Assembly (NCBI RefSeq): GCF_025685545.1
Contig: NZ_JAGSYC010000024.1
Coordinates: forward strand, 434,001-498,000
DNA length: 64,000 nt
Direction of reading: 5' to 3'
Source: Granulicella paludicola
GTDB taxonomy: Bacteria; Acidobacteriota; Terriglobia; Terriglobales; Acidobacteriaceae
Under the pieces are notes generated by a model. It saw only the letters and a program-made list of their open reading frames with translations, ran no database searches and was not told the origin of the DNA. Both the position numbers and the translations under genes were made by a program. This document shows positions 1 to 64,000 of the stretch, piece by piece; the first letter of the stretch is position 1; each line of letters begins with the position of its first letter.

Positions 1-80
1 ATGATGCCCATAAGCAACCATTATCAGGCAAATCAGAATGAATCTACACCAAGCAGCCGCGAAGCGCTGACAGAAGTATA

Positions 81-114
81 TTGTCGGCAATCTCGATTGA
101 GACAGCGCCGACAA
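81..114. other. Nested inverted repeat (hairpin)
   Basis: TTGTCGGC at 81-88 is matched by GCCGACAA at 107-114, and a second arm pair, TCTC/GAGA around GATT (91-102), sits inside it. The result is a two-tier hairpin. No T-run follows, so it is not a normal intrinsic terminator. A 51-codon frame starting at base 1 runs through it to 156 but shows no recognisable domain. Role unknown; the first 311 bases hold no gene I can support. Confidence 0.4.
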
Positions 115-311
115 TGGTACCTAGATACCTTAGACATTCCGGTGCTGCAATTGTGAACCAGGCTTTATGGAACTAACGCCGTCCCTTTACCTTACTGTCC
201 CACAACCGCACCCAACCAAACAGCGCCGTTTGTTATCTCTGATCCTGTTTTCAGCGGGCTGCGGTAACCACGCTCGGTGCGCTTTTCGGACAGTCTTGCG
301 GGAGGCCTGGA

Positions 312-491
312 ATGGATCTACAAGTAGCTCGGTGGGTGCATCGGCGATATCGCGTCAATCCAGTCGGCACCGACGAGGGCGACCTCGACCGCAACCACAT
401 CAATTGGGTGTCGCCTCTGGGTCGCGCGTCGATGCAATCCACCGAGGGAGACAGCGTCGTTCTGGAAGCACCGGGCGGCAATGAGCTCTGA
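312..491 (+). pseudogene. GreA/GreB-type elongation factor C-terminal fragment
   Basis: The frame from 312 encodes a stretch resembling the C-terminal FKBP-like domain of GreA/GreB transcript cleavage factors. It reads YRVNPVGTDEGDLD followed by NWVSPLGRA and a final acidic GDSVVLEAPGG segment, matching the usual pattern YRIVGxDEAD, then ISWxSPLARA, then GDxVxVxxPxG. The N-terminal coiled coil that enters the RNA polymerase secondary channel is missing, and the bases just upstream do not keep the domain in one frame, so this looks like a truncated, decayed copy. It is not large enough to be functional. Recognition rests on motif memory, not on an alignment. Confidence 0.5.
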
Positions 492-615
492 AGGTGCTGG
501 AAGTGTGTTACGAGCAGATTGCTGCAGAGCCCTTCCGTGAACCTATCGGCTCTACGCTGCATAAGAGTGAGCCGCACAGTTACACTAGGCGCATCACGAT
601 TTTCTGGAGTCGCCC

Positions 616-1161
616 GTGCGAAAGATCTACCTGATGTTGATGGTGTTGTTCCTCAGCGGCGTGGCCGTGGCCGATGCTGGCGCGCCCGTCTACAAGTTCA
701 AACTGAGCACCATAGATGGTGACCCCACCACGCTCGGTGCTTACAAGGGCAAGGTGCTGCTGGTGGTCAACGTCGCCAGCGCCTGCGGTTTTACGCCGCA
801 ATATACCGCGCTCGAGGCCGTTTATGAGAGGTACAAGGACAAGGGCCTCGTCATCGTCGGCGTACCTGCGAACAACTTCGGCAATCAGGAATCCGGCACC
901 AACAAAGAGATACGGGAGTTCTGCAGCGGCAAGTTCCATGTGAAGTTCCCGATGATGGCGAAAGTCTCGGTAAAGGGCGACGATAAGACGCCGCTCTACC
1001 AATACCTTACGTCGGCACCCAACGTTGGTGGCGAGATTAGGTGGAACTTCACCAAGTTCCTTATCGCACGCAACGGACAGCCGATCGCTCGCTTTGAGTC
1101 TGCCGTGACGCCGGATTCGCCAGAGGTGATCTCGGCGATCGAGTCTGCGCTGAAGCCATAG
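616..1161 (+). CDS. Secreted glutathione-peroxidase family protein
   Basis: This is a thiol peroxidase of the GPx family (181 aa), reducing peroxides with thioredoxin or another thiol in the cell envelope. The start is the GTG at 616, which gives a signal peptide (MRKIYLMLMV plus a hydrophobic run ending near ADAGA). The peroxidatic cysteine is C57 in VASACGFT; Q91 in GNQESG and W143-N144 in IRWNFT complete the usual catalytic tetrad. C103 in EFCSGKF is where the resolving cysteine of thioredoxin-dependent members sits. There is no selenocysteine. Length is normal for the family with a leader. It is followed 17 bases later by a strong terminator, so it is monocistronic. Its neighbours on both sides are gene remnants. 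Confidence 0.93.
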   Translation: MRKIYLMLMVLFLSGVAVADAGAPVYKFKLSTIDGDPTTLGAYKGKVLLVVNVASACGFTPQYTALEAVYERYKDKGLVIVGVPANNFGNQESGTNKEIREFCSGKFHVKFPMMAKVSVKGDDKTPLYQYLTSAPNVGGEIRWNFTKFLIARNGQPIARFESAVTPDSPEVISAIESALKP

Positions 1162-1178
1162 TCGCTACGATGCGTCAA

Positions 1179-1205
1179 AGCCCGCTCTCCAAGAGCGGGC
1201 TTTTC
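1179..1205 (+). terminator. Intrinsic terminator after the peroxidase gene
   Basis: A perfect 10-bp stem, AGCCCGCTCT paired with AGAGCGGGCT, with a three-base loop is followed by TTTCT. It lies 17 bases past the stop codon of the peroxidase gene, as expected for a Rho-independent terminator. Confidence 0.88.
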
Positions 1206-1206
1206 T

Positions 1207-1934
1207 AGTCTCAGAAAACGCTGTTACCCGAAGGTAGCCGACACGAATATGCCCGCGTACTGCACTGTGGGGAAAGGCTGCATATGACTTTCAGGTAGAT
1301 GCGCCGCGCCGACTGGGATGATTGAGACCGTAAAAAAGCGAAAAGAGGTTGTTCGTTTTCCCATCTCGAACATCATTCGAGATGTCATCAACTTTTAATG
1401 GTCGACTAACGAGGATCCTACGTCCACTCATACGCGACAGCAGATCCCTTCTGTGAGCAGACCGTAATCGCCGCGACGGGCCAGTGCGGGCCGGTTGCAC
1501 AGATCTTACTGGGATGAGGCTGTTCCCAATTGAGCCTGGAGCACAGGGCGCGCGATCTATCCGATACCAATGGAGTGACGCTTAATCGCTAATGCGCTCG
1601 ACGAGCAACGCGCGGAGTGGAAACGTGCATTGGCCTGTTCTCGCCAATCCACATCCAGATCTGGGGAGAATAAGCCGCTCACTGAGAACGACGTCTGCGA
1701 GACCGTAACCGATTCCGTGCGGTGTTTATTTGACGGACTATTTAGCCAGTTTGAACTGACACTCGAACTCATCAGACCCTTCGAGCAGTAAGTGGCTCTC
1801 TAACGCAAGATGCCGGCAAGTTCGATTGACGTCCCGCGGGATCTCGTCTAGCTGTTCCGCAAGGTCGGTGAAGTGTTGCCACTTCTGAGGGTAGCGCGAG
1901 AGGACTCGTTTACGAAGCTGAGCTTCTTCTTTGA
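1207..1934. other. No gene recognised
   Basis: About 730 bases without a convincing gene. Short frames exist on the minus strand (1557-2064), including one ending in a stop at 1738, but they overlap the cytochrome remnant on the other strand at their upstream end and show no domain I recognise. The stretch is probably eroded accessory DNA. Confidence 0.5.
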
Positions 1935-2354
1935 CAAAGAGGGTCGCGATCGTCATCCGACTCCATCGATTTTTGTGGCTCGTGTCATCGCTTTTTTGCA
2001 GATGCCAGTCTGTCAACCGGCCAGGGCGCAGACACGGCAGTTGTCCGATTTCAGCCGTATCCATTGGAAGAGAGCATGTGCTGGCGCACCATGAAGGATG
2101 AACGCCTGACGTGTGTTGCGTGCCATAACCCGCATCAGCCGTTGAATCGTGATCTGGTCACTTATGACAAGAAATGCCTTAGTTGCCATAGTTCTGGTGA
2201 TCTGTCGATGACTCACCCCGCGATGGCATGTTCGAAAGCCACATCTAAGTGTGTTTCGTGCCATATGCAGAAGGTCACCATAGCGACCATACATGGAGAC
2301 TTTACAAATCACTTCATCCGGATCGCTCGGGAAGGGGAGCCTCTACCGGGCTAA
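1935..2354 (+). pseudogene. Multiheme cytochrome c, C-terminal remnant
   Basis: The open frame from 1935 to the stop at 2354 carries four heme-binding motifs: CGSCH (codons from 1974), then CVACH, CLSCH and CVSCH. Around them are features of secreted acidobacterial multiheme/TPR cytochromes: VRFQPYPLEESMCW before the second heme and a final FTNHFIRIAREGEPLPG. There is no start codon with a signal peptide, and the frame is closed upstream by a TGA at 1932-1934, so the N-terminal part is missing. The intact relatives are envelope electron-transfer or binding proteins. A TPR-like remnant lies directly downstream on the opposite strand. Confidence 0.65.
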
Positions 2355-2790
2355 CCGGAGAGAGAGAGTCGCTGCGCAAGCTCCCTCTGCGTATTGCGGT
2401 GCAAGAGATCCACAATACGTGGCACTCTGGTCGGATCGTCTTTCGCATAGCCCACGGCAAGCTCAGCTATGAGATCAGCTTCCTTCACTATGCTTAGATG
2501 GAAGTAGGAATCACTCAGAATGCAGAGCAACGGAGGCGAGACATTTCTCGACTTCACAAACTGGCTCGCTGCATCCTCCCAGCGCTGTTCGCGGTAACGG
2601 ACCTCCCTAACTAAGCTACCGCCAACTGAGAGTCGGGCTGCACCGCCAACTCCTGCGTGAAGTCATGCTCGGCATGATCGAGGTCGCCTTCTGTGTTTGA
2701 ACTACAAATGGGCTCAGCGCCGTCCGAGACCTGCGGAGTGGCGATGCCGCCACCCTCGGTTCGGATGCGGGCTTCCGGCTCTGCGGAAAG
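2351..2790 (-). pseudogene. TPR-repeat protein remnant, frameshifted
   Basis: Two minus-strand frames together spell a tetratricopeptide-like region. One ends with FTQELAVQPDSQLAVA near 2611. The other resumes with SLVREVRYREQRWEDAASQF and continues through LLCILSDSYFHLSIVKEADL to VGYAKDDPTRVP, ending at 2351. Alternating helix-forming segments of TPR type are visible, but the join needs a frameshift near 2611-2640 and no proper start is seen. It lies downstream of the intact GH92 gene on the same strand, 40 or so bases away, so it may once have belonged to that transcript. The family call is an inference from pattern only. Confidence 0.4.
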
Positions 2791-2831
2791 GTGAATAAAT
2801 ACCCGGGGTTGGCGGTGCGTTTCTGGCATTG

Positions 2832-5288
2832 CTATGGCTCGAAGGAGGGCGGGGCATCCTTCGTATCCGTTCCCCACTTTTTGTCTGGCGTTGCGCTTAG
2901 CTCAAAGGTGATTGTGCCGCCGTGTTCTACAAAGCTTTCCGGCAGCCAGGTCTTGCTTTCAGTTTTCCGATTGACTTCTAGGCCATGCACGTAGGGGGCG
3001 TCCGTCGCAGCGCCGTGTGCCACTACTGTGATGTCTCCGGCTGCGCGATGAATTTTGATGAGAGGGAAGAGCGGGCTGCCCAGCACCAGCTCGGCGCGGC
3101 CTGGAATCTCGGGATACATGCCGAGGGCTGACCACACATACCACGATGACATTTCGCCGAGATCGTCATTGCCGGGCATACCTTTGGGGGAGTTCGTCCA
3201 GATGGTATTGAGCACCTTACGGACGGCCTCTTGCGTCTTCCACGGCTGCCCGAGGAAGTCGAACAGCCACGGTGTCTCGATAGAAGGCTCATTGTTCAAT
3301 TCAGCGTGCAGGCCACCCGACTGCGTAACCGCGAGGCTGCCATCCGGGTTGTAAAAGAAAGCGTTCAGGCGTTGACTGGCCTTCTCGGCACCGCCCAGCA
3401 TTGTGAACAGGCCTTTTACGTTGAACGGGACCATCCAGAGATATTGCGCGGCACTCCCTTCCACGAAGCCGTCGTCCGAGGCAGGATCGAACTTGGGCCA
3501 TGAGCCATCGGCGTTGCGGTTCTGGATGTATCCAGCTTGCGGTGTAGCCTGAGGGTTGAAGATGTTCTTCCAGTACTGGGCTCTCTCGAGGAACTGACGG
3601 GTCGTTACCTTGTCTCCCATACGACGTGCCAGTTCGGCGATTGCGAAGTCCGCTGTCGAGTCCTCGAGCGTGTCCGCAGCAGGACCCCAGGCGGGTGAAC
3701 CGACGGGGATGTAATGCAGCTTGAGCCACTGATCCAACGCCGGTCTCTGGCCGATACACGAAACCTCGCATCCTGCGTTGCTGAGATCATGCGCCGAGGG
3801 AACGGTGGCTGCTACACGCAGGGATCGATAGGCGGCTTTCAAATCAAAATTCCTGCCACCGAAGGCGAGTATGTCAGCGATGGCAGGCGCGGCCGGATCG
3901 CCGTTCATCACATGCGTGATGCCAGAGTTGTGCGTCCAGCGATCCCACTCGCCTCCGTTCTGATTTGCCTGATTCAGAAGAGACTGTGCGAGGTCACTTG
4001 CGACTTGAGGCTCCAGCAAGGCGAGCAACTGCAGCTGCGAACGGTAGACATCCCAACCGGAAAATGTACCGTACTGAGCCTTTTGAGGCGCAGCGACGGC
4101 ATGCACCTTGCTGTCCATGCCTACGTAGCGGCCATCGACATCACTGGCAAGATTTTCCCCCATCAGCGAGTGATAGAGAGCGGTGTAGAAGACCACCTGT
4201 TCATCGTGCGTGCCGCCGCCGATCTCGACCTGACTCAGGGCACGATTCCATTCGGCGTGTGCTCTCTCGTACACGGTTTCAAACGGTGTACCTTTGGGGT
4301 CTTCGGCGCGCAGGTTGGCTTCTGCATTTTGTTCGCTTACGTAGGAGATGCCGACGCGTACACCCACTGTCTTCGACTTCGACGTATCAAGCTGTAACCA
4401 GGCACCCGAGCCTTTACCTTGCGGCACAAAGCCTTTAGATCCATATGTAGTTCCACCGCTTGCCTCTGTTGTGCCGGGACGCACGGCTGCATCCTGCCAA
4501 GTCCCCGTAGCTGTGATCGAGGCGTCAAAATGAGCTACGAAGTAGAGGGTGTAGTAGCTTCGGCGGTCCTCGGTGCCGATATAGCCGCAGAAGTTTCCAC
4601 TGGTGACGGAGCCGGAGACGGTACGGTTCTCGGCGTCGATTTTCACGCTGGCGTCGGTGCTGCCGGTTTCGGAGTTCGCCGACCGAATAAGCATGACGGC
4701 AGGCTTGTCCTCAGGATAGGTGAACTGTGCTGAGCCGGCGCGCAGCGTGGATGTCAGCTCTGCGATGACGCCATTGTCGAGCCTGACCCGATAGAAGCCG
4801 GCCTTCGCTGTTTCGTTTGAGTGGGAGAACGTACTGCCATAGACTTCCGCGCTTTGATCCTCTGCAGGCGATGAGGTGATTTCGCCTGTGTAGGGCATGA
4901 AAGGGATATCGCCGCTGGCTCCCGCGCAACCTGTCCCCATGAGATGAGTCAGGGAGAAACCGCTGATGCGGTTGGAGGAGTATTCATAGCCACCGGGCGC
5001 TGCGGGGCGTCCAGGTTGATCGCGCTTCGATCCCGGGATGCCTTCGACAGGTTTGCGCGGAAGATTCCGTGGCTCCTCAGGGCTCCATGCCAGCATTCCC
5101 AGTGGCAGCGTCGCGCCGGGATAATCATTGCCACCGTTGGTGGTGCCGATTAGAGGATTTACAAGCGCAGCAGGGTCTTTTACGAACACGGCATTCTGCT
5201 GTGGCTGAGCATCTCCGTAGCTGAACGGCAGCACGGATAGACATACAGCAACCGCCACACACCATAGGCTCCACTTGCGTTCAAGCAT
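2832..5288 (-). CDS. Secreted GH92 alpha-mannosidase
   Basis: An 818-residue exo-alpha-mannosidase of glycoside hydrolase family 92, calcium-dependent and inverting, acting on mannose-rich glycans outside the cytoplasm. A signal peptide (MLERKWSLWCVAVAVCLSVL) is followed by the N-terminal signature VNPLIGTTNGGNDYPGATLP and GFSLTHLMGTGCAGASGDIP. The catalytic (alpha/alpha)6 half contains TFSGWDVYRSQ and, at residues 704-726, MPGNDDLGEMSSWYVWSALG, which holds the conserved acidic GNDD pair. Full length for the family. The start is supported by AAGGAG about 8 bases upstream. A degraded second GH92 copy lies just upstream in the opposite orientation, and a large TonB receptor and a GH2 enzyme follow, suggesting a glycan-use locus. 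Confidence 0.95.
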   Translation of the reverse strand: MLERKWSLWCVAVAVCLSVLPFSYGDAQPQQNAVFVKDPAALVNPLIGTTNGGNDYPGATLPLGMLAWSPEEPRNLPRKPVEGIPGSKRDQPGRPAAPGGYEYSSNRISGFSLTHLMGTGCAGASGDIPFMPYTGEITSSPAEDQSAEVYGSTFSHSNETAKAGFYRVRLDNGVIAELTSTLRAGSAQFTYPEDKPAVMLIRSANSETGSTDASVKIDAENRTVSGSVTSGNFCGYIGTEDRRSYYTLYFVAHFDASITATGTWQDAAVRPGTTEASGGTTYGSKGFVPQGKGSGAWLQLDTSKSKTVGVRVGISYVSEQNAEANLRAEDPKGTPFETVYERAHAEWNRALSQVEIGGGTHDEQVVFYTALYHSLMGENLASDVDGRYVGMDSKVHAVAAPQKAQYGTFSGWDVYRSQLQLLALLEPQVASDLAQSLLNQANQNGGEWDRWTHNSGITHVMNGDPAAPAIADILAFGGRNFDLKAAYRSLRVAATVPSAHDLSNAGCEVSCIGQRPALDQWLKLHYIPVGSPAWGPAADTLEDSTADFAIAELARRMGDKVTTRQFLERAQYWKNIFNPQATPQAGYIQNRNADGSWPKFDPASDDGFVEGSAAQYLWMVPFNVKGLFTMLGGAEKASQRLNAFFYNPDGSLAVTQSGGLHAELNNEPSIETPWLFDFLGQPWKTQEAVRKVLNTIWTNSPKGMPGNDDLGEMSSWYVWSALGMYPEIPGRAELVLGSPLFPLIKIHRAAGDITVVAHGAATDAPYVHGLEVNRKTESKTWLPESFVEHGGTITFELSATPDKKWGTDTKDAPPSFEP

Positions 5289-5392
5289 GATCTCTCCTTG
5301 AGGCTCTGCGTCTTCCTCAGGGTTCTGCAGACAGCAAGCTGCTGATAGCCCTGGTCGCCATTGTAGACCGCTGCCCTCAGCGACCCGGCCGT

Positions 5393-6036
5393 ATGCCCCG
5401 ACCTACAAATTCGGCTTGTATAAACTCAACTTATTCGATGATGCTTGCAGCTTTTGCCTTTTCGTCTGCGCAGGGGAAGAGGCGCAAGGCGACGGCCTAC
5501 GTGAATCTTTTGATCGGCAGCCAGCGGAGCGCGATCGGGTATGGCGGCCACAACGTACATAGCAATGAGCCGAACCACCATCATCCCTATCTCTACGATT
5601 TTGCCGGCGAACCTTGGAAGACGCAGGCGAATGTGCGATTTCGGCGAAGGAGTACGGTTTTGATGACGGTGGTCTTGATGGCGATGATGATTGTGGGCAG
5701 ATGTCCGCCTGGCTGCTATTTACAGCCTCCGGCCTTTATCCGGTAAACCCAGCGAGCGGTAACTACATGATTGGCAGTCCGCTCTATGCAAGGATGTCAC
5801 TTCGATTGGCGAATGGAAATACGTTCATCGTGGATGCCGAGAATAACTCAGCGAAGAATATGTATATCTAAAGTGCAACGATCAATGGAAAGCCGCTGAC
5901 TATTCCTGTGATCACGTGGGAGCAGATTCAGAAAGGTGAACCTGTTCGCTTTGTGATGGGTGCAAATCCCTCGAAGTGGGCCATAGACTGGCGGCCCAAA
6001 GCTGTTGAGGCGGGTCTTTCGGACAGCGAGAAGTAG
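5393..6036 (+). pseudogene. GH92 mannosidase, internally deleted and frameshifted
   Basis: The remnant begins with a leader-like segment and YVNLLIGSQ..GYGG, the N-terminal GH92 signature. It then jumps directly to HSNEPNHHHPYLYDFAGEPW, which belongs about 500 residues later in intact enzymes. A frameshift near 5625-5640 moves the reading to a frame with DDDCGQMSAWLLFTASGLYP, equivalent to the GNDDxGxMSAW motif. A single in-frame TAA at 5869 interrupts an otherwise good C-terminal domain, which ends at 6036. Loss is thus threefold: a large internal deletion, a frameshift and a nonsense change. The GNDD sequence itself is altered to DGDDDCG. Confidence 0.75.
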
Positions 6037-6430
6037 CAGCCACTTTCGGAAGGTCCGGCCATAGGACTCGCTTCCGCCTAATCCCGTTGAAGCGCGCGCC
6101 AGTGCGAAGGATTTTCTGTTGGAGTCTCTTCGCCGCTGGATTCACCCGAAATTTACTTGTGCCAGCTAAACGGCGCGAGTAGATTTCTCGTGGCCGCCAC
6201 TAGGGACGTTTATCCCGTTTGCGACGGGACGAGATTCACTCAGTTCGTTGCGTTCTCACTTAGCTCCCTTGAGCTACTGCGGAGCGAAGCCTTTCTGCGC
6301 TAACGCGGACGCATGTGGGGTAAGCGACCAAACAAGTACGCTCTAAATAGAGGCAATTCATGTGATTTATCGGCTCCTCCTGTTGAAGTGGATTCGCTTA
6401 GCCAGCAGATTTCCGTTACCGCTAAAGTGC
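6037..6430. other. Non-coding stretch before the TonB receptor
   Basis: No gene is visible here. A small hairpin (TCCCGT 6213-6218 with ACGGGA 6224-6229) is present without a T-run. The rest is likely the tail of the decayed GH92 copy and upstream regulatory DNA for the receptor gene at 6541. Confidence 0.5.
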
Positions 6431-6460
6431 TTGACAGGAGATTTTCGCGGGGCGTATAAG
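6431..6460 (+). promoter_or_regulatory. Sigma-70-like promoter of the TonB receptor gene
   Basis: TTGACA at 6431-6436 and TATAAG at 6455-6460 are separated by 18 bases, close to the housekeeping consensus. They lie 80 bases upstream of the receptor's start codon, which itself has a good AGGAG site. The -35 is a perfect match. Not tested experimentally. Confidence 0.6.
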
Positions 6461-6540
6461 CTCACCCGCTCTGACAACACAGTTTTTTCTGACTTGGAAA
6501 CAGCTTCATCTATTTCTGACTCACTTTTCAGGAGAGCCTC

Positions 6541-9500
6541 ATGAAGAACGTCATATCTTTGAAGAACCTGCGCCTCCGGGCGGTCGTTTTCGCGCTCTTT
6601 CTCGTATGCGCTACCGGGTATTCACAGTCGGACGTAGGCAGCATCAGCGGATTCGTAAGAGACAAGTCTGGAGCTGTTGTGCCCAACGCAAGTGTGACCG
6701 TTCGTAATGAAGGAACGGATGAATCGCACACCGTGACATCGGATCCGGGAGGACATTACTCGGTGCCAAATCTGGCCCCAGCAACGTACAGCATCTCTGC
6801 TGTAGCGAATGGATTCAGCAAATTTGTGAGTGTGCACAATCCCCTTGGCGCGAGCACGGCATTGGCTGTCGATGCGACACTGGCGACGGGTTCGGTGAGC
6901 GAAACTGTCGAGGTGACAGCGACTGCGGTGGTATTGCAAACAGAGTCTGGTTCGCTGCAAAGCGAGATCAGCGGTAGGACGATCACGGATCAACAGCTCA
7001 ACGGGCGCAACCCACTTTACATCGGTGCTCTCATTCCCGGTATGCGCGGCGGCGGTACGCTGGGTGATTTCAACTTTGCGATCGGCGGGGGTGTGCCGTT
7101 CAACGTGAACGGCGCGCGCACGCAGGACACCATGGTGACCTTCGATGGCGCTCCCGGTGTGCGCACTCGAGGCTCGTCTCAAATTATCGGCGTAGCGAAT
7201 CCGGATGCCATCGAGGAGATGCAGATCCTGACCTCGGATTACCAGGCGGAGTATGGAAGCTCCGCTGGCGGTCAGATGCGTATCGTATCGAAGAGTGGCA
7301 CGAAGGACTTCCATGCGTCCGCCTATGAGTATCTCCGTAACTCGGCGATGAACGCGAACACCTGGCAGCGCAACCAGAGCGCGACGACGAAGTTTCCGTC
7401 GCCGTTCCGTTACAACAACTTTGGCTTCACGTTCGGCGGACCGGTTTACATCCCTGGCGTGCATTGGACCGAGAAGTACCGGCAAAAGCTATTCTTCTTC
7501 GTAAGTGAGGACTGGATCCGTTATCGCTTCACCGATACGCAGACTCAGGCCGTGCCCACGAATCTGATGCGGCAGGGCAACTTCAGTGAATTGCTTCAGA
7601 CGAACCCCTGGTACACAGCGCCGACGCTCGTCTATAACCCAGCAACGTGCCCGGTAAATAAAGCATCGACCTGCGTTCAATACACCAACAATACGATTCC
7701 GCTGACTGCTCAAAGCGCGAACGGCATGGCGATCATCAATGCTTATCCTGCGCCTACACCGGGATACTTGAACGGCACCCAAAACTGGATAGCTGGCGCG
7801 GCTCATCCGATCAACCAACGCAAGCAGTCCATCAGTTTTGACATCGTACCGAACGATCACCATCACATCTCGTTCCGTCGTCAGAACGTGACCTACAACG
7901 AGTATCTTCCGTTCGATCAAGGATCGGGGCTTACGGGGCGCTACTTCAACCGGCCAAATCAGACGAATGGGCTGACGTGGACATGGATCATCAATCAGAG
8001 CACGATCAACGAAGCCCGCGTGACCTATAGCCTCGACCAGGTATATATCCCTGTGAATCTTGCGCTCGCCGGCTTCAACCGCGGTACGTTGGGCATCAAC
8101 TTCCCGTACATCATTCCGGGGCAGAAGGCGGCGGAGAATAAGATTCCAACGGTTAGCGGCCTTGGGAATTTCTACGGTCTGGCTGGAGGACCGTATCCGT
8201 CGCACTCCGGCGGCCCTATCTACACGTTTTCAGATAGCTTTACGAAGGTATTGGGAAACCACACGATGAAAGTGGGCTTCCAGTTTCAAAATTCGGGCGA
8301 AAATGACAACGACCAAATCAATGTGTCGACCGTTCCGGGCGGAGCGAACAATCAGAACGGTAACTTTGTCTTCAGCGATACCAGAACTAATCTTGGCGGT
8401 ACGACCGGTGTCGGGTTGGCGAATCTGGCTTCGGGCATTTCGGATAGTTACACCGAGATCGGGCCAAAATCGTACACGGTCTGGCGTGGCCAAGTGTTTG
8501 AGGGGTTCGCACAGGACTCGTGGAAAGTGAACGCAAAGCTGCACCTTGATTACGGTCTGCGCTATACCGCTCTTACGCCCTACAAGGCTGCGTGGGGGAA
8601 TGCTGCGTTCTTCGACCCGGCATCGTACACGACATCTGCGGCACCGCCGGTCAGCACCACCACAGGCAATGTGACGCTGGGAGTGGGAAATCCTTACGAC
8701 GGTATGGTGATCCCGGGTATCTCGAAGTTTCCGTCTTCGGCTGTGGCACACGGCGTTGTTGGAGCGACGGCTACAACGGCCAACACCGCTTGCGACGGCG
8801 GCCCCTGCTCGGCTCTGTTCGCGCCAAACTTGAAGAACGGATATGTCAACACCTCACAAGTCTGGCAGCCACGTGTCGGTATTGCCTACGAACTGACTCC
8901 GAAGACGGTCGTCCGTGGAGGATTTGGATCCTTTGCAACTCGAATGGGTTTGCTCGACAACATCTTCCCCGGCGGCAACCCGCCGTTCCAGCCGTTCGTC
9001 ACGGTGAATGCGATTGCTGGCGATTTGACCGACAAGCAAGTCGACAACCCCGGGTACTCGCTTACCAGCACGACTGCGCCGGCACTGACCGTAACGACGC
9101 TGAACAAAAATCTGCAGGCACCCATACGGTACAACTGGAACGGCGCAATCCAGCGCGAACTGCCTTGGTCGTCGATGTTTACGGCAGCGTATGTTGGTGG
9201 TCGCGGATTACACAACTGGCGCGTGTATGACATCAATCAGCCGACTGTAGGAGCACAGCAGGTTTCTGCTGCGGCGCACGGAGGCACAAGCTATAACATC
9301 AATGCTCTGCGTCCGTACCAGGGGTATGCCGCAATTCAGCAGGAACAGAGCAATGGCCGCGGGCGGTATAACTCTCTGCAGTTATCGTTTCAGCACACAA
9401 ACGCTCGGAATCTTACGCTGGGTGTGGCGTATACGCTCTCCAAGAGCACGGACGACAGTTCGAACTATCGCGATATCGTTCCTGATACGTACGACGTCAG

Positions 9501-10113
9501 TAATCTGTATGGGCCTTCGGAGTTCGATGCACGGCATATGCTCGTCGTGAACTATGTATACGCGCTGCCGTTCTTCCGTGAGCAGCACACGCTGACCAGC
9601 AAGTTGCTCGGCGGTTGGAGGATCGCGGGTGTGGCCCAGTTCCAAACCGGTGCGCCCTGTGGAGTCGGCGCAACAAACGACTATGCAGGCGTAGGCGAGG
9701 TAGGCAGTTTCGGATGCGGATCACAGGGCGAGTTCTGGACAATGAATGGCAAGCCGAAGATTCTTCACCAATTTGCCGGGTACGGCGGCACTGGAAAGTA
9801 CTTTTCAACGACAAACAGCGATGGCACTCCGATTTTTACAGCTCCTGCGCTTGGAACCTTCAATCATCAACAGGGCGTAAGAAATTCGATCTATCAGCCT
9901 GGCTTCCAGGATTGGAACCTTTCATTGAAGAAGAAGTTTGGCATCACAGACACTGCCAATGCAGAGTTCACGGCTGACGCGTACAACTTCATCAACCATC
10001 CGAACTGGTCGGGACCGAACCTGAATCCGACGTCAGGTCAGTTTGGCGAGGTTACGGGTAAGTCAACCAGCAATCCTCGCACGCTGCAGGTCGGACTTCA
10101 TATCGTTTACTAG
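6541..10113 (+). CDS. Oar-like TonB-dependent receptor with carboxypeptidase-regulatory domain
   Basis: A 1190-residue outer-membrane protein of the very large Oar-type TonB-dependent transporters typical of Acidobacteriota. A signal peptide (residues 1-29, ending TGYSQS) is followed by a carboxypeptidase-D-like regulatory fold starting GSISGFVRDKSGAVVPNA. Next comes a plug with QQLNGRNPLYIGALIPG, and then a long beta-barrel with aromatic-rich strands ending in LQVGLHIVY. Such proteins import large substrates, commonly glycans, using TonB energy. The substrate cannot be read from the sequence, but the flanking GH92 and GH2 genes point to complex sugars. The start is set by AGGAG and the promoter at 6431. 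A terminator follows the stop codon closely. Confidence 0.93.
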   Translation: MKNVISLKNLRLRAVVFALFLVCATGYSQSDVGSISGFVRDKSGAVVPNASVTVRNEGTDESHTVTSDPGGHYSVPNLAPATYSISAVANGFSKFVSVHNPLGASTALAVDATLATGSVSETVEVTATAVVLQTESGSLQSEISGRTITDQQLNGRNPLYIGALIPGMRGGGTLGDFNFAIGGGVPFNVNGARTQDTMVTFDGAPGVRTRGSSQIIGVANPDAIEEMQILTSDYQAEYGSSAGGQMRIVSKSGTKDFHASAYEYLRNSAMNANTWQRNQSATTKFPSPFRYNNFGFTFGGPVYIPGVHWTEKYRQKLFFFVSEDWIRYRFTDTQTQAVPTNLMRQGNFSELLQTNPWYTAPTLVYNPATCPVNKASTCVQYTNNTIPLTAQSANGMAIINAYPAPTPGYLNGTQNWIAGAAHPINQRKQSISFDIVPNDHHHISFRRQNVTYNEYLPFDQGSGLTGRYFNRPNQTNGLTWTWIINQSTINEARVTYSLDQVYIPVNLALAGFNRGTLGINFPYIIPGQKAAENKIPTVSGLGNFYGLAGGPYPSHSGGPIYTFSDSFTKVLGNHTMKVGFQFQNSGENDNDQINVSTVPGGANNQNGNFVFSDTRTNLGGTTGVGLANLASGISDSYTEIGPKSYTVWRGQVFEGFAQDSWKVNAKLHLDYGLRYTALTPYKAAWGNAAFFDPASYTTSAAPPVSTTTGNVTLGVGNPYDGMVIPGISKFPSSAVAHGVVGATATTANTACDGGPCSALFAPNLKNGYVNTSQVWQPRVGIAYELTPKTVVRGGFGSFATRMGLLDNIFPGGNPPFQPFVTVNAIAGDLTDKQVDNPGYSLTSTTAPALTVTTLNKNLQAPIRYNWNGAIQRELPWSSMFTAAYVGGRGLHNWRVYDINQPTVGAQQVSAAAHGGTSYNINALRPYQGYAAIQQEQSNGRGRYNSLQLSFQHTNARNLTLGVAYTLSKSTDDSSNYRDIVPDTYDVSNLYGPSEFDARHMLVVNYVYALPFFREQHTLTSKLLGGWRIAGVAQFQTGAPCGVGATNDYAGVGEVGSFGCGSQGEFWTMNGKPKILHQFAGYGGTGKYFSTTNSDGTPIFTAPALGTFNHQQGVRNSIYQPGFQDWNLSLKKKFGITDTANAEFTADAYNFINHPNWSGPNLNPTSGQFGEVTGKSTSNPRTLQVGLHIVY

Positions 10114-10126
10114 CCCTGCCGACTAT

Positions 10127-10168
10127 CAGCCCGGCACGGAAAAGCTTCCGGCCGGGCTGCTTTCGTTT
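10127..10168 (+). terminator. Intrinsic terminator after the TonB receptor gene
   Basis: CAGCCCGGC at 10127-10135 pairs perfectly with GCCGGGCTG at 10151-10159 around a 15-base loop, followed by CTTTCGTTTT. It begins 13 bases past the stop codon and separates the receptor from the GH2 gene. Confidence 0.85.
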
Positions 10169-10275
10169 TCGGAAGCAGGCGATAAAGTTGTTCTGGCGCG
10201 CGGGCTGGTAATTACTGCCCTTCGGAGCTTGAGATCACGATCGCAAGATTCGTCGCAACAACTATAGTCGCAATT

Positions 10276-12897
10276 ATGCTTCGATGGATCATAGGCTTCT
10301 TTGTGCTCGCCGGCATGGCTCAGGGGCATCTGGCCATTGCAACTCCTATCTCTGCGTCCGCAGTGGCGGGCAACAGCCGCGTCCGGATAAATTTCAATGC
10401 GGACTGGCGATTCAAACTGGGCGACGTCCCTGGTGCTCAGAGTCCTGAGTTTGACGACACGAAGTGGAATGCGATCGGGTTGCCGCACAGCTTTAGCCTT
10501 CCGTATTTCCGGGCACCCTCGTTCTACGTTGGATATGGCTGGTATAGAAAGACTCTATCGCTCGCAGCGGTCCCAGCTGGGCGCCGCTTTTCACTGGAGT
10601 TTGAAGGCGCGTTTCAGGAAGCCGAAGTCTTTGTGAACGGCTCCGCTGCAGGACATCATAGAGGCGGCTATACCGGCTTTCCCGTGGACATCACCAGCCG
10701 TTTGCACCCGGGCAAGAATGTGATCGCGGTTCGCGTGAATAACAAATGGGACGCGACGTTGGCTCCGCGCGCGGGCGAGCACGTCTTCAGCGGCGGCTTG
10801 TATCGCGATGTCTGGCTGACGGTTACAAATGGCGTGCATGTGGCGTGGACGGGGACGCATATCACCACGCCCGACCTATCTAACGCGTCCGGGCGCGCGG
10901 CAGTGGAAACAGAGGTGCGCAACGATAGTGCCCACCCCGCGGACGTGGTAGTCCATACACAGATTCTCGACGATCGTGGAGCGGTTGTAAGCACGCTGCC
11001 CGATGAAAATGTGACAGTTGCCGCCGGGGAAGCAACCATCGGAAAGCAGAAATCGAATCCTATTCCCAAGCCGCGTCTCTGGAGTCCCGAGACTCCCGTC
11101 CTCTACCGGGCTGTCACGAGCGTGTTGGTATCAGGAAGATTGGTCGATCGATTCGAAACGGAGTTTGGGTTTCGCTGGATCTTATGGACGGCAGACAAAG
11201 GTTTCTTTCTTAACGGCAAGCATCGCTACTTTCTGGGGGCAAACGCTCATCAGGACCAGGCGGGTTGGGGCGATGCGGTGACCAACAGAGCTATCGATCG
11301 CGATGTTCAACTCATGAAAGATGCGGGGTTCGATTTCATCCGCGGCTCCCATTACCCTCATGACCCTCATTTTGCTGAAGCGACCGACAAGATCGGAGTC
11401 ATGTTTCTTTCCGAGGTGCCATTTTGGGGAACGGCCGGCTTCAAAAGTCCATGGGCGGCTTCGGCGTATCCCACTGATCCAGCGCAGGAACCAGCGTTCG
11501 AAGCGAACGTGAAGCAACAGCTTGCGGAGATGATTCGCATCAATCGCAATCATCCTTCAATTGTTGCCTGGGGCATGGACAACGAGGTTTTCTTCTCCGC
11601 CAAAGACACTATGTCTCAAGTTCGGAAGCTGCTTGCGGACGAGGTGGCGCTGAGCCATGAACTGGACCCTACCCGGCCGGCCTCCATTGATGGCGCGCAA
11701 CGGGGCAACATCGACCACATTGGCGATATCGTCGGCTACAACGGAGACGGTGCGTTTCTATTCGCAAAGCCAGGGATTCCGAGCTTCGTTGCGGAGTATG
11801 GATCCACCATGGCCGACCGACCGGGCCAGTACGATCCGGGGTGGGGCACAGACCTTGCGCGGACTCCCGGCGCGGACAAGAACACCGGCGAGACTTATGC
11901 GTGGCGTCTACCGTGGCGCTCGGGCGAGGCGATCTGGGCGGGCTTCGATCACGGTTCGATTGCGGGGCGCAAGTTTGGGGGAATGGGGATGGTCGATTAT
12001 TTCCGTTTGCCAAAGCGTCAGTGGTTTTGGTATCGGAACGCTTACAGGGGAATCGCACCACCGGAGTGGGCGAAGCCGGGGATCGCGGCTGCTCTTCGAT
12101 TGAGCTCGAGTTCTCCCGTGATTGAGCGGGCAGACGGAACGGATGACGTCCAGCTGGTTGTCACCGTCGTCGATGCGCAGGGACGCGCGATTAGCAACAC
12201 GCCGCCAGTGCGACTCGCGATCGAGTCGGGTCCCGGAGAACTACCCACGGGTCGTGCAATTACGTTCGCTCCCGACAGCGATATCGAGATCCTCGACGGG
12301 CAGGCGGCTATCGCGATGCGGAGCTGGCAGTCTGGAGTTACCCGTTTGCGGGCTACGTCTCCCGGGCTAAGAGACGGGGAGCTGCAGATCCGCACTATCG
12401 AAGGACCGGCTTTTGTGGCCGGTGTCACCCCCGTTGTTCGCGACCGTCCTTATTTACCCGCAGCAGAATCTACAACGGAGAAGGCCACCGCAGAAGAAAG
12501 CTTCGGGACAAGCAATCCGACTGCTGCAAGTTCAAGCGCAGCCGGTCATTCGTCGCCGCTCGTCAACGACGGCGATTCATCCACCTACTGGAGTCCTCAG
12601 CCGGGAGATGCCGATCCATGGGTGTTGGTCGATCCGGAGCGAGTGATCGAGTACCGACGCTTGCTGCTTACGTTTCCGCAAGCCGCCGGCTATGGGTTTG
12701 TTGCGGAGATCGAAAAGGCGGATGGTGCCTGGGAGGAGATTGCCAGCGAGGCAGTCAGGACGAATTCCCAACGGGTGCGCGTGATCACCACCCGGCATCT
12801 GCAGGGGCGGCGCGTACGGATCAGATTCCGCGCAGCAGATGGATTAACGCCCGGACTATCGGAGATCGTCATCGTCGGTGTGATGAAGACCCAGTAG
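10276..12897 (+). CDS. Secreted GH2 glycosidase with C-terminal discoidin-like domain
   Basis: An 873-residue retaining glycoside hydrolase of family 2 (beta-galactosidase, beta-glucuronidase or beta-mannosidase group). A signal peptide covers about residues 1-27. The sugar-binding jelly roll follows (WRFKLGDVPG, GLPHSFSLP, WYRKTLSL), then an immunoglobulin-like domain. The TIM barrel has acid/base E437 in AWGMDNEVFF and nucleophile E507 in SFVAEYGS. Later come a bacterial Ig-like segment and, near residues 745-865, an F5/8 type C (discoidin) carbohydrate-binding fold (SPLVNDGDSSTYWSP). Exact substrate is open. No Shine-Dalgarno is seen; TATAGT at 10264-10269 lies six bases before the ATG, so a leaderless message is possible. 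It probably works with the neighbouring GH92 enzyme and receptor. Confidence 0.92.
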   Translation: MLRWIIGFFVLAGMAQGHLAIATPISASAVAGNSRVRINFNADWRFKLGDVPGAQSPEFDDTKWNAIGLPHSFSLPYFRAPSFYVGYGWYRKTLSLAAVPAGRRFSLEFEGAFQEAEVFVNGSAAGHHRGGYTGFPVDITSRLHPGKNVIAVRVNNKWDATLAPRAGEHVFSGGLYRDVWLTVTNGVHVAWTGTHITTPDLSNASGRAAVETEVRNDSAHPADVVVHTQILDDRGAVVSTLPDENVTVAAGEATIGKQKSNPIPKPRLWSPETPVLYRAVTSVLVSGRLVDRFETEFGFRWILWTADKGFFLNGKHRYFLGANAHQDQAGWGDAVTNRAIDRDVQLMKDAGFDFIRGSHYPHDPHFAEATDKIGVMFLSEVPFWGTAGFKSPWAASAYPTDPAQEPAFEANVKQQLAEMIRINRNHPSIVAWGMDNEVFFSAKDTMSQVRKLLADEVALSHELDPTRPASIDGAQRGNIDHIGDIVGYNGDGAFLFAKPGIPSFVAEYGSTMADRPGQYDPGWGTDLARTPGADKNTGETYAWRLPWRSGEAIWAGFDHGSIAGRKFGGMGMVDYFRLPKRQWFWYRNAYRGIAPPEWAKPGIAAALRLSSSSPVIERADGTDDVQLVVTVVDAQGRAISNTPPVRLAIESGPGELPTGRAITFAPDSDIEILDGQAAIAMRSWQSGVTRLRATSPGLRDGELQIRTIEGPAFVAGVTPVVRDRPYLPAAESTTEKATAEESFGTSNPTAASSSAAGHSSPLVNDGDSSTYWSPQPGDADPWVLVDPERVIEYRRLLLTFPQAAGYGFVAEIEKADGAWEEIASEAVRTNSQRVRVITTRHLQGRRVRIRFRAADGLTPGLSEIVIVGVMKTQ

Positions 12898-12908
12898 ATA
12901 TAAGAAGC

Positions 12909-13700
12909 TCTGTGATCGCTACAAACGTGAGGGCTTACCCGAACGGAAGAGTTCACAGGGACCTTACAGATCGATTCTCAAGCGCATTCGCAGCCAATTC
13001 GCGCAGATGCGAATTGCGGATTTTGTTGAGGACATTCAAGGTTTGGAGAATTGGCTGAACGGACTCCACACGCTCCCTACCAAAATCGTCCAGGTCGGCC
13101 GGTCTCTCGCAGAACAAAGGGACATTTCAAGATACTGTGCCACAGAATCATTGAGTGTGCGATGCGCTGGGGACTGTTGGACGTTCAGCGAAATCCAATC
13201 GCACTGAGCAAGATCATGGGCTCAAACAAGCGGGTTCGCAAGCTGATTCTTGTTCCGATAGATCGTTATCACGCTCTGTTGGACCAACTCAGGGATGCTT
13301 TACATGTCCGCATGATGGTGCAAGTGGCCATGTGCTTGGGGCTTCGCGCCCGTGAATTGCTGGCGCTGAAGTGGATGGAGATCGACCTCGAAGGTCTGAG
13401 CGTCAACCTCACCCGATCAGTGGTAGGGAAGTATCAGAAAGAGGAGACCAAGACGGACGCCTCGAATGAAATCCCCCGCTGCATCCCGATCTTGCTGCAG
13501 AGCTAGCGGCTTGGAAGAAAGCCGTGACTCCGGTCAATGGCTGGGCGTTCGGATCGCCTAGCACCGGCAGACCCTATCACCGCGATTCGTTGTTGGCCGA
13601 CTACCTTGGGCCTGCGGCGCGCAGATGCAGCAGAAGGAGTCGAGGCCCGCCAATGCAACGGTCGTTGAGATGCTCCGGAGGTCAGCATGTGAGGGCAAGA
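12909..13700 (+). pseudogene. Tyrosine recombinase (integrase), decayed
   Basis: The core-binding domain reads in one frame from 12909 (CDRYKREGLPERKSS, then ENWLNGLHTLPTK). It then shifts to the 13051 frame with IIECAMRWGLLDVQRNP and the start of the catalytic domain, GLRARELLALKWMEIDL, which includes the first catalytic arginine. After a stop at 13504 further pieces appear in other frames: TPVNGWAFGSPSTGRPYHRD and a final RPANATVVEML. The HxxR box and the catalytic tyrosine are missing, so there are at least two frameshifts and a deletion. It points at the 3' end of the tRNA-Arg gene about 90 bases away, the classical place for an integrative element's integrase. Confidence 0.8.
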
Positions 13701-13792
13701 AAAAGGCTTCGGCTGTCACCGAAGCTGTTTGTTCTCACGTGTTGATTCGTTCCGGACCGTGTGCCTCTAAATTGTTGACTCAAGGGGTTTTA

Positions 13793-13869
<77 letters not shown>

Positions 13870-13941
13870 ACATTGCAGAACTGCAACTAAGACAGAATAC
13901 CGGAGATTCGCTATCGAAGCAACCGACCTGCTGCGGAAAAC

Positions 13942-14208
13942 TCAGGCTGCGGGCGCGGCCACTTCAGACTTGGGCTGCGGCGGCAGCAGCGAGACCAGAC
14001 CCTGCACGTCGAGGCCGGTGCCACGCAGCAGCTTGTGAACTACGGGCTCGGTCAGGCGGGTCGCGTCATACTCCACGCGCACGGTTTTTTCGGCTTCGCT
14101 GAAGGTTAGGCGGCGTACGCCGTACACCTCGCGAATACGCCCAAGGGCCATCATCGTCGCCTCGCTGGGAGCCGCGCCGTACCGATACATCACGTCAAGC
14201 TGTGTCAT
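13942..14208 (-). CDS. Small conserved protein, HMA-like fold suspected
   Basis: An 88-residue protein with no signal peptide and no cysteine. Its pattern (MTQLDVMYRYGAAPSE, a helix ALGRIREVYGVRRLTF, a strand TVRVEYDATRLTEPVVH, a helix KLLRGTGLDV) resembles the beta-alpha-beta-beta-alpha-beta order of heavy-metal-associated domains, but the CxxC metal site is absent. It therefore may be a structural relative rather than a metal carrier. GGAGA lies six bases before the ATG. The downstream minus-strand direction leads to tRNA-Arg, and the TlpA-like gene ends 42 bases upstream, so the two may be co-transcribed. Function unknown. Confidence 0.65.
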   Translation of the reverse strand: MTQLDVMYRYGAAPSEATMMALGRIREVYGVRRLTFSEAEKTVRVEYDATRLTEPVVHKLLRGTGLDVQGLVSLLPPQPKSEVAAPAA

Positions 14209-14250
14209 ATGTCTCCTATTTTATCAGCGACTGTTTCCCCGGCGAGGCAG

Positions 14251-14763
14251 CTACTGCGAAAGCCGCTTGAGGGAATCGACGATCTCTTTGCTCATGAAGT
14301 CCTGCGGACCAATGTACTTGCGCCGAATCATGCCGTTTTTGTCGATGATGTAGGTCTCGGGATAGCGATACGTTCCATACAGTGGATTCGACGTCTGCGC
14401 TGCGTCCTGGACGGTCAGCAGGTTCACGTGATGCTGCAGGAGGAAGTTCTTATAGGCAGTGGTGTCTTCGTCGGTAGAAACCGCCAGGACCGTCACCTGT
14501 GGCAGCGTGCGTTGCAGTGCCTCAAGGCTCGGCAACTCTTCCAGGCACGGTGCGCACCAGCTAGCCCAGAAATTGAGCACCACGACTTTGCCGCGCAATT
14601 TTGAGAGATCAACGGTGCGGTCGGAGTCTTTGACGACGAACTGGTGCGCGACCTTGCCAATCTGCTCTGGATGGTCGCCACGGTCGCAGCCAACCGCAAA
14701 CAGGCTTGCGAGCAGGCATGCGGCCAGCAGTCGTCCCCCACCCGATTTTGTCTTACTACGCAT
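14251..14763 (-). CDS. TlpA/ResA-like lipoprotein thiol-disulfide oxidoreductase
   Basis: A 170-residue membrane-anchored thioredoxin-fold protein that keeps envelope cysteines reduced, for example during cytochrome c assembly. A lipoprotein signal ends in LFAVGC (lipidated C26). The redox motif is C70-A-P-C73 in NFWASWCAPC, followed by the TlpA-family PETYIIDKNGMI, which includes the cis-proline region. The domain has AhpC/TSA-Redoxin character (VVVLNFWAS, VTVLAVSTDED). Length is standard. The window has several c-type cytochromes, so a heme-maturation role is reasonable but inferred. The gene is divergent from the GT2 gene. Confidence 0.88.
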   Translation of the reverse strand: MRSKTKSGGGRLLAACLLASLFAVGCDRGDHPEQIGKVAHQFVVKDSDRTVDLSKLRGKVVVLNFWASWCAPCLEELPSLEALQRTLPQVTVLAVSTDEDTTAYKNFLLQHHVNLLTVQDAAQTSNPLYGTYRYPETYIIDKNGMIRRKYIGPQDFMSKEIVDSLKRLSQ

Positions 14764-14801
14764 AGAGCTTCATCCGTTTCATCACAGGATCGTCCACTCC
14801 C

Positions 14802-14807
14802 TATAAT
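14802..14807 (+). promoter_or_regulatory. -10 element for a probably leaderless GT2 message
   Basis: A perfect TATAAT lies eight bases before the GTG at 14816, with no Shine-Dalgarno sequence between. A start of transcription at or next to the GTG would give a leaderless mRNA. No clear -35 hexamer is seen. Confidence 0.5.
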
Positions 14808-14815
14808 AGTGGCCT

Positions 14816-15979
14816 GTGTCTGACACTCCCAACTCGCCGAAAAAGTTCAGCCCTGTCCTGGGGCTCCCCATGGATGATGCCCCGGTCACGCTTCCTGCCG
14901 AGTTCGCTCGCCCCAACGCCACGCTGCAGTTGACGGTCATCGTGCCGGCCCGCAACGAAGAGCTGAATCTGCCTGCGTGTCTTGCGTCCTTGCTGTCGCA
15001 GTCGGACGAGTTCTTTTTGCTGGGGCGCGACTGGGAAGTGATCGTGGTCGACGACAACTCCACGGACAGTACGCGTGCCATCGCGACGGATTTAGCTGCA
15101 AAGCACGAGGGGTTGCGAGTCATTCACGCGCCGGAGCTGGAACTGCGCGACACGCAGCGCGCCTTCACCGGTAAGACGCAGGCCTGCTGGCTCGGAGCGC
15201 AGGAGGCGCAGGGCGCTTGGCTTCTTTTTACCGATGCAGATACACAGCACGAGCCCGGCGATCTGACTCGCGCTATGCACGAGGCTGTAAAGCACAACGC
15301 TGCGCTGCTCTCGTACTCGCCTCGGCAGATCGTGCATGGCATTGTGCAACAGGCGCTGATGCCGTTGATCTTCTCTGAGTTGGCGACGGTCTACCCTCCA
15401 GCCCAGGTAAACGATCCGGGTCGTCGTACCGCCGCGGCGAATGGACAGTTTTTGATGGTCGATCGCGATGTCTACTTCGCGCTGGGAGGGCATCGCGCTG
15501 TAGGGCGTTCGGTGCTGGAAGACGTGGACCTGGCATGGAACGTAAAGCGTGCGGCGCCGCGGCACAACGGACGTGGACTACGCTTCCGTTACGCGCCCGA
15601 TGCGCTCAGCACCACCATGTATCGCGGCGTCAGCGACATGATGGAGGGCTGGACGAAGAACCTTGTGCTGCTGTTTCCCCACGCGCTCACCCTCGCAGCG
15701 TGGCGGTTGCTCGACATCGTTCTGCTGCTGCTGCCGCTGGCCTACTTCCTGTTTCCGCACCTCACCCAGATGCAGTACGGTCTGCTCGCCCTGGTGTGGC
15801 TGCGCACTATCTGGCGCTTTTACAGCCGCGTCTCACGCTCGAACTTCAGCTTTGTCGACTGTGCGATCTCGCCGTTGGCTCTTCCTCTATTCATCTACCT
15901 TTTGGTGCGAAGCTGGATGAACCACAAACTCTTTCATCAGGTCGCATGGAAGGGCAGGGAGTACCGCCCGGGCCGCTGA
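14816..15979 (+). CDS. Family 2 glycosyltransferase, membrane-bound
   Basis: A 387-residue GT-A fold transferase. LTVIVPARNEELNLP begins the nucleotide-sugar-binding domain. VVDDNSTD and TDADTQ supply the acidic/DxD residues that bind the metal and sugar nucleotide, and EDVDLAWNVKR is the ED acceptor/base motif. About residues 290-365 form two or three membrane spans (LDIVLLLLPLAYFLFPHL, ISPLALPLFIYLLVRSW). The architecture resembles hopanoid- and carotenoid-associated GT2 enzymes, but the acceptor lipid cannot be named. The GTG start lacks an SD and is close to TATAAT. The QueD/PTPS genes follow 60 bases on. Confidence 0.85.
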   Translation: MSDTPNSPKKFSPVLGLPMDDAPVTLPAEFARPNATLQLTVIVPARNEELNLPACLASLLSQSDEFFLLGRDWEVIVVDDNSTDSTRAIATDLAAKHEGLRVIHAPELELRDTQRAFTGKTQACWLGAQEAQGAWLLFTDADTQHEPGDLTRAMHEAVKHNAALLSYSPRQIVHGIVQQALMPLIFSELATVYPPAQVNDPGRRTAAANGQFLMVDRDVYFALGGHRAVGRSVLEDVDLAWNVKRAAPRHNGRGLRFRYAPDALSTTMYRGVSDMMEGWTKNLVLLFPHALTLAAWRLLDIVLLLLPLAYFLFPHLTQMQYGLLALVWLRTIWRFYSRVSRSNFSFVDCAISPLALPLFIYLLVRSWMNHKLFHQVAWKGREYRPGR

Positions 15980-16039
15980 GTGCTCGCATCGGGCTCTAGA
16001 CTCAAAGCATCTCTTAGCATTGAACGCGCAAACTACTCT

Positions 16040-16453
16040 ATGATCCTTCTCACTCGCAAAGCCGACTTCTCCTCCGCTCACTTCTACTACAACCCTTCGC
16101 TCTCTCAGGCGGAGAATGAGCGCATCTTCGGCAAGTGCGCCAATCGAAACGGGCATGGGCATAACTACACGTTGGAGGTCACGGTTGCGGGCGAGATAGA
16201 CCCGGTCTCCGGCTTTGTTGTCGACCTGAAACAGCTGAAGGATATTCTCGAGCGCGAGGTCGTCTCTGTGTACGATCATCGCCACCTGAACCACGAAGTG
16301 CCTGAGTTCGCCAATACCATTCCGACTACCGAGAATATTGCAGTCGCGATCTGGAAGCGGCTGGACGGTAAGGTGCCGAATGCAAAGGTGCTCCGTGTAC
16401 GCGTCTACGAGATGCCGGACCTTTTTGCGGATTACTACGGTGAAAGCGCATGA
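16040..16453 (+). CDS. 6-pyruvoyl-tetrahydropterin / 6-carboxytetrahydropterin synthase paralogue 1
   Basis: A 137-residue PTPS-family enzyme acting on dihydroneopterin triphosphate. The ATG at 16040 is preferred over longer frames because MILLTRKADFSSAHFYY starts the fold exactly. Zinc ligands are H14, H39 and H41. The catalytic cysteine C33 lies in FGKCANRNGHGHNY, a C-x5-HGH spacing as in PTPS, rather than the C-x3-HGH of typical QueD. The DHRHLNHE segment supplies the catalytic Asp/His pair, and the family glutamate appears in VYEMPDLFADYYG. The gene overlaps paralogue 2 by four bases (ATGA), so they are translated together. The product could serve BH4-like pterins, queuosine or folate; the sequence does not decide. 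Confidence 0.88.
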   Translation: MILLTRKADFSSAHFYYNPSLSQAENERIFGKCANRNGHGHNYTLEVTVAGEIDPVSGFVVDLKQLKDILEREVVSVYDHRHLNHEVPEFANTIPTTENIAVAIWKRLDGKVPNAKVLRVRVYEMPDLFADYYGESA

Positions 16454-16887
16454 GCACCCCCGTCGTGCACTTCTCGCGCCGCTATCACTTCTCTGCCTCG
16501 CATCGTCTCCACGTCGATGCGCTGAGCCCTGACCAAAATCGCGACACCTTCGGCAAGTGCAACAACCCTTTTGGCCATGGTCACAACTATGTCGTGCAAG
16601 TGACATTGTCGGGTCCCGTTGATGCGGCAACGGGCATGGTGACGAACCTCGCCGACCTCGATTCATTCGCACAGCGCAAGATGCTCGATCTCTTCGACCA
16701 CGCAAATCTCAATACGTTGGACCTCTTTCGCGATCAGGTGTCGACAACTGAGAATCTATGTGTAGAGGTTTGGCGAATGTTCTGCGAGTATCCTCATGCG
16801 ATCCTTCGGCGCGTGCACATTGAGGAGACCGGCAACAATTCCTTCGATTACTACGGAGACGGCGCGCCAATTTCGCATCTGGATTGA
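16450..16887 (+). CDS. 6-pyruvoyl-tetrahydropterin synthase paralogue 2
   Basis: A 145-residue second PTPS-family enzyme, diverged from its neighbour. It has HFSASHRLH (zinc His), FGKCNNPFGHGHNY (catalytic Cys, C-x5-HGH, very close to the eukaryotic PTPS pattern CNNPNGHGH), DHANLN and VHIEETGNNSFDYYG. Like paralogue 1 it keeps all catalytic residues. The ATG overlaps the stop of paralogue 1, and folE begins 50 bases downstream, which gives the enzyme its substrate. Having two active-looking PTPS genes in tandem suggests a heteromer or two separate pterin products; that is inference. Confidence 0.88.
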   Translation: MSTPVVHFSRRYHFSASHRLHVDALSPDQNRDTFGKCNNPFGHGHNYVVQVTLSGPVDAATGMVTNLADLDSFAQRKMLDLFDHANLNTLDLFRDQVSTTENLCVEVWRMFCEYPHAILRRVHIEETGNNSFDYYGDGAPISHLD

Positions 16888-16937
16888 GACGCAGGCATCA
16901 AATGATTGTGTAAGTTCACGAAAGGCTTCACGAGGTT

Positions 16938-17543
16938 ATGTCGACAAAGCCCGCAATTGAAACCGTTTCTGCTTCCACTAGCCTCGCCGATGCGAGCCTG
17001 GAGCAGATCTATACCGAAATTCTAGGACGCATAGGCGAAGACCCAACGCGCGACGGCCTGCTTTCCACGCCGAAGCGTGTCGCAAAGTCCTTCGACTTCC
17101 TAACGCGGGGCTATCATCAATCCATCGAAGATGTGCTTCACGAAGCGCTCTTCGATGTGGACTACGACGAGATGGTGATCGTGAAGGACATCGAGTTCTT
17201 CTCGATGTGTGAGCACCACATGATCCCGTTCTTTGGCAAGGCCCATGTAGCGTATGTGCCGAACGGCAAAGTCGTCGGTCTGAGTAAGATTCCGCGCATT
17301 GTCGATGTCTTCGCTCGTCGTTTGCAGGTGCAGGAGCGCCTGACGCAAGAGGTTGCCGAGGCAATCAATGAAGCCGTGCATCCCCAGGGTGTAGGGGTCG
17401 TGATCGAGGCACAGCACCTTTGCATGATGATGCGCGGCGTGGAGAAACAAGGTTCCAGCACCGTGACGAGCTCCATGCTGGGGGTCTTCAAATCGCAACT
17501 GCAGACGCGGAACGAGTTTCTTTCGCTTGTTCGACGCAGCTAG
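16938..17543 (+). CDS. folE: GTP cyclohydrolase I
   Basis: A 201-residue FolE that converts GTP to 7,8-dihydroneopterin triphosphate, the first step of folate and pterin synthesis. Hallmarks are [19 protein letters not shown], the zinc site [18 protein letters not shown] (Cys, His, His), [20 protein letters not shown] and the second zinc cysteine in [14 protein letters not shown]. The C-terminal TSSMLGVFK motif is complete. Length is normal. GAGG is three bases before the ATG. It follows the two PTPS genes in the same direction with short gaps, forming a pterin operon. Confidence 0.96.
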
Positions 17544-17575
17544 TTAGCCTCTCTGGAAAACCAGTGACAAACACA

Positions 17576-17616
17576 GACCGTTCATGTGCGAGACAATGAT
17601 CTCTGCATGAACGGTC
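17576..17616 (+). promoter_or_regulatory. Long hairpin covering the truB start codon
   Basis: GACCGTTCATG at 17576-17586 is matched without error by CATGAACGGTC at 17606-17616. Inside, GAGA (17590-17593) can pair with TCTC (17600-17603). The downstream arm contains the likely ATG of truB (17607). In RNA this stem would hide the start codon, so it may control translation. It may alternatively be a folE terminator-like structure, but no T-run follows. Confidence 0.5.
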
Positions 17617-18479
17617 TTCTTATTCTCGATAAACCCTCCGGTCTCACCTCTCATGATGTCGTCTCCATCGTTCGCCGCGCCACGGGCGAACGCTCGATCG
17701 GACATCTCGGCACGCTCGATCCTATGGCTACGGGCGTGCTGCCGTTGCTGCTCGGCAAACACACGCGGCTGGCGCAGTTCTTCGGCAAAGCCGAGAAACG
17801 CTACACCGGCAGCATTCGTTTCGGCTTCGCGACGGACACCTTCGATGCAGAGGGCGAACCTGCGTCAGCGCCTGCTGCGCTGACGCAGTCGCTTGAAGAC
17901 CTGCGTGCTCTTGCGACACGCTTCAGTGGGCAGATCGACCAGGTGCCTCCCGTGTATTCAGCCAAAAAAATCAACGGCGTGCCCGCGCACAAGCTGGCGC
18001 GTGCAGGCAAAGATGTCCCCGTAAAGCCTGCAAGAATCACCATTCACAACTTTGAGCTGACCTCGCTCGACGGCGATCTCGCCGAATTTGTGATGCACGT
18101 TTCAGCGGGCGGCTATGTGCGCTCCGTCGCGCATGAGCTAGGCGAAGCGGCTGGTTGCGGAGCGCACCTGGCGTCGCTGCGTCGCACTCAGGCTGGGGAT
18201 TTCGACCTGGGGCATTCCATTACCGTTAAGGAGTTGAAGGCATTGACACCGGCGGAGATCGAGCAGCGCCTGCCGCATCCTCGCACGTTGCTGCCAGAGA
18301 TGCCTTCGGTCATCGTCGATGAGCAGACGGCTGGGCGTATTCGTAATGGAATGCAGGTCAACGTGGCAGAGTTCTCCGACGCGCCTCTGCTGAAGGTCTT
18401 TAGCAGCCCACGCGAGCTGCTCGCTATTGCGCAACGCGTGGCAGGCACCCTGGTGCAGCCCATCGTTGTGATGGGCTGA
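17607..18479 (+). CDS. truB: tRNA pseudouridine-55 synthase
   Basis: TruB isomerises U55 in the T-loop of nearly all tRNAs. MNGLLILDKPSGLTSHD opens the catalytic fold. GHLGTLDPMATGVLPLLLG contains the catalytic aspartate, and Y/K residues in GFATDTFDAEG and QVPPVYSAKKINGVPAHKLA are typical. The C-terminal domain (residues 215-290) is PUA-like. The start is taken at 17607, where the family N-terminus begins, rather than at the GTG 21 bases earlier. No SD precedes it, and it lies inside a strong hairpin. Product about 290 aa, normal size. Confidence 0.95.
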   Translation: MNGLLILDKPSGLTSHDVVSIVRRATGERSIGHLGTLDPMATGVLPLLLGKHTRLAQFFGKAEKRYTGSIRFGFATDTFDAEGEPASAPAALTQSLEDLRALATRFSGQIDQVPPVYSAKKINGVPAHKLARAGKDVPVKPARITIHNFELTSLDGDLAEFVMHVSAGGYVRSVAHELGEAAGCGAHLASLRRTQAGDFDLGHSITVKELKALTPAEIEQRLPHPRTLLPEMPSVIVDEQTAGRIRNGMQVNVAEFSDAPLLKVFSSPRELLAIAQRVAGTLVQPIVVMG

Positions 18480-18483
18480 GGGC

Positions 18484-19218
18484 CTACTTCTTCAGCATCG
18501 GCTGAATTAGCTTTTCTACCGTAGCGGCTACGCCGATGTTGCCCTTTGCCGTTGCGTGATGCCCGTCATCCTGCATATCGCCTGCGATGCCGTACACATC
18601 CTTTAGCAGGAAGGGCAACAGGCGTACATGGTACTTCTTCGCCAGTGCGGGATAGATCGCATTGATCTTCGCGATGTAGTCGGGGCCGTACTCGGGTGGC
18701 AACGTGATGCCCGCCAGCGCGACCTCGGCACCGCTCTTCTGCAGCTGCTCGATCATGGAGGCGAGGTTGCTCTGCGTCTGTTCCAGCGGCAGCCCCCGCA
18801 GGCCGTCATTGCCGCCAAACTCCAGCACCACGATCTTCGCGTGGCGAGCCGCGATGCGGTCCACGCGCTCAAGGCCATCCTTGGTTGTCTCGCCGCTGAT
18901 GCCCGCATTGATCACGCGATAGTGATAGCCCTGCCCGTCAAGCCGCTTCTGCAGTGCGTCAGGATAACTTTGGCCGGGGTCGGTACCGTAGCCTGCCGTC
19001 AGGCTGTCGCCGAAGCAAACAATCAGCGGGCGATCATCCTCTGGAGCCACTGCGTCGACCGGCGCGGGCGCAGCTGGCTGGGTCGTCACAGCGACGGGCG
19101 GGTTCGAAGTTTCAACCGGTGGCGCGTCCGACTTGCAGCCAATCACTCCGGAAGTGGCTGCAATCCATAGGCAGCCCCATACAAATGTTCGCTTCCGCGC
19201 TAGAATCACAATATTCAC
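18484..19218 (-). CDS. tesA: GDSL esterase / lysophospholipase (TesA-like) lipoprotein
   Basis: A 244-residue SGNH hydrolase cleaving short acyl esters or thioesters in the envelope. A lipoprotein leader ends in SGVIGC, followed by a proline/alanine-rich linker. Block I is FGDSLTAGYG (catalytic Ser), block II contains the glycine in INAGISGETT, block III is FGGNDGLRG (oxyanion Asn) and block V is DDGHHATAKG (Asp and His). The order matches E. coli TesA, and the gene is divergent from a ybbA-ybbP pair exactly as in E. coli, which supports the name. The GTG start has GAAGGG upstream. Confidence 0.85.
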   Translation of the reverse strand: MNIVILARKRTFVWGCLWIAATSGVIGCKSDAPPVETSNPPVAVTTQPAAPAPVDAVAPEDDRPLIVCFGDSLTAGYGTDPGQSYPDALQKRLDGQGYHYRVINAGISGETTKDGLERVDRIAARHAKIVVLEFGGNDGLRGLPLEQTQSNLASMIEQLQKSGAEVALAGITLPPEYGPDYIAKINAIYPALAKKYHVRLLPFLLKDVYGIAGDMQDDGHHATAKGNIGVAATVEKLIQPMLKK

Positions 19219-19294
19219 AGAGCCCTTCGCGTCTTTCTAAAGAACGATCACGCAATCGTCTCTCATCTTACTGTAGCCAAAGGCCTCGACTCTT

Positions 19295-20047
19295 TTGATC
19301 TCACCAACTCCTACCGACGGAAACGGCATGATTGTCGTCTCCGGTATCCGCAAATCTCTTCGCACCGGTTCGACCACGGTTGAGATTCTCAAGGGCATCG
19401 ACTTCACGATCGCCCGCGGCGAGTTCGCGGCGATCATGGGAGCCTCCGGCTCAGGCAAATCGACGCTGCTGGGGCTTCTGGCAGGACTCGATAACCCAAC
19501 CTCTGGCACCGTAACGCTGAACGGCACCGCAATCAGCAACCTGGCTGAAGACAAGCTGGCCCAGCTTCGCGGCCGCACCATCGGCTTCGTCTTCCAGAGC
19601 TATCAACTGATCCCTACGCTGACAGCACTAGAGAATGTGATGCTGCCGTATGAACTCAACGGCTCCCCCAACGTAGCGGGTGAAGCGAACGGTATGGCCC
19701 GCGCCCGGCAACTGCTTAGCGCTGTGGGTCTCGACTCGCGCGTGGACCACTATCCCGTGCAGCTCTCCGGCGGCGAGCAGCAGCGTGTGGCTCTGGCTCG
19801 GGCCTTCATTCTCCGACCGCCCATCGTCCTGGCCGATGAGCCCACCGGCAATCTCGACACCGCCAATGGCAGCCATGTGCTCGACCTCCTACTCCATCTC
19901 AATCGAGTCGAAGGTACGACACTCGTCCTGGTGACGCACGATCCCGTGCTGGCCACCTATGCAGGCCGCCGCATCACCCTGCGCGATGGCCTGGTGATCA
20001 GCGACGAGACGCAGGTTCCCGCGCAGCACACCCCGGCAGGAGCGTAG
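19295..20047 (+). CDS. ybbA: ABC transporter ATP-binding protein, YbbA/LolD type
   Basis: A 250-residue ATPase of the MacB/LolD family that powers an FtsX-type permease. Walker A is GASGSGKST, the Q-loop follows GFVFQSYQLIPTLTA, the signature is LSGGEQQRVALARA, Walker B is IVLADEPTGNLD and the H-loop is LVTHDP. The start could be TTG at 19295 or ATG at 19328; both leave the fold whole. Four bases separate it from the permease gene. This family usually works in lipid or lipoprotein handling or in release of envelope molecules rather than solute import. The divergent tesA-like gene is a conserved neighbour. Confidence 0.9.
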   Translation: MISPTPTDGNGMIVVSGIRKSLRTGSTTVEILKGIDFTIARGEFAAIMGASGSGKSTLLGLLAGLDNPTSGTVTLNGTAISNLAEDKLAQLRGRTIGFVFQSYQLIPTLTALENVMLPYELNGSPNVAGEANGMARARQLLSAVGLDSRVDHYPVQLSGGEQQRVALARAFILRPPIVLADEPTGNLDTANGSHVLDLLLHLNRVEGTTLVLVTHDPVLATYAGRRITLRDGLVISDETQVPAQHTPAGA

Positions 20048-20050
20048 CCG

Positions 20051-22660
20051 TTGCCCTCCCTCTCCTACCCCACCGCAGCTCGTATTGCCAGCAGGGAACT
20101 GCATTCGTCACGCGGCAAGTTCACCTTTGTCATCCTTTCCGTTGCAATCGGCGTCGCTGCACTAACGGGCGTTCGCGGCTTCTCGTCTGCCTTCCGTGCG
20201 ACGCTGCTGCTGCGAGCTCGCAGCATCATGGCAGCGGACCTGTCGGCCCGGACGAACGTCCCGCTGACGCCGTATCAGCAGAGTGCGCTGAGCGACCTCA
20301 CCAGCAGTGGCGCCTCGGAGACGACAGTGACGGAGTCGCTGTCGATGGCCTCCAGCGCGACCTCGCTTGATCCGTTGCTCGTCTCGCTCAAGGCGATCGA
20401 CCCCGCGAAATATCCCTTCTATGGCGATGTCGTGCTTGACCCTGCGATGCCGCTCACGCAGGCACTCTCGGATCACACGGTGGCAGTCGGTGAAGACCTT
20501 TTGCTGCGCCTGCACCTCAAGGTGGGTGATTCGATCAAGCTCGGTACGCAGATCTTCCGCATCGCTGCTGCTGTGGTGGACGAACCGGATCGTCTCTCCG
20601 GCTCGTTCGCAGCCGGTCCCCGGGTATTGCTGACACAGACCGCGCTGGATTCCACGGGCCTCGTTTCTCCGGCTGCGCGGGTCTCGCGCCGCTACCTCTT
20701 CAAGCTGCCGCCCGCAAAGCCTGGGCAGGCGCTATCAGATGATGCCGTGGCGGCACTCAAGGCAAAGGTTGATTCGCTGCTACCCGAAGCCCAAGTCTCA
20801 GACTATCGCGAAGCCAATCCCGCCCTTACCCGCGCTCTGGATGGCGCAACCGGTCTTCTCTCGCTGATGTCGCTGGTCGCCCTCGTGCTCGGCGCGGTCG
20901 GAGTAGCGATGGCCATGCGCGCGCACCTGCAGCAGAGGCTCGATTCGATTGCCATCATGAAGTCGCTCGGCGCAGGCTCGTCGCAGATCATGAAGATCTA
21001 CCTGCTGCAGACGGTCCTGCTCGGACTGGCCGGTGGCGTTCTGGGCGTGTTGCTGGGGCTGGGCGTGCAGCTGGCGTTTCCGCTGTTTCTCGCGAAGTTG
21101 CTGCACCTAACGCCGAGCTTTCAGATCAACAGCCACGCCATAGCAATGGGTCTTACCGCTGGCCTGCTGACCACACTGCTGTTCACCGTGCCGACACTGC
21201 TTTCGGTGCGAAACATTCGCCCCATCCTGATCCTCCGCCGCGCTGTCGATTCAGGGGATGGCACGTTCTTCGAGCGCCTTAGCCGCAACCTCTCGTCCTA
21301 TCTGCTGCAGTTGCTCGCAGGCGTCGTCATTGTGGGAGCGCTGGTGGCGCTCGCCGCGCGTGTCTCCGATTCCAGCACCGTCGGCCTCGTCTTTGGTGGC
21401 GGTCTAATTGCGGCTCTGGTCCTGCTATATCTCGTCGCGCGGTTGCTGATGTACGCGCTGCGACTCTTCCTCTCGGCAACGCGCCTTCATCTGCCGTCCT
21501 CGCTGCGGCACGGTCTTGCGAATCTCTATCGCCCTGGCAATCCTTCTGCTGCCTTGCTGGCCGCGTTGGGGCTGGGCGTCATGCAGATCGCGGCGGTCTA
21601 CATCGTGCAGCGCTCGATCGTGAGCGAGATGCACGTCGCAGTGTCGGAGAACCTGCCCAATATCTTTCTCGTCGACATGACGACCGATGAGGTCGGCGGC
21701 GTGCGTACCCTGCTGGCACAGCAACCTACGGTTCGCGGCACGCCAGAGCTGTTGCCCGTCGTAGCCGCGCGACTGGTGGCCATCAATAGAATTCCTGCGG
21801 CCCAGCTGGAGAAGAAACGCGGCTTCGGCCGCTCCCTGCAAGGACTCAGTCTGACCTGGTCGCCGACTGCAGACGCGCCCCCGCCAGGTGACAAAGTGAG
21901 CTCCGGCCAGTGGTGGACGGCGAAGCAGGCAATGGACTCCAAGCTGCACCCGCTGGTCGCCATCGACAAGAACCGCGCAGCTCGGCTGAATGTTCGGCCT
22001 GGCGACACGCTGACCTTCAGCGCGCAGGACGAGGCTTTCACCGCTACGGTCTCCGCGCTGTTCGAGGCGGACAGTCGTCATGCCTACTCCCGCGCCGACT
22101 TTGTCTTTCCGCAACCGGTGCTCGCAGGTTTGCCCGCCGTCTGGTACGGTGGCGTTCATTGCGATCCAGCGTCCACAGCTCAGCTACGGCGCGCTCTTTA
22201 CGAACGCTTTCCCACTGTCACCGTGATCGATGTGGCGGCCACGCTCGAGACCGTGCGGCAGGTGCTTCTGCAGATCACCTACGTCATCCAGTTCCTGGCA
22301 GCGTTCAGCATCTTCGCCGGCATCGTCATCCTCGCCAGCGCGATAGCCGGTACGCGCTATCGTCGTATCCGCGAAGTGGTGGTGCTCAAAACACTCGGCG
22401 CGACTCGTGCGCGCATCGCCACCATCTTCTCGGTGGAGTTCGCCGTGCTGGGCCTGATTGCGGGCATCACCGGACTCATCTTCGCGAACATCATGGGCCG
22501 ACTCCTTCTGCTGCGCCAGTTCCACTTCGATTACCACTTTCAGCCGTGGCTAAATATTTCTGCAGCGCTTTGCGTGGCGGCGTTGACGGTAGCTGCAGGA
22601 TGGCTCGCAAGTCATCGCGTGCTGGGTCAGAAACCCCTTGAGGTGCTTCGCGAAGAGTAG
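20051..22660 (+). CDS. ybbP: FtsX-family ABC permease, YbbP-like
   Basis: An 869-residue inner-membrane permease. It has an N-terminal anchor near residues 18-40 (FVILSVAIGVAALTGVRGF), a large periplasmic domain and a first FtsX block of four spans around residues 270-460 (AIMKSLGAGSSQIMKIY is its cytoplasmic coupling helix). A second periplasmic domain follows. A C-terminal FtsX block around residues 740-865 has the matching VVVLKTLGATRARIATIFSV. The duplicated arrangement and length fit YbbP rather than LolC/E. The start is TTG right after the ybbA stop. It ends about 120 bases before tRNA-Gln. Confidence 0.88.
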   Translation: MPSLSYPTAARIASRELHSSRGKFTFVILSVAIGVAALTGVRGFSSAFRATLLLRARSIMAADLSARTNVPLTPYQQSALSDLTSSGASETTVTESLSMASSATSLDPLLVSLKAIDPAKYPFYGDVVLDPAMPLTQALSDHTVAVGEDLLLRLHLKVGDSIKLGTQIFRIAAAVVDEPDRLSGSFAAGPRVLLTQTALDSTGLVSPAARVSRRYLFKLPPAKPGQALSDDAVAALKAKVDSLLPEAQVSDYREANPALTRALDGATGLLSLMSLVALVLGAVGVAMAMRAHLQQRLDSIAIMKSLGAGSSQIMKIYLLQTVLLGLAGGVLGVLLGLGVQLAFPLFLAKLLHLTPSFQINSHAIAMGLTAGLLTTLLFTVPTLLSVRNIRPILILRRAVDSGDGTFFERLSRNLSSYLLQLLAGVVIVGALVALAARVSDSSTVGLVFGGGLIAALVLLYLVARLLMYALRLFLSATRLHLPSSLRHGLANLYRPGNPSAALLAALGLGVMQIAAVYIVQRSIVSEMHVAVSENLPNIFLVDMTTDEVGGVRTLLAQQPTVRGTPELLPVVAARLVAINRIPAAQLEKKRGFGRSLQGLSLTWSPTADAPPPGDKVSSGQWWTAKQAMDSKLHPLVAIDKNRAARLNVRPGDTLTFSAQDEAFTATVSALFEADSRHAYSRADFVFPQPVLAGLPAVWYGGVHCDPASTAQLRRALYERFPTVTVIDVAATLETVRQVLLQITYVIQFLAAFSIFAGIVILASAIAGTRYRRIREVVVLKTLGATRARIATIFSVEFAVLGLIAGITGLIFANIMGRLLLLRQFHFDYHFQPWLNISAALCVAALTVAAGWLASHRVLGQKPLEVLREE

Positions 22661-22779
22661 GAGGTGGGCAGTCTTTGCACAGGCAAAAGGTTGACCGCCA
22701 ACGCTTTCCTTCGTACACTTGAGAAGTCAGCTGATTGTGGCACCTCACCGAGCCTGCGGTTGACGCTTACAACCTGTAT

Positions 22780-22853
22780 TGCCCTCTCGTTCAATGGTAG
22801 GACTAGCGACTCTGACTCGCTCGATCGGGGTTCGAATCCCTGGGGGGCAACCA
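22780..22853 (+). tRNA. tRNA-Gln (CTG)
   Basis: The gene starts TGCCCTCTCGTTCAAT. Its anticodon stem-loop AGCGA-CTCTGAC-TCGCT gives anticodon CTG (Gln). The T-arm is CGGGGTTCGAATCCCTG, the acceptor closes with GGGGGCA, and discriminator A and an encoded CCA follow (22850-22853). A decayed integrase lies 170 bases downstream of its 3' end, so it probably served as an attachment site. Confidence 0.95.
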
Positions 22854-23026
22854 TTTCTTGCAAAATCAAGCTTCTTTGCACGTCCCCATACATCCTCGCG
22901 CGCGAGGATGTTGTTGTCTTAGAACGATCTGCGAGGAAATGGCGTCTGACAACGTCCGAGACCGTTCGTACGCAGCCGGCTTCGGCTGGGGATTAGTTTG
23001 GGGTACGATGAGCCAAAGTTTGGGGA

Positions 23027-23490
23027 ATGGACGTTTCCTCTTCCGTACCCACCTCGCTACTCACCATCACCGAAATCGAGAATGCGAAACCGAAAGCTGA
23101 GAAGTACGAGATGCTCGACGGAGGAGGCCTCAGTCTTCTCGTCCTGCCGACGGGTACGAAGCTCTGACTTTGGCGCTATCGGTTCGATGGCGGCGAACAG
23201 AACACGACCTTCGACGAGTACCCTCTCGTCAACCCAGGGATGCACGGGAACTTCATTTCGCTACGGAGAAACTGCTTGCCGACGGCATCAATCCAATGGG
23301 CGAACGCAATGCAGAGGCCGAAGCAAAGCGAGAGGAAACCAGGACGCTTCAGCGTGAAGCTGAGAACAGCTTACAAAACGTGGCCACGCTCTGGTGAGAG
23401 TGGTGGTCCATTGGCAAGTCTCCCAGACGCGCAGATACTGTCATGCTACGGCTCAAAGCTGCGTGCTTCTTCCTTCTCGACATAACGAGC
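23027..23490 (+). pseudogene. P4-type integrase (DUF4102 N-terminus), decayed
   Basis: The frame from 23027 gives LLTITEIENAKPKAEKYEML and DGGGLSLLVLPTGTKL, the N-terminal arm-binding domain of P4-type integrases, but stops there with TGA. The same frame past the stop continues LWRYRFDGGEQNTTFDEYP, the usual next segment, then jumps frame to HFATEKLLADGINPMGERNA and AENSLQNVATLW, followed by another stop. The tyrosine recombinase catalytic domain is gone. The gene reads away from tRNA-Gln, as integrases of tRNA-targeting islands do. It is of a different family from the remnant at 12.9 kb. Confidence 0.82.
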
Positions 23491-23898
23491 TCCTTGAGAC
23501 AAAGTCTCTCGCATAGAATCTGGTTCAGAAAAATGCCGGGGACTCTATCAGCATGGAGATATTTGTGAATATTTTTCACATTGATCAGTGTCATCACGTG
23601 ATCGAGTCGGCTTGAAACACAACGCCTCGCGAGCGCCCATATACAAACGTATAATTGCGGCCCACTCCGCATCCTCCTACGATAATGCCTATCGGAATTG
23701 GTGCATTCGCAGATACGAGTTTCGAGGTTCGGTCGACTGGACCATCAAATCGCTGTCCACAAATTCGCAGGGAGCAGTGGCTTGACCGATCCAAGAATCT
23801 AGCAGTGACAGACGCATTTCGAAGCAACGGGTAAGTGTGTTGCAAAGATCCCCTTTGTGCCTGATGAGGGACATTCCAGAATGGAGGAGAAGACAGCA
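23491..23898. other. No gene recognised
   Basis: About 400 bases between the integrase remnant and the SnoaL-like gene. A 50-codon frame on the plus strand at 23685-23834 (MPIGIGAFADTSFEVR) has no clear SD or known domain. Nothing else is supported. Confidence 0.4.
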
Positions 23899-24381
23899 AT
23901 GAGTGAGGAGAGGGCTATACAGCAGGTGCTGGCAAAATATGTGCGCGGAACGGACAAGCGGGATGGTGCAGCGGTCGCTGCGTTGTTTACAGAGACGGGT
24001 CGTGTTGAAATCTCTTATAACAAACTGGGCAAGTTGGAGCCTGTTGGCGAGTTGGTGGGGAAGGACGCTATCACTGCGGCGGTATCGCAGATGATGAAGC
24101 CGCACCCGGCATACGGCTGGAGTCATCACACAACTCACGACCACATCATTGAAGTGGACGGCGAAATCGCCACGCTTGATGCTCAGTTTGTGGTCTTCGA
24201 GGTGCGTGGGAAAGAGCGGCCAGTCACGGGATGGCCAGAGGGCGCATTCGGAGCTCAGGGGACGGTTACTCCCATCGAGGCAGGGTATTATCGGCCTACC
24301 TTACGCCGGGTCGACGGGGTGTGGAAGATCGATACGCTGCGGATTGTTATGAATCTACCTTTGGCATTCCCGGGGCAATAA
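23899..24381 (+). CDS. SnoaL-like / NTF2-fold protein
   Basis: A 160-residue cytoplasmic protein of the SnoaL-like polyketide cyclase / NTF2 superfamily: a cone-shaped alpha+beta barrel used for many small-molecule reactions. Visible hallmarks are the N-terminal helix RAIQQVLAKYVRGTDKRDGA, then ALFTETGRVEI, and the strand-rich C-terminus ending in the RVDGVWKIDTLRI motif. The ATG at 23899 is chosen because GGAGAAG lies about nine bases before it; two upstream ATGs (23857, 23881) are in frame. The next gene starts ten bases after the stop, so it is the first gene of a redox operon with the MDR and SDR genes. Substrate unknown. Confidence 0.8.
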   Translation: MSEERAIQQVLAKYVRGTDKRDGAAVAALFTETGRVEISYNKLGKLEPVGELVGKDAITAAVSQMMKPHPAYGWSHHTTHDHIIEVDGEIATLDAQFVVFEVRGKERPVTGWPEGAFGAQGTVTPIEAGYYRPTLRRVDGVWKIDTLRIVMNLPLAFPGQ

Positions 24382-24391
24382 GGAGCTATCC

Positions 24392-25312
24392 GTGAAAGCG
24401 ATTATCTATCGGAGGTATGGTGGGCCTGAGGTTCTTGAGTTTGCGGAAGTCTCGGAGCCGAAGGTCGCCCAGAACAGTGTACTGATTCGGGTGAAGGCGG
24501 CAGCACTTAACCCAGCGGATCATGTTTTACAGGCGGGTCTTGGAGACTCGATCATGGATGCGTGGTTTCCGGTAATCCCGGGTTGGGATGTTGCGGGCAT
24601 CGTCGAGCGAGTGGGTGCTGGCGTGACGGAGTTTGCTGTCGGAGACGAAGTGATCGGCTTTGTGCGTGAGGAGATTCTTCATCATGGCACTTATGCTGAG
24701 ATGGTTTCCGTCCCCGCGTCCACCCTTGTTCGCAAGCCAAACAACGCGACATGGGCGCAAGCAGCCGGTCTGCCGCTGGCTGGACTAACGGCATATCAAG
24801 CAATTGTTCACTCGCTACACGTGACGAAGGGTGAGACTGTTCTCATTCACGGAGCTTCGGGTGGGGTGGGCTCTCTCGCCGCACAGATTGCGATTGCGCA
24901 GGGTGCGCGTGTCATCGGCTCGGGATCAGTGCTCACTCACAGCTATCTGCGTTCCATTGCCGTGGAGCCCGTCTTGTATGGAGAAGGTTTGGTCGGCGAG
25001 GTGCGCTCGTTGGTGCCTAACGGAGTGGACGCGATTCTTCACTGCGGTGGGCGCGGAGCTCTTGCGCTGAATGCGCGTCTGGGTAGTACCGGTGTACGTG
25101 TTTGCTCGGTCGCAGACAGCGCACCTGGGGTGACAACAGTGTTTGCGCGTATGGACCAAGCGGACTTGCTTCAACTTGTTGAACTTGTCGAAGCAGGATT
25201 ACTAATCGTCCCAGTTGCCGCCGTATATCCGCTTGAAGCGGCCGCACAGGCGCAGTTGACATTGATAAACGGTGGCAAGGGACCGGGAAAAATCGTGTTG
25301 GAAATGGATTGA
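24392..25312 (+). CDS. Zinc-independent MDR oxidoreductase (quinone reductase-like)
   Basis: A 306-residue NADP-dependent oxidoreductase of the medium-chain dehydrogenase/reductase superfamily, quinone oxidoreductase branch. MKAIIYRRYGGPEVLEF starts the GroES-like domain. IPGWDVAGIVERVGAGVTEF and GDEVIGF are the family signature. The Rossmann domain has VLIHGASGGVGSLAAQIA, and AQLTLINGGKGPGKIVL ends it. The zinc cysteines of alcohol dehydrogenases are absent. The GTG start has AAGGAG six bases upstream. It likely reduces quinones or enones; the operon partners are a SnoaL-like protein and an SDR. Confidence 0.88.
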   Translation: MKAIIYRRYGGPEVLEFAEVSEPKVAQNSVLIRVKAAALNPADHVLQAGLGDSIMDAWFPVIPGWDVAGIVERVGAGVTEFAVGDEVIGFVREEILHHGTYAEMVSVPASTLVRKPNNATWAQAAGLPLAGLTAYQAIVHSLHVTKGETVLIHGASGGVGSLAAQIAIAQGARVIGSGSVLTHSYLRSIAVEPVLYGEGLVGEVRSLVPNGVDAILHCGGRGALALNARLGSTGVRVCSVADSAPGVTTVFARMDQADLLQLVELVEAGLLIVPVAAVYPLEAAAQAQLTLINGGKGPGKIVLEMD

Positions 25313-25389
25313 GTTATTCGCAACGCCAAATGTATTCGGTGGAGAGAGAATTCGCAAAACAGTAAACGATGTAGGAAGGAGCGTCGCAT

Positions 25390-26244
25390 ATGTCTAATAA
25401 CGAAAAATCTGAGTCAAAGGTTTGGCTAATCACTGGAAGTACCCGAGGACTTGGGCGGGCACTTGCGGAAGCTGTCCTCGCTTCCGGGTACAGACTTGTA
25501 GCAACCGGACGCAATCCTGCACAACTCGAGGATTTGGTTGAACGCTACGGAGATCAAGTTCGTGCCATAGCTCTTGACGTAACAAGCGAGCAGGCGGCGA
25601 TCACTGGAGTAGCCGAAGCAATCAAGGCCTTCGGACGATTGGATGTTGTTGCGAACAACGCCGGCTATGGCGACGTTTGCCCGGTTGAAGACATGAGCAT
25701 GGCCGAATTTCGAGCCCAACTAGAAACAAACCTTTTCGGAGTCATTCACGTCACGAAGGCGGCTCTCCCATTCATGCGAGAGCAGGGGAGCGGTCACTTT
25801 CTTCAATTCTCGTCGGTCGCGGGTCGCATTGGTCCAATTGGACGTTCTGCCTATGCTGCTGCAAAATGGGGCGTCGAAGGTTTCTCGGAAGTTCTGTCAA
25901 AAGAGGTGGCTCCCCTCGGTCTAAAAGTAACGATCATTGAGCCCGGTGGATTTCGCACTGACTTTGCAGGTTCGTCCACCGCTATCCGCGAGGGGCGCCC
26001 CGAATACGACGAGACTGTTGGCAAGATTGCGCGCTTTCAACGTGAGTTCAACGGGAAGCAGCCAGGAGATCCCGAAAGAGCAGCAGCCGCTTTCATCCAG
26101 ATAACGACGGTCGACAACCCGCCTCTCAGGCTTATTCTTGGTAGCGATGCGTACCGGGCTATAGAACAGAGTGATCTTGTGAAAGCAAAGTCCGACCGAG
26201 ACTGGAAGGAACTGAGTGTCTCAACGGACTTTATGCCAAGCTAA
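25390..26244 (+). CDS. Short-chain dehydrogenase/reductase
   Basis: A 284-residue classical SDR. The NAD(P)-binding motif is TGSTRGLG, and an arginine follows the second strand (ATGRNP), which favours NADPH. NNAGYG, the catalytic serine in QFSSVAG, and YAAAK (Tyr/Lys pair) are all present, and IEPGGFRTDFAG is the typical substrate-loop start. It resembles the oxidoreductases acting on ketones or hydroxy compounds annotated beside MDR enzymes. AGGAG lies ten bases before the ATG, 77 bases after the MDR gene. Exact substrate cannot be read. Confidence 0.9.
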   Translation: MSNNEKSESKVWLITGSTRGLGRALAEAVLASGYRLVATGRNPAQLEDLVERYGDQVRAIALDVTSEQAAITGVAEAIKAFGRLDVVANNAGYGDVCPVEDMSMAEFRAQLETNLFGVIHVTKAALPFMREQGSGHFLQFSSVAGRIGPIGRSAYAAAKWGVEGFSEVLSKEVAPLGLKVTIIEPGGFRTDFAGSSTAIREGRPEYDETVGKIARFQREFNGKQPGDPERAAAAFIQITTVDNPPLRLILGSDAYRAIEQSDLVKAKSDRDWKELSVSTDFMPS

Positions 26245-26452
26245 ATATCATTGCGATTCATCAGCGACGACTGAAAAGGTCGAACGGGGTTGCGTGTTGT
26301 TAAGGATACTTCAGTGTCGAGCTTCAATGAAGGAATGACAGAGGTCGGCGACATGTCGTCCCCTGTTTTTTGCAGTTAACAAAGTCAGCTCCGGCGCAAA
26401 TTGCTGGGGATGGCGCGTCGAACGAGTACACGAGGGGTAGAACACCCGAGCC

Positions 26453-27244
26453 CTAAGGCTGTTGGGCGTGAGTCGCAGCTTCTTCGATGACATTGGCGAC
26501 GTCTTTAGGGTGGGAAACGTAAACACAGTGGCTCGCACCTGCAATCTCTGTGGTGTGGCTCTTTGCCCGCGCTGCATACCATCTTTCAAGATCCGGATTG
26601 ATAGTCCTATCTTTGGCTGAGACGATCATCCAGCTAGGTTTCGTGCGCCATGCAGCAGTGGTGATAACAGCCTTGAAGTTGTCAGCGAAGTTGAAGACCT
26701 GCGACCGCGCCATGAGGTCAGCTTGTTGACTGGATAAATCCGCAGCAAAGTATTCACGAAACTGTGCGGGGTCAAGATAGGTGAAGCCGTCCGGAGTTCT
26801 CTTGATCGCCGTTGACTTGCTCAAGTCACTTGGGAAGCGTTTGCCATCGTCGGCCTCATCTTCGCCGGCATCCGGCATGTGCGCAGCGACATATACCAAG
26901 CCCGCAACGGAGGGTTCTGTACCTGCCTCTGTGATGACAGCGCCGCCATAGCTGTGGCCGACGAGAATAGTCGGCCCGTCCTGGAGTGCAAGCATGCGTC
27001 TGGTCGCTGCCACGTCATCTTTGAAGGACGTTTCTGGTTCCTGAACAATGCTTACCTTGTACCCATCCTTGGTAAGTATGTCGTATACGCCCTTCCACCC
27101 AGAACCATCGGCCCATGCACCATGGACCAGGACGATATTGTGAACACGATGCTCCGCGACCTGAGAGTTCAAATGCGGCGGAGCGCTTACGAGGACGACC
27201 ATGAATGTGGTCGCGGGCGCAATGAATCTAAAGAAGTTTTTCAT
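26453..27244 (-). CDS. Secreted alpha/beta hydrolase, copy 1
   Basis: A 263-residue alpha/beta hydrolase with a signal peptide (residues 1-27, FMVVLVSAPPHLNSQ). The oxyanion motif is LVHGAWADGSGW, the nucleophile elbow GHSYGGAVI, the acid lies near SAKDRTINPD and the catalytic histidine in GASHCVYVSHP. It is one of three related secreted hydrolases within 3.5 kb (others at 27612 and 29134), all on the minus strand, sharing HGAWADGS and GHSYGG. Such enzymes are esterases or lactonases of the salicylate-esterase-like group; the substrate is not predictable. An inverted repeat lies 50 bases upstream of the start. Confidence 0.88.
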   Translation of the reverse strand: MKNFFRFIAPATTFMVVLVSAPPHLNSQVAEHRVHNIVLVHGAWADGSGWKGVYDILTKDGYKVSIVQEPETSFKDDVAATRRMLALQDGPTILVGHSYGGAVITEAGTEPSVAGLVYVAAHMPDAGEDEADDGKRFPSDLSKSTAIKRTPDGFTYLDPAQFREYFAADLSSQQADLMARSQVFNFADNFKAVITTAAWRTKPSWMIVSAKDRTINPDLERWYAARAKSHTTEIAGASHCVYVSHPKDVANVIEEAATHAQQP

Positions 27245-27611
27245 TCTAAAGCCTCTCTAATTTCGGGATTATGATCCGTGTCCTAGTGGGAAGAAGGGAA
27301 AATTGTGCTGTGTATTTCCCTTTAGGCTCGGCCCCCTAATGTATCGAGAGCGAGCTAGGATCCGCAGCGGCCGATAACCGTTCTGACAGTTCTCGGGTCG
27401 GCCACTACGCATGAAGACCGGGGCCTGCGCACCCGGCTAGATGCGGTAGCAACGCCCCCACAAAGGAAGACTTCCGTGGTTATTCAGACTGGTAAAAACG
27501 CTTCAAAACATCTGCCAGGGCTATCTGCCAGCGAAAATGGCTGGGTGCTCTTCTGACCACTTCTTGAAATCTCTGAGCAGTGAGCAAGTACGACAATCTC
27601 AAATCCAATCC
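27245..27611. other. Intergenic region with an inverted repeat at 27294-27322
   Basis: No gene is seen. AAGGGAAA (27294-27301) is matched by TTTCCCTT (27315-27322) around a 13-base spacer, 50 bases upstream of hydrolase copy 1. It could be an operator or a hairpin in the leader; on the minus strand no terminator-like T-run follows the second arm beyond the arm itself. Confidence 0.4.
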
Positions 27612-28418
27612 CTACGGCTTGAGTGAAGCGGCAGCCCCCTCTATAAACGTGGTGACGTCGGTGGGATGGCTGAGCATGGACAGATGACCTGACTGCAGGG
27701 TGAGAGTTGTAGCGTTCATTCGTTTTGCCATTGTCGCTTCGAGCGCGGGAGAGATTGCTCTATCGTTGCTCGCAACGATGTACCAGGAAGGAACGTTATT
27801 CCACGCAACCTGCGTTACGGGCGCGCTGAAGGCGTTTGCTGCGGAGATGGGTCCCTGCGTCGCCGCAATCGTCGTTTGTTCCGCGGCCGGCAGGTCTTGT
27901 GCAAAGTCTGCAACGACACCAGCATTTGTAAGCGTGAGGAACCCAGAAGCGTCCGCTTGAAGATCCCCATCGATGGGAGTGGGTGAAACGGTATTGTTCA
28001 AGGACAATGCTGATTCACCCACTGCAGGCGCGTATGCGGATACATAGACCAGGCCGGCGACTTTTGGGTCGATGCCTGCCTGAGTGATTACCATACCTCC
28101 ATATGAGTGACCCACAAGGATGACTTTACCGTTTTCCCGGGCCAGAGCTCGCTGAACGACTGCCACATCGTCGGCTAGAGAGGTGAGCGGGAGTTGCACA
28201 GCGGTTACGTTATACCCGTCGGCGACGAGGTTGGTAATAACCTGGTTCCAACAGGATCCATCGGCCCATGCTCCATGCACGAGCAAGACATTTTGGACGC
28301 CGGTTGGGCCTGCAGCATGCACAGTCTGAACCCCTTGCTGGGACGTGCAGCCTGTAAGGGCAATGGTGAGCGAGCTAATGATGAAAAATGATTTCTTGAG
28401 CCAAGAGGAAGTGAACAT
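27612..28418 (-). CDS. Alpha/beta hydrolase lipoprotein, copy 2
   Basis: A 268-residue alpha/beta hydrolase with a lipoprotein leader ending in TIALTGC, so it is probably membrane-anchored facing the periplasm. Motifs are LVHGAWADGSCW, GHSYGGMVI (nucleophile Ser), ASNDRAISP (acid) and SGHLSMLSHP (His). It is closely related in motif order to copies 1 and 3, but copy 1 has a non-lipid leader. It is followed downstream (minus direction) by 367 bases of intergenic DNA. Substrate unknown. Confidence 0.88.
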   Translation of the reverse strand: MFTSSWLKKSFFIISSLTIALTGCTSQQGVQTVHAAGPTGVQNVLLVHGAWADGSCWNQVITNLVADGYNVTAVQLPLTSLADDVAVVQRALARENGKVILVGHSYGGMVITQAGIDPKVAGLVYVSAYAPAVGESALSLNNTVSPTPIDGDLQADASGFLTLTNAGVVADFAQDLPAAEQTTIAATQGPISAANAFSAPVTQVAWNNVPSWYIVASNDRAISPALEATMAKRMNATTLTLQSGHLSMLSHPTDVTTFIEGAAASLKP

Positions 28419-28522
28419 GCGAGTGATCCTTTCAGTTGGTGTTCTTTCATGAACATTGGCGATTAGTGAGAGAGCACGGTGGTCTCTCTCGTGGGATGAA
28501 GTGACACGAGCGAGGAGTCTCC

Positions 28523-28987
28523 CTATCCGAGCGTGACAATGACAGCAACGGCCAGAACGATTGCTATAACGTCTTCGAGCAGAGCTGCGGGCAAGTCGCG
28601 ACCGAAGAGTTTTGCAGCAAAAGCTCTCGCCTTGGATCCACCAAGCGTTCCAACTACGCTACCGATGATTCCGGATAGTGCCCCGATGACGAAGTGTTGT
28701 TGCGAAAGACCGATCGCGGAACCTGTGAGCGCACCCATCACGACACGACCGGCGAATTGAGGCGGAACGAGGCGGCTGGGAGTCTTTGGTAGCTTATCGT
28801 TTACGATTTCCCCGACTGCGAACAAGCTCGTTATATAGGGGGTGAAGCGAAATCCAAGGAAAGCGAGCCATGTTCCCTCAAGCGGAACTTGCTGCCCCCT
28901 AGCCGCCCAACTTGCGGCGGCAAGACCAACCATGGAACGAAGTCCACATACAACACCCAACACAAAAGCTGCAATCAAGACGGACAT
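28523..28987 (-). CDS. DUF4126-type membrane protein
   Basis: A 154-residue integral membrane protein with about four hydrophobic segments and glycine-rich helices (VLIAAFVLGVVCGLRSMVGL, GRVVMGALTGSAIGLSQQHF, ALSGIIGSVVGTLGG, LLEDVIAIVLAVAVIVTL). The GLRSMVG motif near the N-terminus and the overall layout match DUF4126 proteins, which have no known function. The start at 28987 is preferred because AAGGAG lies seven bases upstream and the membrane helix then begins at once. It sits between two hydrolase genes on the same strand. Confidence 0.7.
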   Translation of the reverse strand: MSVLIAAFVLGVVCGLRSMVGLAAASWAARGQQVPLEGTWLAFLGFRFTPYITSLFAVGEIVNDKLPKTPSRLVPPQFAGRVVMGALTGSAIGLSQQHFVIGALSGIIGSVVGTLGGSKARAFAAKLFGRDLPAALLEDVIAIVLAVAVIVTLG

Positions 28988-29133
28988 ATAATTCTCCTTA
29001 TATTGGCGACTCGGTGAATCGCCGGGTTGAGGGCACAAGGCCATTTAGAAGAGCTGCTTGGTGCTTACAACAGGTCCGCATCGGCTTCTTCGACGGCTAC
29101 GAATACCTGGAGTGGAAGATGATGTATGCCCCG

Positions 29134-29925
29134 CTATTTCGAATTGACCTTGGATGCCGCTCCGATGATCACGTCCGCTACCTCTTTCGGCTTGGAAAGC
29201 ATGATCACGTGGCTGGATGGAACGGTGATCGTTGTAGCGCCTATTTTCTTTGCCAACGAAGCTTCGAGGACGGGTGAAATCGCCCGATCATTTGCGCCCA
29301 CGATGTACCACGACGGCTTCGATTTCCAGGCGGGATTCGTCACTTCACCCTTCATCGCAGCGATATTGGCGGGCACCTGGGTTGCGGTCAAAACCGCTAT
29401 CTCTTTAGCGGAGAGATCCTGCGCAAAGTCCTCGGAGATACCCTTTGGCGTCAGTTTGAGGAAGCCACTCTTGTCAGGGCGCAGCTCCGCGCCGATGGGC
29501 GTTGGCACACTCATGATGAGGCCGAGAGTGGACTCCCCTTTATCCGGAGCAACAGCTGACACATAAACCAGTCCAGTGACCTTCGGATCATTCCCGGCTT
29601 CGGTGATCACGGCTCCGCCGTACGAGTGTCCAACCAGTAAGAGTGGTCCGTTCTCGAGATCGACAGCGCGCTGCGTTGCGGCTACATCGTCCGCGAAGGA
29701 CGTCAGAGGAATCTGCACCGAAACAACATGCAGGCCCTTCGCCTCCAACAATGGAATCACCTTCGCCCAGCTCGAGCCGTCAGCCCACGCACCATGAACG
29801 AGGAGCACTGTCTTGACCCCTGATGGAGACGGGGCTTGTGCCGTTGCCTTCACGGCACCGATAGTGACTGCGAGCAGGGCGGCACATGCCACAAAAGCCC
29901 TGCGAACGTACTTGAATGCCTGCAT
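29134..29925 (-). CDS. Secreted alpha/beta hydrolase, copy 3
   Basis: A 263-residue alpha/beta hydrolase with a Sec signal peptide (RRAFVACAALLAVTIGAV, cleavage near ATAQA). Motifs are LVHGAWADGSSW, GHSYGGAVI, ANDRAISPVLE and SSHVIMLSKP, a close match to copy 2. The ATG at 29925 has AAGGAG about nine bases before it, so it is preferred over an upstream start at 29958. Together with copies 1 and 2 it forms a local gene family, all plausibly periplasmic. Confidence 0.88.
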   Translation of the reverse strand: MQAFKYVRRAFVACAALLAVTIGAVKATAQAPSPSGVKTVLLVHGAWADGSSWAKVIPLLEAKGLHVVSVQIPLTSFADDVAATQRAVDLENGPLLLVGHSYGGAVITEAGNDPKVTGLVYVSAVAPDKGESTLGLIMSVPTPIGAELRPDKSGFLKLTPKGISEDFAQDLSAKEIAVLTATQVPANIAAMKGEVTNPAWKSKPSWYIVGANDRAISPVLEASLAKKIGATTITVPSSHVIMLSKPKEVADVIIGAASKVNSK

Positions 29926-30086
29926 TGTCTTTCTCCTTGATGACGTGAAGATGTGCACAGGACGATGATGAATCGACCATGATCGGCCAGTGCTCTCTTG
30001 CTAACGAGAACCATAGAGATCGCTAAACGCGGGCGCAATTATCACTTTGTATAGATCATCGCGGACACTCGTTCTCATGGAGGGAG

Positions 30087-30620
30087 CTAGCTGTCGCCGG
30101 CGAAGGCTGTGTCCTCCGCGCCAACGAGCGCTGTCTCAAGAGCGGCTGCACCTCTAGGATTCTCTGTCACATCGACGAAACCGTTGAGGTCCCGGTCTTC
30201 GAAGCATCGAAGGCATTGAACCTCATCAGTGATTGCAATGAAGTCTCTGATACGCTCCACGATCTGCGTGGCCAACTCGAAGCACATAGCCAGCCGTCCG
30301 GCACGGATGTGGAACAGCACATCGCCTGGAGTCGCGACTGCATGGCGGTTGCCTGAATGGACTCCCGGAAGCGGTGCAGCTCGGCTGGTCGATTACTCCC
30401 GAAAAGTGGATTCCATGCATCCGAACCGAATTCTGCGACACAGATCAGCCCAGCATCCCTATCTCGGGCCTCTACCGCACCAATCAAACCGGCGAGGTCA
30501 CCACAGAACGAACGCACAGTCTCATAGCTGTTGGTATTGGAATTGATCGTGACGAGGAGGAAAATGCAGCTCGTGCGAGCGGTTTTAGCACCGGCTATGG
30601 AATTGGTGGTTGGTCTAGCT
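30087..30620 (-). pseudogene. DyP-type peroxidase, frameshifted and truncated
   Basis: Minus-strand reading starts near 30620 and gives the DyP N-terminal half: FLLVTINSNTNSYETVRSF, DLAGLIGAVEARDRDAGL, FGSDAWNPLFG and PAELHRFRE. A one-base shift near 30355 then moves to the frame with TPGDVLFHIRAGRLAMCFEL and LNGFVDVTENPRG. The family motif here is GFxDGTxNP; its glycine after the aspartate is changed to valine. The frame stops at 30087 right after the AFAGDS equivalent of AFAGGSY. The heme-ligand half is missing, so the enzyme cannot be active. Confidence 0.78.
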
Positions 30621-30747
30621 CGTTCGTCATTGCAATCCGTCTAACCTGTTCTGGCTTTTAATACTCCACACACTCAAAGCATAGGTTCCATTGAGAAATG
30701 AACTCCTGGAACTCTTGACAAGCGACACGAATGCTTTAGCCACGTTG

Positions 30748-31215
30748 TCACAAACCCAAGTCGGTCAATCCTGGGTATTCATCGGGACGTCGTCCGAGCG
30801 GCCAATGAAGCTTTCGTTCAACCTCGGTAATCCGGAGCTCGTTGATGCTTGCGTGCCTTGTATGCATCAGCCCTTCCGCGTCAAACTCCCAATTCTCGTT
30901 GCCGTATGCGCGGAACCAATTGCCCGAGTCATCGTGATACTCGTAGGAAAATCGGACGGCAATCCTGTTGTCTAGAAACGCCCAGATCTCCTTCACGAGT
31001 CGGTAGTCCAATTCACGGTTCCACTTCCGCGTAAGCAACGCGACGATCTCTTGACGTCCATTCGCGAACTCGGCCCGATTGCGCCAACGTGAATTTACCG
31101 AGTAAGCAAGGGAGACCTTTTCCGGATCACGGCTATTCCAGCCGTCTTCTGCTAAGCGAACTTTCTCGACAGCGGTAGCGAGCGTGAAGGGTGGAAGAGG
31201 GGGACGATTGGCCAT
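30748..31215 (-). CDS. DUF1348 / NTF2-like protein
   Basis: A 155-residue cytoplasmic protein of the DUF1348 family (NTF2-like fold). Signature stretches are [80 protein letters not shown] and the end of GRRPDEYP. All of the family is present. The ATG at 31215 is chosen because AAAGGA lies seven bases before it and the N-terminus then matches; the frame runs further upstream to 31269. Function of the family is not known. Confidence 0.88.
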
Positions 31216-31434
31216 GACACTATCCTTTCGCGGTGAAGCGTAGAACCTGATTTGAAAACACATGGCCACGTCACTCTGAGAGGGGGAGGTGACGCCTGCT
31301 GCGGCAAAGGCTTGTTTGGAGTCTAGCCGGCAGATGTGCGGCCAAAAACCTCAGAAACTACAGAGAAAAACCTGCTGTTATCTATAGGTCTTCAGGTCAC
31401 TTGCGGGTGTAAAGTGTGTATCCATACGGTCTGA

Positions 31435-31551
31435 ATGTGCGGTGCACTTGCTTTGCGAAAGATGAAGGCCGAGTCCTTGGCTGACCTCGTTCGGATGTCA
31501 ATGAAGCTTCGCTTGCCGTACTGGCGTGGTGGGCACTTCAGGGCAGCATAG
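31435..31551 (+). pseudogene. FixJ-type response regulator, C-terminal fragment
   Basis: The frame through 31447 gives LRKMKAESLADLVRMSMKL, almost the same as the C-terminus of the intact regulator at 33283 (MKKMAAESLADLVKMATKL). It lies on the opposite strand and about 1.8 kb away. The rest of the regulator is absent, and the segment is followed by unrelated residues to a stop at 31551. It is a leftover of a second FixJ-like gene in the stretch 31216-31734, which otherwise holds no gene. Confidence 0.65.
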
Positions 31552-31734
31552 GGCCATTTATACAAAGAGATAATTGTCTGCTCCCGATCCTCACGCTACC
31601 ATCAGAGTCGTTCTCAGTGCCGCCTGCGCCAAGCGATGCAGGTCCGTGGAGTTGTGATCAAGATGCTATCTACACGCAAAGAAATGGTTCATATGCGTTT
31701 GTGCCATTCAACTGGTGCGAAGAACACGATAAAG

Positions 31735-33243
31735 ATGTACCCCTCCAGAAATGTCCTGCAAATATCGGTAATTGTTGTGTTTGCTCTAGGGCTCGGTATC
31801 GCAAATTCATCGGCTCAAGTGGTTATGCCCCAAATGAGCAACCCCTTGCCCGAAGTGCCTACTGTGCGGATACCATTCGTATTGAGCGCCGTGAATGATG
31901 AAGTTTCAGGGCGCGGGGCCTTCTCCTTTGAAGGCCGTGAAGTCCCTCCAGTTATTCGCGTATCACCGGGTCAAAAACTTCAGATCACGTACCTGAACCG
32001 GATGAAGGTCTCATCAAGCGAAGTTTGCGTGGACGGTCCGTGCATGAACATGACCAATCTTCATTTTCATGGATTGCATGTATCTCCCGATTCTCCGCAA
32101 GATGACGTCATATCGATGATGGCGATGCCTGGCGAATCACTTCGTTATACAGTCGATATACCCCTGAATCAACCGTCTGGACTCTACTGGTATCACACTC
32201 ACCCTCACGGCGAGAGCTACCAACAGGATCTAGATGGCATGTCAGGTGCCATCGTCGTCGAGGGGATAGAGCGTTATGTGCCCGAACTTCGCGGACTCAC
32301 CGAACGCATCTTGGTCCTACGCGACGCGGAGGTCGACCAGGATGATGAGGCTTCGAGGCTCCTCAAAACGGCCGTAGCGATCTCGAAGTCTCCCTGTGGA
32401 GAAGCAGTCGGACGGGTGGGCAGAATATTCACTGTCAATGGAGTAGTGCGACCAAGGATCTCGATTGCGCCCAGGGAGAAGCAGTTTTGGCGCATCGTCA
32501 ACGCATCTCCCGATCTATATGCGGATCTGACGATCGACTCAGAGAAAATGATCATGGTAGCGCTGGACGGAATGCCTCTTGCTTACCACAATCCGGGTCA
32601 CGCCACTGAGTCTGTTCAGCATGTTCTGCTGGCGCCGGGAGGGCGATTGGAGGCGATCGTGATGGGTCCTGAGTTAGGCACACAGTCATCTCTACGTAGC
32701 CTTTGCGTCGATACTGGTGCAGACGGTGATCCAAACCCGGCGATGGTGATCGCGGACCTTGATCCCACTAGGCACCAGGAGATTCGGACGCGCAGACAGA
32801 CGAGCGTTGCCGATTTTCAAGAAGCTATTTTTGAGCCTCTGCCTTCTCGCACAATTCAGAAATTGAAGAAGCGTGATGCGGCCTTTGTCGTCAACTTCAC
32901 CGAGGATAAGAAGGGGTTTTACATCAATGGCAAGAAGTACAAGCCCACAGATGATCCGATGGTGACCGTGAAAACGGGTAGTTATGTACGCTGGCAGGTG
33001 GTGAACCGAACCCACGAAATTCACCCTTTCCACATCCACCAGGTGCACTTTCTTGTCTACGGAAAGGGTGGTGTTTCCATCCGTGACCCGAAGTGGATGG
33101 ACACGGTTAATTTAGAACCGGGTCAGTCTCTAGACCTCATCATGGACTTTACTGACCCAATCATCCGCGGAATCTCGGTATTCCATTGCCACCTCCTTAA
33201 ACATGAAGATAAGGGCATGATGGCGAAGATTCGATTCGAGTAA
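31735..33243 (+). CDS. Secreted multicopper oxidase
   Basis: A three-domain laccase-like oxidase (502 aa from this start) that oxidises phenols or metal ions with O2. The four copper-binding blocks are NLHFHGLHVSP, YWYHTHPHG, HPFHIHQVHFL and FHCHLLKHEDKGMM; the last gives the type-1 Cys and the axial-Met region. All ten histidine ligands appear present. Start choice is uncertain: the longest frame begins at 31636, but the ATG at 31735 gives a normal signal peptide (ISVIVVFALGLGIANSSAQ), so it is preferred. It precedes a FixJ-type regulator that is convergent on it and may belong to its control; this is inference. Confidence 0.9.
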   Translation: MYPSRNVLQISVIVVFALGLGIANSSAQVVMPQMSNPLPEVPTVRIPFVLSAVNDEVSGRGAFSFEGREVPPVIRVSPGQKLQITYLNRMKVSSSEVCVDGPCMNMTNLHFHGLHVSPDSPQDDVISMMAMPGESLRYTVDIPLNQPSGLYWYHTHPHGESYQQDLDGMSGAIVVEGIERYVPELRGLTERILVLRDAEVDQDDEASRLLKTAVAISKSPCGEAVGRVGRIFTVNGVVRPRISIAPREKQFWRIVNASPDLYADLTIDSEKMIMVALDGMPLAYHNPGHATESVQHVLLAPGGRLEAIVMGPELGTQSSLRSLCVDTGADGDPNPAMVIADLDPTRHQEIRTRRQTSVADFQEAIFEPLPSRTIQKLKKRDAAFVVNFTEDKKGFYINGKKYKPTDDPMVTVKTGSYVRWQVVNRTHEIHPFHIHQVHFLVYGKGGVSIRDPKWMDTVNLEPGQSLDLIMDFTDPIIRGISVFHCHLLKHEDKGMMAKIRFE

Positions 33244-33282
33244 AGTGTGATGGTCCTCGGCACATCACATGTCTATAAATTG

Positions 33283-33894
33283 CTATTGAATACCGAGCTT
33301 CGTGGCCATCTTTACGAGATCGGCAAGAGATTCGGCGGCCATTTTCTTCATGATCTGGCCTCGCTGCACGCGAATGGTGATCTCACTCTTCCCGAGTTCG
33401 CCGGCCGTCTGCTTATTCAATAGCCCGGACACCACAAAAGGAAGAACTTCGCGTTCGCGAGGGGATAGAAGTTCATAACGCTTCTTCAACTCTTCCAGTT
33501 CGATGCGCTTGGCTCGGTCTGCACTATCAAACTTGAGAGCAGCTTCAACAGCTCGTAAGAGTTCAGCTTCATCGAACGGCTTTAGCAAAAACTCTGAAGC
33601 CCCAGCTTTCATAGCCTTTACTGACGATGGTACGTCTCCATGCCCGGTAAGAAAGATGATGGGCGGCGAGTTCGTGCCGGAGATCTCGCGCTGTAGTTCC
33701 AAGCCTGTCATCCCAGGCATGTCCATATCAAGGATGAGACAAGACATCACATTTGCCTTCTCATGGGCGAGGTATTTCTGGGCGCTTTCAAAGGTAACCG
33801 TCGTGTAACCGCTTGCGTGGAGCAGGTCTGAAAGAGCTTCACGAATTCGGTAGTCATCATCGAGGATGTAGACCGTTGGTCGAAGAGCTTGCAT
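33283..33894 (-). CDS. FixJ/NarL-family response regulator
   Basis: A 203-residue two-domain regulator. The receiver domain has acidic pocket ILDDDYR, phosphoacceptor Asp in LILDMDMPGMTGLE, threonine in FLTGHGD and lysine in FLLKPFDE. The LuxR-type helix-turn-helix is LSPREREVLPFVVSGLLNKQ plus KSEITIRVQRGQIMKKM. The order and spacing are of the FixJ group. It lies tail to tail with the multicopper oxidase gene. The single-domain receiver at 34180 and histidine kinase at 34617 are nearby on the other side. A short remnant of a second copy lies at 31435. Confidence 0.92.
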   Translation of the reverse strand: MQALRPTVYILDDDYRIREALSDLLHASGYTTVTFESAQKYLAHEKANVMSCLILDMDMPGMTGLELQREISGTNSPPIIFLTGHGDVPSSVKAMKAGASEFLLKPFDEAELLRAVEAALKFDSADRAKRIELEELKKRYELLSPREREVLPFVVSGLLNKQTAGELGKSEITIRVQRGQIMKKMAAESLADLVKMATKLGIQ

Positions 33895-34179
33895 CGAAGA
33901 TCACCTTTCCTCAACTTGCGCGAGCTAAGAGCCAGAACTATCAAATGTGCGAGAAACGGAACCATTCACTTCCCGAGAAGTTCGTCCGTCAACTTTGGCA
34001 TATGGGCCATACAAATGCCAACTGGCATATCGAAGTGTCTCCCACTGTTTGCCGTAGGCACATCTCAGAATCGAATCGCAGCTATCCCCGGCCTCTAGGC
34101 GATTTCAATCTATACAATCCGATAATTGGCAACGGCTCCTGACCGGGCTACGATCATCTTGTGCGTGGGAGGAATCGTA

Positions 34180-34572
34180 GTGGTTAATCAAGCCGAGCCG
34201 TGTGTCATAGCAGTCGTTGATGATGATGCCAGAATCCGTGAATCGGTCAGTGATTTGCTCGCATCAGCAGGGTTCGAGACAAAGCTCTTCTGTTCAGCAG
34301 AAGATTTCATGAATACGAGCGGTCTCGAAGTGTCCTGTTGTCTGATCACTGACGTACGGATGCCCGGTATGGATGGGTGGGAGCTGCAAAGCCTCGCGTG
34401 TGAGAAAGTTCCGAGACTGCCAGTTGTCTTTATTACAGCGCACAAAGATGATGAAGCCCGCAGACGCGCTATGGAATTGGGTGCCGTCGCACTCTTATAC
34501 AAGCCGTTCGATGGAGAAGAACTTCTTGAGATCGTTGATGCTGCCGTACAGAAATACTGTGCACATCATTGA
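34180..34572 (+). CDS. Stand-alone receiver-domain protein
   Basis: A 130-residue CheY-like protein made of one receiver domain and nothing else. AVVDDDAR is the acidic pocket, LITDVRMPGMDGWEL holds the phosphorylated Asp, FITAHKD the Thr and LLYKPFDGEE the Lys. The GTG at 34180 is chosen: GGAGGA lies six bases before it, while the longer frame to 34126 adds no domain. No output domain follows, so it would relay phosphate or bind a partner rather than DNA. Its stop codon is 44 bases from the end of the convergent histidine kinase, suggesting that it works with it and with the FixJ-like regulator. Confidence 0.88.
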   Translation: MVNQAEPCVIAVVDDDARIRESVSDLLASAGFETKLFCSAEDFMNTSGLEVSCCLITDVRMPGMDGWELQSLACEKVPRLPVVFITAHKDDEARRRAMELGAVALLYKPFDGEELLEIVDAAVQKYCAHH

Positions 34573-34616
34573 AGAACTCTCGAGGTTGGACTGCGCGAAC
34601 AACGGAGGCGGGGATG

Positions 34617-36359
34617 TTACTGTTCGGGGTTTTCAGTTGCCGTTGTTTCAGTCGGAATTGTAAACGAGAAGACAGTTCCGAATGGATGCGCCGGGTACGC
34701 CCATAGACGGCCTCCATGCGCCGTGACGATGGTCTTGCAGACGGAAAGGCCCATTCCCATCCCGCTCTCTTTCGTTGTGAAGAAGGCTTCAAAGATCTTC
34801 TCGTGGTCAAGGACTCCAGTCCCGGAGTCTTCGATCTCTGTTAGAACAGAGTTGTCGGGGAGTTGATAAGCGCGCATCACGAGGATCTTCGGTCGCCCTG
34901 TAATTAGGCGCATCGCATCCATCGCATTCGACACGAGGTTTAGCAGGACTTGCTGCAGTTGGATTGGATCACCAGATAACGGCGGGAGGTCAGATGCGAT
35001 GTGCAGCTCTATGTGGACACCTTCCCTTTGCGTTCTGGGCTGGAGAAGCATGAAAACCTCGTCTACGATCGCCCGAAGTTTGACCGATGATTTCTGTGTT
35101 TCGGCCCGCTTAAAGAGATTTCGAAGTCCCTTGATGATTTCGCTCGCGTCCCTACCGTCTCGGACGATCCTCGCAACGGCCGCTTTCGCATTGTCATGGT
35201 TGGGTGGGTCAGTCCCTAGCCAGCGGAGGCAGGACTGGCCGTTTGCAACCATGGCCGCGATTGGTTGACTGATCTCATGGACGATCGAAGCTGTCAATTC
35301 GGAGGCCACCGCAATTCGGGAGGCTACTGTTAATTTGGTCTGCGTCTCGCGCAGGGACTGTTCCACTTTCTTCCGATCATCGATGTCCGTTATGAGTCCA
35401 TACCAACGGATGACCTGTCCGTCTGGACCGATGAGAGGTTCCACCGCAGAATGAATCCATCCATAGGTGCCGTCGTCCAACCGGTGTCGGCATTCAAATG
35501 AGTATGGCTTGCCAAGGGCTGAGCCCAACGTCATCTTCTCGAGTACCGATTCTCTTTCGTCGGGGTGAAGGCCGTCCCTCCATACACCGTTTCGAACACC
35601 CTCTAGCGTATAACCAAAAAATCCCATTAAATGGCGATTCGCGTAGTCGAGTTCTCCGTCTGGTGGGCGACTGTAAACAAGGCCTGGAATCGTGTCGAGC
35701 GTAAGGCGCAAGTTGGCCGCACTTGCTTCCAGTTGTGCTTGGGTGCGTTTACGGTCACTGATATCTCGCAGGGAGACAGTAGTCTTATCAGAAAACCGAC
35801 CGCAACTGGACTCGACGTAGATTGGCTGTCCTCTCTTATGGATGCCCAGGAGTTCACCGGACAGCAGTTGACCGGAGGAGGCCTCAGGAAGGAGAAGCGA
35901 TGCAGGCTTGCCGATGACCTCCTCTATCGAGTAGCCAAATAGTCTTGCGACAGCTGGATTTGAGAACCGGATGATTTGCTGTGCATCCAGGATGAGGATG
36001 CAATCAGGGCATGTAGCTACCAAGGCCTGAAACTCGACCTCAGACTGCATCTTGGAACGTTCTGAACGTCTCCTGGCGTGGATCAGCTCGGTAAAGCAGA
36101 TCATAGCTCCTATAAAGAAAGCAGGTCTGCCAACTGCAATCGCCGTTATAGCGGGTCCTTTTCCTGGCTCTAAAAAGAGAAGGTAGAACGCTAGGGCCGA
36201 TAGAGCAATGACGAACAACCCGGCTTTTCTACCAGCAAAGTAGCTTGTGATCATCGAGGCAACAAGGAGGGAAGAAAACGGAGCGTGAAAGTACACAGCA
36301 CCGAAAACCGCAAATGCGGAAATGAGTCCTGTCAAAGCACAAGCTCGGAGTGGATTCAC
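34617..36359 (-). CDS. PAS-domain sensor histidine kinase with DUF4118-like membrane part
   Basis: A 580-residue membrane sensor kinase. About four hydrophobic helices in residues 1-90 (KdpD-type DUF4118-like) are followed by two PAS domains: residues 105-200, FQALVATCPDCILILDAQQI, and residues 210-330, with the PAC-like RWYGLITDIDDRKK. The dimerisation/phosphoacceptor helix is SIVHEISQPIAAM (the phospho-His). The ATPase domain has NLVSNAMDAMR (N box), DSGTGV (G1) and GMGMGLSVCKTI (G2). The style is that of FixL/NtrB kinases. GTG start with AAGGATC upstream. No heme-binding pocket typical of FixL was identified, so the signal is unknown. Confidence 0.9.
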   Translation of the reverse strand: MNPLRACALTGLISAFAVFGAVYFHAPFSSLLVASMITSYFAGRKAGLFVIALSALAFYLLFLEPGKGPAITAIAVGRPAFFIGAMICFTELIHARRRSERSKMQSEVEFQALVATCPDCILILDAQQIIRFSNPAVARLFGYSIEEVIGKPASLLLPEASSGQLLSGELLGIHKRGQPIYVESSCGRFSDKTTVSLRDISDRKRTQAQLEASAANLRLTLDTIPGLVYSRPPDGELDYANRHLMGFFGYTLEGVRNGVWRDGLHPDERESVLEKMTLGSALGKPYSFECRHRLDDGTYGWIHSAVEPLIGPDGQVIRWYGLITDIDDRKKVEQSLRETQTKLTVASRIAVASELTASIVHEISQPIAAMVANGQSCLRWLGTDPPNHDNAKAAVARIVRDGRDASEIIKGLRNLFKRAETQKSSVKLRAIVDEVFMLLQPRTQREGVHIELHIASDLPPLSGDPIQLQQVLLNLVSNAMDAMRLITGRPKILVMRAYQLPDNSVLTEIEDSGTGVLDHEKIFEAFFTTKESGMGMGLSVCKTIVTAHGGRLWAYPAHPFGTVFSFTIPTETTATENPEQ

Positions 36360-36600
36360 GGGTTTCTGATCCTTCCCAATGGCAGACGCGATGTCAGCTA
36401 CATAAGGATAGTATCCAATCCTTAATCGGGGAGCACTTTGGCGATATGAGGCGTAGGGTCAGGGTTCAGCCCATCGCGTCCCTCACGCTCTACCGTTTTC
36501 TTGCCGGTAACTTAATCCTCTACGACCTACACCAAGCCATAATTCGCGGTGATTTGAGCTTGGCTGTCTCTTTAGCAGGAAAGAGAACTCACGAATCTCG

Positions 36601-36846
36601 ATACCGGTGTCGTACGAGAGATGACACGTTGGAGTAGGGTAACGGAGCATCGTTATCGATGTCCTCGTTTGTCTGAGCCAGGGACGGGTGGCCCCGTTCA
36701 ACGAGCAAACGTGCAGGAACCACGCGGTCATCGACACGCAGCCTGCCGTTTTAGACCGCATCTCGAATCAGCTGCTTAAACTTCGAATCCGACGCTGCGT
36801 CACCCGCTTGAACTGGGATGTCGCTCGACGTGTTGGCATCGAGCCT
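36601..36846 (-). pseudogene. Reading-frame remnant with an in-frame stop
   Basis: A minus-strand frame runs about 80 codons with MRLDANTSSDIPVQAGDAA, FKQLIRDAV, an in-frame TAA, then RLRVDDRVVPARLLVERGHP. It continues EDIDNDAPLPYSNVSSLVRH to a stop at 36601. The sequence keeps a protein-like composition on both sides of the TAA, which suggests a recently broken small gene of unknown family in the 519-base gap (36360-36878). No known domain was recognised. Confidence 0.3.
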
Positions 36847-36878
36847 CATCCCTCCAGCGCCCGCAGTATTATGCCTTC

Positions 36879-37892
36879 ATGAGCAAAAAGCTTCGTTGGG
36901 GAGTTCTCAGTACGGCTGCCATCGGGATCAAGAAGGTGATTCCCGCCATGCAGCTATGTCAGTTCTGTTCCGTGACTGCCATCGGCTCGCGCGACTTCGG
37001 CAGAGCTCGGGAAGCCGCTGATTCTCTAAGTATTCGTAGCGCTTACGGATCGTATGAGGAGCTGATCGCCGACCCAGAGATCGATGTCATTTACAACCCT
37101 CTTCCTAACCAACTTCATATGCCGTGGACCATCAGGGCGGCGGAGGCCGGGAAGCATGTTCTTTGCGAAAAGCCACTAAGCCTCAGCGTCGCGGAAGCAC
37201 GATCGCTATTGGAAGTGCAAGATCGCACCGGCGTAAAGATCGGCGAGGCTTTCATGATCCGGAGCCACCCACAATGGCTTCGGGTGAGGGAACTTCTGGC
37301 GCAAGGCCGCATTGGGGAGCTTCGCAGCATCATGGGATTCTTCAGCTACTTCAATATCGATCCTGCTAACATTCGCAATCAGTTGGACTGCGGAGGTGGC
37401 GGCCTCATGGATATCGGCTGCTATCTGATCCACGCTTCTCGTTACGCCTTCGAACAGGAACCGACCCGTGTCGTTGCATGTATGGAGCGTGATCGACAGA
37501 TGCATACGGATCGACTCACATCGTCCATTCTGGAATTTCCCGGCGGACAGTCTATCTTCACCTGTAGCACCCAAGTGGTGCCTTATCAGCGGGTGCAGTT
37601 CTTTGGCACGAAGGGACGTATTGAAATTGAGATACCCTTCAACGCACCACCTGATCGGCCAACACGAATCTTTGTCGACGACGGGAGGGATATCTTCTGT
37701 ACGGGCGCAGCGACAGAGACCTTTCCCCTCTGCGATCAGTACACGTTGCAAGGCGATGCATTTTCGCGATCGATCATTGAAAACACCGAGGTGCCTGTCA
37801 CATTGGAAGACGGAATTCGGAATATGGCTGTCATCGAAGCCATCTTCGCTTCAGCAGCAACGGGTAGGTGGGAGACGCCTTTGAAGGGCTGA
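36879..37892 (+). CDS. Gfo/Idh/MocA-family NAD(P)-dependent dehydrogenase
   Basis: A 337-residue dehydrogenase for sugars, sugar alcohols or inositol-like compounds. RWGVLSTAAIGIKKVIPAM is the Rossmann nucleotide site (no leader peptide). YEELIADPEIDVIYNPLPNQ and GKHVLCEKPLSL are the family signature, with the conserved Lys in EKP. IGEAFMIRSHPQWL, DIGCYLIHASRYAF and QRVQFFGTKGRIE follow. Full length. No SD is present, and TATTAT (36867-36872) lies six bases before the ATG, so it may be leaderless. The dead TIM-barrel isomerase downstream (38009) is of a type often paired with these enzymes. Confidence 0.9.
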   Translation: MSKKLRWGVLSTAAIGIKKVIPAMQLCQFCSVTAIGSRDFGRAREAADSLSIRSAYGSYEELIADPEIDVIYNPLPNQLHMPWTIRAAEAGKHVLCEKPLSLSVAEARSLLEVQDRTGVKIGEAFMIRSHPQWLRVRELLAQGRIGELRSIMGFFSYFNIDPANIRNQLDCGGGGLMDIGCYLIHASRYAFEQEPTRVVACMERDRQMHTDRLTSSILEFPGGQSIFTCSTQVVPYQRVQFFGTKGRIEIEIPFNAPPDRPTRIFVDDGRDIFCTGAATETFPLCDQYTLQGDAFSRSIIENTEVPVTLEDGIRNMAVIEAIFASAATGRWETPLKG

Positions 37893-38008
37893 AATGGAGT
37901 ACCTGCGCAACTGCCCCTCGAGTCCCGCGTCCACCATTCTGAGTTGTTGACGAGTGTAGCGATGAAGACGGTCGCCGTGCATCCGGCTTACGATGCCCTA
38001 TTTTATGT

Positions 38009-38460
38009 TTGCGCCTAAGGTCGTGCAGGGAACTCCAGTGGCACGCCAGGCATGGCATTAGAGCAGCTTGGGTTTGCGGCGAAGGAGTCCAAAAACCTCA
38101 GACTAAAGGTGCATGCCAAGTTTTTCTGGCGCACTGGCGTGGCCTTACATGTATCCCCGGCCGCAACGTCCTGCCGGGCTCGTGGAGACTGCGTTTGCTG
38201 AGCTGGCGAAGCGCTGGCGGCCCATCCTCGACGTCTTTGATCGGAATGATGTTGATCTCTGCTACGAAGTTCATCCAGGCGAAGACCTGCACGAAGGCGC
38301 CACTTTTGAGTGGTTTTTGGCTGGTCGATGAACACCCGCGATGCAATTTGCTCTACGATCCGAGCCACTTTATTTTGCAGCAGCTCAACTACCGGAACCT
38401 CTTGCTTTCCTCTTCAACCTTTGCCGCCTGACAACCCACGGAAGCCGAGGTCCTTGTGCC
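38009..38460 (+). pseudogene. Sugar phosphate isomerase/epimerase remnant
   Basis: Pieces in at least two frames spell a xylose-isomerase-like TIM barrel: SFSGALAWPYMYPRPQRPAG, then AELAKRWRPILDVFDRNDVD, and LCYEVHPGEDLHEGATFEWF. After a frameshift near 38320-38340 come HPRCNLLYDPSHFILQQLNY. The family metal-binding Glu/His/Asp residues (EVHPGEDLH, DPSHF) are kept, but the barrel is cut after the DPSHF strand and the N-terminal strands are missing. It trails the Gfo/Idh/MocA gene by about 120 bases in the same direction, the common genetic partner for such isomerases. Confidence 0.7.
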
Positions 38461-39077
38461 AACACAGGAAAGCTTGTGTGATGAAGTCGTGGAGCTTTAC
38501 CTGAAAGTTTCCTGACGTCAAGGGAGCGCCGACGTTTGCTCTTCGAGGCGTAGAGTGCATCCACCTCAACCCGTGCGATCTCGGCATATTCACAGGCCTC
38601 GGCTCACCAATCATCGCCGAGGTGGGACCGCGTAAGCGTGAGCGGGGGCAGCCTGGAACCGGGAGCCCATGCGTAGATGGCAAGTTTCATAAGACCGACA
38701 TGTACACACTGACTGAGTAATTGAGAATCTAAGAAAGGACACTCCCTATGTCCCGCGCGTGTCGACCGTGGGAAGCGTCGAGCGAGTTGATCTCACTGGC
38801 GTTTGGTACTGGTCGACTCCGCATCTGTAGCTCTCATCCACCTGCACATTGCGCGTCCAGTCTTATCGGCAGAACGGTCCCAATTCATCGCGCGCGCCTT
38901 CGTATTCCGGTAGACAAGTTCAAAGAGCCTTCTCGTGAGAGAGCAATACGACACAGCCTCATCTTTCACTCTCGCCCATACTCGCTGAAGGCGTCCTTAC
39001 CACGTAGCTCTTAGTTAGCGTTCTAAAGGCGCTGACTGGCCGAATGTGTTGGTCTGTATAGCTCTTGAGGAGAATAG
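38461..39077. other. No gene recognised
   Basis: About 620 bases between the isomerase remnant and the decaheme cytochrome gene. Frames here (for example 38748-39014 plus, 38414-38683 minus) have no recognisable domain. The last 40 bases contain a good SD (GAGGAG) for the cytochrome gene. Confidence 0.4.
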
Positions 39078-40142
39078 ATGCGGCGTCCGCTTCTGGTGCT
39101 TGTGCTGTGCACATCGCTTTGCTGTTTGGGTTGGCCGGGAATGGCGACTGCCGCGCCCCAGGCTTCGGCAGGTGTGAGCCAGCCTGCTGCGACCGAAACC
39201 TCCTCAGCGTTTGCCGGCTCCGAGACTTGTGCTTTGTGCCATGCGGACATCGCCAAAAAATTCTCTTCGAATCCGCATTCTGAATTGGCGCTAATGCATG
39301 GCGGCAAAGGCGTCACCTGCGAGAGTTGCCACGGGCCTGGGCAAGCCCACGTTGCATCCGGTGGAGATCCAACCAAGATTCTGCAGCTAAGCAAGATGTC
39401 GGCAAACCAGATCGACAAGACTTGTCTCGGTTGCCATGCAGGTGCTCATCCGAACTTTCTACGTTCGGACCATGGCAAGGCCGGTGTTGGGTGTACTAGT
39501 TGCCATAGCATTCACGGCGTGGCCGCTGCGGCGATTCCGTCGGCTATCGTTCTATCTGCTGCCGCGCCTGACAAGAAGTCACGGTTGGCCAGCCGCTTGT
39601 TCAGCGTGATGAAGCCGGATGCAACCACTGGGGACCCGTTGCATTGGGCCGCAGCTTCAGCCGAAATGCCCGGGCAGAATCCAAACCTGCTCAAGGCCCC
39701 GCAGCCACAGCTCTGTTTCAGCTGCCACAGTGATATCAAGCCTGCTTTCAGTCAGCCGTTCCATCACAAAGTCAACGAGGGGCTGGTGAAGTGTTCCGAC
39801 TGTCACGATCCTCACGGGACATTTGGCAACAATCAACTGCGCTCGACTGCTGACCAGAACATGATCTGCACAAAGTGCCATACGGAGACGCGTGGACCCT
39901 TTGTCTTCGAACATGCAGCGGTGAAGTCTGAAGGCTGTGTCGGCTGCCATTCACCGCATGGTTCGCAGAACGCGCGATTGCTGAACGTTCCGAATATCAA
40001 CCAGCTTTGTAACCAGTGCCATAGCCCGGTTGCGATGGGCACTGTTCACGGGATGGGTGCCGGGTCAGCGGAAGTCCAGCAGTGCATCAGCTGCCACACA
40101 ATGATTCACGGCTCAAACGTCAATCCTGCATTCATCCGATGA
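39078..40142 (+). CDS. Decaheme c-type cytochrome, DmsE/MtrA family
   Basis: A 354-residue periplasmic electron carrier with ten CxxCH heme motifs: CALCH, CESCH, CLGCH, CTSCH, CFSCH, CSDCH, CTKCH, CVGCH, CNQCH and CISCH. A signal peptide (LLVLVLCTSLCCLGWPGMAT) precedes them. The pattern GSETCALCHADIAKKF at the start and GCVGCHSPHGS near the end is that of the DmsE/MtrA decahemes, which sit inside an outer-membrane barrel and carry electrons across it. The next gene encodes such a barrel and overlaps by four bases. GGAG lies seven bases before the ATG. No outer cytochrome gene of MtrC type follows in the window. Confidence 0.92.
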   Translation: MRRPLLVLVLCTSLCCLGWPGMATAAPQASAGVSQPAATETSSAFAGSETCALCHADIAKKFSSNPHSELALMHGGKGVTCESCHGPGQAHVASGGDPTKILQLSKMSANQIDKTCLGCHAGAHPNFLRSDHGKAGVGCTSCHSIHGVAAAAIPSAIVLSAAAPDKKSRLASRLFSVMKPDATTGDPLHWAAASAEMPGQNPNLLKAPQPQLCFSCHSDIKPAFSQPFHHKVNEGLVKCSDCHDPHGTFGNNQLRSTADQNMICTKCHTETRGPFVFEHAAVKSEGCVGCHSPHGSQNARLLNVPNINQLCNQCHSPVAMGTVHGMGAGSAEVQQCISCHTMIHGSNVNPAFIR

Positions 40143-42856
40143 CGGTCGAATCGTACGACCGGGTCGCTCCGAGGAACAGCTTGGTGCGCAGAATAGACAT
40201 TGCTTCATGGCAGACGAGGCTTGAGATGACGACGTTCAGCTGCATCACCCGGTGGCACAACAACCAGACTTTCCTCTCCGAAGCCAGCAGGATTGTGCGC
40301 GTCATTCTGATTGGAGCACTGCTGCTGACTGCAGGAAGGATCGTCGCGCAGGGGACTGCCATCACTGTAACTTCCGCTGTGCCTGATGCACCTGCATCGT
40401 CTGCTCTGCCAGAGGCACCCGTAGCCGAACCGCCAGCGACTTCAGGGCAGGAACAGATGAGCCGCTATGTAATTCGGCAGACGGCCGATATAGGTGGTCG
40501 TATCGTTGGAGTTTCCGGTAGCGGCGCGATGTATGACACTCTGGTCAATCTGCATTCGGGTCCTCGCGTCCTGGGCCAAACGTATACGATGCACGCGCTC
40601 CCAGACGCGAAACCTCTCCTCCTGGATTCTCTGTCGGCCTTTGGTAACGGCTTTGGTGGGGACCCCATCAATTTTGCGAGACTCTCTTTCTTTAAGGGTA
40701 AGCTTTACGAGTTCACAGGAACCTTCCGTCGCGACCGGCAGTACTTTGACTACGACCTTTTAGGCAATCCCAGTATCCCGCTGGGTATCTCTACCCCGTA
40801 CGGCATGGTTGCAGGCCAGCCGACAGCAGCGTCGCTGTCTCATCAACAGCTCACGCAATCGCCTGTGATGTTCAACACCGTGCGTAGGATGACAGACACT
40901 TCGCTGACTCTCCTGCCGCTCTCCAATATCTCTTTCCGCGCGGGCTACTCGCAGAACATCTTTCAGGGGCCCAGTTTGAGTCCTGGTTATTTGATAGGTG
41001 CCTCCGATCAGCTGCTTCGTGAGTATCAACGTAACAGCAGCGACGATTTCTTAGCCTCGATGACGTGGAAGCCGCTGGCCCTGACCAGCATCACGTTCGA
41101 AGAACAGATAGACCACTACAAGGCAGATTCCTATTTCACGCTTGCACCGGGCCAATTGAATGTTCAGGAGGCAGATGGTACGCCCGCCGCGACGGGCAAC
41201 TGGGATGCGACGGCTGCACCGTATTCCATCGCTTCATGCAACACTTCGAGCATGGGCAGCGCGTATACCAACGCTACCAATTACACAATTTTTTCTGCTC
41301 CCCAGACCGCTGGTGGCCGACCGATCGTCAATCCCGCCTGCAACGTCACTACAAATTACCTGCGCGCGCAACCAACCCGGGCTATTTATCCCACAGAGAT
41401 GCTGCGCTTTCAAAGTTCTAGAATGAGAGGTCTGGCTGTCAATGGCGACCTGCGATACACAAGGGCAAACAGCAGCCTCGCCAATTACTATGAGGCCTTC
41501 CAGGGGCTCGATGGAGCCATCCGGAATTACAGCCTGACCGGAAACGCGAAGGTGCAGCGGCGCGTAGTGAGCTCTGATCTGGGTGTTACGTGGCAGAGCT
41601 CGAAAACGATTTCAGTTTCGGACCAGCTCGATTTCTCCAACGTTCGTCAGCCCGGCAGCGCAAATATTACAACGGGAGTGACTCACAATGCTCCTACCAC
41701 TCCCGGCAACGAAACAATTAGCTATGTGGGCCCACTCGCGGCGGGAACGGCCTACAGCATCGAAGGCAATCCTGCTGGCGTGCCACTCTATGGTTACTTT
41801 GGCCAGAGGTTTCTAACCAACAATGCAACCGTAACCTGGGACGCATCGCCGAAGACATCGTTGACCTTCACGTATCGTTACAGGACGCACAGCATCGTGC
41901 AAACCGCAGGAACAGGCGCTTCCAGTGTCCTTGTCACGATTCATGAAAATGGGGGAATCTTCAATGTGGCACTTCATCCGACCACTCAATGGAGGATCAA
42001 TGGCACAGCGGAGATGCTCTACGACGATAACGCTCTGACGCCTATCGGCCCAAGGCAGACGAAACACTACAGAATTCATACACTCTACAAACTTAGGCCA
42101 TGGGCGACGTTATCGGGCGCACTCAACGATCTCGAACGCCATAACAATACCTTCAATACCGGCGTAACCCCGATCGACGGGCCGCTGCAGCATGTTGACC
42201 ATACTCGTAATGTCGGCGTCGGTGTAATCGTGGCACCGAACGAGCACTACGGGTTCGATGTGAACTACGACTACTCGGACATTTATATATCGACGAACGT
42301 CTGCTACCTGAACGGCGCTACCTCTACGCTTCCCGGAACTGCGTCAACGACCAGCAGCGGATCTCCCAATCTCTGTCCGGGTGTCTTTTCACGGGGATCG
42401 ACTACGGTGCTGTCAGACTGGGGACCAACCCGAGACTTCATGGATGCGCCTACGCAGTATGCCTCGGTGGGCTTCGATTTTTCACCGAACAAGAAAATTC
42501 GGACGTCCGCGGGATATCGTATCAGCGCGGTGAGCGGGAATCAGTTTTTTGCCAACGCGCAGCAGGTCAACGGTTCTCTGCAGTCGGCATATCAATCTCC
42601 TTATTTCAACGTGGCGTGGACGTTACACCCTGGCCTTATATGGAAGGCAAACTACGACTACTTTGGCTATGGCGAAGGTGGCCCTTCGGGAGCTCCTTTC
42701 TGCAGCAGCTCAACTTCTTTGACTTCAGTTGTCCTACCTTGCGGATCTTCAGTGCTGCTGGGGCCGACGGGATTGAAAGAGCCGTCCTCAGGCTTGACCG
42801 CGCCCAGAAATATGCACGCGAACGTATTGACACTGACGATCCACTACGAGTTCTAA
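40139..42856 (+). CDS. MtrB/PioB-like outer-membrane beta-barrel
   Basis: A large outer-membrane barrel (905 aa from the ATG at 40139, which overlaps the cytochrome stop as ATGA). An inner ATG at 40226 is another possible start and places the leader (RIVRVILIGALLLTAGRIVA) nearer to the N-terminus. The mature part begins with a proline/alanine-rich segment. It then shows many alternating strands with aromatic girdles (FARLSFFKGKLYEFTGTFRR, ARNYSL-type repeats) and ends in NVLTLTIHYEF with a terminal Phe, the usual BAM signal. It lacks the N-terminal CxxC of Shewanella MtrB. Family assignment comes from size, strand pattern and the coupled decaheme gene. It would hold the decaheme and form a trans-outer-membrane conduit. 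Confidence 0.72.
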   Translation: MTVESYDRVAPRNSLVRRIDIASWQTRLEMTTFSCITRWHNNQTFLSEASRIVRVILIGALLLTAGRIVAQGTAITVTSAVPDAPASSALPEAPVAEPPATSGQEQMSRYVIRQTADIGGRIVGVSGSGAMYDTLVNLHSGPRVLGQTYTMHALPDAKPLLLDSLSAFGNGFGGDPINFARLSFFKGKLYEFTGTFRRDRQYFDYDLLGNPSIPLGISTPYGMVAGQPTAASLSHQQLTQSPVMFNTVRRMTDTSLTLLPLSNISFRAGYSQNIFQGPSLSPGYLIGASDQLLREYQRNSSDDFLASMTWKPLALTSITFEEQIDHYKADSYFTLAPGQLNVQEADGTPAATGNWDATAAPYSIASCNTSSMGSAYTNATNYTIFSAPQTAGGRPIVNPACNVTTNYLRAQPTRAIYPTEMLRFQSSRMRGLAVNGDLRYTRANSSLANYYEAFQGLDGAIRNYSLTGNAKVQRRVVSSDLGVTWQSSKTISVSDQLDFSNVRQPGSANITTGVTHNAPTTPGNETISYVGPLAAGTAYSIEGNPAGVPLYGYFGQRFLTNNATVTWDASPKTSLTFTYRYRTHSIVQTAGTGASSVLVTIHENGGIFNVALHPTTQWRINGTAEMLYDDNALTPIGPRQTKHYRIHTLYKLRPWATLSGALNDLERHNNTFNTGVTPIDGPLQHVDHTRNVGVGVIVAPNEHYGFDVNYDYSDIYISTNVCYLNGATSTLPGTASTTSSGSPNLCPGVFSRGSTTVLSDWGPTRDFMDAPTQYASVGFDFSPNKKIRTSAGYRISAVSGNQFFANAQQVNGSLQSAYQSPYFNVAWTLHPGLIWKANYDYFGYGEGGPSGAPFCSSSTSLTSVVLPCGSSVLLGPTGLKEPSSGLTAPRNMHANVLTLTIHYEF

Positions 42857-42864
42857 CCTAGGCT

Positions 42865-43905
42865 TCAGCAGATTCTCGGAAGCTGCTCTCCAGACATCAT
42901 ATCGAGTACTCGATTGCCTCCGATGCGACTGCGTACCGTGACGATTCCAGACCGGTGCTCGTGGACAGCCCCAACGTTTACCGCCCCGTTCGATACACTT
43001 TGACCACGTAAAACGGTGATTGCCCGTTCGGCATCCGCTTCTGCGACGAAGATTGCAAAGCGGCCCTCGTTCGCAACATATAGCGGATCCAAACCCAGAA
43101 GTTCGCAGGCTCCGCGGACGATATCTGAAACAGGGATGAGAGCTTCCTCGACCGTGATTCGGAGGCCCGCTACGGTGGCGATCTCGTTCAAAGCAGAAGA
43201 TAGGCCACCTCGCGTTAGATCGCGCATGCAGTGAATCTCAATCCCGGCTTCCAGTAGAGCTTCTACAGATGGCCAGAGGGAAGCAGTGTCGCTGCTCACG
43301 GGACCCTCGAACTCCAGCCCTGCACGCACGGACAGGATCGCGATTCCGTGATCCCCGAGATTGCCACTGATTATGACCACATCGCCCGCACGGACAGACT
43401 CCGGACCGATTACGTTCGGAGCAATCACCCTGCCTATGCCCGTTGTGTTGATAAAGATTCCGTCGCCCTTTCCATTGTCCACGACTTTGGTATCGCCAGT
43501 CACGATAGGGACATGGGCAACCAAGGCTGCGTCTCGCATGGAGTTAACCACGCAAACAAGCGTCTCCATTGGAAGTCCTTCTTCCAGGACAAAGCCAGCA
43601 CTAAGGGCAATCGGCTGCGCACCACACATCGCGAGATCGTTGACCGTGCCGTTGACCGCTAGGTCTCCGATCGTCCCGCCCGGAAAGATGAGCGGATGGA
43701 CGACGTAAGTGTCAGTCGTCATGGCAAGGCGGCCACCTCCGACATTGAGTAGCGCTCCATCATGATGCGCATGTCGCGCGGTGCTCGCAAATGCGGGAAG
43801 GAAAATATCTTCGATCAACTGATTGGTAAGCCTGCCGCCTCCACCGTGGCCCAGCAGGATCCGTTCACTGGTTCTTTGAGGCAAGGGACACGAGAGAATG
43901 GACAT
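42865..43905 (-). CDS. hypE: Hydrogenase maturation factor HypE
   Basis: A 346-residue PurM-like ATPase that dehydrates its own C-terminal thiocarboxamide to thiocyanate, the source of the CN ligands of the [NiFe] site. The PurM fold starts at [19 protein letters not shown]. The catalytic C-terminal tail is PRIC, ending the protein, with the modified Cys last. The ATG at 43905 is chosen over the frame to 44019: AAGGA lies near it and the protein then starts as HypE does. It overlaps hypD by 41 bases and is last in the hydrogenase operon, ending eight bases from the convergent barrel gene. Confidence 0.95.
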
Positions 43906-44995
43906 CTTCTTTCCTTCTTCCAAAGTGAAAATAGGCAGCGCATGCACCTTCTGACGAAACCATAGGTGCTCCAAGGGGGCGGTCTGGCGTACAGCTTGAG
44001 GCGAACGCAGGACAGTCATAAGGTTTGCGCAGTCCCTGCAGCACGAGGCCAGCTATGCACTCCGTCGACTCTTTAGCGTCTGCCAGCTGAATGCCGAATT
44101 TAAATTCAGCATCCATGCTGCGGTATTGGTCCCGTAGTCGCAAACCACTGTCAGGAATCTCCCCGATGCCACGCCAGGCACGATGTGTTATTTCAAATAC
44201 CTCCGAGACACGCGCCTGGGCCTGAAGATTGCCAACTTTTTGAACAGCACGCGTGTACTGGTTCTCAACAATCGTAAGACCTTCCTCGAGCTGCGAGATC
44301 AGCATCAGTACTCCTTCGAGAAGATCGAGCGGCTCGAACCCCGTTACAACGATGGGTATTCGATATCTCTGAGCGATGTCGACATATTCTTCGTACCCCG
44401 TCACCATGCAGGCGTGGCCGGCCGCCAGGAACGCTTGCACCTGGCAGTCTGGTGACGCAAGGACCGCCTTCATTGCCGGCGGCACGAGCACATGCGACAC
44501 AAGCATGGAGAAATTCGCGAGGTTCTCTTTGGCAGCCTGCCAGACGGCCATGGCATTGGCTGGCGCTGTCGTCTCAAAGCCCACGGCGAAGAACACAGTC
44601 TCTCGAGTAGGATTGGCACGAGCTATTTGCAATGCATCCAGAGGGGAATACACAATACGCACGTCAGCGCCCAAGGATTTTGCGTCCAACAAACTTTGTG
44701 TGGAACCGGGTACGCGAAGCATGTCGCCGAAGGAACATAGAATGACTAGGGGCAATAGTGCCGTTGCGACAGCTCGATCGATCATTGCAATCGGTGTCAC
44801 ACAGACAGGACAGCCGGGTCCGTGGACTAGAGAGACGAGTGGCGGGAGGAGTTCTTGCAGGCCGCTCTTCACGATGGTGTATGTTTGGCCACCACACACC
44901 TCCATGATCGTCCAGGGCCGCGTAGTTTTGCGGCGGATCTCCAGAGCCATGCGCTGGACGGAGTCGTACTGCCTATATTCATCGAGGAATTTCAT
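43865..44995 (-). CDS. hypD: Hydrogenase maturation factor HypD
   Basis: A 376-residue iron-sulfur protein; with HypC it is the scaffold on which Fe(CN)2CO is built. [16 protein letters not shown] contains the essential Cys, [10 protein letters not shown] the second pair, [10 protein letters not shown] the central motif, and later cysteines ([31 protein letters not shown]) the [4Fe-4S] ligands. Full length. The ATG overlaps the hypC stop codon by four bases (ATGA). The CGGQ variant, instead of E. coli's CGGH, is common in the family. Confidence 0.95.
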
Positions 44996-45258
44996 TGAGT
45001 TTGTCCGACCTCTGCTTCTAGGTCCTCGAGCATGTCGAGATCTCGCAAAGCGTCGAAGACACGTTGAGCCTCTTCTTCATTCACTATGGACAACGCAAAC
45101 CCGACGTGGACCATCACGTACTCGCCGACGCGTGCATCTGGAGTGTAGTCAAGACAAATCTCCTTGCGAATACCTCCGAAATCGACCTTCCCTCGACGCA
45201 GTCCCAAGTGCTTGTCGACGACAATCGTGATGATTTTTCCAGGCACAGCTAAGCACAT
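44992..45258 (-). CDS. hypC: Hydrogenase maturation chaperone HypC
   Basis: An 88-residue chaperone. [13 protein letters not shown] with Cys2 is the invariant N-terminus that binds iron with HypD and carries the cofactor to the large-subunit precursor. [20 protein letters not shown] is the conserved OB-fold end. One HypC/HybG-type protein is encoded; no second copy is in the window. It starts ten bases after hypF ends and overlaps hypD. Confidence 0.95.
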
Positions 45259-45268
45259 GAGTTCCTCC

Positions 45269-47515
45269 TTAGTGGATCTTGCCCGCGAGAACAGCTTGGC
45301 CGAGCGCTAAACCGCCATCGTTTGTGGGGGCCTGCCGGTGAGAAAAGACTTCGAATCCACGATCCTCAAGCAGTCGCCGGGACCTACGCAAAAGATAAGC
45401 ATTCTGAAAGACGCCTCCACTGAGCACGACATTGCGAATCTTCGTAGTGCTTGCGACAGCAACAATCCAATTGGCAAGAGCATTGTGAAATTTTGCAGAG
45501 ATGACACCAGGATGTACACCTGAACCAGTGTCCTTCTGGATGTCTTTCACCAGTGACATCCACTCACCGATACCGCCTCCTTCGGCGATTACATAGGCAT
45601 CGTCCGTTTGTATCTGACCTATGGAGCTCTCAAGACGCATAGCGGCCAGCCCTTCGAAGAAGTTCTGTCGCCCAACCCCGGTTAGATAAGCCACCCCATC
45701 GAAGAGTCTGCCAACGCTTGAAGTCTGGGGAGCATTGATTTCATGTTCTAGCATCGCTGCGAACTCTGGCTTGATTTGCTTCCGAGCGTTCCCCGCGCCG
45801 TACGTCGTCCAGAGAAGCCCCGCAGCCGACCGTGAACAATCGTGCATGGCGGCCTCCCCTCCGGGCAATGCGAAAGGCTGAAGTGAGGCGATCCTCACCA
45901 GGCAGCCTTGATCTGCAATCAGAAACTCGCCCCCCCAGATCGTTCCATCAAGTCCCAGGCCTGCGCCATCCCATGCCACTCCAAGGTAGGGCTCGGTTAC
46001 ACCGTTCTCAGCAGCGCACGAAGTGACGTGAGCGTGATGATGCTGAACCTTCACTAGAGAAACACTATTGACTGCTGCATACGTTTGAGCCCAAAGGGTA
46101 GAAGCATAGTCCGGGTGCAGATCACTGACAATTACTTCAGGCTTAAAGCGATAGAGCTTGCACATATCCTCGATCGTCTTCTCAAAGGCGTCCCTCGTCT
46201 CCGGTGAATCAAGATCGCCTATATGTTGACTGAGCCAGACCTGGCGTCCGAATCCGATGGCTATAGTGTTTTTCAGGTGACCGCCGACAGCTAAGACGGG
46301 ACGCAACTCGTGCGACACCTGGATAGGCAGGGGGGCGTAACCGCGGGCTCGTCGAAGGATCTGTGGTCCGCTCACTAGCCGGACCACAGAGTCGTCGCAG
46401 GGGCGTGCAATCGGTCGATCGTGAAGAACGAAGACGTCAGCAATATTTTTCAGACGTTCGAGTGCTTCATCATTCTCGATAGCGATCGGTTCACCCGTGA
46501 GGTTTCCACTTGTGGCGACAAGAGGAAAGGGGTGGGCCGCCATCATAAGGTGGTGAAGGGGCGAACTCGGCAGCATCACACCGAGACTCGAAGAGAAAGG
46601 AGCGATTCCAGGCGCAAGCCCAGCTGCGGTTGTCGGCTGAAGAAGAACGATAGGGGCAGCTGAGGATCGAAGGACGCTCTCTTCTTCGTCGCTCGCCTCG
46701 CAGTAACGGCGAACACATTCCATTGTGGGCATCAGCAAAGCAAACGATTTATGCTCTCTCTGCTTGCGAGCGCGCAGACGGCTAACCGCTGACGGACTGA
46801 GCGCGTCCACCAACAACTGAAAACCTCCGATACCCTTAATTGCAACAATGCATCCTCGCTGGAGCGCGTTGGCGACCTCTGCGAGTATGTTGGCAGGTTT
46901 AGATCCGGGAGGGCACAACCAGAGCTGTGGTCCGCAATTGCCACAAGCATTTGGTTGCGCGTGAAATCGGCGGTCGTTTATCGAATCATATTCGCGCTGA
47001 CACGACTGACACATAGCAAAGTTCTGCATCGTGGTGTTTGGACGGTCATAGGGTATGTCTAGGGCAATTGTGTAGCGCGGACCGCATTGCGTGCAGTTCG
47101 TGAAGGGGTAAGCAAACCGGCGATTTTGTTGGTCGAAGATTTCGTTCAGACACGACGAGCAGGTTGCAAGATCTGGGAGGATCGCAGCGACTTTGGGCCT
47201 TCCTGAGGTTGTCTGCTCGGTACTCGGAAGAATCTCGAAGCCAACACTTCCGGTGGGCGCAACCCGGAACACCTCTTGCATCGTGATCATCACTGCTGTC
47301 GGCGCAGAAGTTTCCAGTTGGAGAAGAAATTCCGTGAGCCGTTCTCCGTCACCTTCGATTTCGATCTCCAGGCCGGCATTCGTATTTCTAACCCATCCCG
47401 TTAGCCGCATCTTTTCAGCAAGACGATAAACAGTCGGACGAAAACCTGCGCCTTGGACTGCGCCATGAAGAGCGATCCGAAGGCGCTCACTTTTCTGCGC
47501 CGGAGAGGTGATCAC
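45269..47515 (-). CDS. hypF: Carbamoyltransferase HypF
   Basis: A 748-residue enzyme that turns carbamoyl phosphate into carbamoyl-AMP and passes the group to HypE. Order of domains: acylphosphatase (residues 10-95, LHGAVQGAGFRPTVYRLAEK). Two zinc fingers follow (CSSC with CTQC near residues 117-145, CQSC with CGNC near 168-200). A YrdC-like domain (residues 205-390, CIVAIKGIGGFQLLVDA) and a Kae1-like domain (VQHHHAHVTSCAAENG; GGVFQNAYLLR near the end) complete the protein. Normal length. The GTG start directly follows the hypB stop, so the two are translationally linked. Confidence 0.95.
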   Translation of the reverse strand: MITSPAQKSERLRIALHGAVQGAGFRPTVYRLAEKMRLTGWVRNTNAGLEIEIEGDGERLTEFLLQLETSAPTAVMITMQEVFRVAPTGSVGFEILPSTEQTTSGRPKVAAILPDLATCSSCLNEIFDQQNRRFAYPFTNCTQCGPRYTIALDIPYDRPNTTMQNFAMCQSCQREYDSINDRRFHAQPNACGNCGPQLWLCPPGSKPANILAEVANALQRGCIVAIKGIGGFQLLVDALSPSAVSRLRARKQREHKSFALLMPTMECVRRYCEASDEEESVLRSSAAPIVLLQPTTAAGLAPGIAPFSSSLGVMLPSSPLHHLMMAAHPFPLVATSGNLTGEPIAIENDEALERLKNIADVFVLHDRPIARPCDDSVVRLVSGPQILRRARGYAPLPIQVSHELRPVLAVGGHLKNTIAIGFGRQVWLSQHIGDLDSPETRDAFEKTIEDMCKLYRFKPEVIVSDLHPDYASTLWAQTYAAVNSVSLVKVQHHHAHVTSCAAENGVTEPYLGVAWDGAGLGLDGTIWGGEFLIADQGCLVRIASLQPFALPGGEAAMHDCSRSAAGLLWTTYGAGNARKQIKPEFAAMLEHEINAPQTSSVGRLFDGVAYLTGVGRQNFFEGLAAMRLESSIGQIQTDDAYVIAEGGGIGEWMSLVKDIQKDTGSGVHPGVISAKFHNALANWIVAVASTTKIRNVVLSGGVFQNAYLLRRSRRLLEDRGFEVFSHRQAPTNDGGLALGQAVLAGKIH

Positions 47516-48214
47516 TTAGAGGCTCACGTTCAGCATGCGGCTGGATGACGCGTGGCTATCAACCGCATACTGAAGCCAATTGATCCAGGGGGGCATACCC
47601 TCGCCCGTTCTCGCGGATAAGGCCAGGATGGTGGCATTGGGACTGACCTCCGCGACATTGTTCATAAGCTCCTGCAGGTCAGCGCCGGATGGCTCGGCGA
47701 GGTCAACCTTATTAATAAGCACTAGATCTGCTTTATTGAACATTACTGGATATTTCTTCGGTTTCTCCGGACCTTCGGCCACACTACAGACTACGACGCG
47801 CAGGCTTTCACCCAAATCGAAGGAGCTTGGGCAGATAAGATTGCCGACATTCTCGATGACTAAGAGGTCAAGGTCACTGATCGGGAAAGACTCGAGCGCA
47901 CGAGAGATCATGCGGGCGTCAAGATGGCACACAGTCCCAGTTGTGATCTGAAAGGCCCGAACGCCTAAAGCTTCGATTCGTTGAGCGTCCAGATCGGTTT
48001 GTAAATCACCTTCAATAACGGCTACTCGAAGCTTCCCTTGCAGCGCACAGATCGTCGCTTCAAGCAATGTTGTTTTACCCGCACCGGGCGCCGACATCAA
48101 ATTCATCACGAGCAGACCCTCTTTGTGGAAGAGCTCACGATTTGCGAGGGCAGTCTGTTGATTAGCGTTCAGAACATTTGTTTTGACTGAGATCCGCTCG
48201 ATGACTGGCTCCAT
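47516..48214 (-). CDS. hypB: Hydrogenase nickel-insertion GTPase HypB
   Basis: A 232-residue SIMIBI GTPase that drives nickel delivery with HypA. The P-loop is MSAPGAGKTT, the metal site GTVCHLDARM (Cys and His shared across the dimer) and the G4 motif INKVD. The ATG at 48214 has GAGGGA about six bases upstream and starts with MEPVIERISVK, as HypB should. It lacks the N-terminal CxxCGC high-affinity nickel motif and the His-rich stretch of enteric and rhizobial HypB, so nickel storage is not expected. It follows hypA by 16 bases. Confidence 0.94.
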   Translation of the reverse strand: MEPVIERISVKTNVLNANQQTALANRELFHKEGLLVMNLMSAPGAGKTTLLEATICALQGKLRVAVIEGDLQTDLDAQRIEALGVRAFQITTGTVCHLDARMISRALESFPISDLDLLVIENVGNLICPSSFDLGESLRVVVCSVAEGPEKPKKYPVMFNKADLVLINKVDLAEPSGADLQELMNNVAEVSPNATILALSARTGEGMPPWINWLQYAVDSHASSSRMLNVSL

Positions 48215-48230
48215 GGTTGTCCCTCTTTCT

Positions 48231-48572
48231 TTAGTCCACTTCGATGTAGTCGATCTGTAACTCTTCGCCTGAAACAATCTGTAGAGGAAAGCCACACTGC
48301 CCGCAGATCAGGCAGATACCACGGACAGGCTCGCTAGACTCTTCACAGACAACGCAACGGACAATCATTGGCACTATCTCAATCTCGAGCTGAGCCTCGC
48401 TGCATGACGTTCCCTGTTGTGCAATCTCAAACGCGAACTGGAGTGCTTCTGCAACAATCGTCGTGAATGTCCCAAGGCGAAGTTTGACCACTCGAACGGA
48501 TCGCGCATTCTGACTACGCGCCTTCTCTTCAGCGATTTGTACGATGCTCTCAGCAATGGCGATCTCATGCAC
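48231..48572 (-). CDS. hypA: Hydrogenase nickel metallochaperone HypA
   Basis: A 113-residue HypA/HybF-type chaperone. MHEIAIAESIV provides the His2 nickel site, and the zinc ribbon has CVVC with CLICGQC around residues 73-93. The protein ends normally (LQIDYIEVD). It inserts nickel into the large-subunit precursor with HypB. The gene lies 14 bases past the maturation protease gene. Confidence 0.95.
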   Translation of the reverse strand: MHEIAIAESIVQIAEEKARSQNARSVRVVKLRLGTFTTIVAEALQFAFEIAQQGTSCSEAQLEIEIVPMIVRCVVCEESSEPVRGICLICGQCGFPLQIVSGEELQIDYIEVD

Positions 48573-48586
48573 CTTGGATCATCTCT

Positions 48587-49135
48587 TTACATTGCGGTCG
48601 CACGTTCAAGACAGCCCATGCGAAACCACCACAAGTCTGGCTCGGTTGGAGAATCCCGCGGAGGACAAGGAATCCCATGTCCCGCCAGCGAAGTCGCAAT
48701 CATCTCAGCGGCGCGAGAAGCGGTATCTTGAATCAAGAAACTCACCTGTTCACCAAACTCACACGTAATCGGGTTTACTCCGACGATGATCAATTCTTCG
48801 GGTGCATGACCTGCCAGTCGAAGGTGCGCTAGAGAGTCCCAAAGCCCTGGATCGTGGCCCGTGATGCGAAGCTTCGCCTTGAGGGAGAGGAAGTCTTCCT
48901 CGTGAAAGATGGAGAGGGTTCCGGGCGAAGCATCAGAATGTACAGCATCGACCACGATGACGATTTTCTTATCGTAGAGGTAGGGCGCAAGGTCGAGACC
49001 AGGCGTTCCAAGGTCGAGAACCTCAACGCTCGCTGGGTATTCATACTCGCAACGAAACGTCTCAATGGCGAGAGGTCCGAAGCCATCATCGCCAAGAAAA
49101 ACATTGCCTAGGCCAATCACGCAGAGAGGACTCAT
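48587..49135 (-). CDS. hybD: Hydrogenase maturation endopeptidase (HyaD/HybD family)
   Basis: A 182-residue M52 protease that trims the C-terminal tail of the large subunit once nickel is in place. VIGLGNVFLGDDGFGPLAIE has the first metal ligand; the usual position carries aspartate where E. coli HybD has Glu16. VVDAVHSDASPGT has the second (Asp), and ITGHDPGLWDSLAHL supplies the third (His). The C-terminus is longer than in HybD by about 20 residues (GHGIPCPPRDSP). The ATG at 49135 overlaps the large-subunit stop as ATGA, so it is preferred to 49201. Its substrate is surely the adjacent large subunit. Confidence 0.9.
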   Translation of the reverse strand: MSPLCVIGLGNVFLGDDGFGPLAIETFRCEYEYPASVEVLDLGTPGLDLAPYLYDKKIVIVVDAVHSDASPGTLSIFHEEDFLSLKAKLRITGHDPGLWDSLAHLRLAGHAPEELIIVGVNPITCEFGEQVSFLIQDTASRAAEMIATSLAGHGIPCPPRDSPTEPDLWWFRMGCLERATAM

Positions 49136-50829
49136 TGAACTTTCACCTCGGCGATTTCCTTTCCGCTGGTGTCCAGGGTGTGACAGGAGCAGGCCATACA
49201 CGGATCAAAGGAATGAACAGTACGAAGCACTTCGAGGGGCTTTTCCGCATCGACTACGGGGCTTCCGATGAGAGATGTCTCATAGGGACCGGGCACGCCC
49301 TTCTCGTCCCGCGGACTCGCGTTCCAGGTAGTTGGTACGACAGCTTGATAGTTCGTAAAAACACCTTTGTCGATGACAACCCAGTGCGAGAGTGCGCCCC
49401 GCGGTGCTTCGTGCATACCCATTCCCATGATCTCGCCAGAAGGGAAGTTAGGGGCGTTATAAGTGGTGTCGTCGCCGTCAAGGATGTTTGTGGTCAAGAG
49501 CTCCAGATGTTTCAACGCCAAGTCTGAGAGCATCGCGGACCGGATCGAACGTGCAAGATAACGACCCATCGTCGACTGCAGATCGTTCGGCGTCACTTTC
49601 AATCCGTTGACTGCGGCGATGCGTTGGAAGGCGGTGTCGGTCCACCTACGTGTGAGTGCATGACCTGAGGCATATCCAACCAATACGTTTGCAAGCGGGC
49701 CCGCCTGCATGGGGCTACCGTTGTAGCGCGGCGCCTTAACCCAGGTGTATTTCGCTTCTTCTTTGAAATCAGTGTAGTCAGGAGTCTGCTCACCCTTATA
49801 CGGTTGCAGTGGACCACCACCCTGATACCAGGCATGGGTGGAGTCTTCGGTCACAGCCTTGCGAAACTCTGCGTCCTGCCAGTTGACGATCGGTCTCACA
49901 CGGCTTAGATCGCCGCCCATGATCACGCCGCCTGGCAGATCAAACTTGGTTGCCTTGGCATCGAGCGGCAGATCGGGCACGGCAAGATAATTCGCCACTC
50001 CACGCCCGAGGTGCAGATACTCCGGGTAGTAGGCTGCGAGAAGGCATGTGTCGGCTAGAAAGACCTGTTGGACGAAGGGAATCAGGTCCTCGAGAATGGA
50101 CTTCAACATGCCCAGCCGATCCATATTCATAGTGGCAAGGCTGTTCAAGTTGATTGCGTTCATAACGCCACCAACAGCAAGATTTTGAATGTGCGGTGTT
50201 TTCCCTCCAAGGATTGCGACCACTTGGCAGGACTTGCGCTGAAAGTCCAGAGCCTGTAGATAATGTGAAAACAGAATTAGATTTACTTCAGGGCTCAATT
50301 TCATCGCTGGGTGTCCCCAATAGCCATGCGAGAAAATACCTAACTGCCCACTTGCGATCAATCCCTTAACCTTTGATTGCACAGCTGCAAGTTCCTGTCG
50401 CGAATTGCCCGTCCATGAACTTGAACCTTCTGCTATCGAGGCCGCTTTGGCAGGGTCAGCCTTGGGTATCTGAAGGATGTCGACAAAGTCGAGTGCAGAT
50501 AGATGGTAGAAGTGGACAATATGATCATGCAGCGCATGGCCTATCAGGATCAGGTTGCGAATATATTGAGCGTTCGTTGGAATTTCGAGTGAAAGAGCAT
50601 CCTCCACCGCCCGCACCGAGGCGACCGCATGAACCGTCGTACAGACACCACAAAATCGCTGTGCAAAGACCCAGCCTTCCCTTGCATCACGTCCTCGCAA
50701 GATAGTTTCGAGGCCGCGCCACATGGTGCAGCTTGCCCATGCTTTATTTACTATGCCGCCTTCCACCTCGACATCGACGCGCAGATGTCCTTCGATGCGG
50801 GTAACGGGGTCGATCGTAATACGGGCCAT
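49132..50829 (-). CDS. hybC: [NiFe] hydrogenase large subunit
   Basis: A 565-residue catalytic subunit of a group 1 membrane-bound uptake hydrogenase. The N-terminal nickel motif (L1) is RFCGVCTTVHAVASV (C60, C63 with H67). The C-terminal motif (L2) is SFDPCMACSCHTLD, providing C544 and C547 and ending with H550. Cleavage after H550 would remove a 15-residue tail. C549 next to the last histidine is a small oddity: this position is usually valine or similar. The ATG at 50829 overlaps the membrane-subunit stop as TGATG, with GAGGAG upstream. A TTG three bases earlier is an alternative start. Confidence 0.95.
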   Translation of the reverse strand: MARITIDPVTRIEGHLRVDVEVEGGIVNKAWASCTMWRGLETILRGRDAREGWVFAQRFCGVCTTVHAVASVRAVEDALSLEIPTNAQYIRNLILIGHALHDHIVHFYHLSALDFVDILQIPKADPAKAASIAEGSSSWTGNSRQELAAVQSKVKGLIASGQLGIFSHGYWGHPAMKLSPEVNLILFSHYLQALDFQRKSCQVVAILGGKTPHIQNLAVGGVMNAINLNSLATMNMDRLGMLKSILEDLIPFVQQVFLADTCLLAAYYPEYLHLGRGVANYLAVPDLPLDAKATKFDLPGGVIMGGDLSRVRPIVNWQDAEFRKAVTEDSTHAWYQGGGPLQPYKGEQTPDYTDFKEEAKYTWVKAPRYNGSPMQAGPLANVLVGYASGHALTRRWTDTAFQRIAAVNGLKVTPNDLQSTMGRYLARSIRSAMLSDLALKHLELLTTNILDGDDTTYNAPNFPSGEIMGMGMHEAPRGALSHWVVIDKGVFTNYQAVVPTTWNASPRDEKGVPGPYETSLIGSPVVDAEKPLEVLRTVHSFDPCMACSCHTLDTSGKEIAEVKVQ

Positions 50830-52172
50830 CAAGCTCCTCTTTCTAACGGTTTGCTCAGGGATGTTGTCGGAGCTGCAGTGGCGGTGTGCCAGCCGAAGGG
50901 TCGGAAGCTGTGGTCCCAGGTGCTGGACTCCCCAGGCAGCACCGCGAAGTAGTTGATCGCGAAGACAAAGGCCACAATCCCTAGCGAGATGTATCCGCCT
51001 GCCATGAGCAACTCAGGAACGGAAGGGAAGTAACTGGTACTGCGCATAGGTGCATAGGCGATGGACGTGGGAATAAAGCGATACAGCATCCCCCCGAGGC
51101 AAGCGAGAGCTGACATATTCAGCAGAACTCGCGGTGTCCGGCGAGCTCGCCTGAAACGGAATACAACTGCAGGCACCAGGATGAGTGAAGTCTCGAGCAG
51201 AAAGAGAATGCTCATCTTGTTGAAGGCAAAAGCCGCATGAAGCTGGCCTCGCAAGGTGAGGTCAACCGCACGCACCAACAAAAAGAAAAAGCACATCCCA
51301 GATAGGAGATTCGCGAGCTCTGACAGCACATCCCCGTCCAACTTGCGCGAGTACCGCAGGCAAACAATGAGCAGCAAGAAGAGGGTGAAAGCAAAGCCGC
51401 AAAGAGCAGCGGCTATCAGGTACAGCCACGGCATGGCGGGTGACTGCCAGAGTGGGTCGATCTTATCCCCAGCTAGGAGCAAAAGACCTCCAAGCGAAGA
51501 CTGATGCATAAGAGGGATGACATACGCTCCAATAATCACAAAGGGATAAGCCTTGCGTATGCGCGGCGAAATGTGGCGCAGGAACGCCCGGGCCTTTTCG
51601 TTTCCCGTGTAATAGAGCCGTTCGAGGAAAAGCGGCAAAATCTCGAACGAGAGAAAGAGAGCACAATAGAGCGGCATGCAGATGGATATTTCGAGCATGG
51701 CCGACTCGCTGTTCCACCGCCAGGGCATCAGCGCACTATAGAAGTTCCAGGGGCGGCCTACATCGAAACCCAGAGCGATGAGACCCGTTGCATAGAAGAG
51801 GAAGCCAGAAACGAGCGCCGTGCGCATGACGACATGCAGTTTCTGTCGGTTGAAAACCCACGCTGCCATTCCGAGTGCCAGAGGCCCAGAGCCAAGCGCG
51901 GTGAGCGTCATCACATTAAATGTCTTCCAAATCCCCCAGGCATAGACAGAGTTCATCGCGGAGAAAGGTCCAAGCGGTGACACCAGCCGCATACCGGCAA
52001 GCACTAGACCGAGCGAAGCCAGCATCATCAAGAGCACCAGAAGAGGTGTCAGCACTGGTCCAACTGTGACAGGTACACCGGATTGCCAGTGGTTGATGAG
52101 CGTGGCTCCTCGCTCATCCGAACTTGCGGGAGTCGTAGTCTCGACTGGGTTTGGAATCGAAGGGAAGCTCAT
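50829..52172 (-). CDS. hybB: HybB-like NrfD-family membrane subunit
   Basis: A 447-residue integral membrane protein with about ten spans (for example LLVLLMMLASLGLVLAGMRL, AYVIPLMHQSSLGGLLLLAG, SILFLLETSLILVPAVVFRF). NrfD/HybB proteins bind quinone in the membrane and take electrons from an iron-sulfur partner without heme. The order of genes small-HybA-HybB-large is that of E. coli hyb. The ATG at 52172 overlaps the HybA stop (ATGA); the longer frame from 52292 is rejected. No diheme cytochrome b (HyaC/HupC) gene is present, so quinone reduction would go through this subunit. Confidence 0.92.
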   Translation of the reverse strand: MSFPSIPNPVETTTPASSDERGATLINHWQSGVPVTVGPVLTPLLVLLMMLASLGLVLAGMRLVSPLGPFSAMNSVYAWGIWKTFNVMTLTALGSGPLALGMAAWVFNRQKLHVVMRTALVSGFLFYATGLIALGFDVGRPWNFYSALMPWRWNSESAMLEISICMPLYCALFLSFEILPLFLERLYYTGNEKARAFLRHISPRIRKAYPFVIIGAYVIPLMHQSSLGGLLLLAGDKIDPLWQSPAMPWLYLIAAALCGFAFTLFLLLIVCLRYSRKLDGDVLSELANLLSGMCFFFLLVRAVDLTLRGQLHAAFAFNKMSILFLLETSLILVPAVVFRFRRARRTPRVLLNMSALACLGGMLYRFIPTSIAYAPMRSTSYFPSVPELLMAGGYISLGIVAFVFAINYFAVLPGESSTWDHSFRPFGWHTATAAPTTSLSKPLERGA

Positions 52173-53125
52173 AGCTGATCCGGAAATCCTGTCTTCTTCT
52201 CGTGATCCAGGCGTTCCAACTCGTGCCGCCGCCAATTGCGTCGGATCGCAAAGCCAAGGACCCCAGCCATCAGGATCGGCCCTCCGAGCCACTTGTAGAT
52301 GACTGACGTTACCTTGGTTGCGTAATGTCCTAAGGACGCATTGCCAAGTTTCGGCAAGCCTATCTTCTGGAACGACACACTTGAGAGATAAAGCACCTGG
52401 GTGCCACCGGCCTCGTGCTCACCGTAAACACGATTTTCGTAATATTTGTCAGGCGTTGCAGCTATGCGGTCCTTCGCCTGAACCAGCAGGACGTCGCGCT
52501 TGCCGAAGATGACTGCGCCGGTTGGACAAGCAGCGGTGCAGGCTGGTTGCAGATCTTCCTTAAGGCGCTGGTCATAGCAGAACTCGCATTTCACGATCTT
52601 CGGGTTTAACGCTTTCCACTCGAATTGAGGTACTTCGAACGGACACGCAACCTCACAGTAGCGGCAACCGATGCAGAGAGAGCTGTTCCAGGTGACTGCG
52701 CCGAAGTCAACCTTCTTGAGCGAACCAAAAGGGCAGCCCGTCACACAGGCCGGATCAAGGCAATGCATGCATTGCTTCTTGACGAACGCAAATTCATCCG
52801 ACTTCGGATCCTGGTAGAGCTCGATGATGTTCTTAGTCTGCGCATTGAGACCTGTCGGCATGTCCCAGATTCCGCCAGAGAGCTGCGTATCCGCTGGCAA
52901 ATTGTTTGCTTCATTACATGCCGGCATACAGGCCTTGCAGCCGGTACAGATTGTACTGTCATAGAGCATGGCGACGGCATCCGGGGAGGCAACAGGAAAT
53001 TCAGGATGCTCTTCAACGGAAGCCTCTGCAGACATCGGCAAGACCGCACTTGCGACACTTCCGCCAATCCCGAGCATGGCCTTGAATGCTTGGCGTCGCG
53101 TAATGGGAACTGTGAGAATATTCAC
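52169..53125 (-). CDS. hybA: HybA-like periplasmic four-cluster ferredoxin subunit
   Basis: A 318-residue iron-sulfur protein that links the small subunit to HybB. A Tat signal (ITRRQAFKAMLGIGG) leads it outwards. Four clusters are indicated: CTGCKACMPAC, CMHCLDPACVTGC, CIGCRYCEVAC and CEFCYDQ with CTAACP. A hydrophobic C-terminal anchor (GGPILMAGVLGFAI) with basic residues after it holds it to the membrane, as in HybA. The GTG start overlaps the small-subunit stop (GTGA). It ends in ATGA with hybB. Full length for the family. Confidence 0.93.
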   Translation of the reverse strand: MNILTVPITRRQAFKAMLGIGGSVASAVLPMSAEASVEEHPEFPVASPDAVAMLYDSTICTGCKACMPACNEANNLPADTQLSGGIWDMPTGLNAQTKNIIELYQDPKSDEFAFVKKQCMHCLDPACVTGCPFGSLKKVDFGAVTWNSSLCIGCRYCEVACPFEVPQFEWKALNPKIVKCEFCYDQRLKEDLQPACTAACPTGAVIFGKRDVLLVQAKDRIAATPDKYYENRVYGEHEAGGTQVLYLSSVSFQKIGLPKLGNASLGHYATKVTSVIYKWLGGPILMAGVLGFAIRRNWRRHELERLDHEKKTGFPDQL

Positions 53126-54306
53126 GCGCCCAGGTCCTTGTCGGTATGTCGTCCCGGCGCGTTGTCATCGTCTTGTCTCTTCGAAAACTGCCGTGAGGCA
53201 ACGTACCCGCCTGTGACGAGGGCACCGACGCCAAGGCCAACCAGGCCAGTTGCGAGCGGGCTTACCGTTCCTCGAGTTGTCGTGATCGGAGCGAAGCTAG
53301 TCGGCGGAGCCGCAATGGTGTGAAGTTGCACCACCTGAAACATCGGAACCTTGAACGCAATCGCCTTCTCCGTGCATCCGATGCAGGGAGCCCCAATCCC
53401 AATCGGCCAAACATCCGGGATCTCATTGAAGTGGCGAGTTGAGCAGCCTGCGTGTGTGTCGGGTCCCTTGCAGCCCATCTCATAAAGACACCAGCCTTCG
53501 CGATGCCCATCGTCTCCATAGACCTTCACAAAATTGCCGGCGTCGAAGTGAGCTCGGCGAGGACAGTGCTCGTGTATGTCGCGATCGAATGCGAACTTCG
53601 GTCGTCGCTGCTCGTCCGTCTCAGGGAACGTCCCATCTGCAGCGTATTGCAGGATCACGCCCAGCATGGTGTAAGGATTTGGCGGGCATCCGGGAATATT
53701 GATGATTGAGTGATCCGGCAATAGATCGGCAACCCCGACCGCGCCGGTAGGATCCGGATCTGCGGAAGGTATACCACCCCAGGATGCACAGGAGCCGATT
53801 GCGATGATGGCTGCGGCTTTGGACCCGACATCGGCAAGCACCTCCATCGCAGTACGTCCGCCGGTCTTCATGTATGTTCCATGAGCGCCCGTCGGAATCG
53901 AACCTTCGACCACAACGATGTATTTGCCCGCGTACTTTTGCATGGCCTCGTCGAGTGCTTGCTTAGCCTGCAGACCTGAGCCCGCCATCAGTGTTTCGTG
54001 GTATTCGAGTGAGATGACGTTGAGGATCAAATCGGCGAAGCCCGGATGTGACGTCTGCAATAGAGACTCCGTGCAGCCCGTGCAGTCTTGGAAATGTAGC
54101 CAGATGACGGGTGGTCGAACAACCTTCCCTAATACTGCAGCGACAGCCTCGGGGCTCGCTTTGTCGGTTAGCGCCAGGCCGTAGGGCGCGGCGACCATCA
54201 GACTCGTACAAAAGACAAGAAACGACCTGCGGCTGATACGGCACTGCTTCAGACGTTCATCTATCGTCTCAAGCTTTGCCGCAGATTGCACCAGAGCACC
54301 GAGCAT
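53122..54306 (-). CDS. hybO: [NiFe] hydrogenase small subunit
   Basis: A 394-residue iron-sulfur subunit passing electrons from the active site to HybA. The Tat motif is ISRRSFLVFC (residues 25-34). Proximal-cluster cysteines are in FQDCTGCTESLLQ, GSCASWGG and IPGCPPNPYTML. Medial and distal cluster ligands lie in HEHCPRRAHFD, GWCLYEMGCKGP, AGCSTRHFN and GAPCIGCTEKAI. There is no extra pair of cysteines at the proximal cluster of the kind seen in O2-tolerant HyaA. A C-terminal anchor (LVGLGVGALVTGGYVA) follows. The ATG is near an AAGG. This is the first gene of the operon. Confidence 0.94.
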   Translation of the reverse strand: MLGALVQSAAKLETIDERLKQCRISRRSFLVFCTSLMVAAPYGLALTDKASPEAVAAVLGKVVRPPVIWLHFQDCTGCTESLLQTSHPGFADLILNVISLEYHETLMAGSGLQAKQALDEAMQKYAGKYIVVVEGSIPTGAHGTYMKTGGRTAMEVLADVGSKAAAIIAIGSCASWGGIPSADPDPTGAVGVADLLPDHSIINIPGCPPNPYTMLGVILQYAADGTFPETDEQRRPKFAFDRDIHEHCPRRAHFDAGNFVKVYGDDGHREGWCLYEMGCKGPDTHAGCSTRHFNEIPDVWPIGIGAPCIGCTEKAIAFKVPMFQVVQLHTIAAPPTSFAPITTTRGTVSPLATGLVGLGVGALVTGGYVASRQFSKRQDDDNAPGRHTDKDLGA

Positions 54307-54411
54307 TTCGCCGCCTTTTCTCGTGCATGAGGCTCTAGGCTACCCCGACGCTCTACAACTCAACTGTGTCCTATTGCTCACTCTCCGGATCTCTCGCAAC
54401 ACGGTAGACAG

Positions 54412-54427
54412 TGTGCAATATTACACA
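54412..54427. promoter_or_regulatory. CRP/FNR-type palindrome upstream of the hydrogenase operon
   Basis: TGTGCAATATTACACA has TGTG and CACA half sites separated by eight bases, close to the CRP consensus TGTGA-N6-TCACA. It lies between the start of the hydrogenase operon (54306, minus) and the small cytochrome (54520, plus), about 107 bases from one and 93 from the other, so a single regulator could act on both. Only the pattern is seen; the regulator is not in the window. Confidence 0.4.
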
Positions 54428-54519
54428 GTCTGGTAAACCGAGCTCGACCATACTCCGAAAGGGATGAGTTCTAACCAGCAGTCATATCTGCCATGCAAAC
54501 TCTCTCGAAGGAGCTTCCC

Positions 54520-54837
54520 GTGATTCGTCAATTCGCAATAGCAGTGATGCTCAGCGCATTCGCTTTTATCGCAACGCCCGCACACTCTCAGGCCGGAGCC
54601 GCCACCTACAAGGCAAAATGCATGATGTGTCATGCCGCCGATGGCTCAGGTAACACCCCGGCGGGCAAGTCGATGGCGGCTATCCCCTTTAGCTCCCCCG
54701 CAATCCTTCGGGCATCCGACGCAGATCTCATCGCAGCTACCACCAACGGCAAAGGCAAGATGCCGGCTTATAAGAGTCAGCTGACCGCACCCCAGATCGC
54801 CGGGGCTATCGCATACATACATACACTGCAAAAATAG
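54520..54837 (+). CDS. Class I cytochrome c, small
   Basis: A 105-residue periplasmic mono-heme cytochrome. A signal peptide (QFAIAVMLSAFAFIATPAHS) precedes heme motif CMMCH with GxG context (AADGSGNTPAGKS). The distal methionine is likely in GKMPAYKSQLT, and QIAGAIAYIHTLQK is the last helix. The GTG at 54520 is chosen because AAGGAG lies six bases before it; the longer frame starts at 54493. The next gene begins 10 bases after its stop, so the two are a pair divergent from the hydrogenase. It may shuttle electrons from the membrane cytochrome below. Confidence 0.88.
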   Translation: MIRQFAIAVMLSAFAFIATPAHSQAGAATYKAKCMMCHAADGSGNTPAGKSMAAIPFSSPAILRASDADLIAATTNGKGKMPAYKSQLTAPQIAGAIAYIHTLQK

Positions 54838-54847
54838 GTGAGGTTCG

Positions 54848-56278
54848 ATGCCGAGTGCAGGATCGTTCCGCGAGAGCTGGCTCCGTCCCTTCTTCTTCTA
54901 CGGAAACAACTGGCTGAGCCTGATCGGTGGGGGTATTACAACCGCCTCCGCAATGGTGCTGGTCGGCTTCTGGGTGGTGGCTGTCTTTGGCCATGGCGGA
55001 TCATCGAATCCATACCTGGGAATACTCTTCGATCTTCTCCTCCCAGGAGTATTCATTCTGGGCCTGATCCTGATTCTTGTTGGGATTCTTCTAAGGCGGA
55101 GTTTCCTTCTTTCTACAGATCAGGTTCCTTCATTTTTCCCCGAAGTCAGCATTCATGATCCTGTCTTCAGGCACGGACTCGACATCGCCGTAGCCGCGAC
55201 CTTTATCAACTTCATCATCGTCGGTATCTGTTGCTATCGTGGCGTCGCCTACATGGACACGGTGTCGTTCTGCGGGAACACCTGCCACGTCATGGCACCA
55301 GAAAATGCCGCGTACCACGTCTCATCGCATGCAGGTGTCGCCTGCACTGAGTGTCATGTTGCGCCAGGAACCGCTGGCTATATTCACGCCAAGGTCAACG
55401 GCACCAAGCAGCTTTTCATGGTCCTGGTGGATCACTACCCCAGGCCGATCATGGCGAACCACAAAGTGCCTGTGGCGAGCTCAACATGTCTCAACTGCCA
55501 CAATGCGAATGCAGAGTTGGGAGACAAACTTGTTGTGACCCAGTCTTTTGCCGATGACGCGGTAAATACTCAGACCTCCAGCGTGACCGTCCTCCACGTT
55601 GGTGGAAAAGATGCGCTGGGTCATCTCAGCGGCATCCACGGCGCCCATCTGGGCAAGATCGAATACGTCTCCACGGATAATGAAGATCAGAATATCCCGT
55701 GGGTCCGCAAGACCAATTCTGACGGGTCCACGACGGAATTTGTCGTTGCTGGCGCACCAACACCTAACACCGCGAGCCCGCGGCTCATGGATTGCATTGG
55801 CTGTCACAATCGCGCGGCCCACTCCTTCGATACAGCTGAAGGCGCTCTCAACAAGATGATGGCGCAGGGAAGTCCAAGCTCATCTTTGCCATTCCTTCAC
55901 AAAGAAGGGCTACTCCTCTTGAATGGAAAATATGTATCCCAAAGCGAAGCGAAGGCGCGTATCGCCTCCAGCCTCGTCACTTTCTATCGCTCACAGTATC
56001 CGTCCGTTTGGAATCAGCAGCGACCGGCCGTTCAAACTTCGGCCGATACTCTCGTCAAGATCTATATGAGCAATGTGTTCCCCGCGATGAATGTTCGCTG
56101 GGGTACGCATCCCAATAACATTGGTCACACCGATTCGCTCGGCTGTTTTCGTTGTCATGACGGAAACCACACGAGTACGGCTGGGAAGACGATCACGAAC
56201 GACTGCTCCATTTGCCACAACCTGGTGGTATCAAACGAAGCGCACCCCAAAGTGCTGACCGATCTCGGTATGAATTAG
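54848..56278 (+). CDS. Membrane-anchored multiheme cytochrome, NapC/NirT-like
   Basis: A 476-residue cytochrome with three N-terminal membrane helices (WLSLIGGGITTASAMVLVGF, LLPGVFILGLILILVGILL, AVAATFINFIIVGICC), followed by a periplasmic heme domain. Five normal hemes are CTECH, CLNCH, CIGCH, CFRCH and CSICH. The first is an unusual C142-GNT-C146-H147, a CX3CH spacing, in FCGNTCHVM. The conserved context (SPHA-like HAGVACTECHVAPG) resembles quinol-oxidising NapC/NrfH proteins. It could take electrons from the quinone pool to the small cytochrome and onward. The start is the ATG at 54848, ten bases after the small cytochrome gene. It overlaps the convergent dehydrogenase gene by four bases. 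Confidence 0.85.
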   Translation: MPSAGSFRESWLRPFFFYGNNWLSLIGGGITTASAMVLVGFWVVAVFGHGGSSNPYLGILFDLLLPGVFILGLILILVGILLRRSFLLSTDQVPSFFPEVSIHDPVFRHGLDIAVAATFINFIIVGICCYRGVAYMDTVSFCGNTCHVMAPENAAYHVSSHAGVACTECHVAPGTAGYIHAKVNGTKQLFMVLVDHYPRPIMANHKVPVASSTCLNCHNANAELGDKLVVTQSFADDAVNTQTSSVTVLHVGGKDALGHLSGIHGAHLGKIEYVSTDNEDQNIPWVRKTNSDGSTTEFVVAGAPTPNTASPRLMDCIGCHNRAAHSFDTAEGALNKMMAQGSPSSSLPFLHKEGLLLLNGKYVSQSEAKARIASSLVTFYRSQYPSVWNQQRPAVQTSADTLVKIYMSNVFPAMNVRWGTHPNNIGHTDSLGCFRCHDGNHTSTAGKTITNDCSICHNLVVSNEAHPKVLTDLGMN

Positions 56279-57291
56279 TCGAAGGTAAGCACAACCCGCG
56301 CAGCTACATCCCCATGCTCGAGACGCTTGAAGATATTGTTGATCTCGGACAGCGGTTGGAGTTCAATATCCGCTTTGACCTTGCCTTTCGCGGCAAAGTC
56401 TAGCGCTTCAGCCATGTCCGCGCGAGTCCCAACAAAAGATCCGCGAATCGTGATGCAGTTCGCGACGACATCGAATAGCGGCACGGGGAAGTCTCCTGGC
56501 GGCAGCCCCACGAGCGCACAAGTGCCGCGTCTGCGCGTCATCCCAATCCCTTGCTTAAATGCGATTAGCGAAGGTGCAGTAATTAACACGCCATGCGCTC
56601 CGCCGCCAGTCTCCCTCTTTAATTCGATAGCCGGATCGCTTTCCTTCGCATTGAAAACCAGGTCTGCACCAAGTGTTTTTGCTAGTGCCAGTTTTTGATC
56701 ATCGATGTCCACCGCACACACCAGCAAACCCATCGCCTTCGCATATTGGATGGCAAGGTGACCGAGACCGCCACAACCGGATATTGCGATCCACTGCCCG
56801 GGCTTCGCTTGTGTCTCCTTTATGCCCTTGTAGGTGGTGATGCCGGCACAGATGAGCGGTGCAACTTGCGTTGGCGAGAGCCCTTTGGGAATGTGGGCGA
56901 CATAGTTCGGGTCGGCAAGGATGTATTCTGCGAAACCACCGTTGACGGAGTATCCCCCGAAGCGTGCTTCTGGGCAGACAGTCTCCCATGCGCTGAGGCA
57001 GTACTCACAGTGCCCGCAAGCCGAATAGAGCCAGGGAACGCCTACGCGATCGCCTTCCTTGACGAGTGTGACTCCAGGACCGACCTCGCAAATAATACCG
57101 ACCGCCTCATGACCCGGAATGAACGGAGGCCTAGGTTTCAATGGCCAGTCACCATTCGCGGCGTGAAGGTCTGTATGGCAGACTCCGCAGGCTTCCGTCT
57201 TGACGACAATCTGCCCAGCCCCAGCTGTAGGTATTTCCCACTCCCGCAAGACAAGTGGCTTTCCAAATGCCTCAACGACCGCTGCGTTCAT
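56275..57291 (-). CDS. Zinc-dependent alcohol dehydrogenase, AdhP-like
   Basis: A 338-residue NAD-dependent MDR enzyme oxidising primary alcohols or reducing aldehydes. The catalytic zinc site has TEACGVCHTDLHAANGDWP, then GHEAVGIICEVGPGV. The structural zinc has CGHCEYCLSAWETVC. The Rossmann motif is ISGCGGLGHLAIQYAKAMG. The ATG at 57291 fits the family start (MNAAVVEAFGKPLVLREW) and has AGAGGA six bases before it; the longer frame to 57375 is not needed. Full length. It is convergent with the multiheme cytochrome and may have nothing to do with it. Confidence 0.92.
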   Translation of the reverse strand: MNAAVVEAFGKPLVLREWEIPTAGAGQIVVKTEACGVCHTDLHAANGDWPLKPRPPFIPGHEAVGIICEVGPGVTLVKEGDRVGVPWLYSACGHCEYCLSAWETVCPEARFGGYSVNGGFAEYILADPNYVAHIPKGLSPTQVAPLICAGITTYKGIKETQAKPGQWIAISGCGGLGHLAIQYAKAMGLLVCAVDIDDQKLALAKTLGADLVFNAKESDPAIELKRETGGGAHGVLITAPSLIAFKQGIGMTRRRGTCALVGLPPGDFPVPLFDVVANCITIRGSFVGTRADMAEALDFAAKGKVKADIELQPLSEINNIFKRLEHGDVAARVVLTFD

Positions 57292-57556
57292 CTGCTTCCT
57301 CTTAGGCTTTGACACCAAAAGCGCATTTGCGCTCATTCGAAGCGCTGAAGCTTTTTCAGAGAAGGGTTCACTCATCTGCAGTTCCTCATTTCGAAATCAT
57401 AACGACTTGGGTAGAGCGTCTCTGTCCCAGCCGTCTTCACTTTGGCCGTGCGTTCAATATCATTCTGGATAGATTGTGGGCACGCTTCCGATATCAAGCT
57501 GAGTTGTCTTGCTCTATCGTGCTCGCACCTGGATCCAGCAACCTTCATTTCGATAG

Positions 57557-58438
57557 TTACTCCACCGTCAGTGATTTGGCTTGACGTCTATCTTTAGGAA
57601 CTTCCTCTAACTCGCCAATCCAACCCAGATCTTTTCCACCGAACATGTTGTGATGAACGAAATCTCTCAGATCCCGTCTGACGCGAACACCTTCGACTGC
57701 AGGCTCTACGGGGTAGCCCAGGCCGCAGGCAAACGCAATCTTCATCGGCGGCGCAATCTTCAGGATTCGTGCCACCTCAACCTCTACGCGGCTATCGCTA
57801 AATACGGTCAATACATGCATACCGAGAGCAAGTGACTCCGCCATCAGCCACATATTCTCCATCACGCATCCGAGCCCCATGAGACCGAGGGTGTCGCCCT
57901 CCGAACCAGGTGCGCGTGTTCCGGCATCGTATAGCACAATGAGCAAGAGACTAGGTTGCAGGAATGATTTGCCTAAATAAGTCAGCTGCGACCGATACTC
58001 AGACTCAGGATTCCAGGCCTCCGGATCAACCCAGGCGCGAGGATAAAGGGAGGCCATGGTTCCGATCTTTCTCTCGCGCAACTCCGCTTCGCTCGTCGAT
58101 AGCAGGGCATAGTTTTCTTTGAGATAAGCCTCAGACATTTCAGCTGGGAGCTGCTCGATCGAGGCCAGCGTTATTGCGTCGTCAACGACAATAATCTCGA
58201 AGTTCTGCATGTTATTAGGTGTTGGAGCCCATCGAGCAGCTTCAAGTACCTTTGCCAGGTTCGCGCCCGAAATTCTTCGCTCAGGATTGAACATGCCTCT
58301 ACTTGAATGTCGTCTCCGGATCAAAGCTAGTAGTGGACCACTCTCTGTGCTCAGTACTTGATCATTCACCGTCTTCTTCGCTTCTGTTTTCACGCTGGGC
58401 CTCGCGATGATCGTCCGTGCATATTTAGACCTTTTCAT
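57557..58438 (-). CDS. Nitroreductase-family flavoprotein
   Basis: A 293-residue FMN-binding oxidoreductase. RRRHSSRGMFNPERRISGAN is the N-terminal FMN motif. ARWAPTPNNMQNFEIIVV carries the usual (S/T)xxN stretch, and GLGCVMENMWLMAESLALGM is the dimer-helix region; PVEP near the end follows. A longer middle (YLGKSFLQPSLLLIVLYDAG) and a 30-residue N-terminal tail are unlike the small NfsB type, so the substrate is open. The true start may lie inside the first 40 residues. Between it and the kinase gene the 277 bases (58439-58715) hold no supported gene. Confidence 0.85.
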   Translation of the reverse strand: MKRSKYARTIIARPSVKTEAKKTVNDQVLSTESGPLLALIRRRHSSRGMFNPERRISGANLAKVLEAARWAPTPNNMQNFEIIVVDDAITLASIEQLPAEMSEAYLKENYALLSTSEAELRERKIGTMASLYPRAWVDPEAWNPESEYRSQLTYLGKSFLQPSLLLIVLYDAGTRAPGSEGDTLGLMGLGCVMENMWLMAESLALGMHVLTVFSDSRVEVEVARILKIAPPMKIAFACGLGYPVEPAVEGVRVRRDLRDFVHHNMFGGKDLGWIGELEEVPKDRRQAKSLTVE

Positions 58439-58715
58439 GAATGGCTGCCAATCAGCAGGTCACTATGGCTCATCGTCTTTTTGGGGCCTCTTGTTTGCAT
58501 ACTCCCGCTGCGCAGGCGATGGATGATTTGGCAATGGCGCCAATTCTTCCTGAAAGCCAGGATGTTACCGACCACCCGAATGGGCAACTGAAGGCTGCCC
58601 GTGACGTTGCGCGTATCTCGTAATACGCCACGTCATGATGGCTCAAGTGACCTTCGTGACCTGACAACTATGAGGTGCCGCAGTCGCATTTTTTGCAGAC
58701 TGGAATACGCTCTCC

Positions 58716-60140
58716 CTAACCGACCAACGGCCGCGGGCTAGTGTTTTGAGTGCTCCGCGGGAAATGCACCGTGAGGGAAGTGCCTCGTGCCACTGCGCTC
58801 CTGACAGAGATTTGAGCTTCGTGTGCGTTCGCGATCCACTTGGCAATTGCCAGACCGAGTCCGCTTCCCTCCACAACGCAACGTGACGGATCTGCCCGAT
58901 AAAAACGATTGAAGATAAAGGGAACTTCTGCTTCGGATATGCCAATCCCGTCATCGCAGACCGCCAGGGCCAGCTGACCATCCACGAGGTGCAGGGTTAT
59001 GTCGATCATGCCTTTTGGCTTGGAGTATTTGATCGCGTTATCTATCAGGATCCATAGGAGGCGTTTCAGGTAGGCGGCGTCTCCCAGGACGATGTCTTCT
59101 AGCTGCTGAGCGTGATTGAATAGCGTGAGACCGCTCTCAGCTACGAGTGGGCGTGCCATGTCGCAAACCTCTTCGGCGAGGGCGGTAAGGCTCACGGGCA
59201 CGCGAGTCAGAGTCTGTGGCAGGGAGTCCGCGCGCGCGAGTGAGAGCATGTCTTCGAGCAGCACTGTCGCCTTGGCCACCTCTTCGACTATATCCTCCAG
59301 AGCCTGACGGCTCTCTGGATCGGTTCTGGGATTGCGAAGTGCGATTTCGGCCACGGTGCGCGTGAAGGAGAGAGGGCCGCGGAGTTCATGCGATGCATCC
59401 GCGGTGAAGCGTTTGATTTGATTTACTGAAGATTCGAGCCGGTCCAGCATGGCATTGCATGTCTCGGCGAGGCGCTGAAGTTCATCGCCTGTGGGGGAGA
59501 CAGGAATGCGCTCAGAGATGTTGCCGATGCTGATAGAGCGCGCGGTCTCAGCAATGGCCCCGACGGGCTTGAGAGCGCGACGGCTCACCCAATAGCCGCT
59601 TCCTGATGAAATCAGCAGCAGCAGAGGGCATGCGGCGAGTAAGCCCCAAAGGAAGCTGTTCATGACGAGCACGTTGCCGGCATCCGGTGCGGCCGCCATC
59701 AGTATGTAGTGTTGGTCATTCAAGTCAAATGGCTTTGCTAAGACCCAGAAGCTTTGCCCTGCTGATGAAACAGACACAAACGAGGCCAAAGAATCTTGCG
59801 TGACTCGAGGCCAACAAAAACTCTGCGCTGCTGCCGAGGGGGAAGAGAACGCTTGTGTTCCGTCCCTGTGGAAGGCTTCCATCAGACCGTTGCCTGTCGC
59901 GTGTGCGAAGTCCGCAAAATCCTGGTCGCGGTCAGAGGGGGCAGCTGCCTGGTCGCGCGTGAGTACCTCTTCGAGTCGGTCTAAGCGTCGGACTAATGTC
60001 TGACGGCGTTCACTCGTCAACGTGGAGCGCAGGTTTGCCCACATGCTGATGCCGAAGAGGATAAAACCCGCAAAAAATACGCTGCCGAACCATAGCGTAA
60101 GGCGAAGCGAGATGGACGCACGATTCTGTAGCATAAGCAT
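58716..60140 (-). CDS. Sensor histidine kinase
   Basis: A 474-residue membrane kinase. Two membrane helices (LRLTLWFGSVFFAGFILFGI and FLWGLLAACPLLLLIS) flank a periplasmic sensor of about 140 residues. A HAMP region (SRRALKPVGAIAETARSIS) leads to the phosphoacceptor helix FTADASHELRGPLSFTRTVA. The ATPase has LIDNAIKYSKPKG (N box), CDDGIGI (G1) and GSGLGLAIAKWI (G2). The ATG at 60140 is just after the regulator's TGA (60143), so the pair is translated together. It resembles CusS/QseC-like kinases; the ligand is unknown. Confidence 0.92.
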   Translation of the reverse strand: MLMLQNRASISLRLTLWFGSVFFAGFILFGISMWANLRSTLTSERRQTLVRRLDRLEEVLTRDQAAAPSDRDQDFADFAHATGNGLMEAFHRDGTQAFSSPSAAAQSFCWPRVTQDSLASFVSVSSAGQSFWVLAKPFDLNDQHYILMAAAPDAGNVLVMNSFLWGLLAACPLLLLISSGSGYWVSRRALKPVGAIAETARSISIGNISERIPVSPTGDELQRLAETCNAMLDRLESSVNQIKRFTADASHELRGPLSFTRTVAEIALRNPRTDPESRQALEDIVEEVAKATVLLEDMLSLARADSLPQTLTRVPVSLTALAEEVCDMARPLVAESGLTLFNHAQQLEDIVLGDAAYLKRLLWILIDNAIKYSKPKGMIDITLHLVDGQLALAVCDDGIGISEAEVPFIFNRFYRADPSRCVVEGSGLGLAIAKWIANAHEAQISVRSAVARGTSLTVHFPRSTQNTSPRPLVG

Positions 60141-60142
60141 CT

Positions 60143-60820
60143 TCAGGGTTGCTCGCTGCGCAGCGTATATCCCACGCCTCGGACGGTATGTAGCAGGGAA
60201 CCCTCCGAGGGAATGCTGATCTTGGCCCGCAGCGCACGGATGAACACGTAGAGGCTGTCGAAACTCACATCTGCGCCCGGCCCCCAACCCTCGTCGATCA
60301 GGACATCGTGGGGCACGATCGTTCCGGCGCGTCGAATCAGCACATCGAGCAGAGCACATTCCGTGCGGGTGAGCGCTTCGATCCGCTCGCCCCGCTGCAG
60401 CTCGCACAGATGCGTCCGCAGTGTCAGATCCTCGAACTGCACGGTCTGAGGCTCGACGTGAGGGATTCGCCGCTCCGTTGCCCGTACCTTGGCGAGCAGC
60501 ACATCCAGCACGAATGGCTTTGTGAGGTAGTCGTCCGCACCCGCGTCGAGTCCGTAGATGATGTCTTCCATGGAGTCCCGTGCAGAGACGAGGATCGTCT
60601 GAGTGCGCAGCCGCTCTTCGCGAAGAGAGCGGATCACCGTGAAGCCGTCCATCTTCGGGAGCATCACGTCCAGCAGCATCAAATCGTAGACGGCTGTTCG
60701 ACCGAGTCGCAATGCCTGATCGCCATCATAGGCAACCGACACTGTATGCCCTTCGTTTTCGAGCGCGCGCCCCATGTGGTTTGCTAGGCTGCGCTTGTCT
60801 TCTGCGATCAAAATGCGCAT
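60143..60820 (-). CDS. OmpR/PhoB-family response regulator
   Basis: A 225-residue regulator. The receiver has the acidic pair in LIAEDKRSL, the phosphorylated Asp in LLLDVMLPKMDGFTV, the threonine/serine in LVSARDS and the lysine in YLTKPF. The winged-helix domain has ERIEALTRTECALLDVLIRR and DSLYVFIRALRAKISIPSEG, ending in VGYTLR. Direct CTTAG repeats lie just upstream, between it and the divergent TonB receptor gene, and are likely its binding site. Confidence 0.94.
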   Translation of the reverse strand: MRILIAEDKRSLANHMGRALENEGHTVSVAYDGDQALRLGRTAVYDLMLLDVMLPKMDGFTVIRSLREERLRTQTILVSARDSMEDIIYGLDAGADDYLTKPFVLDVLLAKVRATERRIPHVEPQTVQFEDLTLRTHLCELQRGERIEALTRTECALLDVLIRRAGTIVPHDVLIDEGWGPGADVSFDSLYVFIRALRAKISIPSEGSLLHTVRGVGYTLRSEQP

Positions 60821-60873
60821 TTGATCTCTAAGCCTATGTAGGCAAGATCAATATTCGATGAAATGGGTTTGAG

Positions 60874-60901
60874 CTTAGTCACTTCCTTAGGTTGTGCTTA
60901 G
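60874..60901. promoter_or_regulatory. Three CTTAG direct repeats, probable response-regulator operator
   Basis: CTTAG occurs at 60874-60878, 60886-60890 and 60897-60901, spaced 12 and 11 bases, about one helical turn, as is usual for OmpR-family dimers. An inverted CTAAG is at 60828-60832. The repeats lie between the divergent regulator gene (60820) and the TonB receptor gene (60987). The role is inferred from spacing and position. Confidence 0.6.
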
Positions 60902-60986
60902 ATTCAGCTGCCACACTCCATCTTGTCCCGCGCCTTACCCTTGCCATTGTTGCTCTGCAGGAGCGCGCCGGACGCAGGAGAGTATT

Positions 60987-63900
60987 GTGTTCATCCATCT
61001 TCGCCATTGGACTCGCCGGCATATTGCCCTGACTTTCTTTGTTGGCTTCCTTGCATTGGTTACAACATCACGTGTTCTCGCGCAGGCAGCCGACGCGAGG
61101 GCCACCATCCAGGGCAACGTCCTGGATGCTGGCGGCGCTGCTGTACCCGGCGCACAGCTAAAGCTCGCCCCCGTGCCTCTTACTGTGGTTTCGGACGATC
61201 ATGGCATGTACCGCATGACGAACGTTCCGGCTGGTATGTACACGCTTACCGTCTCTTACGTGGGTTTCGCACCGCTGACCTCGGACGTCACGGTCCTCTC
61301 GGGACAGACGGTGAATCTGGATTTGACCTTAAAGGTCGCGAACGCCAGCCAGGAGATTCTCGTCACCGCCTCGCGCGCTCATGGCGAAGCCGAGTCTATT
61401 AACGAAACGCGCACGGCCGACAACATCATGCAAGTCATGCCGTCCGAGGTCATCACGAGTCTGCCGAATGCCAACGTCGCCGATGCTATCGGCCGCTTCC
61501 CGTCGGTCACACTCTATCGCATCGAAGGTGAGGGTGTGTACATTCAGGTGCGCGGAACCGAACCGCGCCTGACGAACGTGACAGTCGACGGCATCACGAT
61601 CCCAGCGCCTGAGCCTACCGTTCGCCAGGTCCGCCTAGATATCATCCCTTCCGGCATGGTCGACTCGATTCAGATGAACAAGACGCTGCTCGCGAACATG
61701 GACGGAAACGGCATCGGTGCAAGTGTCAACCTCAAGAGCAAGGAAGCCAGCGACCGCCCAACGCTCGACCTCTACGGCGACGGCGGGCATACCAATATTA
61801 TGAATGGCCGCGGCTCATATGACTTCGGCGGCACCAGCGGCAAGCGCTTCGGTGCAAGCAAACGCTTTGGCTTGCTCGGCAACGCGGTGTTCGACTACAA
61901 CGGCCGCGGTATCGATAACATTCAGCCCGCGCTCGATCCGCTGTCAACGTATGCGACTCCGTTCTACGACAACAACACCATCCGCGAGTATCGCTACTAC
62001 CGTACACGCTATGGATTCGATGGAAGCGCTGACTATCGCCTAAGCGACAGCACTGGATTTTATGCGCACGGCTTCTACTCGGATCTGAAGGACTATGGCG
62101 ACAAGTGGTACTACGAACCGGTCTCTGCAGCGCTTACCGGCACAGCTTCGAATACGGTCTACCCCACTGCCACTTCGAAGGGTTCCGCGCCAAAGTTCTA
62201 CACCTCGAGCAAGCGCCCGAATGCTTCGGTGGGCACGATCATCCTCGGCGGTCGCACTGTACATAAGGACTCTCTCTTCACATACCAAGTCTCAGCTTCG
62301 CGCTCTTATGAAAAGGACTCGGCTGGCAATCCCAAGGCTGACTTTTCCTGGGTGGGCGCCACGAATTATTGCAACTATATTCCTGCACAACAGACCGACC
62401 TGTATCACCCACACTTTGGGAATTGCGATAACAGCAACACGTCTCCGTTGCTGAATGCATCCAACTGGCAGTTCAAGGACATTACGATCTCGACGGGACA
62501 GAATGCGCAACTCAATCTCACAGCGCAGACCTCCTACGCCAAGAACTACAGCTGGTGGGGTCACTTCGGCACCTTCGAGGCTGGACTCAAGTTCTCAAAC
62601 GCGCACCAAAGCCAGGATTCGACTGAGACCGTCTATGACGGCTTCCCAACGGCCTCGGCCCCTTTGATGAGTGCGTTGCTGGATACGTTCAACAATACGG
62701 ATTACTTCAATGGCACGTACTTCGGCGGCCAGTACGGCAAGGTGTCGAATTTTAGCTCCGCGCAGGCCTATACGTTGAACAACTACACAGGTTACGTCGA
62801 TGCGCAGAAGACCGTCGCCGATCGTTACCCGAATCTCTTTCATACGGTAGAGCAGATCACTGCGGGCTATCTTATGAACACCGTTGACCTCGGCAAGCTC
62901 CATATCAATACAGGCATCCGCATCGAGAGCACTCGCACGATGACCTTCGGTTATAACCTCACGTTCTACGGAACGAGCGGCAAGGCCGGAGCGCCGTGTG
63001 CTTCCTCTCCCAATGCTCCAGCCGTGGGAACGAGCTGCTACACCGCAGTTGGTACGAACAACAACCCGTCTTACGTCGATGTGCTGCCAAGCGTTGAAGC
63101 GCGCTACTCCCTCACCACGAACTCGGCTTTGCGCGGCGTCGTCTCACGCGGTGTTGCTCGGCCTGATCCGTATCAGCTTGTACCCTATGTCACGGAAGAC
63201 TCGACTGCGAGCCCCATCGCTGTGAGCATCGGTAATCCGAGCCTTCGTCCCGAACATGCCAACAACTACGACGTGTTGTACGAGGACTACCTGCAACCTC
63301 TCGGTCTGGTGCAGGCGGGCTTCTTCTTCAAACAACTCCAGGCGCCGCAGGTGGTGACGACTTTGCCAAGCGGCCTGAACCTCGCAAACTTTCCAGCAAA
63401 CTACTTTCCGACCTCGGTGCAGTCGGTACTCGCGCAGTATCCGGGCGATGCGATCACCCAGTACACAAATGGTCAGAATGCGTATATCTATGGTCTGGAG
63501 CTCAGCTTCCAACAACACTTCAACTACCTGCCGGGTATCCTCAAGGGTCTTGGCCTGCAAGCAAACTACAGCTACACGGCGTCGCGCGAAAAGGGTCTGC
63601 CGTTGCGTAACGACCACCCCACAACGATCGACCAGTCGCCGAATACCTGGAAGATCAATCCAACCTATGACACCAAGCGCTTCTCGGCGCGCGTAGGTTT
63701 GGCATACGACCAGGCGAGTCTTTTTACCTACAACTATGTCTCACCCAGCTACGTAAGCGGAGCAGACCCCAGCGGACTCGGTACGAAGGGGCCGTCGGGC
63801 GATGTGTTCACACTCACGCACTTCCAAGTGGATGCGCAGGCGAGCTATCGCTTCTATAAAGGGTTCACCGCGGTGGTCTCTGGTCTCAACCTCAATAATG

Positions 63901-64000
63901 AGGTCTTCGGCTATTACCAGGGCAACGCCAACTTTGTGAATCAGCGTGAGTACTACAAGCCGACCTACACCGGCGGAGTGCGGTACACGCTCGGCACGCA
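60987..64000 (+). CDS. TonB-dependent receptor, partial at the window end
   Basis: At least 1004 codons of an outer-membrane TonB-dependent transporter; the frame is open to base 64000 and the stop is outside. The GTG at 60987 has AGGAG seven bases before it. A signal peptide (TFFVGFLALVTTSRVLAQ) is followed by a carboxypeptidase-regulatory-like domain (IQGNVLDAGGAAVPGAQ). The plug follows with SLPNANVADAIGRFPSVTLY, VYIQVRGTEPRLTNVTVDG and SIQMNKTLLANMDGNGIGAS, a layout like the Caulobacter-type sugar receptors. Barrel strands follow. It is divergent from an OmpR-type regulator/kinase pair, with an operator-like repeat between, so its synthesis is probably induced by an external signal. Confidence 0.9.
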   Translation, partial: MFIHLRHWTRRHIALTFFVGFLALVTTSRVLAQAADARATIQGNVLDAGGAAVPGAQLKLAPVPLTVVSDDHGMYRMTNVPAGMYTLTVSYVGFAPLTSDVTVLSGQTVNLDLTLKVANASQEILVTASRAHGEAESINETRTADNIMQVMPSEVITSLPNANVADAIGRFPSVTLYRIEGEGVYIQVRGTEPRLTNVTVDGITIPAPEPTVRQVRLDIIPSGMVDSIQMNKTLLANMDGNGIGASVNLKSKEASDRPTLDLYGDGGHTNIMNGRGSYDFGGTSGKRFGASKRFGLLGNAVFDYNGRGIDNIQPALDPLSTYATPFYDNNTIREYRYYRTRYGFDGSADYRLSDSTGFYAHGFYSDLKDYGDKWYYEPVSAALTGTASNTVYPTATSKGSAPKFYTSSKRPNASVGTIILGGRTVHKDSLFTYQVSASRSYEKDSAGNPKADFSWVGATNYCNYIPAQQTDLYHPHFGNCDNSNTSPLLNASNWQFKDITISTGQNAQLNLTAQTSYAKNYSWWGHFGTFEAGLKFSNAHQSQDSTETVYDGFPTASAPLMSALLDTFNNTDYFNGTYFGGQYGKVSNFSSAQAYTLNNYTGYVDAQKTVADRYPNLFHTVEQITAGYLMNTVDLGKLHINTGIRIESTRTMTFGYNLTFYGTSGKAGAPCASSPNAPAVGTSCYTAVGTNNNPSYVDVLPSVEARYSLTTNSALRGVVSRGVARPDPYQLVPYVTEDSTASPIAVSIGNPSLRPEHANNYDVLYEDYLQPLGLVQAGFFFKQLQAPQVVTTLPSGLNLANFPANYFPTSVQSVLAQYPGDAITQYTNGQNAYIYGLELSFQQHFNYLPGILKGLGLQANYSYTASREKGLPLRNDHPTTIDQSPNTWKINPTYDTKRFSARVGLAYDQASLFTYNYVSPSYVSGADPSGLGTKGPSGDVFTLTHFQVDAQASYRFYKGFTAVVSGLNLNNEVFGYYQGNANFVNQREYYKPTYTGGVRYTLGT

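Follow-up and report, generated by a model that had tools for sequence, protein, structure and literature searches.

A decaheme cytochrome and an MtrB-fold barrel as a probable two-part electron conduit linked to ImcH-like and hydrogenase genes in Granulicella paludicola

Results

Genes encoded at the locus

The stretch of DNA analysed, here called the window, comprises 64,000 nt of the genome of the soil acidobacterium Granulicella paludicola. It contains 29 CXXCH sites, where 4.9 were expected and none of 100 shuffles attained 29; the genome as a whole holds 448. The genes considered are the following (scores and cut-offs in bits).

39078..40142, + strand: MtrA/DmsE-type periplasmic decaheme cytochrome c (354 aa; TIGR03508 and 10 CXXCH)
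40226..42856 (likely start 40226), + strand: predicted MtrB-fold outer-membrane beta-barrel (predicted structure; relatives' starts)
42865..44019, - strand: HypE (TIGR02124, 417.6; cut-off 251.6)
43865..44995, - strand: HypD (TIGR00075, 472.2; cut-off 192.8)
44992..45258, - strand: HypC (TIGR00074, 78.6; cut-off 48)
45269..47515, - strand: HypF (TIGR00143, 721.8; cut-off 466.1)
47516..48295, - strand: HypB (TIGR00073, 278.5; cut-off 121.2)
48231..48572, - strand: HypA (TIGR00100, 88.1, at the cut-off)
48587..49201, - strand: hydrogenase maturation protease, HybD-like (TIGR00072, 111.4; cut-off 47.45)
49132..50832, - strand: NiFe hydrogenase large subunit, HybC-like (PF00374, 677; NF007778, 773.5, under its cut-off of 969)
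50829..52292, - strand: NrfD/HybB-like membrane subunit (PF03916, 53.6; NF008133, 279.2, under its cut-off of 450)
52169..53125, - strand: HybA iron-sulfur subunit (NF008134, 319.2; cut-off 263)
53122..54306, - strand: NiFe hydrogenase small subunit, HybO-like (TIGR00391, 386.8; cut-off 179.5)
54848..56278, + strand: ImcH-like inner-membrane multihaem quinol dehydrogenase (3 hydrophobic helices, 1 CX3CH, 5 CXXCH)

The decaheme and barrel genes of the original prediction are real, the former being an ORF with ten CXXCH motifs and the latter an ORF ending at 42856. That prediction had overlooked the ImcH-like gene, the Hyb-type hydrogenase and a fragment with four CXXCH motifs at 1974-2354 of the window.

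The decaheme cytochrome and the barrel

The decaheme scored 247.7 bits against TIGR03508, the DmsE family model (cut-off 192.2), and its profile matched the solved MtrA (6r2q_A) over the full length with an E-value of 9.7e-57. The ten CXXCH motifs are conserved in 75 of 75 aligned sequences, and a Sec-type leader was recognised by eye. The first haem motif lies at residue 51, and a PioA-like N-terminal extension of about 200 residues is absent; the stretch between haems 4 and 5 spans 74 residues, an insertion. The structure prediction was poor (pLDDT 58) and was left out of the fold search. Judged by these sequence comparisons, the protein is MtrA-like along its full length.

The barrel has about 26 strands and a C-terminal Phe. 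A model built from 63 sequences reached a pLDDT of 85.7 and a pTM of 0.74. Foldseek placed MtrB (6r2q_B) as its top chain in the PDB (E-value 1.9e-12, TM 0.56/0.70), and in VIA-align the same Shewanella chain gave a Z of 25.9, with 578 residues aligned to the 649-residue chain at an rmsd of 3.7, against a Z of 16.5 for the runner-up. We concluded that the barrel, as modelled, has the MtrB-type fold. The original prediction would fail if the barrel could not hold the decaheme; on the barrel side, the single-protein model agrees with MtrB. A plain TonB-type receptor was rejected as an identity for the barrel, since such chains reached a Z of at most 16.5 against 25.9 for MtrB.

By sequence, the barrel matched neither PF11854 (MtrB_PioB) nor any other Pfam family over the curated cut-off, and two distant relatives scored 13.9 and 14.7 bits against PF11854, whose cut-off is 23; no other gene of the genome passed PF11854 either. 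The models of the Geobacter GSU2203/GSU2204 pair likewise stayed below cut-off (NF041028, 189.8 of 325 bits; NF041027, 12.8 of 350), and a search of the PDB with the barrel profile returned two weak, unrelated matches with an E-value of 1. The N-terminal CxxC was correctly said to be lacking: no CXXC occurs anywhere in the barrel, and conserved cysteine pairs stand in its place.

The barrel frame is open from 40082 and contains in-frame ATGs at 40139 and 40226. The first overlaps the decaheme stop, as in the earlier claim of a four-base overlap between the two genes. This overlap is doubtful, because no ribosome-binding site precedes ATG 40139 and because such spacing was seen in only 1 of the 74 conduits examined, namely the window's own. 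ATG 40226 lies 83 bases past the decaheme stop, has GAGG upstream and aligns with the starts of the relatives; it is likely the true start.

The ImcH-like gene and the hydrogenase

The ImcH traits given in PMC6295460 are three N-terminal helices, one CX3CH and five to nine CX2CH motifs. The product of 54848-56278 has three helices, one CX3CH and five CXXCH, and scored 28.5 bits against PF03264 (NapC/NirT; cut-off 24.1). The ImcH-like assignment is thus based on the helix and haem-motif traits together with PF03264, the sole family over cut-off. The gene lies 12 kb from the barrel gene, from which it is separated by a complete Hyb-type NiFe hydrogenase with its hyp genes; in Bryocella a NiFe-hydrogenase block likewise separates the two. 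The window's hydrogenase passed the NiFe superfamily and HybA cut-offs and missed those of the Hydrogenase-2 equivalogs (NF007778, as listed above; NF007779, 392.9 of 659).

Gene neighbourhoods in related acidobacteria

We surveyed named acidobacterial neighbourhoods with stop-to-stop frames; of 178 confirmed loci the best 80 were taken, which tilts the counts to close relatives. Within these 80, the barrel gene is immediately preceded by the decaheme gene in 76, the other four being cut by contig ends. An ImcH-like gene on the conduit strand is the commonest neighbour (58 of the 80), lying downstream of the barrel gene, usually at a distance of 0.35-1.2 kb; it is within 1.3 kb in 45 of the 69 loci with at least 2.5 kb of downstream sequence. 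Hydrogenase genes flank the conduit in 13 of the 80, in at least four gene orders.

At the genome level, ImcH was also found in 39 of 50 barrel genomes (Fisher p 7e-10, uncorrected for shared ancestry); this test used 50 of 65 barrel genomes, weak partial matches having been dropped, and 64 of 67 ImcH genomes. Of the 31 hydrogenase matches listed, 6 lay no more than 12.5 kb from a barrel, where a rough uniform model predicts 0.19; this comparison too is uncorrected for shared ancestry.

These counts bear on the idea that no electrons cross the outer membrane at all, in which case the barrel would act as an ordinary transporter and the decaheme would carry or store electrons in the periplasm. 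The failure of the barrel in the MtrB sequence models would fit this idea, but MtrB is by a wide margin its best fold match, and the two genes stand together in all 76 loci with both sides visible among the best 80 of 178; we regard it as highly improbable.

Search for an outer-surface partner

The original prediction found no MtrC/OmcA gene in the window, and the genome search extends this result: the best score against OmcA/MtrC (TIGR03507) was 18.9 bits, far from the cut-off of 209.3. An MtrC encoded elsewhere in the genome was therefore rejected at the sensitivity of that model. Among 150 related genomes, seven had a match over cut-off, all of them outside the family to which the window belongs. 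In the 80 neighbourhoods (best 80 of 178), the conduit has no dedicated surface cytochrome beside it.

The genome has three PF00384 genes, encoding a formate dehydrogenase alpha subunit (over cut-off), a NuoG-like subunit (452.8 of 470.05 bits) and a DMSO-family enzyme that stayed below each of the cut-offs listed. None has an export leader evident by eye, which bears out the earlier remark that no DmsAB-type partner is visible. A DmsE-type outer-membrane reductase system was rejected, there being no exported molybdoenzyme among the three.

Family searches together with CXXCH pair scans (spacings 18-79 bases, one codon variant) gave four other multihaem genes: two for five-haem TPR proteins (C17:17.9k and C17:846k) and two for seven-haem proteins (C17:414k and C26:149k). 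All four have export leaders by eye and could in principle reach the surface. Some relatives also have extra multihaem genes near the conduit (loci L125 and L170; also 8-, 9- and 11-haem genes). If a third redox partner is exposed at the surface, with its gene distant from the conduit or its product outside the recognised cytochrome families, it might be sought among such genes. However, no multihaem gene that these searches gave in the genome matches OmcA/MtrC over cut-off or adjoins the conduit, and the recurrent extra genes of the relatives have predicted membrane helices, several matching the CbcL-type architecture of multihaem plus cytochrome b; we consider such a partner quite unlikely. 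Between the two possibilities first offered, a partner elsewhere and a two-part conduit working alone, the evidence favours the latter, with neither an MtrC nor an exported DmsA-like enzyme detected. The relevant partner is the ImcH-like protein with the hydrogenase, on the inner-membrane side and within the window.

Discussion

We consider it probable that the two proteins form a conduit of the MtrAB type that works without a dedicated surface cytochrome and carries electrons outward from quinol, part of them derived from H2. In this conduit the MtrA-like decaheme would plug the MtrB-fold barrel, so that electrons pass between periplasm and cell surface. The ImcH-like cytochrome would oxidise quinol and reduce the decaheme directly or via a soluble carrier, and the Hyb-type hydrogenase adjacent in this lineage would feed electrons from H2 into the quinone pool. 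The exit point may be the outermost haem or haems of the decaheme, with humics, Fe(III) in soluble or chelated form or other small oxidants as the probable acceptors. Our data show the two proteins with their fold and sequence relatives, the linkage of the genes, and the failure to detect an MtrC or DmsA-like partner; from these we infer that the proteins form a complex, that electrons flow outward, that H2 serves as donor and which molecules accept the electrons. PMC4245776 describes MtrAB alone as able to move electrons across a membrane, and both Acidobacterium capsulatum and Acidicapsa are reported to reduce iron (PMC8790237).

The outward direction is suggested by the linkage to ImcH and hydrogenase genes. 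The published two-part conduits, PioAB and MtoAB, which also lack a surface cytochrome, are tied to electron uptake in PMC6831781 and PMC8805035, and both sources describe laboratory reversal of MtrCAB. Electrons might run inward, with Fe(II) or some other reduced substrate outside the cell supplying the quinone pool or a route through a periplasmic oxidase. Yet ImcH, the commonest neighbour, is implicated so far in quinol oxidation only, as presented in PMC6295460; the linked hydrogenase supplies a donor, not an acceptor; and the decaheme lacks the PioA extension. We therefore regard inward flow as unlikely. A further argument against the outward reading is that Shewanella loses Fe(III) and electrode reduction when its surface cytochromes are deleted, according to PMC6831781. 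The PF11854 result, the poor decaheme model, the 12 kb distance of the window's ImcH-like gene and the four leader-bearing multihaem genes also count against our favoured explanation.

Two-part conduits are already known. PioAB of Rhodopseudomonas palustris TIE-1 is described in PMC6831781 as a periplasmic decaheme and a barrel with no extracellular cytochrome, a published precedent that the framing of the original prediction missed. In PioA the extension is cleaved, and PioAB serves light-driven uptake with PioC as partner, whereas the window conduit has no extension and has ImcH-like and hydrogenase neighbours. MtoAB of Sideroxydans and Gallionella is also a decaheme and barrel without MtrC (described in PMC8805035 and PMC4245776), but its published role is in oxidising Fe(II), with CymA or MtoC as partner where the window has an ImcH-like protein. 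Shewanella MtrCAB resembles the window pair in the decaheme by profile and in the barrel fold by model, and differs in having MtrC, a barrel covered by PF11854 and the CXXC. The DmsE family name of TIGR03508 recalls Shewanella DmsEFAB, but no secreted molybdopterin reductase was found in the genome. Acidobacterial MtrCAB ('Group 5' in PMC8805035) has a related decaheme, and the barrel beside MtrC at locus L191 is weakly homologous to ours (31 bits); those loci carry one or two decaheme MtrC genes, whereas the matches in the window's family include none over cut-off.

On the inner-membrane side, the ImcH-like protein shares with Geobacter ImcH the set of three helices, CX3CH and CX2CH motifs, and the CbcL-type neighbours in relatives resemble Geobacter CbcL. 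The survey in PMC6295460 states that mtrAB or mtoAB was never found beside imcH, whereas the adjacency is common in the acidobacterial loci examined here; it may have gone unnoticed because the standard MtrB model misses this barrel. The linkage to ImcH and hydrogenase, pointing outward, is what sets this variant apart.

Peat and tundra soils are rich in Acidobacteria, and decaheme genes have been used there as markers of iron reduction (PMC3669403). Tentatively, and with somewhat less than even confidence, we suggest that the standard outward conduit of the Acidobacteriaceae consists of an MtrA-type decaheme and an MtrB-fold barrel, has no surface cytochrome, is gated by ImcH-like and sometimes also CbcL-like quinol oxidases, and is repeatedly coupled to NiFe hydrogenases; such a respiration would be fed by H2 and release electrons from the decaheme itself. 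The proposal that an MtrAB core is oxidising by itself and becomes reductive through MtrC is both raised and questioned in PMC8805035. If our reading is true, MtrC is not what makes an MtrAB-type conduit reductive, and those Acidobacteriaceae that combine a conduit lacking MtrC with an ImcH-like gate and a hydrogenase would be a natural test of that proposal.

Decaheme cytochrome and barrel

The conduit and the genes associated with it in the window are as follows:
39078-40142 (+), decaheme cytochrome with 10 CXXCH motifs
40226-42856 (+), barrel, with its likely start at 40226
42865-54306 (-), hyp/Hyb-type NiFe hydrogenase block
54848-56278 (+), ImcH-like gene, whose product has three hydrophobic helices followed by one CX3CH and five CXXCH motifs

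The decaheme scored 247.7 bits against the DmsE-family model TIGR03508 (cut-off 192.2), and a profile of 17 decaheme sequences matched, over nearly the full length, chain A of the solved Mtr complex (6r2q_A, E 9.7e-57), which we take to be MtrA. All ten haem motifs are kept in the 75 aligned decahemes (the window's and 74 others). In the decahemes of the window and of Granulicella rosea, the stretch from haem 4 to haem 5 (window 39490-39730) is 74 residues long; it measures 23-29 residues in 72 of the 75 and 46 in the other one.

For the barrel, no Pfam or NCBIfam model was above cut-off, and a search of the whole genome with PF11854, the MtrB_PioB family, gave zero matches. The window is acidobacterial DNA, and the closest named barrels among the best 80 of 178 loci were those of Granulicella rosea (76% identity, best segment) and Bryocella elongata (72%). 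A confident AlphaFold2 model (63-sequence alignment; pLDDT 85.7, pTM 0.74) has about 26 long strands by manual count. With this model, Foldseek ranked first 6r2q_B, 'Structure of the Mtr complex' (E 1.9e-12), the chain of MtrB, and VIA-align gave this chain Z 25.9 (rmsd 3.7, 578 residues) and the next chain 16.5. From these ranks and the lack of a PF11854 match, we conclude that the barrel is MtrB-like by predicted fold and lies outside the PF11854 sequence family. As originally predicted, it lacks an N-terminal CxxC; it contains zero CXXC motifs. An alignment of 78 barrels shows three conserved cysteine pairs, with four columns complete (78 of 78) and the other two kept in 76; two of these pairs are also kept in all 24 more diverse sequences.

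The original prediction also held that the decaheme and barrel genes overlap by four bases, which now appears incorrect. The ATG at 40139, which overlaps the decaheme stop, has no ribosome-binding site, and its spacing is available in only 1 of 74 conduits, that of the window; translational coupling through the overlap is therefore not supported. The ATG at 40226 is preceded by GAGG and aligns with the starts in relatives.

Conduit neighbourhoods in relatives

Frames were counted stop-to-stop in 80 named loci, the best 80 of 178. In 76 of them the decaheme immediately precedes the barrel; the barrel of each of the remaining four starts at a contig end. The ImcH-like gene shares the conduit's strand in 58 of the 80 loci, and lies within 1.3 kb in 45 of the 69 with at least 2.5 kb downstream. 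In the window, its helices and CX3CH/CXXCH motifs agree with the description of ImcH in PMC6295460, which names quinol oxidation as the sole role so far implicated for this family. Five CXXCH and one CX3CH occur in 53 of 58 ImcH-like frames in relatives; the remaining five have fewer motifs, and at least some are cut or split.

Hydrogenase or hyp genes occur in 13 of the 80 loci and CbcL-like genes in 12. The hyp/hyb block stands between the barrel and the ImcH-like gene in the window and in Bryocella. In loci L120, L122, L127, L163, L167 and L168 the hydrogenase genes precede the conduit on its own strand. In L104 they also precede it, with the small-subunit gene in the opposite orientation; in L170 they follow it on the same strand; and in L107 they are divergent, with the ImcH-like gene first. 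Bryocella elongata has two conduits with a different hydrogenase beside each; their large subunits share 92% and 47% identity with that of the window. L120, L122, L127 and L167 carry genes for a hydrogenase, the decaheme, the barrel, a 13-haem CbcL-like protein and an 11-haem protein in this order on one strand; the ImcH-like gene follows in the first three, and the contig ends there in L167. Near the conduit, window 31636-36359 carries multicopper oxidase and response-regulator/histidine-kinase-like genes, the regulators being named by eye.

Search for an outer-surface partner

No MtrC/OmcA-like partner or exported DmsA-like oxidoreductase was found in the genome, as originally noted for the window. 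The best OmcA/MtrC score was 18.9 bits (cut-off 209.3), and none of the three molybdopterin genes has an evident export leader, as judged by eye. OmcA/MtrC was above cut-off in 7 of 150 relatives, which belong to families f6, f8 and f11 of the class rather than to that of the window; in the stretches examined, their MtrC genes adjoin MtrA-like genes, in some cases together with a divergent barrel.

Across the 80 loci, only two unassigned frames have at least three CXXCH motifs, in L125 (4-haem) and L170 (7-haem). The latter (L170:13757-14758), with a helix at its C-terminus, is flanked by HybO and HybA in a Hyb-type cluster adjoining the conduit and matches an MtrC/MtrF domain weakly (PF22113, 35.2 bits). 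A further 37 stretches of relatives contain extra multihaem genes of 3 to 11 motifs, most with predicted helices and some matching CbcL-type architecture.

The other multihaem genes of the genome (two 5-haem TPR, one 7-haem TPR and one 7-haem) lie away from the conduit; in principle, their products may be located at the surface. The 5-haem cytochromes with TPR tails, at 17.6k and 845k of contig C17, are paralogues. The stretch at window 1974-2354 has four CXXCH motifs and is similar to the C-terminal portion of a 7-haem cytochrome of 421 aa encoded at 148k of contig C26; it is probably a truncated paralogue.

Proposed mechanism

In the proposed mechanism, the quinone pool would be reduced by H2 or organic donors, the ImcH-like protein would oxidise quinol, the decaheme would carry electrons through the barrel in a putative complex, and the acceptor would be met at the outermost haem(s) of the decaheme. 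Conduction by MtrAB is possible without MtrC according to PMC4245776, and PMC6831781 describes PioAB as a naturally occurring conduit that lacks an extracellular cytochrome. However, the latter paper also states that Shewanella depends on its surface cytochromes to reduce Fe(III) and electrodes, which counts against the mechanism; for this reason, the acceptor here is more likely to be soluble or chelated than a mineral.

Acidobacterial decahemes (PMC3669403), PioA/MtoA or ImcH homologues (PMC10654088, PMC6295460) and MtrCAB (PMC8805035) are already published, as excerpts of these papers indicate. No description of the linkage of conduit, ImcH-like gene and hydrogenase was found in the open-access literature, most subscription papers being outside the search scope. 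PF11854 also misses the barrels of Acidobacteriaceae relatives, and surveys based on it may therefore undercount porin-cytochrome pairs in Acidobacteria.
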